The notes under the pieces are model-generated. The model made no database searches and was not told the origin of the DNA. It saw only the letters and a program-made list of their open reading frames with translations. Position numbers and translations under genes: made by a program. Source: a bacterium (GTDB lineage Bacteria > Bacillota > Clostridia > Lachnospirales > Lachnospiraceae). From it: a stretch of 32,312 bases of DNA. The stretch's first letter is position 1. Each line of letters opens with the position of its first letter. The stretch covers positions 1 through 32,312 of the forward strand of contig JAQYCU010000065.1 in NCBI GenBank assembly GCA_028724545.1, given 5' to 3'. Positions 1-32,312 of this stretch are shown piece after piece.

Positions 1-54
1 ACAAGGTCTGATTTAAATTTAGCACTAAAATTTCTTCTTTGTCTGGACATAACA

Positions 55-1158
55 ATGAATCCTCTCTTTCATGATGATTTTAGTATATCAGATTCATTAA
101 AATTTGTCCGAAAAAGTGTCTTAATTTATGAGACCATTATAGTATATCATGTGATATATATGTATAATGGGATTGAAACTGCAGGTGTATTAGGACCGTT
201 TCGGGAAGGTATACAGTATCAGGATTTGTTTCAGTATATTGTGTATCCATGGTTTATGCTTCTTTTGTTTGTAATTGCCGGAATGTGCTCCAGATACTAT
301 TTGGAAACCCATACCCATAGGGAATTTTTGAAGTCCAGAACAGTGAAGCTGCTTGTGCCTTCTACCATCGGTTTGTTTGTGTTTCAATGGATATTAGGCT
401 ACTTTAATATGATGATCAGCGGTGCATGGGAACAGATGTCTGTTGTTCCTAACCCCATCCTATACCTGATTATGTGTGTCAGTGGCACGGGACCTTTGTG
501 GTTTATACAGCTTTTATGGCTATATTCGGTTATGTTGGTGGGCATTCGCAACATGGAAAAAGATCGATTCTATACATTGTGTGGAAAGGCGAATGTGTTT
601 GTTTTGCTACTGCTGACGATGCTGGTATGGGGAGCAGCACAAATTCTGAACGCCCCGATGATTGTGGTATACAGATTCGGAATTTACGGAGTTGCATTTC
701 TGATTGGTTATTTTGTATTATCCCATGAAACAGTCATTGAAAAACTGAAAAAAGCATGGGTGCCACTAGTCATAGCAGCCGGTCTATTTATGGTTGGATT
801 TGTGTGCATTTACTGGCAGGCACCATATGCAGAGCATGTGGTGTTGGATACGTTTCTTTGTAATGCTTACGCTTGGATTGCGACTTTGGCGATTATCGCA
901 TTTATGAGTGTACATGGAAATGTGGATGATGCAATTTGTAAATTTATGAATCAGCAGTCATGGGGATTGTATCTTTTACATTATCTGCCCCTTGCTGCCA
1001 GTGCATGGTATTTACAGGATTTGGCAATAAATATGCCACCGGTATTGGTTTATCTGCTTGTGGCATTGTTCGCTTTTGTGGGAGCATACATATTAAATGC
1101 TGTGATTCGCAGGGTACCGATTTTAAGATGGTGTGTGTTGGGAATGAAAAAGAAATGA
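55..1158 (+). CDS. Acyltransferase-3-type integral membrane protein
   Basis: This is a 367-residue, very hydrophobic protein with about ten predicted membrane segments. It resembles the acyltransferase-3 family, which moves acyl groups onto cell-surface carbohydrates. The YHVIYMYN stretch near residue 31 carries the usual early histidine. The block VYPWFMLLLFVIAGMCSRY and the SGTGPLWFIQ motif near residues 142-151 are typical of one branch, as is LYLLHYLP near residue 309. The start is uncertain: no ribosome binding site precedes ATG 55, and the frame stays open to base 1, so the gene may begin upstream of the window. The first 25 residues also look unlike the usual YxDNLR opening of the family. 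The acceptor substrate cannot be told. It ends 12 bases before the next gene and may be cotranscribed with it. Confidence 0.75.
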   Translation: MNPLFHDDFSISDSLKFVRKSVLIYETIIVYHVIYMYNGIETAGVLGPFREGIQYQDLFQYIVYPWFMLLLFVIAGMCSRYYLETHTHREFLKSRTVKLLVPSTIGLFVFQWILGYFNMMISGAWEQMSVVPNPILYLIMCVSGTGPLWFIQLLWLYSVMLVGIRNMEKDRFYTLCGKANVFVLLLLTMLVWGAAQILNAPMIVVYRFGIYGVAFLIGYFVLSHETVIEKLKKAWVPLVIAAGLFMVGFVCIYWQAPYAEHVVLDTFLCNAYAWIATLAIIAFMSVHGNVDDAICKFMNQQSWGLYLLHYLPLAASAWYLQDLAINMPPVLVYLLVALFAFVGAYILNAVIRRVPILRWCVLGMKKK

Positions 1159-1170
1159 AGGGTGAGAAAT

Positions 1171-1587
1171 ATGTTATGTGATAATTTAATAGAACTTAGG
1201 AAACTGGCAAATCTGTCTCAGGAGGATGTGGCAGACAAAATAGGGGTGTCAAGACAGACTTTGTCAAAATATGAAACAGGAGAGTCGTTGCCTGATATAG
1301 AAAAATGTATGGCGTTAGCAGAGCTTTTTGGTGTTTCATTGGATGATTTGGTCAATTATGCAAAGGAAGACAATATGGGACTCCGGGTTCCACCAAAGGG
1401 AAAACATGTTTTTGGCATGGTAAAAGTTGGGGATAAAGGACAAATCGTAATTCCTGCCAAGGCAAGGAAAATTTTTGATATCCATCCGGGAGATAATCTT
1501 CTTATACTGGGTGACGAGGCACAGGGAATTGCAATTATGAAAGAAAAGGGATTGCTGGATCTTTTGAAAAGTGCAAAAGGAATCTAA
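1171..1587 (+). CDS. XRE-type regulator fused to a SpoVT/AbrB domain
   Basis: The protein has 138 residues and two DNA-binding modules. Residues about 4-60 form a Cro/CI helix-turn-helix (SQEDVADKIGVSRQTLSKYE). Residues about 85-125 form an AbrB-like swapped-hairpin domain (VKVGDKGQIVIPAKARKIF). ATG 1171 is preferred over GTG 1162 because an AAGGG box ends about eight bases before it. Such fusions occur in Firmicutes and are presumed transcription factors. The targets are unknown; the neighbouring acyltransferase is the simplest candidate because the genes are nearly abutting. Confidence 0.85.
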   Translation: MLCDNLIELRKLANLSQEDVADKIGVSRQTLSKYETGESLPDIEKCMALAELFGVSLDDLVNYAKEDNMGLRVPPKGKHVFGMVKVGDKGQIVIPAKARKIFDIHPGDNLLILGDEAQGIAIMKEKGLLDLLKSAKGI

Positions 1588-1661
1588 TGCAATGTAGATA
1601 GAATTTCTGTATATGATATGATAAAATCAGAGAAAAATTTGAAGTTGGAGAGATAAGAGTT

Positions 1662-1886
1662 GTGTTTTTGTCTGACAATATCGATGTGAAAAAGTATGCA
1701 GAAAATACAGATTGTAACGTGACGGTCATAGGTTCAGAAGTGGACCGGGTTCTTAGTGCGAAGCTGCAGAAGAAATTGGCAGATTGCTATAAAGATGCAG
1801 AGTTACATATTTATGACGATATTGAGCATGAGAACTATTTGAAAGATGAGAGAGTAATTCATACAATTAAAAGTATTCTGGAGTAG
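1662..1886 (+). pseudogene. C-terminal remnant of an alpha/beta hydrolase
   Basis: The frame encodes only about 74 residues. They match the last third of an alpha/beta-fold hydrolase: a SEVDRVLS stretch at the usual position of the catalytic acid, then IEHENYLKDERVI at the usual position of the catalytic histidine. The nucleophile Ser motif and the whole N-terminal half are absent. A GTG with a GGAG box about 11 bases upstream could allow translation, but the product could not be an active hydrolase. I read it as the stump of a deleted gene. Confidence 0.6.
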
Positions 1887-1986
1887 AGAAACGTTTTGTG
1901 TGGTTGAATGATATGACTGGCTTGTTTAAGCGAAAGATGTTTATAATGTAGTGTTCAGGTATATACGAATAGGAATAGAGAGAAAA

Positions 1987-3096
1987 ATGATGAAAATACA
2001 GATAAAAGAATGGATAAAAAAAGAGATGGTACTATGCATTTCCGTGGTTCTTGCAGTGCTTTCTATGTTTGTTGTGTCGCCAAATAAAGGATATTTGTCA
2101 TATTTGGATGGACGGACCCTTATTTTGTTATTTTGTTTGATGGCAGTGGTGGCAGGCTGGAAGAAAGCAGGTGTGTTGCATAAGGCGGCGGAAATGTTGC
2201 TTGGGCGGATTTCTAATGCCAGACAGTTGGCGCAGGTGTTAGTGCTTTTGTGCTTTTTTAGTTCAATGCTTATTACCAATGATGTGGCATTGCTTACCTT
2301 TGTACCTTTTGGATTGCTGGCACTAAAGAAAGCGAACTGTACGAATATTATGATATCGGTTGTGGTGTTACAGACGATAGCTGCCAATTTGGGAAGTATG
2401 TTGTTACCGGTTGGAAATCCACAAAACCTGTACCTGTATGGGCAGTCAGGTCTTACATTTATACAGTTTGTGTTACATATGTTTCCACTCTGGGTAGTCT
2501 CCTTTTTTGCAATTTGGGTGGCAACGTTATGGATTAAGAAACAGACAGTCTCAGTGAAAATGGAATATGTGATGGTAACAGGTGGCTGGTTTTATCTGGT
2601 GCTGTTTGTTCTGTGTCTTGCTGCTGTAGCAAATATACTGCCTTGTTGGGCGTTGCTGGTTGTTTTGGTCTGTGCAATTTTGTGGAAGGATAAAAGTATA
2701 TTAGGACAGGTGGATTATTGTCTTCTTGCTACTTTTGTCTGTTTCTTTGTATTTATAGGAAATGTAAAAGCCATGCCACAGTTAGCACAGTTGTTTCAGC
2801 AGTGGATTACGGGAAGAGAATTGACAGTGGGAATTTTGGCAAGTCAGGTAATCAGTAATGTGCCCGCTGCCATCTTATTGTCTGGTTTTTCAGACAATAG
2901 CAGCATACTTCTTTGGGCAACAGATATCGGAGGACTTGGCACGCTGATTGCCTCTCTTGCCAGCCTGATTTCTTATAAAATCTATATGCAGGAGAAACAG
3001 AGCGATGGTGGTGCCTATTTGAAGATGTTTACTTTGATAAATCTGCTTTTTTTAGTCTTGCTTTGGGGTGTTGCGCTTGTGGTGTTGGCTTTGTAA
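1987..3096 (+). CDS. ArsB/NhaD/SLC13-superfamily ion permease
   Basis: This is an integral membrane transporter of about 369 residues with ten or more hydrophobic segments. Motifs common to the ion transporter superfamily are visible: LITNDVALLTFVPFGLLAL in the first half, TIAANLGSMLLPVGNPQNLY around the middle, and VISNVPAAILLSGFS in the second half. The two Asn/Pro-containing re-entrant segments (TNDVAL and SNVPA) are the expected inverted-repeat substrate-binding loops. The start is taken at ATG 1987 (or 1990) after an AGGAATAGAGAG stretch; a GTG at 1951 is in frame but has no good ribosome binding site. The transported ion (dicarboxylate, arsenite, sodium or another) cannot be deduced. 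Confidence 0.8.
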   Translation: MMKIQIKEWIKKEMVLCISVVLAVLSMFVVSPNKGYLSYLDGRTLILLFCLMAVVAGWKKAGVLHKAAEMLLGRISNARQLAQVLVLLCFFSSMLITNDVALLTFVPFGLLALKKANCTNIMISVVVLQTIAANLGSMLLPVGNPQNLYLYGQSGLTFIQFVLHMFPLWVVSFFAIWVATLWIKKQTVSVKMEYVMVTGGWFYLVLFVLCLAAVANILPCWALLVVLVCAILWKDKSILGQVDYCLLATFVCFFVFIGNVKAMPQLAQLFQQWITGRELTVGILASQVISNVPAAILLSGFSDNSSILLWATDIGGLGTLIASLASLISYKIYMQEKQSDGGAYLKMFTLINLLFLVLLWGVALVVLAL

Positions 3097-3125
3097 GTAC
3101 GAGAACATGAAAAGTATGGAAAAGA

Positions 3126-3148
3126 AAATCGTACGATTTGTATATAAT
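3126..3148 (+). promoter_or_regulatory. Toxin-antitoxin promoter with palindromic operator
   Basis: A perfect 14-base palindrome, AAATCGTACGATTT (3126-3139), sits directly before a perfect -10 box TATAAT (3143-3148). No good -35 hexamer is present. Antitoxins of the Phd family bind palindromes over their own promoter, so this is the likely autoregulatory operator of the following toxin-antitoxin pair. Confidence 0.6.
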
Positions 3149-3195
3149 ATAATTGAAACAGAAAAATTCTAAGGCAAACAGAAAGGGATGATGAT

Positions 3196-3411
3196 ATGTC
3201 TATTACTGCGACTGAATTAAAAGTGAATCTTAGTAAATATCTTATGCTTGCGGAAACAGAAGATATTTATATTACTTGTAATGGAAAAGTTGTTGCAAAA
3301 CTGTCGAATCCATATCAGGATAGAGTGGATGTTGCTAAGTCATTATTCGGGATTCTTCCGGAAGATATGACTTTAGAGGAAGCACGAGAAGAAAGGTTGA
3401 ATACAATATGA
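3196..3411 (+). CDS. Phd/YefM-type antitoxin
   Basis: This is a 71-residue protein. The N-terminal half (SITATELKVNLSKYLMLAE, then DIYITCNGKVVAKLSNP) has the Phd/YefM DNA-binding fold that recognises an operator palindrome. The C-terminal tail (DMTLEEAREERL) is a charged helix of the kind that wraps round the toxin. AAAGGG lies eight bases before ATG 3196. The stop overlaps the toxin start (ATGA at 3408-3411), giving translational coupling. The role is to neutralise the PIN toxin and repress the operon. Confidence 0.88.
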   Translation: MSITATELKVNLSKYLMLAETEDIYITCNGKVVAKLSNPYQDRVDVAKSLFGILPEDMTLEEAREERLNTI

Positions 3412-3839
3412 GAGTTTTAGTTGATACTTGTATCATCATTGATGCTCTACAATCTCGTGTTCCGTTTGCAGAAGAGGCACAAAAGATTTTTATACATTCT
3501 GCAAATAATCAGTTTGAGGGATATATCACAGCAAAATCAGTTACAGATATATACTATCTGACACATCGTTTAATGCATAGTGATGAGGAAACCCGCAAAA
3601 TTTTAAGCAAACTTTTTACTTTATTTCACTTACTGGATACTACTTCTTTGGACTGTCGAAAAGCAATATCTTCGGAAATTAGTGATTATGAGGATGCTAT
3701 TATGGTGGAAACCGCTATTCGTTCCGAGATGGATTGTATTGTAACCAGAAACCTAAAAGAGTATACGAAATCTTCTGTTAAGGTATGTGAACCTTCTGCA
3801 TTATTAAAGTTATTAGAAGCAGAAAACAAAACGGAATAA
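3408..3839 (+). CDS. PIN-domain ribonuclease toxin (VapC-like)
   Basis: The protein has 143 residues, the normal length of a single PIN domain. The acidic metal-binding residues are visible: Asp6 in LVDTCIIIDAL, the acidic pair in SDYEDAIM near residue 95, and the Asp in DCIVTRN near residue 110. VapC-like toxins cleave tRNA or rRNA and halt translation; the target here is unknown. It is coupled to the upstream antitoxin by a four-base overlap. All catalytic positions appear intact, so the module is probably functional. Confidence 0.87.
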   Translation: MRVLVDTCIIIDALQSRVPFAEEAQKIFIHSANNQFEGYITAKSVTDIYYLTHRLMHSDEETRKILSKLFTLFHLLDTTSLDCRKAISSEISDYEDAIMVETAIRSEMDCIVTRNLKEYTKSSVKVCEPSALLKLLEAENKTE

Positions 3840-3862
3840 AAGCAAGAAATTGAATTGACCGA

Positions 3863-3905
3863 GCTCTTTAGAGCGAGGGATGCTTCTTGTCCGAAGGGCA
3901 AGAAG
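3863..3905. repeat. Two adjacent hairpins behind the toxin gene
   Basis: GCTCTTTAGAGC (3863-3874) is a short perfect hairpin. It is followed by CTTCTTGTCC (3883-3892) pairing with GGGCAAGAAG (3896-3905) over a three-base loop. No T-run follows, so these are not standard intrinsic terminators. They may protect the toxin-antitoxin mRNA end or belong to a dispersed palindromic element. Confidence 0.45.
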
Positions 3906-3924
3906 ATGGAGATAGAGGGAAAAT

Positions 3925-4576
3925 ATGAATTTAGAGCAGATATATTATTTTCAAAGTAACTTTCATTCTCCGTAGTTCTTTCGACATATCTTATAACATT
4001 ATCCGAAATTTGTATTTTAACAAAGATAGAGTTGATGCAGGCTTGTCGCTGTGGAAGGAGGCGATGAATCAATTTGAGGCGTCAGAAAAAATATATGCCT
4101 TTTTTCATTATTTCGGGATGAGCTGTTTTGCCAGACATGGAAAGCTGTATGAAAAGTATGCGCACATTGAAGAATTAATTAAAAATAACGGATTTATCGT
4201 AGAACATGAAAATGTATATTTTTCCTCCGTTCTTACCGGGAATGAATTATCAGCAGTTGAAATAAATCCCTATGAACTTTCCAAAGACAATCAACAAAAT
4301 ATTGATTTTATTTTATCTGGAAAGCAGGTTGGTGGATGCGAAGTGCATTTTGTTAATGATAAAACGGCTTATCTTCGCTGGATTTATGTCAATGCCGATA
4401 TAACGGGTAAAGGAATCGGAACACAGTGTATGAATGCACTAAAGCAGTGGCTCTATCAAAAAGGCATTAAAAGATTTGATACTGACACAGCCTTGTCAAA
4501 TGTCATAGCACAACATTATTATGAGAAAAACAATTTTATATGTGAGGACAAAACAAGAAGTTACTATCGAGTGTAA
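3925..4576 (+). pseudogene. GNAT acetyltransferase with an N-terminal frameshift
   Basis: A gene starts at ATG 3925 behind a clear GAGGG box and reads MNLEQIYYFQSNFHSP before a stop at 3973. Shifting by one base near 3970 restores an open frame to 4576 that contains a GNAT domain. The domain includes LRWIYVNADITGKGIGTQC (acetyl-CoA-binding motif A, with GKGIG) and ALSNVIAQHYYEKNNF near the end. The joined product would be about 216 residues, normal for a GNAT protein. A TTG at 4010 is the only in-frame start of the long part and has no good ribosome binding site. Either the gene is broken or the base is a sequencing error. Confidence 0.65.
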
Positions 4577-4694
4577 ATATCATTTGTTTCAGGTATGGCA
4601 CTTGAAAACGATGACAATTTGATAGAGGTCGGAACATTTGTGTAGTCCTAAACCGGAGCTAAAAACGCAAGGGTGAAAGTTTGCAAGACAATGA

Positions 4695-4937
4695 TATTAT
4701 GACCAATTTTGTGCAGATACGCCTAAAATGAATGATTGGTATAACTCATATTGGGAAAATCAATTGTATATAAGCGAACTGACGGACAGAGATATTGAAT
4801 TATGGAAAGAACGAAGAAAATTAGATAAAGAGTGTTCTGTTGAAAAGGAAAAGGAAATGTTGAACAGATGTGGTTTTTCTGAGGTTAATTGCATCTATTC
4901 CTATCATAAATTTTCCGTCATTGTTGCTGTAAAATAA
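4695..4937 (+). pseudogene. C-terminal remnant of a class I SAM methyltransferase
   Basis: About 80 residues resemble the tail of SAM-dependent methyltransferases common in clostridia: YYDQFCADTPKMNDWY, a charged helix ending in LDKECSVEKEKEML, then a final strand CIYSYHKFSVIVAVK. The Rossmann half with the SAM-binding glycine motif is missing. The frame opens just after a TGA at 4692-4694, and ATG 4728 has no convincing ribosome binding site. I read it as a deletion remnant. The 120 bases before it show nothing recognisable apart from a 16-codon ORF at 4594. Confidence 0.6.
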
Positions 4938-4964
4938 TAGAATTTTGAAGGAGGAATACCAGAA

Positions 4965-5813
4965 ATGAAAAATAACAATAATGTGAAATTAGAGAAACAA
5001 TTGGCGATGGATGATAGTCGTAAGGTGGAGAATACACATAACGACAGAAACATATTTTTAGGAGATAGCCGTACACCAAGTCAGTCGGGGATACTGGCAG
5101 GAAATTGTAAAGGTGAGTGCTGGACCAATCAGGACAATACGCTGGCAGTGACTTATTCTTATCCTGTAGGTGGCTGTGGAGTTTTCGGAGAAATTGTTGA
5201 CAGGAAGAGCTCGGAAACTTTCTTTGCAGAGGTTTTTGAAAAACTTAAAAATTTGGGGATTAATGAATTTGAGTTTGCAGCAGAGGACAAAAAGCTGAGA
5301 GAAGATATTCTGGAACTGTTTTCTGATAGAACGATTGACTCCGAGATGGAATATTCTTATAGAATATCGGAAAAGCCGGCGCAGCATGTAGGCAATCTTG
5401 AGGGATATACGATAGAAAAACTGACAAAGACATTTTTGGAAGAAATGGACAAGAAGAAATACAAAAATTCATCTATGGTAACGGAACGATTAGAAACATG
5501 CTGGCAGACGGTGGAGGATTTCTTAAATCAAAGCAGTGCTTTTGTGGCAATCAAAGATGGTGAATTGGCAGGTGTTATATTTGGAAGTGGCAGATTTCAA
5601 GAATTTCTGGCCATTGATATTGAAGTGGCTGAGGAACACAGACGCCAGGGAATCGCAAAAGAGCTTGCATTATCTTTTATAGATGACTGTACAGCGCGTG
5701 GCATAATGCCTCAGTGGGATTGCGTCGAATCAAATACAGCTTCGGTGCATTTGGCAGAAAGTCTGGGCCTTGTGCGAATCAAGGAACGTCCGATTTACTG
5801 GTTTGGAATATAG
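4965..5813 (+). CDS. GNAT-family acetyltransferase
   Basis: This is a 282-residue protein. The first ~140 residues form an N-terminal GNAT-like half that lacks the acetyl-CoA signature. The second half is the active domain: AFVAIKDGELAGVIFGSG (strands), IDIEVAEEHRRQGIAKEL (motif A with the RRQGIA pyrophosphate loop) and WDCVESNTASVHLAESLGL (motif B). The layout matches the GNAT_acetyltran group, whose substrates are mostly unknown. AAGGAGG precedes ATG 4965. It stands 30 bases before the hydrolase gene, with no terminator between, so the two probably share a transcript. Confidence 0.82.
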   Translation: MKNNNNVKLEKQLAMDDSRKVENTHNDRNIFLGDSRTPSQSGILAGNCKGECWTNQDNTLAVTYSYPVGGCGVFGEIVDRKSSETFFAEVFEKLKNLGINEFEFAAEDKKLREDILELFSDRTIDSEMEYSYRISEKPAQHVGNLEGYTIEKLTKTFLEEMDKKKYKNSSMVTERLETCWQTVEDFLNQSSAFVAIKDGELAGVIFGSGRFQEFLAIDIEVAEEHRRQGIAKELALSFIDDCTARGIMPQWDCVESNTASVHLAESLGLVRIKERPIYWFGI

Positions 5814-5843
5814 AGATGCAGTAAGAAAGATGGTGGTAAAAAT

Positions 5844-6635
5844 ATGAAACAATCATTTGTGAAATGTAAAAACGGAACGGTATATTATTGGCATACGGAT
5901 ATAGATTTAGCGAAGAAGACGCTCTTTTTGCTACATGGCTTGACGGCAAATCATACTATGTTTGCAAAACAGATTGATTTTCTGAAAGACGATTACAACG
6001 TGATTGCATGGGATGCACCCGCACACGGAAAATCCAGACCATATGACGATTTTTCTTATGAAAATGCTGTCGCCGTAATGTTACAAATTTTAAATAAGTT
6101 ACAAATTCAGAAGGTTGTGCTGATTGGACAGTCAATGGGAGGCTTTATGGCACAATCGTTTATGGCAAGATATCCTGAAATGGTCACAGGATTTATTTCG
6201 ATTGATTCCACACCATTTGGAGATTATTATTCTAAGTCTGATATCTGGTGGTTAAAACAAATCGAATGGATGTGCAAGCCATTTCCGAAAAAGTTGCTGA
6301 AAACTTCTATGGCAAAGCAAAATGCAGTTACAAAAGCAGGGCAGGAGAATATGCTTGCAATGGTTAGTGATTATGAGAAAGCAGAACTTTGCCGTTTGAT
6401 GGGGATTGGTTATGCCGGATTTTTAGATGATAACAGGGAACTGCAGATACCTTGTCCGTTTATGATTTTAGTGGGCGAACAGGACAAGACAGGAAAAGTA
6501 AAGCAATATAACAAAACATGGTCAAAAAGAACAGGCCAACAAATAATCTGGATTCCAAATGCAGCACATAATTCTAATGTTGATAATCCGGAGTTTGTAA
6601 ATGAGTGCATCAGAGAGTTTTTGGAAAATGTATAA
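5844..6635 (+). CDS. Alpha/beta-fold hydrolase
   Basis: This is a complete 263-residue hydrolase. The oxyanion segment is LLHGLTANHTMF. The nucleophile elbow is IGQSMGGF with Ser97. The acid is probably Asp214 (LVGEQDKTG) and the base His242 (NAAHNSN). DAPAHGKS at residues 57-64 is the usual loop after strand 4. There is no signal peptide, so it is cytoplasmic. It could be an esterase, lipase or C-C hydrolase; the substrate is not deducible. The ribosome binding site (a GGTGG stretch) is weak, and it follows the acetyltransferase closely. Confidence 0.85.
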   Translation: MKQSFVKCKNGTVYYWHTDIDLAKKTLFLLHGLTANHTMFAKQIDFLKDDYNVIAWDAPAHGKSRPYDDFSYENAVAVMLQILNKLQIQKVVLIGQSMGGFMAQSFMARYPEMVTGFISIDSTPFGDYYSKSDIWWLKQIEWMCKPFPKKLLKTSMAKQNAVTKAGQENMLAMVSDYEKAELCRLMGIGYAGFLDDNRELQIPCPFMILVGEQDKTGKVKQYNKTWSKRTGQQIIWIPNAAHNSNVDNPEFVNECIREFLENV

Positions 6636-6692
6636 AAATCCACGCAAATGTATAAAAAAATAAATAAAATGGCGAAAAAAGTCAATTAATGG

Positions 6693-6721
6693 TTGAAATC
6701 GAGCAAAAAGTATGCTATTAT
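6693..6721 (+). promoter_or_regulatory. Housekeeping sigma promoter of a small RNA
   Basis: TTGAAA (6693-6698) and TATTAT (6716-6721) are separated by exactly 17 bases. Transcription should start near 6728. The nearest convincing gene starts about 460 bases downstream, beyond an intrinsic terminator. Confidence 0.7.
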
Positions 6722-6727
6722 ATGCAT

Positions 6728-6903
6728 ACAAACCAGAAAGTTGCGTATTGTTTTTGGTTGTTAGGGACTTTGTCTGATAACAGGAAAGAAGTTTTCAGAT
6801 GTAATAGCGTGGGATATAAGAGGTTTTCTTATAAAGAGAAGGTAGTCGTGATACAGGTGCTTCGTGCACTGCAAAAAACCGGACCGGTCAGGTCCGGTTT
6901 TTT
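6728..6903 (+). ncRNA. Candidate structured small RNA of about 176 nt
   Basis: A near-consensus promoter and a strong intrinsic terminator bracket this stretch. Several hairpins can be drawn: GTTGTTAG with CTGATAAC, TATAAGA with TCTTATA, and GTGC with GCAC round a short loop. A possible closing stem joins TTGCGTATT near the 5' end with GATAC and GCAA near the 3' end. No known riboswitch or housekeeping RNA signature was recognised. A 6S RNA is possible from size and extended pairing but is not shown. An 86-codon frame crosses the promoter and terminator and has no ribosome binding site, so I do not call it a gene. Confidence 0.55.
6873..6903 (+). terminator. Intrinsic terminator of the small RNA
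   Basis: AACCGGACC pairs with GGTCCGGTT over a five-base loop, with six A before and a run of T after the stem. It may act in both directions. Confidence 0.85.
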
Positions 6904-7186
6904 GTTTGCCAGAATATATCCACAAATACCGGGAAAGCAAATTTCCTGAAGAAAAGATAAATTGTGGAATCAGAAGAATTTCATAACGAGCAAAATTAGG
7001 GAAAGTAACATTACGAATAGGCAGATTTGCGAAAAAAGGCTGTATATAGAGAAAGAAATAGTTGCGTTATAATACCACTATCAAGTATAATCATACTAAG
7101 TACGGTTATCGGGAGGCAGAGTAGTTTCTTTGCACGAATAACTGTGTACAGGAGATTATTATAAATATATTACTAGGAGGATTGAA
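6904..7186 (+). other. Upstream region of the GH-A-like gene
   Basis: No gene was seen here. A TATAAT box lies at 7068-7073 but no matching -35 box stands 16-18 bases before it. Short inverted sequences such as AGTAT/ATACT follow. This is the likely promoter and 5' leader of the downstream gene, which has an AGGAGG box just before its ATG. Confidence 0.4.
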
Positions 7187-8635
7187 ATGAGTGATTTGAA
7201 TGTAAAGGCTCTTCATATGGGTCCGGCTCAGTGTGCAGTTGATTTAGGTGATGGTAGTGAGCGTGGCGAATATGTTGACCAGGATTATATTCTTCAGAAA
7301 CTGGGCAGACCACACAGAGCGATTAACCTGATGTATTGCTATTATCCAAATGATGACAAATGGCCGGGACGTGCCAGCGTGGTACATGCGGACCCATCAG
7401 TACAATTTGCGTGGGATTTCCCATATGATGATTATTTTACATACAAGGGAGGATTAAACGGAACATTGGATGATGAACCGTTTACCTGTATGAGAGATGT
7501 CCGCAGACATGGACAGGATGTATTGCTTACTATGACAATTGACCCAAAACTGACAGATGACCATATCGTAGCCATTGCAAAAGATTTGCGTACTTTTGGT
7601 CGTGTACAGCTTCGTATTAACCACGAAGCAACGGGTGACTGGTTCTCTTTCAATAAGAGAGCATCCTATCAGGAAGTAGCTGACTTCTTTACACATTGCT
7701 GTGAGATTATTCATAGAGAGGCTCCAAATGTAAAAACCATCATTTGTCTGGATGGATGCAAGGAATTAGAAGACGAGAAGATGGAAATGGAAGACATTTT
7801 TGCAGAGGCTTCCCGTGCAGCAGATATTGTATCCGTAGACAGATATATGGCACTTCACTGGGGATGGCCATATGATGTGGCAGAAGAAGGTGGCGATACA
7901 TTTGCCCGTCACACCGTAGAAAAGATTTATACATTGGCAAAGAAGAGTTATGAGCGTTACACTTATGTAAACAATGGTGTGAAAAAGCCAATGGTACTGT
8001 CTGAGTTTAACGCTGACGGTGATGTTACCGGTGCGTATGACCAGGCTACGATGTTAAAAGACTTCTGTGAAATGTTAAAAGCAGACAAGGAAAAATGGCT
8101 GAGTGGATTTACATTGTACCAGATGCGTGACAGAGGACGTCTCGGACTGGAAATTGAAGACCCAAATAATGCCAATGTTGGTATTGAGCAGCCAATTCTT
8201 GAAACATATCGTGAAATTATTCACGAAGACTTCTTCAGTCCGTCAATGGATGAAGGAGAAGAAGTACAGCTTCCGGCTCAGTTACGCTGGGGTGGCTCAG
8301 AGGATGCTGACGGTGTGGCAATGCCATTGCATTTTGACAGCAATCCGGTATTTTGTGAAGCATATTTCGATGAAGATACTATCGATATGAACCTGATGAT
8401 GGAATTGAATGGCCACTGGTTCTACAAAGCACCAGGTGTAAAATGTATTGATATGATGAGTGCATTTTTCAAAAAGCCTTTAGATGGAGAAGCAGATATG
8501 ACATTGAAGATTTTTGCTCCACCGGCATCCGGTGAAAATGACCCATCACAGGGCGAAGACTGGATGACAAATTACTATGCAGAGTTAAAGGCACTTCCAA
8601 AAGTTCGTATCCGTTTTGCACCAATTATTAAATAA
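7187..8635 (+). CDS. Cytoplasmic clan GH-A-like TIM-barrel protein
   Basis: The protein has 482 residues and no signal peptide. The middle reads as a TIM barrel with strands such as DVLLTMTID, RVQLRINHEATGDWF, ADIVSVDRYMALHWG, KPMVLSEFNADGD and GFTLYQMRDRGR. The Glu in NHEATGDWF (after strand 4) and the Glu in LSEFNADG (strand 7) stand where clan GH-A glycosidases keep acid/base and nucleophile. The His-Glu pair resembles GH26. The last ~110 residues form a separate acidic beta-rich part. The gene stands alone with an AGGAGG site and its own terminator. The substrate is unknown and the glycosidase assignment is inferred from motif placement only. Confidence 0.55.
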   Translation: MSDLNVKALHMGPAQCAVDLGDGSERGEYVDQDYILQKLGRPHRAINLMYCYYPNDDKWPGRASVVHADPSVQFAWDFPYDDYFTYKGGLNGTLDDEPFTCMRDVRRHGQDVLLTMTIDPKLTDDHIVAIAKDLRTFGRVQLRINHEATGDWFSFNKRASYQEVADFFTHCCEIIHREAPNVKTIICLDGCKELEDEKMEMEDIFAEASRAADIVSVDRYMALHWGWPYDVAEEGGDTFARHTVEKIYTLAKKSYERYTYVNNGVKKPMVLSEFNADGDVTGAYDQATMLKDFCEMLKADKEKWLSGFTLYQMRDRGRLGLEIEDPNNANVGIEQPILETYREIIHEDFFSPSMDEGEEVQLPAQLRWGGSEDADGVAMPLHFDSNPVFCEAYFDEDTIDMNLMMELNGHWFYKAPGVKCIDMMSAFFKKPLDGEADMTLKIFAPPASGENDPSQGEDWMTNYYAELKALPKVRIRFAPIIK

Positions 8636-8716
8636 AATACTTATAAATTAAGAAGTATATGCAAAACATACAGAACGGTCTGATGAAAACATAGTAAAAA
8701 ATAGGATAAGACATAG

Positions 8717-8754
8717 AAACTGCAAAGGGTTGCAAGGCCCTTTGCAGTTTTTTT
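8717..8754 (+). terminator. Intrinsic terminator after the GH-A-like gene
   Basis: AAACTGCAAAGGG (8717-8729) pairs with CCCTTTGCAGTTT (8738-8750) over an eight-base loop and runs into seven T. A very strong terminator. Confidence 0.93.
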
Positions 8755-8765
8755 GCCAAAAACTC

Positions 8766-8794
8766 TCGACATTTGCAAAGAGATAGTGTAATAT
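8766..8794 (+). promoter_or_regulatory. Possible promoter of the FliD-like gene
   Basis: TCGACA (8766-8771) and TAATAT (8789-8794) are 17 bases apart, each close to consensus. No sigma-D-type element was seen here, unlike in front of the second FliD-like gene. Confidence 0.4.
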
Positions 8795-8882
8795 TGTAGT
8801 AAGTATAACTATATAAATTGGTGTATTGGAACGGATTCCATTACCATTTATGATAACAATTCCAGGGAAAGGAGAGGTAGTT

Positions 8883-10160
8883 ATGAATACTAGCGTGTAT
8901 AATAATCTGTTGACGACAATAGATTTAAAACCGGTCACAAAACAAGTACATGATGCCAGGGAACTGCGTTCCGTAACAAAACGTATCCGTAAACAAACAC
9001 AGTCCTCTCCGGTTTATCTTGTGGATTTTACGAACGAAAAGCAGTCTTTTGTACTGGGCATTAAAGAGGCTGCGATGAAAATGAATGATTCGCTGCAGGT
9101 ACTTGCAGATGATTCGCGGGATGCTTTATTTCAAAAGAAAAAAGCACATTCTTCCGATGTTGAGCAGGTAGGAGTGGAACTGACAGACCCTGATAAGGAG
9201 CATTTGCCGTCTGCATTTACGATTCGTACGAAGCAGTTGGCAAATACACAGATTAATCAGGGAAAAGAGTTTTATGAAACGGGAAAAGGTCTGTCGGCAG
9301 GTACATACCAGTTTAAGATTACGGTCAATGACGTGGGATATGATTTCCAATATAATATAAGAAAAGATGCAAACCACCGGGAAGTAATTCAGGGTTTATC
9401 GAATTTCATTACGAAAGCCAAAATAGGCATCGTGGCAGAGCCATATGCCCATGAAGATGGCAAAATCGGGATGCGACTGGAATCTACATCCGTAGGAACT
9501 CCGGACGGCAGGGAAAGTTTTCGTTTAGAAGACAAAACAACAGACAGTTCCGGCAGGGGCATTGTAGAGTATTATGGTTTGAACAATATTGCCGTGGCAC
9601 CGAAGAATGCCATATTCGATTTAAATGGTGTAGAGAAAACTTCTATGGCAAATGAATTTACGCTGGGAAGAGCCGTCAGGGTATCCCTTCGCAAACCTTC
9701 GGAAACGGAGGCCGTTATCGATTATCATGCAGACAGTGAAGTGATACTGGGTGGAATCAAAGCATTTATTTCTGATTATAATGAACTGGTTGGCAAAGAG
9801 ATTTCTTTTGAGCGTAAGACAGAAGTTTCTACAGGACTGCAGAAAGAATTGCAGAATATGATTGGCCCGGCAAGAAACCAGCTGGAGGCGTGTGGTATTA
9901 CATTTGATAAAGATGGCTATATGCAGTTAGATACAGCACTTGCTTCGGAAGCGATTGAATCCGGGGAAATGAAGGAACTTTTTGGAAAAGATTCGGCATT
10001 GACAAATCGCATTTTTGCAAAGACAGAAGCGATTAAAATCAACCCGATGGAATATATTGATAAGAAGATTGTCAGTTATCCGAATTTTCAGAAACCACCA
10101 CGGGGATATTCCTATATTACATCCCTCTATAGTGGATTGTTGTTTAACTATTATTGTTAA
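8883..10160 (+). CDS. FliD-like flagellar cap-related protein
   Basis: The protein has about 425 residues and resembles FliD, the filament cap and hook-associated protein 2. A middle domain (LSAGTYQFKITVNDVGYDF) and the C-terminal pattern GGIKAFISDYNELV followed by LEACGITFDKDGYMQLD are typical of FliD. The usual long N-terminal coiled-coil region is replaced by a short, different segment. ATG 8883 is chosen because AAAGGAGAGG precedes it; a TTG at 8826 is in frame without such a site. The C-terminus (YSGLLFNYYC) keeps the FliD-like ending. No other flagellar genes are near. It could be a minor cap variant or an adapted surface protein. Confidence 0.65.
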   Translation: MNTSVYNNLLTTIDLKPVTKQVHDARELRSVTKRIRKQTQSSPVYLVDFTNEKQSFVLGIKEAAMKMNDSLQVLADDSRDALFQKKKAHSSDVEQVGVELTDPDKEHLPSAFTIRTKQLANTQINQGKEFYETGKGLSAGTYQFKITVNDVGYDFQYNIRKDANHREVIQGLSNFITKAKIGIVAEPYAHEDGKIGMRLESTSVGTPDGRESFRLEDKTTDSSGRGIVEYYGLNNIAVAPKNAIFDLNGVEKTSMANEFTLGRAVRVSLRKPSETEAVIDYHADSEVILGGIKAFISDYNELVGKEISFERKTEVSTGLQKELQNMIGPARNQLEACGITFDKDGYMQLDTALASEAIESGEMKELFGKDSALTNRIFAKTEAIKINPMEYIDKKIVSYPNFQKPPRGYSYITSLYSGLLFNYYC

Positions 10161-10187
10161 AAAATACGATTGCTTATGAATGCTGAT

Positions 10188-10562
10188 TTATTGGGCTACC
10201 CCATCCAGGGTGGCCTTTTTTGATGAGATAACCGATACGACAACTTTATGGGGAAGGCAGATAATGGATTCTCCCTGTGCAGAGATTTCTTTATGGTGAA
10301 CACAGACCTCGTCGGAGCAGTTTGCTTCACGGATGCTGGCTGCACCATTTTTTATAACCAGAACATTACTGCCGGAGTCTTTGGAGTGAATGGTATAGGT
10401 GGCATCTGTATCGAGAGGCAGCGTTTTGATTACACGGGAATCAACCGTGACCTGCACGGAGTCCCCCTGCTTGTGATAAAGCAGCCGGTAGGCGGCAAAG
10501 GAAAGCAAAGCAGCAGCCAATATGATGATGATTAGAATAAAGTCGTTTCGTTTCAGTTTCAT
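10188..10562 (-). CDS. NusG-domain-II membrane-anchored protein
   Basis: The protein has 124 residues. Residues about 8-28 form one membrane helix near the N-terminus. The rest is an extracellular NusG-domain-II-like beta domain (VQVTVDSRVIKTLPL...), with the cysteine pattern NCSDEVCVHHKEI then IICLPHKVVV. In clostridia such proteins usually sit near Gx transporter, FMN transferase or Rnf-related genes; here it stands alone. A GGGGGA box precedes the start on the minus strand. It runs convergent to the FliD-like gene, with only 27 bases between stops. The function is unknown; the cysteines suggest an exported redox-linked role. Confidence 0.8.
   Translation of the reverse strand: MKLKRNDFILIIIILAAALLSFAAYRLLYHKQGDSVQVTVDSRVIKTLPLDTDATYTIHSKDSGSNVLVIKNGAASIREANCSDEVCVHHKEISAQGESIICLPHKVVVSVISSKKATLDGVAQ
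10194..10221 (+). terminator. Plus-strand terminator inside the NusG-II gene
   Basis: GGCTACCC (10194-10201) pairs with GGGTGGCC (10208-10215), followed by six T. It ends the FliD-like transcript. On the minus strand the same bases encode the last residues KKATLDGVAQ of the convergent gene. Confidence 0.8.
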
Positions 10563-10786
10563 AAAATCCCCCGATATATGTGAAAGTATGCCGGTTATTG
10601 CATCGCCAATATGTTGCGCAGCGTGCCGATTCGCACACCTGTTAATATGTCAATCATAATATTACTTATTATAGAAAGATTATATCACAGAAAACCGGAA
10701 ACCACCAACGCACCCGGGTTTTTATGCTTTTTCTATTTTAAGCAGAAAAATTTCAACACAAAAAACAGAAAATTTCATAATTTTTC
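10563..10786. other. Divergent intergenic region
   Basis: This stretch separates the NusG-II gene from the rpmG promoter. A TTGACA on the minus strand (10649-10654) could serve the NusG-II gene, but no good -10 box follows at the right distance. Nothing else was seen. Confidence 0.35.
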
Positions 10787-10815
10787 TTGACGGAAAGGCT
10801 GGTACGTGATATAGT
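10787..10815 (+). promoter_or_regulatory. Strong promoter of the rpmG-rplA operon
   Basis: TTGACG (10787-10792) and TATAGT (10810-10815) are 17 bases apart. Transcription should start near 10822, giving a leader of about 125 bases before rpmG. Confidence 0.85.
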
Positions 10816-10821
10816 ATATGG

Positions 10822-10947
10822 GCGATGTAACAGTCTTTTTTTTATGCCCAAATTTCTTTGAGGCAGAAAACCCGGTTTTTATGCGTGCCGGGGCGTCAAA
10901 GCAATAGGTAACTGTGAAAGCAGAATATTAGAATGGAGGTAGCAGTC
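10822..10947 (+). promoter_or_regulatory. Structured 5' leader of rpmG
   Basis: The leader can form a nested hairpin: CTTTGA (10856-10861) with TCAAAG (10896-10901), and inside it CCCGG (10871-10875) with CCGGG (10888-10892). ACAGT (10830-10834) and ACTGT (10911-10915) may close a longer stem. No known riboswitch was recognised; a ribosomal-protein or transcription control role is possible. Confidence 0.4.
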
Positions 10948-11097
10948 GTGAGAGTAAAAATTACTTTAGCTTGTACAGAGTGCAAACAGCGCAACTACGA
11001 TACGACAAAGGAAAAGAGAAACCATCCGGACAGAATGGAGACAAAGAAGTATTGCAGATTCTGTAGAAGACACACATTACACAAAGAGACAAAATAG
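10948..11097 (+). CDS. rpmG: 50S ribosomal protein L33
   Basis: This 49-residue gene begins with GTG 10948 behind GGAGG. The sequence [20 protein letters not shown] matches L33. It is the zinc-ribbon (C+) form with two pairs, C-x2-C at Cys9/Cys12 and Cys36/Cys39 (YCRFC). L33 is a small protein of the large subunit near the E site. It is the first gene of the rpmG-secE-nusG block, a normal order in Firmicutes, and is 28 bases before secE. Confidence 0.97.
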
Positions 11098-11125
11098 TCT
11101 CGTAACCATGAAAGGAATGTGAATT

Positions 11126-11380
11126 ATGGGAGATTCTGAAATCAAGAAAGAAACAGAAAAACAGAACGAACCAAAAAAAGCAGAAAAAACTGCAAAGAAA
11201 AAAGGTGGCTTCTTCCGTGCTTTAAAGGCTGAATTCAAAAGAGTTGTATGGCCGGACAAAGATACGATAATTAAAGAAACCACAGCAGTAGTTATCGTAA
11301 CAGTAATTTTAGGTGCAATCATTGCCCTGCTTGATTTTGTTATTAAGATGGGCCTTGATAAGATTATTCAGATAGGATAA
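11126..11380 (+). CDS. secE: Preprotein translocase subunit SecE
   Basis: The protein has 84 residues with a long charged, Lys-rich N-terminus and a single C-terminal membrane helix (VVIVTVILGAIIALLDFVI). The conserved amphipathic stretch GFFRALKAEFKRVVWPDKD lies just before the helix. SecE clamps SecY and is essential for the translocation channel. An AGGA box precedes ATG 11126. It is followed 13 bases later by nusG, as in most bacteria. Confidence 0.97.
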   Translation: MGDSEIKKETEKQNEPKKAEKTAKKKGGFFRALKAEFKRVVWPDKDTIIKETTAVVIVTVILGAIIALLDFVIKMGLDKIIQIG

Positions 11381-11393
11381 GGGTGATAGACTT

Positions 11394-11915
11394 ATGGCAG
11401 ATACGGAAGCACATTGGTATGTTGCTCATACCTACTCAGGGTATGAGAATAAGGTAAAGATGGATATTGAAAAAACAATTGAAAACCGTAATCTTCAGGA
11501 CCAGATTTTTGAAGTATCTGTTCCTATGTTGAATGTTGTTGAAGAGAAAAATGATACGCAGAAGACGGTTCAGAAGAAGATGTTTCCAGCGTATGTTCTC
11601 ATCAATATGATTATGAACGACGATACATGGTATGTTGTTCGTAATACCAGAGGTGTTACGGGATTCGTTGGACCGGGGTCAAAGCCGGTACCACTTACTG
11701 ATGAAGAAATGGCAAGCATGGGCTTAAAAGTCGATGCACCGAATGTTCCATTCAACATTGGCGATTCTGTTGTTGTAAAATCTGGTGTTTGGGAAGATAC
11801 TACTGGTATTGTCCGTAAGATTGACCATCAGAACCGAATGGTTACGATTAATATTGATATGTTTGGCCGTGAAACACCGGTTGAAATCAGTTTCAATGAT
11901 GTTGAGGTGGTTTAG
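11394..11915 (+). CDS. nusG: Transcription termination/antitermination factor NusG
   Basis: The protein has 173 residues, the normal length. The NGN domain begins with WYVAHTYSGYENKVK and includes MFPAYVLINMIMNDDTWYVVRNTRGVTGFVG. The KOW domain is at the end (FNIGDSVVVKSGVWEDTTGIV). NusG binds RNA polymerase and affects elongation, pausing and coupling to translation. It sits in the conserved secE-nusG-rplK order. Confidence 0.98.
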   Translation: MADTEAHWYVAHTYSGYENKVKMDIEKTIENRNLQDQIFEVSVPMLNVVEEKNDTQKTVQKKMFPAYVLINMIMNDDTWYVVRNTRGVTGFVGPGSKPVPLTDEEMASMGLKVDAPNVPFNIGDSVVVKSGVWEDTTGIVRKIDHQNRMVTINIDMFGRETPVEISFNDVEVV

Positions 11916-12045
11916 AACGTTCTGAAAAAATTTTATATTCCAATTATTTTATTTGGAAGGGAAGAGAAAGGAAAATCCTTTTGATTCCTGCATAGTTAAG
12001 AAATTACGCAGTAGCCTGCGTGAATTTTACAGGAGGTAAGTTGAA

Positions 12046-12471
12046 ATGGCTAAGAAAGTCGAAGGATATATTAAATTACAGATTCCTGCTGCAAAGGCAA
12101 CACCAGCACCACCTGTTGGTCCAGCTCTTGGTCAGCACGGAGTTAACATTGTACAGTTTACAAAGGAGTTTAATGCTAAGACAGCAGGACAGGAAGGTAT
12201 GTTAATTCCTGTAGTTATCACTGTATATCAGGATAAGAGTTTTAGTTTTATTACAAAGACTCCACCAGCAGCAGTTCTTATTAAGAAGGCATGTAACATT
12301 CAGTCTGGTTCAGGTGTTCCTAACAAGACTAAAGTTGCTACTATTACAAAGGCACAGATTCAGGAAATCGCTGAAACAAAAATGCCTGACTTAAATGCTG
12401 CTTCACTGGAAGCTGCTATGAGCATGATTGCTGGTACAGCACGCAGTATGGGAGTTACCGTAGAGGAATAA
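12046..12471 (+). CDS. rplK: 50S ribosomal protein L11
   Basis: The protein has 141 residues. The N-terminal domain carries the signature [20 protein letters not shown] followed by [12 protein letters not shown]. The C-terminal rRNA-binding domain ends with [15 protein letters not shown]11 forms the GTPase-associated centre with 23S rRNA. ACAGGAGG precedes the start. The 130 bases before it contain a small hairpin (CGCA/TGCG, near 12006-12022) just upstream of the ribosome binding site. Confidence 0.98.
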
Positions 12472-12542
12472 AATATTTCACAATGCAACACGCATTTGTA
12501 ACATGACGCATAAATAAAAAGATTGTTATAGATTTGAACGTT

Positions 12543-12590
12543 GTGGGAGGCGACACGTCAGAGTGTCTTAGTACCCGCCGTTACTACCAC
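12543..12590 (+). promoter_or_regulatory. Ribosomal protein L1 autoregulatory site
   Basis: The mRNA between rplK and rplA begins with GTGGGAGGC and ends with TACTACCAC. It can pair GTGG (12543-12546) with CCAC (12587-12590), GGCG (12549-12552) with CGCC (12576-12579), and ACAC with GTGT inside. The L1-binding region of 23S rRNA has the same GUGGGAGGC...AUACCAC arrangement, so L1 can bind its own mRNA when in excess. The element ends only a few bases before the rplA AGGAGG box, well placed to block rplA translation. Confidence 0.75.
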
Positions 12591-12606
12591 TAGGAGGTTA
12601 TATATT

Positions 12607-13299
12607 ATGAAAAGAGGAAAGAAGTATACAGAGGCTGCAAAGTTAATCGACAGAACAATGCAGTATGAAGTAGAAGAAGCTGTTAGCTTAGTAAAGAAAG
12701 CATCTACAGCGAAATTTGATGAAACAGTAGAAGCACACATCAGACTTGGCGTAGACGGACGTCATGCTGACCAGCAGATTCGTGGTGCCGTTGTATTACC
12801 TAACGGAACAGGTAAGCAGGTTAGAGTTCTTGTATTTGCAAAGGGCGAAAAAGTAGACGAAGCTTTAGCAGCTGGAGCAGATTATGCAGGTGGCGAGGAG
12901 TTAATTCCTAAGATTCAGAACGAAGGATGGTTAGACTTCGATGTTGTTGTTGCCACTCCTGATATGATGGGTGTTGTTGGTCGTCTTGGTCGTGTTCTTG
13001 GACCAAAGGGCTTAATGCCAAACCCAAAAGCAGGTACTGTTACTATGGACGTAACAAAAGCTGTAAACGATATCAAAGCAGGTAAGATTGAGTACAGACT
13101 TGACAAGGCAAATATCGTTCACGTACCAGTTGGAAAAGTTTCTTTCACAGATGAGCAGTTAGTTGAAAACATTGAAACATTAATGGCTGCTATCACAAAG
13201 GCTAAACCAGCTGCAGCAAAAGGTCAGTACTACAGAAGTGTATCTATTTCTAGTACAATGGGACCTGGTGTAAAAGTCAGCACAGCAAAGTATGCATAG
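12607..13299 (+). CDS. rplA: 50S ribosomal protein L1
   Basis: The protein has 230 residues, the family norm. Recognisable blocks are [37 protein letters not shown] and [21 protein letters not shown]1 builds the mobile stalk that handles E-site tRNA and represses its own mRNA. ATG 12607 follows TAGGAGG; a longer frame from 12541 would read through the regulatory hairpin and is rejected. rplJ and rplL usually come next but are absent here. Confidence 0.98.
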
Positions 13300-13363
13300 G
13301 AATCACTGATTCTAAGAAGATATAGACTTTTTTCGGGAATATATCTCCAGAAATAAGCAGCAG

Positions 13364-13415
13364 AAAAGCACTCTTTTTATGACGGGTAATTGGTCATAGA
13401 GAGAAGTGCTTTTTT
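13364..13415 (+). terminator. Strong terminator ending the ribosomal operon
   Basis: AAAAGCACT (13364-13372) and CTTTTTATGAC pair with GTCATAGAGAG and AAGTGCTTTT, about 20 base pairs with some wobbles, then six T. It separates rplA from what follows. Confidence 0.93.
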
Positions 13416-13644
13416 GTTATATTTCATACAAAACTTTCTTTCGGGAATGATTATCTGAACTTCAGATTATAAAATGAATTAAAATCGTCACTTTATAAAA
13501 TAAAGTAAAACATATGAAAGTGAAAAAAAGTAAAGCAAAATACAAGGAAAATGGTGTGATTTGTCAATATTCACAAAAAATAATTAAGAGAAGCAAATTG
13601 TTTTATTCAATATACCAAATTCAAAAAAAGTTTTAAAAAAGTAA

Positions 13645-13673
13645 TTGACAGAAAATTTTCATGGTGCTAAGAT
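13645..13673 (+). promoter_or_regulatory. Strong promoter of the transporter-oxidase operon
   Basis: A perfect TTGACA (13645-13650) is 17 bases from TAAGAT (13668-13673), which has an extended -10 TGC before it. The start of transcription should be near 13680. The 230 bases between the ribosomal terminator and this promoter are very AT-rich and show no gene. Confidence 0.85.
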
Positions 13674-13679
13674 AAGCCC

Positions 13680-13791
13680 ATGAAATTTATCTGCGGCTAA
13701 TATTTCAAGACAAAAGAATAAAGATGTGATATATGAGGTCAATGGAGACGTTTTTAGCGAATGTAAAGTTCGTTAACTCCATTGACCTTTT
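13680..13791 (+). promoter_or_regulatory. Attenuator-like leader with terminator
   Basis: Between the promoter and the first gene the RNA forms a small hairpin (TGAAAT with ATTTCA, or AGCC with GGCT). A long terminator follows: AGGTCAATGGAG (13736-13747) pairs perfectly with CTCCATTGACCT (13777-13788), then T-rich sequence. The two small alternatives exclude each other. Such a terminator before a strongly transcribed operon points to riboswitch-, protein- or RNA-controlled read-through. It carries no T-box signature and matches no known aptamer I recognise. Confidence 0.6.
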
Positions 13792-13865
13792 CTATTACAT
13801 AAGTTAGTTTCGTGGCATTAACAATAAGGAATGTTACAAAAAATGACAACTAGGAGGAATTGCTT

Positions 13866-14942
13866 ATGAAATTTAAGAAGATTTTGGCAGTAATGATGAC
13901 AGCAGTAATGGCAATAGGGTGTCTTGGTGGATGTGGTTCATCCAAAAAAAATTCCGGAAAGGTAGACAGCATCAACATTCTCGTATGGGAAGGTACCTGG
14001 TCAGAAGAAGCTTTTCAGGATTTTGAAGATGAAACAGGAATTAAGGTTAATGTAAGTTACATTGATAATACAGATACGATTCTTTCAAAACTGGTAGAGG
14101 GAAGCGCAGATTATGATGTAATCGATTTGGAAACAGCTTATGTTAAGTCTTTTATCGACAATGACTTATTAGCAAAACTGGACAGTTCCGAACTGGACAA
14201 CAAGAAAAACATTATCGACAATTTCCCAAGTCCGATTGGTGATGACAAAATGGAATATGTTTGTCCGGATTTGGCACCTGGTTATACCGGTATTGTTTAT
14301 AACAAAGAAACCTGTCCGATTGAGATTACAAAGTTTGAAGACCTTGCAGACCCGAAATTAAAAGGTCAGGTAGCAATGATTAACTCGACAATTTCTCTTT
14401 ATGGTATGGCATTGCAGGCACTTGGCTATAAGGCAGATTCCAAGGATGAAAAGGAAATCGAGGAAGCAAATGAATTGCTCAAGAAGATTAAGAAAAATGT
14501 AAAAGCATTTGTTGGCGAGAGTGCCGTATCGCAGTTGGAAAACGGCGAGTGCAGCGTGGCATTTTGCTGGGACTATATGCAGTTATGTATGGATAGCAAA
14601 GATAACTGGGACAAATTTGATATTGTAGATGTGGCAACCGGTTGTGAGCGTTTCACACAGTACTGGGCAGTTCCTAAGAGCTCTGAAAAGTTAGAAGCAG
14701 CAGAGAAGTTTATCAACTTTATGTTAAGACCGGAAGAAATGGCAAAATGTTATACAGAAAACGGTGGTATTCCACTGCTGAAGCAGGAAGTTATTGAAAA
14801 ACTTCTTCCGGAAGGTTATTATGACAACCCGGCAATCGAGAAGTATAAAACACTGGATAAAAATGCATGGTGCGTAGCTGTTAATGATGAACAGATTAGT
14901 CTGATGGATACCTATTACACAGAGCTGATGGGTAATGAATAA
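13866..14942 (+). CDS. potD: Polyamine-type ABC substrate-binding lipoprotein
   Basis: The protein has 358 residues. A signal peptide ends in the lipobox LGGC (residues 18-21), so it is a membrane-anchored lipoprotein. The mature part is a PotD/PotF-like type II binding protein: INILVWEGTWSEEAFQDFE at the start, YDVIDLETAYV and FINFMLRPEEMAKCYTENGG later. The family binds putrescine, spermidine and other cationic or amine compounds. ATG 13866 follows an AGGAGGA box. It is first in the operon and is followed by a partial terminator, so it is probably made in excess over the other subunits. The true ligand may be the amine degraded by the downstream enzymes. Confidence 0.88.
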   Translation: MKFKKILAVMMTAVMAIGCLGGCGSSKKNSGKVDSINILVWEGTWSEEAFQDFEDETGIKVNVSYIDNTDTILSKLVEGSADYDVIDLETAYVKSFIDNDLLAKLDSSELDNKKNIIDNFPSPIGDDKMEYVCPDLAPGYTGIVYNKETCPIEITKFEDLADPKLKGQVAMINSTISLYGMALQALGYKADSKDEKEIEEANELLKKIKKNVKAFVGESAVSQLENGECSVAFCWDYMQLCMDSKDNWDKFDIVDVATGCERFTQYWAVPKSSEKLEAAEKFINFMLRPEEMAKCYTENGGIPLLKQEVIEKLLPEGYYDNPAIEKYKTLDKNAWCVAVNDEQISLMDTYYTELMGNE

Positions 14943-14975
14943 CTGATGGGTTATGAATCATAAGTAAAGAATATG

Positions 14976-15025
14976 AAAAGGCAGTCAAAGATGACGAACA
15001 GGAAACATACTTTGGCTGTCTTTTT
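14976..15025 (+). terminator. Intra-operon terminator after the binding protein gene
   Basis: AAAAGGCAGTCAAAG (14976-14990) pairs with CTTTGGCTGTCTTTT (from 15010), with wobbles, over a 19-base loop and into T-rich sequence. It probably lowers transcription of the following genes relative to the binding protein. Confidence 0.65.
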
Positions 15026-15068
15026 CTATTTTATAAAAAGGGAACAAAAAAGATTGGAGGATATTAAT

Positions 15069-15410
15069 ATGAAAAAAATCGAAGTTATTACAAGACCTGA
15101 AAAGTTAGTTGGTTTAAAGGAAGTGCTGGCAAATCATAATTGCCAGGGTATGACAGTCAATTCCGTTATGGGTTGTGGACGTCAGAAAGGTTATTTGCCT
15201 GAAATGAATTTCACAGGCGAAGATATCAACTTGCTGCCTAAGATTTCTGCCTTTGTTGTTGTAGATGATGAGCAGACAGAAGAGATTCTGGCAGATATTG
15301 CAACAGCAATCGGAACCGGAAAAAACGGTGATGGTAAAGTATTCGTTACCGATGTCGTCGAAGTTATGCGTATCCGTACGAATGAACGTGGTTCGGACGC
15401 GATTAACTAG
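15069..15410 (+). CDS. PII signal protein of an ABC transporter operon
   Basis: The protein has 113 residues and aligns along its length with GlnB/GlnK. The nucleotide-binding residues are kept: GRQKG at 37-41, Lys58, GDGK at 87-90, Arg101 and Arg103 in RIRTNERG. The T-loop is unusual: residues 42-57 read YLPEMNFTGEDINLLP, with Glu at position 51 instead of the uridylylated Tyr. PII trimers sense ATP/ADP and 2-oxoglutarate and bind transporters or enzymes. A Firmicutes subfamily in polyamine transporter operons, called PotN in work I recall, fits this context. The start ATG 15069 has a GGAGG box. It is placed between the binding protein and ATPase genes, so the transporter is the likely partner. 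Confidence 0.9.
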   Translation: MKKIEVITRPEKLVGLKEVLANHNCQGMTVNSVMGCGRQKGYLPEMNFTGEDINLLPKISAFVVVDDEQTEEILADIATAIGTGKNGDGKVFVTDVVEVMRIRTNERGSDAIN

Positions 15411-15448
15411 ATGATACGGGCAGATTATTAAAGCAAGGAGATATGCAT

Positions 15449-16585
15449 ATGAGTAAAACAATTGTATCATTAATGAATGTTGAAAAATGGTATGGTGAAA
15501 ACCATGTTGTTAAAAATATGAACATCAACATAGCAGAGGGAGAATTTCTTACTCTGTTAGGACCATCTGGCTGTGGCAAGACAACAACGCTCCGAATGAT
15601 ATCCGGTTTTGAACTTCCTTCAACAGGAATGATAAAAGTACAGGGAGAGAGTGTAGAAAAGAAAGAGCCATACCAGCGTGATGTCAATACCGTATTCCAG
15701 AATTACGCATTGTTTTCCAATATGAATGTGTATGACAATGTGGCATACGGATTAAAAGTGAAAAAAGTCCCAAAGGCCGAGATTAAGGAACGGGTAACCG
15801 AAATGCTGAAATTAGTGCAGCTGGAGGGATTTGGAAAGCGTAAGATTACGCAGATGTCCGGTGGACAGAAACAGCGTGTGGCAATTGCCAGAGCGTTGAT
15901 TAACCGGCCAAAAGTGCTTTTGCTGGATGAACCGTTAGGAGCACTTGATTTGAAACTCCGTAAGCAGATGCAGATTGAGTTAAAGCGTCTGCAAAAGAAA
16001 CTTGGCATTACTTTCGTATATGTAACGCATGACCAGGAAGAAGCACTGACCATGAGCGACAGAATTGCCGTTATCAATGAAGGTGTGTTAGAGCAGGTTG
16101 ACACACCGATTAATATTTATCAGAAACCAAAGACAAAATTTGTGGCAGGTTTTATCGGGGAATCGAATATTATGGATGCCATTGTATTACAGAAAGAAAG
16201 TGGCAAAGCCGTTGTAGGTATGGAAGTAGGAAGAGGAACGGTAGCTGATGCTGATGACAAACTGGCAGTAAATGACCCGGTTGCCATATCCGTTCGTCCG
16301 GAAAATATGCTTTTTTCCAAGACTCCGGTTGAAGGTTTTAGTTTAAAGGGGATTGTAAAAGAACATATTTATGTCGGAAATATTGTTAAGATGATGATTA
16401 CGCTGAATGATGGTACAGAAATCCGTGTCAATCGTTTCCGTAGCGAAGATTTGGCAGCAGTCGGAACGTTATTGTATCTTTACTGGGATTTGGATAAGGG
16501 AGTTGTAATCAAAGAAAAATCCCTCGTAAATACGGATTCTGTTCGTGATATAGAAGGAGGGAATGCTGATGACGAAGACGAATGA
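15449..16585 (+). CDS. potA: ABC transporter ATPase, PotA type
   Basis: The protein has 378 residues. It contains Walker A GPSGCGKTT, Q-loop VFQNYALF, signature MSGGQKQR, Walker B LLLDEP, D-loop GALDLK and H-loop VTHD. A TOBE-like domain follows from about residue 290. This is the energy-coupling subunit of a polyamine/spermidine-type importer. ATG 15449 is preferred over 15443 because AAGGAG is then eight bases upstream rather than two. Its end overlaps potB. Confidence 0.93.
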   Translation: MSKTIVSLMNVEKWYGENHVVKNMNINIAEGEFLTLLGPSGCGKTTTLRMISGFELPSTGMIKVQGESVEKKEPYQRDVNTVFQNYALFSNMNVYDNVAYGLKVKKVPKAEIKERVTEMLKLVQLEGFGKRKITQMSGGQKQRVAIARALINRPKVLLLDEPLGALDLKLRKQMQIELKRLQKKLGITFVYVTHDQEEALTMSDRIAVINEGVLEQVDTPINIYQKPKTKFVAGFIGESNIMDAIVLQKESGKAVVGMEVGRGTVADADDKLAVNDPVAISVRPENMLFSKTPVEGFSLKGIVKEHIYVGNIVKMMITLNDGTEIRVNRFRSEDLAAVGTLLYLYWDLDKGVVIKEKSLVNTDSVRDIEGGNADDEDE

Positions 16586-17486
16586 TTTGGCAGTGAAAGT
16601 GGCGTCAAAGCCAAAGAAGCGTAAAGACAAACGTTCTTTCAAATCCTGGCTGGCTTCAGCTGTTATGTGTGGGCCTATTACCATCTGGTCAGTCCTGTTC
16701 ATCATTTTGCCGATTCTCCTTCTGGCATTTATGAGTTTTATGACAAAAGGACCGTTAGGGCGTGTCGTATATAAGTTTACATTAGACAATTACAAAGAAA
16801 TCTTTAAGCCGGTTTATTTTACGGTAATCAAGCAGTCCGTTATCATTGCCACATGGACAACGGTTCTGACAGTGCTGATGGGCTACCCGCTGGCTGCATT
16901 TATTGCAAATGTAAAGAAGAAGACTTCCGGGGTGCTGACCGTACTTCTGATGCTGCCTTTGTGGGTAAGTGGTCTTGTTATTCTTTACAGCTTTGTCATT
17001 ATGTTAAATAAGACCGGTGTGATTAACACAGTTTTGATGAACTTACATATTATCGATAAACCGTTGAATATGTTGTATAACAATTTTGCTGTTATCGTCG
17101 GTATGCTGTATATGTTTCTTCCGTTTGCTGTACTTCCGATGTACTCGTCCATTGAGAAGCTGGACAAAGGACTGATAGAAGCATCAAAAGATTTGGGAGC
17201 CGGACCGGTTAAGACATTTTTCAAAGTCACATTACCACTGACTGCGCCGGGAATCTTTGCAGCTGTTATTCTGACATTCATCCCGTGTATCGGTTACTAT
17301 ATGGTAACGGATATGTTAGGTGGTGGTACGAATATGATGGTAGGTAACCTGATTCACAGACAGTTTACAATATCGCGTAACTGGCCGTTCGGTGCAGCAC
17401 TTGCTATGGTGCTTGCTGTTGTTATCTTCATTATGCTATTTGTTTACACGAAACTCGGTGGCGATTTAGATGATTTGGGGGCATAG
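16569..17486 (+). CDS. potB: ABC transporter permease, PotB type
   Basis: The protein has 305 residues and about six membrane helices. The binding-protein-dependent transport signature (EAA loop) reads EASKDLGAGPVKTFFKVTLPLTAPG near residues 216-240 and contacts the ATPase. A charged Lys-rich N-terminus precedes the first helix. ATG 16569 has GGAGG at a normal distance; ATG 16563 would be too close. The gene overlaps the end of potA by 17 bases and precedes potC by three. Confidence 0.92.
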   Translation: MTKTNDLAVKVASKPKKRKDKRSFKSWLASAVMCGPITIWSVLFIILPILLLAFMSFMTKGPLGRVVYKFTLDNYKEIFKPVYFTVIKQSVIIATWTTVLTVLMGYPLAAFIANVKKKTSGVLTVLLMLPLWVSGLVILYSFVIMLNKTGVINTVLMNLHIIDKPLNMLYNNFAVIVGMLYMFLPFAVLPMYSSIEKLDKGLIEASKDLGAGPVKTFFKVTLPLTAPGIFAAVILTFIPCIGYYMVTDMLGGGTNMMVGNLIHRQFTISRNWPFGAALAMVLAVVIFIMLFVYTKLGGDLDDLGA

Positions 17487-17489
17487 CTT

Positions 17490-18317
17490 ATGGACAAGAG
17501 AACAGTTAAGAAAAAAGCCGTAAAAGGCATTTCAAGATTTTATGCAATCCTGTTATACATTTTCTTCTATGCACCTGTTGCAGTAATGATTGCCTTTTCT
17601 TTTAACGACAGTCGTGCAAATGTAGTATGGCAGGGATTTACCACAAAGTGGTATGTAAAACTTTTTCACGATACAGAACTCTGGATGGTATTCGGAAAAA
17701 CACTTCTGGTTGCCGTGCTGACAACGTTAATTGGCGTTGTAGTCGGAACTCTGGGTGCAGTCGGATTTATGAATGCAAAATTCAAGGGCAAAAAATTGAT
17801 TATGAACTCGATTTATTTCCCGATTGTTATTCCGGAAATTGTATTGGCAATTGCTACTTTGCTGGTATTTAACCAGGGTGGTATCTCGTTGAGTATGGGT
17901 ACTATCATTATTGGTAATACAACACTGGTATTGCCGTATGTGTACATCACGATTAAGGCAAGACTGGTCGGTATGGACCCTTCCATAGAAGAGGCTTCGC
18001 TGGATTTAGGTGCCAACCGTTTTTACACATTTATGCACGTAACGCTTCCGGGCATTATGCCGGGTGTTATGTCAGGTGCATTTATGGCATTCTCACTTGC
18101 TTTGGATGATTTGATTATTACAAGTTTCCTGGCAAATGCAGAAACGTCAACATTGCCAATGAAAGTTTACTCGATGATTAAGAAAGGCGTATCGCCGGAA
18201 ATCAATGCACTGACAACAATTATCTTTAGTTTCAGTGTGGTAGCCCTGATGATATATTTTATCAAAGAGTTTATCAATAATTTCCGGATTGCCAGAAGAA
18301 GGGCAAACAGTATGTAG
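17490..18317 (+). CDS. potC: ABC transporter permease, PotC type
   Basis: The protein has 275 residues and six predicted helices. Its EAA loop reads EEASLDLGANRFYTFMHVTLPGIMPG in the second half. Near the start it has YAPVAVMIAFSFNDSRANVVWQGFTTKWY, typical of PotC. It pairs with the PotB-like permease to form the channel of the importer. It starts three bases after potB and ends 23 bases before the cyclodeaminase-like gene. Confidence 0.92.
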   Translation: MDKRTVKKKAVKGISRFYAILLYIFFYAPVAVMIAFSFNDSRANVVWQGFTTKWYVKLFHDTELWMVFGKTLLVAVLTTLIGVVVGTLGAVGFMNAKFKGKKLIMNSIYFPIVIPEIVLAIATLLVFNQGGISLSMGTIIIGNTTLVLPYVYITIKARLVGMDPSIEEASLDLGANRFYTFMHVTLPGIMPGVMSGAFMAFSLALDDLIITSFLANAETSTLPMKVYSMIKKGVSPEINALTTIIFSFSVVALMIYFIKEFINNFRIARRRANSM

Positions 18318-18340
18318 GAAATTGTTAGGAGGCTTAAAAA

Positions 18341-19492
18341 ATGGAAGATACAAAAATCGAATTTTTATATTTGAGTGAAGAAGATATGATAGAAGCCGGT
18401 GTATTAGATGCAGGAAAATGCGTTGATACTATGGGCGAAGTTATGACACTCCTCAGTGAGGGAGATTGTATGATGGGAGGACGCAACCGGAACAACCACG
18501 GTATTCAGCTGATGTTCCCGAAAAAGTCCGATATCAAAGATTTCCCACTGGAGGATTCCAGGGACAGAAGATTTATGTCGATGCCGGCTTATCTGGGTGG
18601 AAGATTTCATCTGGCAGGAGAAAAATGGTACGGCTCGAATGGAAGAAATACGGCAAAAGGTCTTCCGCGTTCTATCCTGATGGTTACATTAAATGATATT
18701 GAAACAGGACAGCCGTTAGCATATATGTCAGCGAACCTGCTGAGTGCTATGCGTACCGGTGCGATGCCGGGACTGACAGCACAATATCTGGCAAGAAAAG
18801 ATTCTAAAGTGATTTCACTGATAGGACCGGGAGCTATTAATAAGACGTGTCTGATGGCATATATGGCAAAATTTGATTCGATTGAAACCATTAAAATCAA
18901 AGGAAGTTCTGCCAAGTCAAAAACAGCACTTGATATGAAGCAGTTTGTGGAGGAAACATATCCACAGGTCAAAAATGTCATTGTTTGTGATGATTTAGAG
19001 GAAGCCGTGAAAGATGCTGATATTATCAGTGAAGCAGTATCAGTAAAAGACCATCAGTGGCCGGTCTTTCAGCCGGAGTGGTTAAAACCGGGATGTGTAT
19101 TTATTTCTTCCGGAACAATGGATATGACGGACCATAATTTTATGAAGGACCATATGACAAAAGTAGTAGACAATATTCATATGTATGAGGAGTACATTGA
19201 AGTGTACGAGGAATATGATGCCGATGGAAACAGAAAGTCTTCCGGCACACCGGGAATGTATTTTGTCAATATGATAGAGGATGGTCTGATTGATAAGAAA
19301 GAAGTATATCATTTAGGCGACATTGTGCGTGGCACGGCACCGGGCAGAACGAGTGACGACCAGATGTTTTTAGTCAGTCTGGGAGGTATGCCGATTCTGG
19401 ACATTGGCTGGGGCTATGAGTGCTGGCAGAATGCATTAAAGAAAGGAATTGGCACGAAGTTAAAACTTTGGGACAAGCCATACCTTGCCTGA
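18341..19492 (+). CDS. Ornithine cyclodeaminase/mu-crystallin family enzyme
   Basis: The protein has 383 residues, longer than the usual 320-350. The family signature is clear: HLAGEKWYGSN with Lys95, LSAMRTGAMPGLTAQYLA around residues 134-151, and the NAD-binding loop LIGPGAINK at 160-168. Members convert ornithine to proline, reduce ketimines or split N-substituted amino acids oxidatively (SbnB). Some database entries for this long clostridial subfamily are named tyramine oxidase subunit B, as I recall; I cannot confirm that. AGGAGG precedes ATG 18341. It lies between the transporter and the flavoenzyme genes, so it probably acts on the imported amine or its oxidation product. Confidence 0.78.
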   Translation: MEDTKIEFLYLSEEDMIEAGVLDAGKCVDTMGEVMTLLSEGDCMMGGRNRNNHGIQLMFPKKSDIKDFPLEDSRDRRFMSMPAYLGGRFHLAGEKWYGSNGRNTAKGLPRSILMVTLNDIETGQPLAYMSANLLSAMRTGAMPGLTAQYLARKDSKVISLIGPGAINKTCLMAYMAKFDSIETIKIKGSSAKSKTALDMKQFVEETYPQVKNVIVCDDLEEAVKDADIISEAVSVKDHQWPVFQPEWLKPGCVFISSGTMDMTDHNFMKDHMTKVVDNIHMYEEYIEVYEEYDADGNRKSSGTPGMYFVNMIEDGLIDKKEVYHLGDIVRGTAPGRTSDDQMFLVSLGGMPILDIGWGYECWQNALKKGIGTKLKLWDKPYLA

Positions 19493-19517
19493 CAAACAAA
19501 GAAAAAGCAGGATTAGC

Positions 19518-19594
19518 AACGAAGGTGCATTCACAATATGGTGACGCAGCAAAGCAGTAACGAAGCGCATTTATGATATGGTGAAGCAGTAAAG
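19518..19594 (+). repeat. Two imperfect direct repeats of about 37 bases
   Basis: Copy one begins AACGAAGGTGCATTCACAAT (19518), copy two AACGAAGCGCATTTATGATA (19559). Both then read ATATGGTGA-GCAG-AAAG with small changes; the period is about 41 bases. The second copy ends at the ribosome binding site of the next gene. Confidence 0.7.
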
Positions 19595-19605
19595 GGAGGA
19601 ATTTG

Positions 19606-19917
19606 ATGGACAGAATAAAGGAACATCCGATTTTAGGTGAAACACCGGAAAAAAAGGTGGTTACATTTACCTATGACGGAAAGGAAATGCAGGGACTGGA
19701 GGGAGAGCCAATCGCAGCGGCACTAAAGGCAGCAGGCGTTATGGTACATCGTTATACAAAGAAAAAACACGAGCCGCGAGGTATCTTCTGTGCAATCGGA
19801 AGATGTACAGACTGTGTAATGATTGTCGATGGAAAACCCAATATCCGGACATGCATTACACCATTAAAAGAAGGCATGACAGTTCAGACACAGTATGGCG
19901 TTACGGCGCAGAAATGA
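19606..19917 (+). CDS. Small [2Fe-2S] subunit of amine/amino-acid dehydrogenase
   Basis: The protein has 103 residues. It is a Fer2_4-type domain: a beta-grasp start (KVVTFTYDGKEMQGLEGEPIAA) and the cluster cysteines in FCAIGRCTDC followed by ITPLKEGM-preceding Cys (IRTC). It resembles the small subunits of sarcosine oxidase, opine oxidase and hydrogen cyanide synthase systems and of archaeal proline dehydrogenase complexes. GGGAGG precedes ATG 19606; the TTG three bases upstream is ignored. It is coupled to the next gene, whose ATG is seven bases after its stop. Confidence 0.85.
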   Translation: MDRIKEHPILGETPEKKVVTFTYDGKEMQGLEGEPIAAALKAAGVMVHRYTKKKHEPRGIFCAIGRCTDCVMIVDGKPNIRTCITPLKEGMTVQTQYGVTAQK

Positions 19918-19924
19918 GGAAAAT

Positions 19925-21508
19925 ATGGATATCAAACGTTATGATGTGATTGTAATCGGTGCAGGTCCGGCAGGACTATCAGCAGCGATAGAGGCTTCAA
20001 AGGCAGGTATGAATGTGATTGTATTTGATGAAAATGCCAAGCCGGGAGGCCAGTTATTTAAACAGATACATAAATTTTTTGGCTCGAAAGAGCACAAGGC
20101 AAAGGTCAGGGGATTTAAAATTGGTGAGGAACTTCTGGCAGAGGCAGATAAATTAGGCGTAACCGTAGTTTTAAATGCTACTGTTATCGGTCTGTATGCA
20201 GAGAAAGAAGTGACTGTCCGGATTGATGATGCCATTTGCCACTACAAAGGCGATGCCATCATCGTGGCTACCGGAGCAGCAGAAAATATGGTTACGTTCC
20301 GTGGCTGGACAAAGCCGGGTGTTATTGGCGCAGGTGCAGCACAGACAATGATGAATCTTCATCAGATTAAGCCGGGCAACAGAATTTTAATGCTGGGTTC
20401 CGGTAATGTCGGTCTGGTTGTCAGTTACCAGCTGATGCAGGCCGGATGTGAAGTGGTAGCACTGGTAGATGCAGCACCAAAGATTGGTGGATACGGTGTC
20501 CACGCAGCAAAGGTGGCAAGGACGGGCGTTCCATTTTATCTTTCCCATACCATTGTCGAAGCAGAGGGTGAGGAATATGTAGAAGGTGTTACGATAGCTG
20601 AAGTTGACAGTAGTTTTCAGTTTATTCCGGGCACAGAAAAACATTTTGATGTTGACACAATTTGTCTTGCCGTTGGTTTGTCGCCAATGTCGCAGCTGCT
20701 GAAAGCGTTAGGATGCGATATGGTGGAAGACCCGAAACGTGGCGGCTATGTACCAGAGTGTGACGAATATGGTGAAACGAGTATCCGGGGTGTTTTTGTT
20801 GCCGGTGATGTATCCGGTATCGAAGAAGCAAGTTCTGCTATGATTGAGGGACGAATCGCAGGTGTGGCAGCAGCGTATGAACTTGGTTTTATGGAAAAAG
20901 AAGAACTGGATGAAAAGATAGCGATTCACGAGCATGCGTTAGATACTTTGCGACAGGGAATGTTTACTCCAAAAAACAGGGGCAAAGTGTTGGAAAAGAC
21001 AGAAGAAGGCTGTCCTGTTTCTACCAATCTTTTGAAAAAAGGTTATCTGACGGATGAAGAAGTATTTGCTTATCCCGGTGTTACGAAACAGGCTGGTGTT
21101 CATCCGGTTATGGAATGTTCCCAGAATATTCCGTGTAATCCGTGTCAGGATGCCTGCCCGAAAGGCTGTATCAGCATTGGAGAGAATATTACATCCCTCC
21201 CGGTTGTTGTTGAAACAGCAGAGTGTATCGGCTGTGGAATGTGTGTTGCATCATGTTCCGGACAGGCGATTTTCCTGGTAGATGAAAGTTATGAAGAGGA
21301 ATTTGCTACGGTAACACTTCCGTATGAATTTCTTCCACTTCCGAAAGCAGGTGACAAAGGCAAAGGATTATCCAGAAGTGGTGAGGTAATCTGTGATGCC
21401 GAAGTAGTAGATGTTAAGTCAGTCAAAGCCTTTGACCATACCAGTCTTTTGACAATAAAAGTACCAAAAGATATGGCAATGAAGGCAAGATTTTATAAGG
21501 AGGGGTAA
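19925..21508 (+). CDS. FAD/NAD oxidoreductase subunit with ferredoxin-like domain
   Basis: The protein has 527 residues. An N-terminal FAD site reads IGAGPAGLSAA (11-21), a second Rossmann NAD(P) site MLGSGNVGLV (156-164) and a closing FAD motif GVFVAGDVSG (289-298). Residues 398-444 hold nine cysteines: 398, 404, 407, 411, 415, then a textbook CxxCxxCxxxC at 434-444, enough for two [4Fe-4S] clusters. The first part equals the alpha subunit of opine oxidase or HcnB-like enzymes, and of dye-linked proline dehydrogenase. The cluster domain suggests electrons go to ferredoxin or another low-potential carrier instead of oxygen. GAGG overlaps the previous stop. Confidence 0.88.
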   Translation: MDIKRYDVIVIGAGPAGLSAAIEASKAGMNVIVFDENAKPGGQLFKQIHKFFGSKEHKAKVRGFKIGEELLAEADKLGVTVVLNATVIGLYAEKEVTVRIDDAICHYKGDAIIVATGAAENMVTFRGWTKPGVIGAGAAQTMMNLHQIKPGNRILMLGSGNVGLVVSYQLMQAGCEVVALVDAAPKIGGYGVHAAKVARTGVPFYLSHTIVEAEGEEYVEGVTIAEVDSSFQFIPGTEKHFDVDTICLAVGLSPMSQLLKALGCDMVEDPKRGGYVPECDEYGETSIRGVFVAGDVSGIEEASSAMIEGRIAGVAAAYELGFMEKEELDEKIAIHEHALDTLRQGMFTPKNRGKVLEKTEEGCPVSTNLLKKGYLTDEEVFAYPGVTKQAGVHPVMECSQNIPCNPCQDACPKGCISIGENITSLPVVVETAECIGCGMCVASCSGQAIFLVDESYEEEFATVTLPYEFLPLPKAGDKGKGLSRSGEVICDAEVVDVKSVKAFDHTSLLTIKVPKDMAMKARFYKEG

Positions 21509-21510
21509 GG

Positions 21511-21837
21511 ATGAATATATTAAGCGACCGTAGTAAGGATTTAGGACCTTTTGTACCACAGCCGGATGATGATATTTTGATTTGCCGTTGTGAAGAGGTA
21601 ACAAAAGGGGAAATCAGAGAGGCAGTGCATGCCGGAATGTTTACGATTGAAGAAATTCGTCGTTATCTGCGTTGTGGCATGGGACTTTGTCAGGGGCAGA
21701 CTTGTGGCAAACTGGTCAAAGGTATTGTGGCACGCGAACTTGGTGTTGCCAATACTGATTTGGAGCCTGCTACATCCCGTGCTCCGATGCGCCCGACAGA
21801 AATGAGAGTATTAGGAAATGATGGAGGTAATGAATGA
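21511..21837 (+). CDS. BFD-like [2Fe-2S] subunit
   Basis: The protein has 108 residues. The four cysteines of a BFD/NirB-type [2Fe-2S] site are in ICRCEEVTKGEI and LRCGMGLCQGQTCGKL (C-x-C ... C-x4-C-x4-C spacing including the first of three). In opine oxidases this segment is fused to the alpha subunit; here it is a separate gene, as in some multi-subunit amine dehydrogenases. AGGAGGGG lies directly before ATG 21511, only three bases after the previous stop. It overlaps the start of the next gene, so the three subunits are translationally coupled. Confidence 0.85.
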   Translation: MNILSDRSKDLGPFVPQPDDDILICRCEEVTKGEIREAVHAGMFTIEEIRRYLRCGMGLCQGQTCGKLVKGIVARELGVANTDLEPATSRAPMRPTEMRVLGNDGGNE

Positions 21838-22967
21838 TGAAACAGACAGCAGATGTAATCGTAATTGGCGGTGGAATAGTTGGCTGTGCAGCAGCTTATT
21901 ATCTCGCAAAAAAGAAAACAGATGTCATTGTTTTGGAAGCAAGTGACAGCATTGGCCACGGTGGTTCTTCCCGAAATGGTGGAGGTGTACGTCAGTCAGG
22001 ACGTGACCCACGCGAACTGCCATATGCGATGTATGGAATTGAGCACTTATGGCCAACCCTTTCCGAGGAACTGGGAATGGACGTAGAGTATTGTCAGGGA
22101 GGAAATCTTCGTCTGGCATTGAATGATGAGCATATTGAAATATTAAAGGCGCGTACGGCAGATGCAACGGCACTGGGACTGGACGTGACGATGGTGGATG
22201 CCAAAGAGGTAAAAGAAATCTGTCCTCATTTGAGTGATAAAATCGTGGCAGCAAGCTGGTGCCCTACCGACGGACATGCCAACCCGATGCTGACGACACT
22301 GGCATATTACCGTCGGGCGAGAGAAATGGGAGTTACTTTTATCACGGGAGAACCGGTTGTGGAACTTCGCAAGATAAAAGGAAAAATCCGTCAGGTTGTT
22401 TCTAAAGACGGTACGATTTATGAAGCAGAAAATGTTATTGTGGCAGCAGGTTATGAAGGACGTGAGATTGCCAGAACAGTTGGCATCGATATTCCGATGA
22501 CACGTTTCTTTGAAGAATGTGTCGTAACGGAAATGCAGCCGAAGATGTTTGATATTATGCTTGGTGTTGCAACGGCTGAGGTCTATGGACATCAGTGTGC
22601 ACATGGTTCCTTTGTATTTGGCAGTGGCACGGGTATGGAGAGTGCCAATGACAGAATCGGAGCGTTGCAGACCAGCGCGCTGGGAACACCGGCAAACTGC
22701 CGTGCCATTATGAAATATGTGCCGGCACTGGGCGATGCCAAGATTGTCAGAAGCTGGGGTGGCTGGATGGATATTACCCATGACAAGGTACCGGTTATCA
22801 GTACGGTAGATGAGGTGCCGGGTCTGATTCTGGCCATTGGCTTTTCGGGACATGGATTTGGAACCGGTCCAGTTGTCGGGCTGATGCTGTCCCAGATGGT
22901 TCTGGGAGAAAAAACAGCGTGTGACTTATCGGCACTTCGCTATAACCGGTTTAAAAGTAAGGTTTAA
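21834..22967 (+). CDS. DAO-type FAD amine/amino-acid dehydrogenase, catalytic subunit
   Basis: The protein has 377 residues of the DAO fold. The FAD site is VIVIGGGIVGCAAAYYLA at the N-terminus; SSRNGGGVRQSGRDPRELPYA follows with the usual Arg/Gly pattern. The closing motif is ILAIGFSGHGFGTGPVVG at residues about 334-350. It resembles OoxB, sarcosine oxidase beta and glycine oxidase and oxidises a C-N bond of an amine or secondary amino acid. Two ATG codons (21834, 21837) are possible; GGAGG is upstream. It is the last gene before a terminator. Confidence 0.87.
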   Translation: MMKQTADVIVIGGGIVGCAAAYYLAKKKTDVIVLEASDSIGHGGSSRNGGGVRQSGRDPRELPYAMYGIEHLWPTLSEELGMDVEYCQGGNLRLALNDEHIEILKARTADATALGLDVTMVDAKEVKEICPHLSDKIVAASWCPTDGHANPMLTTLAYYRRAREMGVTFITGEPVVELRKIKGKIRQVVSKDGTIYEAENVIVAAGYEGREIARTVGIDIPMTRFFEECVVTEMQPKMFDIMLGVATAEVYGHQCAHGSFVFGSGTGMESANDRIGALQTSALGTPANCRAIMKYVPALGDAKIVRSWGGWMDITHDKVPVISTVDEVPGLILAIGFSGHGFGTGPVVGLMLSQMVLGEKTACDLSALRYNRFKSKV

Positions 22968-22995
22968 TTTGTTCTTTTCATTAATTCCTTTTGTA

Positions 22996-23038
22996 CGCGA
23001 AACGTGCTTTGTAAAGAAGTGTGTTTCGCGGATTTTTC
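22996..23038 (+). terminator. Terminator ending the dehydrogenase operon
   Basis: CGCGAAAC (22996-23003) pairs with GTTTCGCG (23023-23030). Inside it GTGCTT pairs with AAGTGT using wobbles. A T-rich tail follows. Confidence 0.82.
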
Positions 23039-23060
23039 TTATAAGGGAAAGATGATGCTA

Positions 23061-23133
23061 TAAGGCGATTTCGCCGGATGGGAAAGACGAATACCAAGAC
23101 GGATACCGTAAGGCAGTTTTACCAGATGGGAAT
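23061..23133 (+). repeat. Two imperfect direct repeats before the MFS gene
   Basis: Copy one TAAGGCGATTTCGCCGGATG (23061) and copy two TAAGGCAGTTTTACCAGATG (23109) both continue GGAA. The period is 48 bases. Each copy can form a tiny hairpin (GGCGATTTCGCC in the first). They precede the ribosome binding site of the next gene. Confidence 0.65.
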
Positions 23134-23146
23134 TTTGGAGGTGCGT

Positions 23147-24421
23147 ATGGAAAATTATAAAAAAAGAACAATGAAATATTGCGCTTTGCAGGGGACATAC
23201 TGGATGCTGGCAGCAGTTGGTCTGGCATTTGTAACGCCACTTCTTGAAGCAAAAGGCTTTAACAGTATGGAAATTGGCTGGTTAAATGCAGTAAAATATA
23301 TTTCTGTTATTTTTTTTCAGGTATGGATTGCAGCATTTTCAGACCGGCACGCAAAAACTTTCCCGCTGAAATGGATTATGCAGATTATGGGCGTGACAGG
23401 GATTATATCAGCAGTTGCTTTCTGGTTTTTGGATAATAATTTTGCTGAGGCAGTTATTATTTTTATTTTATATGGAGCTGTTGTAAATTGTCTGTCGCCT
23501 ATTGTAGATTCATTGTCCGTGCAGTATATGAATCACGGGCAGGATTTGCACTATACGCTGTCACGCGCCTGTGGCTCCGGCACATGGGCAGTTGCCTGCG
23601 TTGTAATCGGCAGTTTTTCTGATTGTTTTGGCATCAACAATATTTTGATATTGCAGATTGTGTCTACCATTGCATTTCTGGCTGTTACTGTTATTATGGA
23701 GCCGGTGGATTTTTCAAAAGACGAGAAGGTAGAAAAGGCAACCACGCAGGACACAAATGTAAAGAGGATAGAATCGCAGGAAGAAACCCCACAGGAAATA
23801 CGTTCGGAGGTGGAAAAGGCAGAAGTTCATTCGTCGTGGTATTTAATACGGAATTATCCGAAGTATACTCTTTTTCTGGCCGGCTGTATGATTATTTTTA
23901 TGGGATATAATCTGAATGCGACATTTATGATTGATGTTGTTGAGGGGCTGGGTGGCAGCCATACTGATTTTGGATTGGCAGAATTTGTGCTGGCAGCTGC
24001 CGAAATGCCGGTTGCTATCTTTTTTTCAAGAATGAGAAAGAAGTTTTCGATAGACCAGATGATGGTCATTTGTGCTATTTTCTGTACGTTGCGTGCAGCA
24101 GCGACAACATTTGCACCGACGGTTTTGCTTGTTATCCTGTCACAGGGATTTGAAATTCTGGGACTCGGCATCTTTTATGCAGGCAGCGTTTATTTTGTTA
24201 TGGAAAACCTGCCGGAAACAGATGTGGTAAAAGGCGTATCTTTTATCAATGTAGCATCTGTCGGAGTGGGGCAGGCGATAGCATCTGTCTGCTGTGGTAT
24301 GATTAAGTCAGCAGTCGGACTGCATAATTTGCTCATCATCAGTTCGCTGGTGTCATTTCTGGCCGTACTGGTTATGCTGCTTATGAAAATTGCACCCAAA
24401 AAGGGCAGACAAATTGCGTAA
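23147..24421 (+). CDS. MFS transporter (LacY/MFS_1-like)
   Basis: The protein has 424 residues and twelve predicted helices in two halves. A highly charged Glu/Lys-rich loop around residues 195-240 joins them. The pattern IGWLNAVKYISVIFFQVWIAAFSDRH is typical of the LacY/phenylpropionate-type MFS branch. GGAGG precedes ATG 23147; an upstream in-frame ATG would read through the repeats. A terminator separates it from the oxidase genes, so it has its own transcript or read-through. It may import or export a related compound, but the substrate is unknown. Confidence 0.83.
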   Translation: MENYKKRTMKYCALQGTYWMLAAVGLAFVTPLLEAKGFNSMEIGWLNAVKYISVIFFQVWIAAFSDRHAKTFPLKWIMQIMGVTGIISAVAFWFLDNNFAEAVIIFILYGAVVNCLSPIVDSLSVQYMNHGQDLHYTLSRACGSGTWAVACVVIGSFSDCFGINNILILQIVSTIAFLAVTVIMEPVDFSKDEKVEKATTQDTNVKRIESQEETPQEIRSEVEKAEVHSSWYLIRNYPKYTLFLAGCMIIFMGYNLNATFMIDVVEGLGGSHTDFGLAEFVLAAAEMPVAIFFSRMRKKFSIDQMMVICAIFCTLRAAATTFAPTVLLVILSQGFEILGLGIFYAGSVYFVMENLPETDVVKGVSFINVASVGVGQAIASVCCGMIKSAVGLHNLLIISSLVSFLAVLVMLLMKIAPKKGRQIA

Positions 24422-24432
24422 TGATGAAAAAA

Positions 24433-25044
24433 TTATGCTTTTATGTTAATGGAAGAAGCAGTCATAATATTTTCGGCTTCTGTCAGGCCGGGCAGGCTGA
24501 CAGTTGCCGTGGTCTGTTTCTTTGAAGTGCCTGTCTGAAGCATGGTTTTGGCAATGTGTGAAATGCTGGAAGCATATTTCCGAATGTTGGAAGTAAAACT
24601 TCCTGAAGAAGAAAACACTTTGCTGACTTTGGAAGGACTTGCAGAAAGCAAGGTTTTTTCGTCAAGCTTCAGTCCACCGGAAGCAGATGCCTTGATGCCG
24701 ATTTCTTCTAGTTCATCTGCATATTCTTTAACCAGTTTCTTTAAGTTTTTCTGGACACGCTCCAGCTTGCCGGAATTGGAGTCGCTGGTGCTTTCTATTA
24801 AATTATTATAGGATTCTACAAAAGCTTTCACATTGTTATATACATTTACGCCATTTTCGGCACTGTAATCCAGGTCTTTTAAATTTCTGGCAATTTTTTT
24901 CAAAGCATTGGAATCAGCGCTGATTAATTCTTCTTTGCTAAAAGTAGTACGATAAACTGCTTTGCGCGCATTGCGGTTTGAAGAATAACAGTTGCGTAAT
25001 AAATAATCATAATTGCTAATGGTTGTATTTGTAATTGCTGACAT
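24433..25044 (-). CDS. Short FliD-like protein
   Basis: The protein has 203 residues and no signal peptide. It contains a FliD C-terminal-like arrangement: NVYNNVKAFVESYNNLIES, then LEEIGIKASASGGLKLDE and ALLSASPSK-like SPSKVSKVFSSSGSF. This matches the helical D1 part of the flagellar cap but without the domains D2-D3. A GGAGGG site precedes the ATG on the minus strand, and a sigma-D-like promoter lies further upstream. It converges with the MFS gene, whose stop is 11 bases away, and no clear terminator lies between. A motility-linked role is inferred. Confidence 0.7.
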   Translation of the reverse strand: MSAITNTTISNYDYLLRNCYSSNRNARKAVYRTTFSKEELISADSNALKKIARNLKDLDYSAENGVNVYNNVKAFVESYNNLIESTSDSNSGKLERVQKNLKKLVKEYADELEEIGIKASASGGLKLDEKTLLSASPSKVSKVFSSSGSFTSNIRKYASSISHIAKTMLQTGTSKKQTTATVSLPGLTEAENIMTASSINIKA

Positions 25045-25080
25045 AAAATCCCTCCTGTTTCGATGTTCTGTCTATTGGTC

Positions 25081-25108
25081 ATATCGGATGAAAGTGGGAA
25101 AAACTTGA
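25081..25108 (-). promoter_or_regulatory. Sigma-D (sigma-28)-like promoter
   Basis: Read on the minus strand, TCAA (25108-25105) is followed after 16 bases by TCCGATAT (25088-25081). The flagellar sigma-D consensus is TAAA, about 15 bases, GCCGATAT. The gap to the ATG of the FliD-like gene is 36 bases. It links this gene to the motility regulon. Confidence 0.6.
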
Positions 25109-25140
25109 GGCTTTTGCAAAATTTTGGAAGGGCATGTGAT

Positions 25141-25320
25141 ACAACAGATTTTGGCTGCTGTATCACAGCCCATCTACAAATTGGCTGTTGTACAAAGGTT
25201 TTTCTAGCACTTTGTTCTGATGATAAAACTAGTTATTGTGCAGAAGAGTTTTTCCTATGCTTTGCTTTGATTAAAAAACAGGATTTGCAAGTTGGCTGTT
25301 TTTTCAAGACAACCTTGAAG
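25141..25320. repeat. Degenerate repeat cluster
   Basis: TTGGCTG recurs at 25151, 25181 and 25292. The segments around 25195-25230 and 25247-25285 resemble each other (GTTTTTCTAGCACTTTGTT and GTTTTTCCTATGCTTTGCT). A local hairpin GGCTG...CAGCC is near 25153-25170. An 87-codon frame crosses the cluster but has no ribosome binding site, so I treat this as non-coding. Confidence 0.5.
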
Positions 25321-25388
25321 ATTTAGTAATAAAAAGTTGCTTTAAATTGCTACAAGTGTTTTTGCCTTGATAAACCACAGCCTGAATT

Positions 25389-25537
25389 ACCTGACAGTAC
25401 CGGCGGCTTTATCTATCAGAGGGTGCTTACAAACACGCCAGTACTTGTATCCTGTTTTTTAGGATACTATGTACTGTTGCGCTGTTTGTGCAGCGAGAGC
25501 GTGCCCAGGATAGATAAGGCCACCGGTACTGTCAGGT
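25389..25537. repeat. 149-nt almost fully paired long hairpin
   Basis: The outer arms of 29 bases (25389-25417 and 25509-25537) pair with one mismatch and one wobble. Inside them pair GGGTGC (25421-25426) with GTGCCC (25501-25506), ACAAACA (25429-25435) with TGTTTGT (25483-25489), CGC with GCG, CAGTAC (25439-25444) with GTACTG (25471-25476), and GTATCCT (25447-25453) with AGGATAC (25461-25467). The loop is GTTTTTT. A further weak stem may lie outside (TTTTTGCCTTGATA with TATTAAGGAAAAA). There is no ORF and no terminator T-run. It could be a palindromic mobile repeat or a structured RNA. Confidence 0.85.
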
Positions 25538-25627
25538 GCAACAAGTGTATTAAGGAAAAAATAAGATGACAAAAACTTACGGAGTTGGTATATTAATGGT
25601 AATGAAAATTTCATAAGGAGGCAGAAT

Positions 25628-26158
25628 TTGAAGAAGATATTACTTGTGATTGATATGCAGAATGATTTTGTGGATGGTGCATTAGGAACAAAGGAAGCAC
25701 AGGCGATGGTTCCTGCACTGCTGCATAAAATAGAGGAAGAAGTGGCGAAAGGAACGGAACTGATTTTTACTCAGGATACGCATGGGGAAAATTATATGGA
25801 TACGCAGGAAGGCAGAAAACTTCCAGTCAGCCATTGTATTCGTGGCACCAGTGGATGGAAAATTATTCCGGCGTTGCAGCCATATGCAAAAACAGTAATT
25901 GAAAAGCCGACATTTGGCTCTGTACAGTTGCCTTCTTATGTAAAAGATGCTGATGTTATAGAGATTGTTGGTCTTTGCACGGATATCTGCGTGATTTCCA
26001 ATGCGCTGCTGCTAAAGGCACATTATCCGGAGAAAACGATTATGGTGGATGCAGCCTGCTGTGCCGGCGTTACACCGGAATCACACCAGAATGCTTTGGA
26101 AGCAATGAAAATGTGTCAGATTGACATAGAAAATTGTGTCGAAAATGTGTCAAAGTAG
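25628..26158 (+). CDS. Nicotinamidase/isochorismatase-like cysteine hydrolase
   Basis: The protein has 176 residues. The triad is Asp9 (VIDMQNDF), Lys93 (IEKPTFGS) and Cys121 (GLCTDICV). The metal site of nicotinamidases is also present: Asp50 and His52 in TQDTHG and His69 in PVSHC. It most likely converts nicotinamide to nicotinate for NAD salvage (PncA-like), but other amidases share these residues. It starts with TTG 25628, which has AAGGAGG six bases before it; no ATG lies near enough. Confidence 0.83.
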   Translation: MKKILLVIDMQNDFVDGALGTKEAQAMVPALLHKIEEEVAKGTELIFTQDTHGENYMDTQEGRKLPVSHCIRGTSGWKIIPALQPYAKTVIEKPTFGSVQLPSYVKDADVIEIVGLCTDICVISNALLLKAHYPEKTIMVDAACCAGVTPESHQNALEAMKMCQIDIENCVENVSK

Positions 26159-26221
26159 AAAGTTTATAAAAATTTAATAAAATATAAACATTTATTTTAT
26201 TCTTATGAAGAAAGAAAAATA

Positions 26222-26250
26222 TTGATTTCTTGTTTGAAGGGTGCTATACT
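26222..26250 (+). promoter_or_regulatory. Promoter of a C-rich small RNA
   Basis: TTGATT (26222-26227) and TATACT (26245-26250) are 17 bases apart; TGC before the -10 box makes it an extended -10 promoter. Start is predicted near 26257. Confidence 0.8.
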
Positions 26251-26256
26251 AACAGT

Positions 26257-26348
26257 GTTATCAAGTTACTTCGTAATAGTAACAAGATATACCCCTCAAA
26301 CCCCTCTCCTCTTTAGAGTGACTATCACTCTGAAGAGGAATTTTTTTT
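26257..26348 (+). ncRNA. Candidate C-rich trans-acting small RNA, about 92 nt
   Basis: A strong promoter is followed within 100 bases by a strong terminator, with no ORF. After a 5' hairpin (GTTAC with GTAAC) an unpaired stretch reads ACCCCTCAAACCCCTCTCCT. Two CCCCTC copies plus CTCCTC are complementary to G-rich ribosome binding sites. In Gram-positive bacteria, C-rich small RNAs (RsaE/RoxS type) use such motifs to repress translation. The homology is only in motif type. It is not adjacent to a gene it could lead. Confidence 0.65.
26308..26348 (+). terminator. Terminator of the C-rich small RNA
   Basis: CCTCTTTAGAGTGA pairs with TCACTCTGAAGAGG (one mismatch) over a loop of three bases. Eight T follow. 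Confidence 0.92.
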
Positions 26349-26365
26349 GCTTATAAAATTAAAAA

Positions 26366-26383
26366 TCTTAAAAGGTTTTAAGA
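26366..26383. promoter_or_regulatory. Perfect palindrome TCTTAAAAGGTTTTAAGA
   Basis: An 18-base perfect inverted repeat lies in the AT-rich gap after the small RNA. It shares the TTAA core with the box array at 26540-26577 and may be a regulator site. Confidence 0.4.
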
Positions 26384-26539
26384 AACTTTTTATTCAATTT
26401 AAATATCTTCAAAAATTTATCAAACTCTTCTTTATCAAAGTTTAACTATCCCAGAAGTCCTTCCAAAAATACGATTCAAAAATCTATCAATCATTTCTCA
26501 AACCTCTTCCAAATCTTCATTTTGAAAATCTAAAAAAGT

Positions 26540-26613
26540 CTTAAGAAATCTTAAGAACTTTTTTAAGACTTCTTAAGGTTTTTCCACTATATTCTTAAAA
26601 AACATCCTATAAG
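26540..26613 (+). promoter_or_regulatory. TTAAG box array and -10 of the BspA-like gene
   Basis: TTAAG occurs at 26541, 26551, 26563 and 26573, with a degenerate TTAAA at 26595. The steps are 10, 12, 10 and 22 bases, so all boxes face about one side of the helix. A -10-like TATAAG is at 26608-26613, but the -35 position (26585-26590) is poor. Arrays of this kind before a weak promoter suit an OmpR-family response regulator; the CiaR site TTTAAG-N5-TTTAAG is the closest known pattern. Confidence 0.5.
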
Positions 26614-26718
26614 ATAAAAATAACAAAAGAAAAATAAACGGGAAATAAAACCGGTATGAAAAAGGAAGTGTAAGCCTGCAGATAAAAATGTCAGGGCTAA
26701 ATGGAAGGAGTGGTTTTT

Positions 26719-28725
26719 ATGAAAAAACTGACAGTAAAAGCAGTTGCCGGAACAATGGCAGTTGGTGTCCTTGTTTTCGGACAGGTGTTAACAGGACAAA
26801 CGTCAGCAGCAGAGGGGAACAGCACATCACAAACAGATGGCACACTACCGAATCAGGATGGCGTATCAGACAGCACGCAACAAAATCAGGAGGTATCCTA
26901 TACTTTCGATAAAGCAAGTGGAAACCTGACATTTGCAGGAAAAGGTGTCATTGGTGGCGCCGTATCAGAAAAAGTAAAAAAGGAATACAGTTATGATGAC
27001 GGATGGAAATATACCCTGACGGGAACATGGCGTGATACCATTCCGGCAAAGGATGTAAAATCAGTCACAATTCAGGATGGAATTACCGGCATTGATACAG
27101 CAAGTCTGGCATTTTTGGACAATGTTACAGATATTGTGATTCCAGATTCCGTAACATATATTGGCGATTATGCATTTGGTGAGTGCGATTCCTTACAGAA
27201 AGTAACAGTAGGGGATGGAGTGATTGCATTAGGAAATGAAGTTTTCTGGGAAAGTCCGGTAGAGAGCATTTCTCTCGGAAAAAATGTGAAAGCAATCGGT
27301 GCCAGAATGTTTGGCGGATTGTATACCGGCACAAGTGGAAAAGAAGGCTGTCTGAAGACAATTCAGGTTGCAAGTGAGAATCCGAATTTTAAAGTAAAAT
27401 CTAACGGACTATATAGCAAGGATGGAAAAACATTATATGTATATCCGGTTGCTGCCACAAAAAATGTAACGATAGCAAAAGGAACAAAAGTCATTAAACA
27501 GCTTGCATTGCAGGGAGCAAAAATGAAAACGGTAACAATTCCTGCGACGGTGCAAATCATAGAAGGTGGCGCGTTTTCAGATTGTAAATCGCTCAAAAAA
27601 GTGACATTCGCCAAAAATTCAAAATTAAAACGGGTAGAAGAATACTATAAGAGTTACCGTGGAATGGGTGGCGACGTGTATTATTTCACGGCATTTGGAA
27701 ATTGTACATCATTAAAAGAAATTCGTTTGCCGGATTCCTGCCAGAGCATCTCTACCGGAACAGTGACAGGATGCACAGCTTTAGAAAAAATATATTTAGG
27801 AAAATCCTTCGCCGGTTTTATAAGTAACGGCAAAATAAAATCCTATATGAAACAGAGTGGATTAAAGCATTTCAAGGGATTTTCGGTTTCCAAAAAGAAT
27901 AAAAAATATGCTTCAGATGGTGGCGTTTTATTTTCAAAATCAAAGAAAACATTATATCTGTATCCAAAACAGAAGAAAGGTACCACATACCGGATTCCGT
28001 CTAAGGTAACTACCATCGGAAAAGAAGCATTCTATCAGAACCAGCGTTTAAAAAAGGTCATTTTCGGAAAGAATATTAAGGAAGTAAAGGACTGGTCATT
28101 TTATGGATGTTCAAAATTAAAAGTGCTAAAAATGAACCAGAAAGTCACAGCAATCAGAGAGTGGGCTTTCGCTAATTGCAGACAGTTAAAAGAAGTAAGC
28201 TGGTCCAGAAAAATCAAAAAGATAGAAAACAGTGCATTTAAAGACTGTGTTCATTTAAAAACGATACGACTATATGGAAAAAATGTGGTAGTAGACGATT
28301 TTGGATTTGTAAACTGCAGAAGTGTAACAAGAGTGGTATGGCCAAAATCCTTTAAAAAACTGGGTTACAGTGCATTTAACAATTGTGAGAAAATCACAGC
28401 AGCTGTTGTAGCAGGAGAAGGACTGACAATAGCAGAAAAGGCTTTTTACAACTGCAAAAAACTGAAAAAAGTAACTATCCGTTCCGGTGTCAGTGAAATA
28501 GGAAACAATGCTTTTGCAAGATGCCTGACACTGAAAAAAGTTTCCGTTCCGTCTTCTGTCAAGAAAATCGGTGCATCAGCACTCGGATACAGCAAAGAGC
28601 CTCTGGACAATTATGCCGGCAAACCATATGCCGGAGAGAAAATAGCAGACTTTGTGCTGGAAGGAAAAACAGGGTCGGCAGTAGAAACATATGCCGCCCA
28701 GAACCAGATAACATTTCAGCAGTAA
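26719..28725 (+). CDS. Secreted BspA-like leucine-rich repeat protein
   Basis: The protein has 668 residues. Residues 1-31 are a signal peptide (MKKLTVKAVAGTMAVGVLVFG, cleavage likely after TSAA). A Ser/Thr/Gln-rich linker follows. The rest is a series of BspA/LRR_5 repeats such as IGDYAFGECDSLQKVTVGDG, IGKEAFYQNQRLKKVIFGKN and IAEKAFYNCKKLKKVTIRSG, with a second half rich in lysine. No LPXTG, choline-binding or other anchor is visible, so it is probably released or weakly attached. BspA-like proteins take part in adhesion and coaggregation. ATG 26719 follows GGAAGGAG. The gene lies alone between a weak promoter with a TTAAG array and a terminator. Confidence 0.85.
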   Translation: MKKLTVKAVAGTMAVGVLVFGQVLTGQTSAAEGNSTSQTDGTLPNQDGVSDSTQQNQEVSYTFDKASGNLTFAGKGVIGGAVSEKVKKEYSYDDGWKYTLTGTWRDTIPAKDVKSVTIQDGITGIDTASLAFLDNVTDIVIPDSVTYIGDYAFGECDSLQKVTVGDGVIALGNEVFWESPVESISLGKNVKAIGARMFGGLYTGTSGKEGCLKTIQVASENPNFKVKSNGLYSKDGKTLYVYPVAATKNVTIAKGTKVIKQLALQGAKMKTVTIPATVQIIEGGAFSDCKSLKKVTFAKNSKLKRVEEYYKSYRGMGGDVYYFTAFGNCTSLKEIRLPDSCQSISTGTVTGCTALEKIYLGKSFAGFISNGKIKSYMKQSGLKHFKGFSVSKKNKKYASDGGVLFSKSKKTLYLYPKQKKGTTYRIPSKVTTIGKEAFYQNQRLKKVIFGKNIKEVKDWSFYGCSKLKVLKMNQKVTAIREWAFANCRQLKEVSWSRKIKKIENSAFKDCVHLKTIRLYGKNVVVDDFGFVNCRSVTRVVWPKSFKKLGYSAFNNCEKITAAVVAGEGLTIAEKAFYNCKKLKKVTIRSGVSEIGNNAFARCLTLKKVSVPSSVKKIGASALGYSKEPLDNYAGKPYAGEKIADFVLEGKTGSAVETYAAQNQITFQQ

Positions 28726-28778
28726 AAAATAGAAAAAACGATATTATTTTCTATCGTAAAATAGAAAAACATAAGCAG

Positions 28779-28817
28779 AAAATGAACATACAGCAAGAAA
28801 CAGTATGTTCATTTTTT
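28779..28817 (+). terminator. Terminator after the BspA-like gene
   Basis: AAAATGAACATAC (28779-28791) pairs with GTATGTTCATTTT over an 11-base loop and runs into six T. Confidence 0.92.
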
Positions 28818-28865
28818 GCATTAAAAAGAGAGAAATACGAAATGGATTGGATGTCGGTTTCACAG

Positions 28866-28893
28866 TTGACTTTTTTTGTCCAAATGGTACAAT
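28866..28893 (+). promoter_or_regulatory. Promoter of the rnf operon
   Basis: TTGACT (28866-28871) and TACAAT (28888-28893) are 16 bases apart. Start is predicted near 28900. The leader of about 118 bases holds only a small CTATG/CATAG hairpin and ends with a GAAAGGGG site before rnfC. Confidence 0.8.
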
Positions 28894-29017
28894 AAAAGTT
28901 GGGTTCGTGTCTTTATATTGGACAATTTGTTGAAAAGTCTGTAGCAAAAAGGCACAAATCCACATAACGACCTATGTAATCGCATAGATTAAAAAAAATA
29001 TAGAAAGGGGAACCGGA

Positions 29018-30340
29018 ATGAGTGAAGCAACGTTTCGCGGGGGAGTACATCCCTACGAAGGAAAAGAACTGTCCAGTGACTTACCTATTAAAAATGTAAT
29101 GCCAAAGGGTGATATGGTATTTCCTATGGCACAGCACATTGGGGCACCGGCTAAACCGATTGTAGCCAAGGGTGACAGGGTGTTAGTTGGACAAAAAATT
29201 GGCGAAGCCAGTGGTTTTATTTCAGCAAATATTTGCAGCTCGGTTTCTGGAACAGTGAAAGCGGTAGAGCCTAGAATGTTATTAAATGGCTCAAAAGCAA
29301 CTTGTGTCGTTATTGAGAACGATGACAAGTACGAAGGAATTGAAGGACTTGGAGAGGACAGAGATTACACAAAACTTTCCAATGATGAGATTCGAGAGAT
29401 TGTTAAGGAAGCAGGAGTCGTTGGTATGGGAGGTGCTGGATTCCCGACAAATGTCAAATTGGCACCAAAAGAACCGGAAAAGATAGACTATATCTTAGTA
29501 AACGGAGCTGAGTGTGAACCATATCTTACCTCGGATTATCGTCAGATGTTAGAATGTCCAGAGGAGATTGTAGGCGGTTTAAGAGTGATTCTTAAACTTT
29601 TTGATAAGGCGAAAGGACTTATCTGCATTGAGGATAATAAGCCGGAAGCCATTGCGGTTATGGAAAAGGCAGTTGCCAATGAAAGCCGTATGGAAGTGAA
29701 GGTCTTAAAGACAAAGTATCCTCAGGGAGGTGAGCGTACTTTGATTTCAGCTGCTACCGGCAGAAAGATTTATTCCGCAAAACTTCCGGCTGATGCAGGA
29801 TGTATTGTGGATAATATCTCCACGGTAATAGCAATTTATCGTGCTGTATGTAAGCAGACACCATTGATCACAAGAGTTATGACATTGACAGGAGATGCCT
29901 TTGAGAAACCTGTGAATGTAAATGTACGTCTTGGATGTAATCACGCTGACTTAGTAGAAGAAGGTGGCGGATTTAAGCAGGATCCAGCTAAGATTATTTC
30001 CGGTGGTCCTATGATGGGATTTGCCATGTTCGACCTGAATGTACCGGTAACGAAGACTTCTTCTTCTATTCTGGCTATGTCAAGGGACGAGGTGGCAGAA
30101 AATGAACCTAGCCCATGTATCCGTTGTGGACGCTGTGTGGCAGCCTGTCCGGGTAATTTAGTACCTCAGAAGATGGCACAGGCAGTTATGCACAATGATT
30201 ACGAAACCTTTGTAGCATTAAATGGAATGGAATGTTACGAATGTGGTAGTTGTACTTATGCCTGTCCGGCAAAGCGCCCATTGACACAGACTTTCAAACA
30301 GGCACGCCAGTACGTGGCAGCACAGAGAAGAAAGAAATAG
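29018..30340 (+). CDS. rnfC: Rnf electron transport complex subunit C
   Basis: The protein has 440 residues. The N-terminal barrel-sandwich part (GGVHPYEGKELS...) and the NADH/FMN-binding Rossmann-like part (VGMGGAGFPTNVKL, YILVNGAECEPYLTSDYR) match RnfC. Two [4Fe-4S] motifs end it: CIRCGRCVAACPGN and CYECGSCTYACPAKRP. RnfC is the peripheral subunit that exchanges electrons with NAD in the membrane complex. The Rnf complex couples ferredoxin oxidation by NAD to pumping of Na+ or H+. It is first in the operon, as usual in clostridia. Confidence 0.97.
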   Translation: MSEATFRGGVHPYEGKELSSDLPIKNVMPKGDMVFPMAQHIGAPAKPIVAKGDRVLVGQKIGEASGFISANICSSVSGTVKAVEPRMLLNGSKATCVVIENDDKYEGIEGLGEDRDYTKLSNDEIREIVKEAGVVGMGGAGFPTNVKLAPKEPEKIDYILVNGAECEPYLTSDYRQMLECPEEIVGGLRVILKLFDKAKGLICIEDNKPEAIAVMEKAVANESRMEVKVLKTKYPQGGERTLISAATGRKIYSAKLPADAGCIVDNISTVIAIYRAVCKQTPLITRVMTLTGDAFEKPVNVNVRLGCNHADLVEEGGGFKQDPAKIISGGPMMGFAMFDLNVPVTKTSSSILAMSRDEVAENEPSPCIRCGRCVAACPGNLVPQKMAQAVMHNDYETFVALNGMECYECGSCTYACPAKRPLTQTFKQARQYVAAQRRKK

Positions 30341-30355
30341 GAGGTGTAATGTAGC

Positions 30356-31297
30356 GTGAGTAATTTACTAAATATATCATCATCACCACACGTACGTGAT
30401 AAATCCAGTACAAAAAGCATTATGTGGGATGTATTTCTTGCACTTATGCCTGCTACCATCTTTGGTATTGGAAATTTTGGTATTAAGGCAGCAGTGCTTA
30501 TTGTAGCGTGTATCGCTACAACGGTACTTACAGAGTACATTTGGCAGAAAGCAATGAAACTGCCACTTACAGTTAGTGACGGTAGTGCAGCAGTTACAGG
30601 CCTTTTGCTTGCATTGAATCTGTCATCTACATTCCCGGTATGGATGGCTATTATCGGTAGTGTATTTGCAATTATTATTGTAAAACAGTTATTTGGTGGA
30701 CTTGGTCAGAACTTTATGAACCCGGCACTTGGTGCAAGATGTTTCCTTATGGTTTCCTTTGCCGGAAAGATGACCTCTTTTACATATGATGGCGTAACAG
30801 GAGCAACACCACTTGCCATGATCAAAAACGGAAGTGGTGATCCAAAACTTTTGGATATGTTCCTTGGAACCATTGGAGGAACCATTGGTGAAACTTCTAC
30901 CCTTGCATTGTTAATCGGTGCAGCGTATCTTTTGATCCGTAAGGTAATTACATGGAAGATTCCTGTAACATATATTGTTACATTTGCAATTTTTGCATTA
31001 CTCTTTGGTGGACACGGATTTGATATGATGTATCTGGCAAAAGAACTTTGTGGTGGTGGATTAATGTTAGGTGCATTCTTTATGGCAACAGATTATGTAA
31101 CCAGTCCAATCACTCCAAAAGGTCAGATTATCTTTGGAATATTACTGGGTATTTTAACGGGTGTGTTCCGTATATTTGGTGCATCTGCTGAAGGCGTTTC
31201 TTATGCAATCATTATCTGCAACCTTTTGGTTCCATTGATTGAAAGAGTAACGATTCCTGTTCCATTTGGAAAGGAGGGCATTAAAGATGGCAAATAA
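30356..31297 (+). CDS. rnfD: Rnf electron transport complex subunit D
   Basis: The protein has 313 residues and about ten membrane helices. The covalent FMN site is the Thr in DGVTGATPLAMIK near residue 155. The early motif SSPHVRDKSSTKSIMWDVFLALMPA is typical for RnfD/NqrB. It starts with GTG 30356 behind AGGAGG, 15 bases after rnfC. Its last 11 bases overlap rnfG. Confidence 0.96.
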   Translation: MSNLLNISSSPHVRDKSSTKSIMWDVFLALMPATIFGIGNFGIKAAVLIVACIATTVLTEYIWQKAMKLPLTVSDGSAAVTGLLLALNLSSTFPVWMAIIGSVFAIIIVKQLFGGLGQNFMNPALGARCFLMVSFAGKMTSFTYDGVTGATPLAMIKNGSGDPKLLDMFLGTIGGTIGETSTLALLIGAAYLLIRKVITWKIPVTYIVTFAIFALLFGGHGFDMMYLAKELCGGGLMLGAFFMATDYVTSPITPKGQIIFGILLGILTGVFRIFGASAEGVSYAIIICNLLVPLIERVTIPVPFGKEGIKDGK

Positions 31298-31940
31298 TGA
31301 GAAAACACAGAATACTTTGATACATGATACCATCTGTCTTTTTATTATTACCCTGATTTCCGGTATTTTGCTGGGAGGCATTTATGTGGTTACAAAACCA
31401 GCCATTGCAAAGCAGGATGAAAAGACGAAACAGGAAGCATATGCGGCTGTTTATGATGGTGCTGAGTTTGCAGAAGATAAAGATGTAGACAGCAAGTTAA
31501 AATCTTTCCAGACAGATCTTACGAATGGAAAGACTAAGACAGAGGCTGGAGAAGATTTATCGGATGTAGAGATTTCAGAAGTACTGAAAGCTACCGTAGA
31601 CGGAAAAGATGCCGGTTATGTAGTAACCTGCAGTGGAAAAGGTTATGGTGGTCAGGTACAAATCGCTTTGGGAATTGATGGGGAAGGTACCATCAAGGGT
31701 ATTCAGATCATGGATTGCTCCAATGAAACACCAGGTCTTGGTCAGAACAGTGCCAACAAGGAGTGGAACGGACAGTACATTGGAATGAGTACATCCCAGG
31801 ATATTAACGTAGTAAAAGACAATAGTGGCAGCAAGGAAAATGGCACGATCAATGCCATTAGTGGAGCTACCATTACCAGTAAAGCAGTTACAAGAGCAGT
31901 GGATGGTGCATTGCTTTTTGTAGCATCATTATCAAAGTAG
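31287..31940 (+). CDS. rnfG: Rnf electron transport complex subunit G
   Basis: The protein has 217 residues: one N-terminal membrane helix and an extracellular FMN-binding domain. The flavinylation motif SGATIT is near residue 192; FMN is attached to its Thr. NETPGLGQ in the middle is conserved in RnfG/NqrC. ATG 31287 with AAGGAGGG upstream is chosen; the frame extends to 31266 without a ribosome binding site. Confidence 0.96.
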
Positions 31941-31953
31941 GAGGGATCATTTT

Positions 31954-32312
31954 ATGAATTCATGTGTAGAACGTTTGAAAAATGGTATCATTACTGAAAA
32001 TCCCACCTTTGTAATGATGCTTGGTATGTGTCCTACCCTTGCAGTAACATCTTCTGCAGTAAATGGTTTGGGCATGGGACTTACAACAACAGCGGTATTG
32101 ATCTTATCCAATGTGTTTATCTCTTTACTTCGTAAAGTGATTCCGGATAAAGTTCGTATCCCTGCATTTATCGTTATTGTAGCGTCTTTCGTTACAGTAA
32201 TTCAGTTATTGTTAAAGGCATATCTTCCATTTTTAGATAGCGCATTGGGTGTATATATCCCATTGATCGTAGTAAACTGTATCATTCTTGGTAGAGCAGA
32301 AGCGTATGCATC
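31954..32312 (+). CDS. rnfE: Rnf electron transport complex subunit E (partial)
   Basis: The start ATG 31954 has an AGGAGGG site. The visible 119 residues read [20 protein letters not shown], then [20 protein letters not shown] and [11 protein letters not shown], which match the first half of RnfE. This membrane subunit with RnfA forms the iron-binding core of the complex. The window ends inside the gene, before the usual rnfA and rnfB. Confidence 0.95.

Follow-up and report, generated by a model that had tools for sequence, protein, structure and literature searches.

The heterotetrameric dye-linked L-proline dehydrogenase of Thermococcus and Pyrococcus and the flavin opine dehydrogenases OdhABC, Oox and Nox combine DAO, FAD and [2Fe-2S] subunits with a BFD-type cluster. 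The motifs of heteromeric DAO-type dehydrogenases (the ProDH/OpnDH/D-HypDH superfamily), as listed in PMC4575208, are GxGxxG and R-x-W in the beta subunit, C-x4-C-x2-C-x11/12-C in gamma and GxGxxG in alpha. Two kinds of operon invite comparison: the octopine operon of an Agrobacterium plasmid (L167), with the order occM-occP-occT-ooxB-2Fe2S-ooxA-ridA-arginase-ocd, and the proteobacterial operons for "tyramine oxidase subunit B" (L161-L164), which include RidA and a flavin oxidase in 4/4 cases, an APC permease nearby in three, and an AraC or other helix-turn-helix regulator. This comparison took in five plasmid matches to the OCD protein, among 30 listed of 516. Proteins of the PII family also accompany nutrient importers, as in GlnK-AmtB, PII-NrtABCD, PII-UrtABCDE and SbtB-SbtA, where the cargo is ammonium, nitrate, urea or bicarbonate.

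The locus described here lies in the window, that is, the whole stretch of 32,312 nucleotides that was analysed, from a member of the Lachnospiraceae. Its features are as follows.

13645..13673, + strand: promoter-like site, TTGACA-17-TAAGAT with TG before the second hexamer (consensus match only)
13866..14942, + strand: solute-binding protein, a PotD relative with a remodelled ligand pocket (SBP_bac_8, 1e-29; pocket comparison)
15069..15410, + strand: PII (GlnB/GlnK family) nitrogen sensor, between binding protein and PotA (PF00543, 2.5e-24; residues; tree)
15449..16585, + strand: PotA-like ABC transporter ATPase (TIGR01187, 389.8 bits, cut-off 355.6)
16563..17486, + strand: PotB-like permease (BPD_transp_1; below equivalog cut-off)
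17490..18317, + strand: PotC-like permease (BPD_transp_1; below equivalog cut-off)
18341..19492, + strand: protein with the OCD/mu-crystallin fold, member of PRK06199, the "tyramine oxidase subunit B" subfamily (NF004848; tree)
19606..19917, + strand: [2Fe-2S] subunit, gamma-like, C-x4-C-x2-C-x12-C (Fer2_4, 1.2e-31; motif)
19925..21508, + strand: alpha-like FAD/NAD(P) subunit carrying two 4Fe-4S motifs at its C-terminal end (Pyr_redox_2, 7.1e-39; motifs)
21511..21837, + strand: BFD-type [2Fe-2S] subunit (Fer2_BFD, 7.1e-13; SO_alpha_A3)
21834..22967, + strand: DAO-family catalytic subunit, beta-like, with GxGxxG and R-x-W (DAO, 5.6e-69; motifs)
22996..23030, + strand: strong terminator-like stem of 15 pairs, the probable operon end (consensus scan)
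23078..24421, + strand: MFS transporter, beyond the terminator-like site (MFS_1_like, 1e-24)

The ten genes, that for PII included, form one operon-like run on the + strand (13866-22967) with intergenic gaps of -23 to 126 bases. AGGAGG is present upstream of 13866 by consensus scan. Over the whole stretch, promoter-like sites number 42 (29 expected by chance) and terminator-like sites 20 (9 expected by chance); no RNA families or tRNAs were found by a scan of the window. The start of the FAD subunit at 19925 was preferred over 19895 because the profile match begins there. Relatives of the MFS transporter occur in or beside three related modules (L128, L082, L205). An earlier, sequence-only reading had recognised the importer, the OCD-family gene and the four-subunit dehydrogenase, each of which lies at the place and on the strand it gave. 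All nine of its genes are present, but it missed a tenth, for PII at 15069-15410, which is the most informative gene of the operon. We propose, with a probability of roughly 0.55, that this is a nitrogen-scavenging operon which would import an amine-type compound, oxidise it with the Fer2-FAD-BFD-DAO complex and gate the importer through PII.

The gene set recurs well beyond this genome. Among 90 loci that carry the FAD subunit, mostly in Clostridia, DAO is found in 87, Fer2 in 84, BFD in 84 and OCD in 78, and OCD and DAO occur together in 77; such recurrence places the set beyond chance. These loci comprise 80 loci, nine further genome stretches and the window (L034 and L084 being the same place), with up to 12 genes viewed per side and with loci cut by contig ends included in the counts. 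Genes were labelled by BLAST against clusters whose representatives were scanned with family libraries, the LysR label being given by eye. Three OCD-only loci (L032, L042, L043) stand outside the 90-locus counts, and L044-L050 (OCD identity 27-32%) outside the analysis. The sequence-only reading had staked itself on the genes staying together in other genomes, and they do. No prior description of the gene set was found in the literature searched, a body that leaves most subscription journals outside its coverage.

The architecture of the dehydrogenase is already known, and its beta, gamma and alpha subunits carry the superfamily motifs given above. Among solved structures, the DAO profile best matches the archaeal L-proline dehydrogenase 1y56_B, which bears out the previously noted likeness to the Thermococcus enzyme. 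The present complex differs from L-proline dehydrogenase, OdhABC, Oox and Nox in that two 4Fe-4S motifs lie in the FAD subunit, BFD is a separate gene, the DAO rows form a group of their own, and a PRK06199 OCD partner is present in 78 of the 90 loci.

This partner scores 469.8 bits against NF004848, "tyramine oxidase subunit B" (cut-off 362), a name that does not settle the substrate in the window. The phrase itself was not found in the literature searched; it may stem from the tyramine cluster of Pseudomonas putida U, reportedly the subject of a 2010 paper cited in PMC13098254 and PMC10606097. The proteobacterial operons of that name share this OCD subfamily, at 44-48% identity to the window protein, but their flavin oxidase is encoded by one gene, shows some 25% identity to the window DAO and has no Fe-S subunits beside it; no PII is annotated there. 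Assignment as a true ornithine cyclodeaminase was rejected: NF005762 gives 66 bits against a cut-off of 350, and the catalytic Asp is absent. Across 51 module OCD rows (of about 100) used for the tree, the column of AlaDH D219 never holds Asp, which the Agrobacterium Ocd has there, and that of AlaDH R52 holds Met, Ile or Asn; the Lys and Arg that hold the carboxylate in relatives are kept in all 51. If these residues have the catalytic and carboxylate-holding roles that we take them to have, the OCD step is uncertain and a carboxylate substrate is possible.

Agrobacterium opine operons had been pointed out as a likeness by the sequence-only reading, and rightly, since the octopine operon holds the same kinds of gene: importer, DAO, 2Fe-2S, FAD/BFD, RidA and an OCD-fold gene. 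Opine catabolism would mean that an N-carboxyalkyl amino acid is imported and cleaved oxidatively by the DAO complex, with a cyclodeaminase converting the amino acid. In its favour, besides these shared genes with RidA among them, the solved structure closest to the OCD profile is that of SbnB (4m54, 6.2e-54), which cleaves an opine-like secondary amine. The window OCD is nevertheless of another subfamily than ornithine cyclodeaminase (27% identity to the octopine Ocd over 152 aa, and apart from it in the tree). The window DAO is 25% identical to OoxB; in a tree of 30 of the 85 DAO rows, these 30 form one group without OoxB, the sole opine row compared, although OoxB sits on a very long branch. 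Furthermore, the arginase step of the octopine operon has no counterpart among the ten genes, the importers of the module are of PotABCD or APC type, unlike the Occ importer, and the octopine operon has no annotated PII. We regard opine catabolism as improbable here; import and flavin/iron-sulfur amine-type oxidation stand from the earlier interpretation, and its opine specificity finds no support in the OCD subfamily or in the long-branched DAO tree.

Accessory genes give some indication of the product. RidA is present in 24 of 42 loci with only an APC importer and an iron-containing alcohol dehydrogenase-like gene (FeADH) in 21 of 25 with only a Pot importer, which fits an imine or aldehyde product. 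RidA would also suit a deracemisation: a D- or N-substituted amino acid would be oxidised by the DAO complex to an imino acid, RidA would set the keto acid free, and its re-amination by the OCD protein would yield the L form, the route that DauA/DauB follow with arginine. The Lys and Arg kept in all 51 OCD rows are consistent with this, as is the fact that the DAO profile weakly reaches D-arginine dehydrogenase structures (6e-10). FeADH, however, suggests that an aldehyde and not a keto acid is formed, the catalytic Asp of AlaDH and OCD is missing from every row, and 3 of 92 loci have AguA/AguB within the module or behind it, a sign of putrescine, so that we hold deracemisation to be unlikely.

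Those three loci bring in the question of polyamines. The enzymes concerned are agmatine deiminase and N-carbamoylputrescine amidase, over cut-off in L070 and identified in L061 and L076 by similarity to L070. Were putrescine or agmatine also the substrate in the window, a diamine would be imported, converted to 4-aminobutanal/1-pyrroline and reduced by FeADH, with PII as a polyamine-uptake valve; cyclisation of putrescine to pyrrolidine by the OCD protein was considered too. In a pocket comparison of 27 binding proteins of 300-460 aa (the longer one of L113 lies outside this range), 19 are PotD-like and keep W34, T35, E36, Y37, S83, Y85, D168, R170, W229, D257 and Y293, which we take to be involved in ligand binding; four are window-like, one (L033) is intermediate and three (L052, L102, L117) are unrelated. 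The window protein (AlphaFold model, mean pLDDT 84.5) and its kin, from L128 and both from L082, have lost D168, E171, D257 and Y85 and gained acids at other positions. The window thus lacks the ligand acids that a putrescine/spermidine PotABCD system would keep, and this genome has no AguA. A putrescine/agmatine pathway is likely for the sister subtype with the kept pocket, but less so for the window, where we give it a small chance. The binding protein of L208, 44% identical to that of the window, is accompanied by Pot genes, but neither PII nor the dehydrogenase was found in 16 kb there, which speaks against the nitrogen-scavenging reading.

We return to the nitrogen-scavenging reading and its sensor. 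The window PII matches the P-II family and keeps its ATP and 2-oxoglutarate residues, with a diverged T-loop. All 46 operon PIIs retain G87-D88-G89-K90, R101, R103 and K58, and position 39 is Gln in 39 and Glu in 7; the roles of these residues in binding ATP and 2-oxoglutarate are assumed. The uridylylated Tyr51, which is not universal among PIIs, is Tyr in 3/46 and aligns with Glu in the window. Cys36 of a G-C-G signature was set aside as a mark of operon PIIs, being present in all four AmtB-fused PIIs viewed. PII genes occur in 46 of the 90 loci; 44 of them are followed on the same strand by an importer gene (APC permease in 26, PotA in 18) at a median gap of 15 bases. The T-loops differ by importer type, and in the tree the Pot-linked PIIs (18) and the APC-linked ones (26 and L036) form separate supported groups (95/80 and 100/99), neighboured by PIIs of amtB loci and by AmtB-fused PIIs respectively. 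This suggests that PII was recruited to these importers twice, independently.

Outside the module the picture is different. Of 47 control PII loci, 40 have AmtB as a neighbour or fusion partner, seven are PII-PII pairs and none lies beside APC or PotA; this set joins 21 of 23 loci of a first search (two weak matches dropped, some overlapping, and 7 of 37 matches having no locus) and 26 of a second, taken from the best matches. The sole other PII match in this genome is fused to AmtB. No pairing of PII with PotA or APC importers was described in the literature searched, with most subscription journals outside its coverage, and a word search of a review (PMC10710835) gave no occurrence of polyamine, amino acid permease or amino acid transporter.

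The APC permeases carry a further trace of this association. A C-terminal [VI][ML]-x-M-E-x3-Y is found in all 27 PII-linked APCs (26 and the L036 permease, which is broken into two frames and was counted by its tail piece) and in none of 17 PII-less ones, four of which are merely remote relatives; a narrower form is absent from 1709 other ORFs. L096 and L216 (incomplete), L217 (26% identity) and five remote or short APC loci stand outside the 17. Since the PII-linked APCs form one clade, the tail and PII represent a single joint gain, a point that counts against the gating reading. One PII-APC pair sits in a urea carboxylase/allophanate hydrolase operon. A corresponding PotA tail was sought and rejected, the PotAs of PII-less L106, L108 and L115 resembling PII-linked ones by eye, and the docking evidence therefore leaves out the importer type of the window itself.

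PII might instead be merely co-transcribed for general nitrogen sensing, touching no importer. Shared regulation can by itself yield adjacency, and 44 of the 90 loci, including 22 with an importer in view, yielded no PII (views of L070 and L082 start at PotA, and the PII place of L100 holds a 156-aa ORF on the opposite strand), so that the module seems functional without it. Simple co-transcription accounts poorly, on the other hand, for a place beside the importer kept across importers of two unrelated kinds and PIIs of two lineages, for T-loops that vary with importer type and for an APC tail that follows the presence of PII, and we consider it doubtful. We see an even chance that these PIIs are dedicated valves of organic-nitrogen importers, recruited at least twice (PotABC and APC), that the APC lineage docks on the tail motif, and that PII and APC form a mobile cassette serving amine oxidation and, in one case, urea/guanidine carboxylation.

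What is imported, which way each redox step runs and whether PII gates the importer are predictions, and the nitrogen-scavenging route could proceed as follows. A small, cationic compound of amine type would enter through the binding protein and PotABC. The Fer2-FAD-BFD-DAO complex would oxidise its C-N bond to an imine, with flavins and iron-sulfur clusters relaying the electrons to NAD+ or ferredoxin. An imine or amine step may fall to the OCD-fold protein, with NAD(P), and ammonia would be set free from the amine. The likely reductase of the carbonyl product is the FeADH-like protein whose gene adjoins a second OCD gene of the same genome (G000:C20). PII would read nitrogen status through ATP/ADP and 2-oxoglutarate and, by analogy with GlnK on AmtB, bind the importer and shut it when nitrogen is plentiful.

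If the reading is right, the operon probably lets gut bacteria draw nitrogen from amines anaerobically, and it offers a conserved setting for probing the reaction of the "tyramine oxidase subunit B" family. If the proposed gating is true, GlnK-AmtB-style control would extend from ammonium to amines, two further importer families would join the targets of PII, a short peptide being the candidate docking site, and organic-amine uptake in a large set of Clostridia from gut and rumen would be switched as ammonium channels are.

The genes that the sequence-only reading had placed in a nine-gene, opine-like amine oxidation operon with its own importer are all present on the forward strand, and they are joined by a tenth, unmentioned there, which encodes a PII protein (a nitrogen sensor of the GlnB/GlnK family). 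The order is solute-binding protein (SBP), PII, PotA, PotB, PotC, OCD (an OCD/mu-crystallin fold protein), Fer2, FAD, BFD and DAO, with intergenic gaps of -23 to 126 bases. Since a promoter-like site and a terminator-like stem flank the set, the ten genes probably form a single transcript:

13645-13673, promoter-like site
13866-22967 (+), ten-gene operon
22996-23030, terminator-like stem of 15 pairs

An MFS transporter gene lies downstream. The window is an entire contig of a 2.27 Mb source genome (75 contigs). Searched with the FAD-subunit profile, that genome gave a single match at E ≤ 1e-30; it also has a second OCD gene, which adjoins an iron-containing alcohol dehydrogenase-like gene on contig C20, and its second PII match is an AmtB fusion. 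The usual ribosomal gene order, rplKAJL, is split here: nusG-rplK-rplA (11394-13299) is followed by the amine operon instead of rplJ, and the sole Ribosomal_L10 match of the genome is on another contig (G000:C66:15247-15531). Near the contig end (29018-31940), RnfC, RnfD-family and FMN-binding (RnfG-like) genes possibly represent part of a ferredoxin:NAD+ complex close to the ferredoxin-type dehydrogenase. The operon is flanked on opposite strands (8826-10160, +; 24433-25044, -) by genes for two proteins whose FliD_C matches are weak and only partial, and a BspA-type leucine-rich-repeat protein of 674 aa is encoded at 26701-28725.

With the OCD protein as query, 66 of 391 Clostridia genomes had matches at E ≤ 0.001, mostly remote. 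Identity reached at least 43% in 11 genomes, and in nine of these the dehydrogenase complex lies beside an OCD gene (in the source genome, within the window); this is not so in the other two (G080 and G289). The FAD subunit was also used to scan named genomes, and the best 80 of at least 519 matches were kept; the hosts named in the record titles include Anaerostipes, Roseburia, Pseudobutyrivibrio, Acetobacterium, Clostridium and Acidaminococcus. Across 90 FAD-subunit loci we found DAO in 87, Fer2 and BFD in 84 each, OCD in 78, PII in 46, an APC permease and an AraC-type regulator in 43 each, iron-containing alcohol dehydrogenase in 32, RidA in 28, SBP in 27 and PotB in 26. Two kinds of locus stand out: those with only a Pot importer (n=25) generally include two OCD genes (22/25) and the alcohol dehydrogenase (21/25), whereas those with only an APC permease (n=42) have a single OCD gene (39/42) and often RidA (24/42). 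In locus L222 of G090 (6562-18900), a Fer2-FAD-BFD-DAO-Rid set is accompanied by a PII-less APC permease and a carbon-nitrogen-hydrolase-like gene, with no OCD gene across the 19.9 kb viewed. Three window-like modules include Amidohydro_3-type enzymes (L082 3881-5572, by Pfam; L033 12975-14621 and L206 from 10203, by similarity), which may release amines from N-acyl forms. In Anaerostipes, a neighbour of the module encodes a protein of 502-509 aa that by eye resembles a membrane protein (L053 13176-14684, L056 13108-14616, L113 15628-17157); the L053 and L056 copies, when scanned, matched no Pfam family.

The dehydrogenase represents a variant within a known type. It carries the motifs of heteromeric proline/opine/hydroxyproline dehydrogenases as listed in PMC4575208, and its FAD subunit includes two 4Fe-4S motifs. 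In a tree, thirty DAO sequences cluster together, separate from OoxB, archaeal proline dehydrogenase, sarcosine oxidase and proteobacterial oxidases; the long branches leave the order among these uncertain. The OCD protein belongs to the NCBI "tyramine oxidase subunit B" subfamily. Plasmid members of this subfamily are accompanied by RidA and a flavin oxidase in four of the five loci viewed (Martelella, Klebsiella, Aminobacter and Acinetobacter), three of which also have an APC permease nearby, but not in that of Agrobacterium cucumeris. All 51 module OCD proteins compared retain the Lys and the Arg by which relatives hold a carboxylate; the catalytic Asp is absent from all 51. An opine substrate is possible, but it is not the reading we favour.

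Eleven PotD pocket positions (W34, T35, E36, Y37, S83, Y85, D168, R170, W229, D257, Y293) are kept in 19 of the 27 SBPs, with Ala in place of E171 and Phe in place of W255. Together with agmatine deiminase and N-carbamoylputrescine amidase, found in 3 of 92 loci, such pockets point to putrescine as the substrate of this PotD-like subtype. The pocket is remodelled in the SBPs of the window, L128 and L082 (both copies), so that the window SBP probably binds another compound, perhaps still cationic. Its subtype is rare (4/397 family genomes at E ≤ 1e-60, source genome included). Of the loci in the other three genomes, L205 and L206 place PII between the SBP and PotA genes, with the dehydrogenase nearby; L208 lacks both PII and the dehydrogenase.

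PII lies next to an importer gene in 44 of the 46 PII-bearing loci (26 APC, 18 PotA). The exceptions are L036, where the permease is split over two frames and ORF calling set two opposite-strand ORFs between it and PII, and L130, whose PII is of another branch and not next to an importer. Among 47 control PII loci outside the module, 40 are beside or fused to AmtB, seven are PII-PII pairs and none is beside APC or PotA. Residues G87, D88, G89, K90, R101, R103 and K58 are kept in all 46 module PIIs, Q39 in 39 (Glu in seven), and Tyr is at position 51 in three. The T-loops vary with importer type: of the 18 Pot-linked PIIs, 15 have an insertion of 4-7 residues, that of L033 has one extra residue and those of the window and L128 have none. 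In a PII tree (69 sequences, only 116 columns), Pot-linked PIIs occupy one side of a branch (98/81), adjoining PIIs from amtB loci, and APC-linked PIIs group separately (100/99), the PIIs closest to them including AmtB-fused ones; this suggests that PII was recruited twice. When the 391 genomes were searched with a module PII (G329), the query and the three next best matches (G184, G263, G349) were module PIIs; AmtB fusions ranked after these four and G048 lower, among the matches listed.

The best support for direct contact between PII and a permease comes from a C-terminal tail with [DEKQ][VI][ML]AME-x3-Y, present in all 26 module APC permeases linked to PII and absent from the 1709 other ORFs at these loci. 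Its A, M, E and Y are invariant in the 26, and so are two residues, F and W, closer to the last membrane span. When one PII-linked permease was used to search the whole class, a PII-APC pair turned up outside the amine module, in G048, adjoining urea carboxylase (1702 bits, cut-off 1304), allophanate hydrolase and UAAP1/2. Its PII groups within the APC-linked PIIs and its permease tail contains QVMMMESPEY, widening the pattern to [VI][ML]-x-M-E-x3-Y, which occurs in 27/27 PII-linked APC permeases (L036 included) versus 0/17 PII-less ones. The PII-linked permeases are a single clade (96/100; 99 with the G048 permease added), which implies a single joint gain of tail and PII. The window PotABC importer, in which no comparable tail was found, is not covered by this evidence for contact.

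The operon most likely imports an amine-type compound to scavenge its nitrogen, and PII would act on the importer. Our literature search covered open-licence papers. A 2023 review (PMC10710835) names AmtB, Amt1, NrtABCD, UrtABCDE and SbtA as PII-controlled transporters, and a word search of it returned neither "polyamine" nor "amino acid permease". It is the pairing of PII with the importer that is worth testing.
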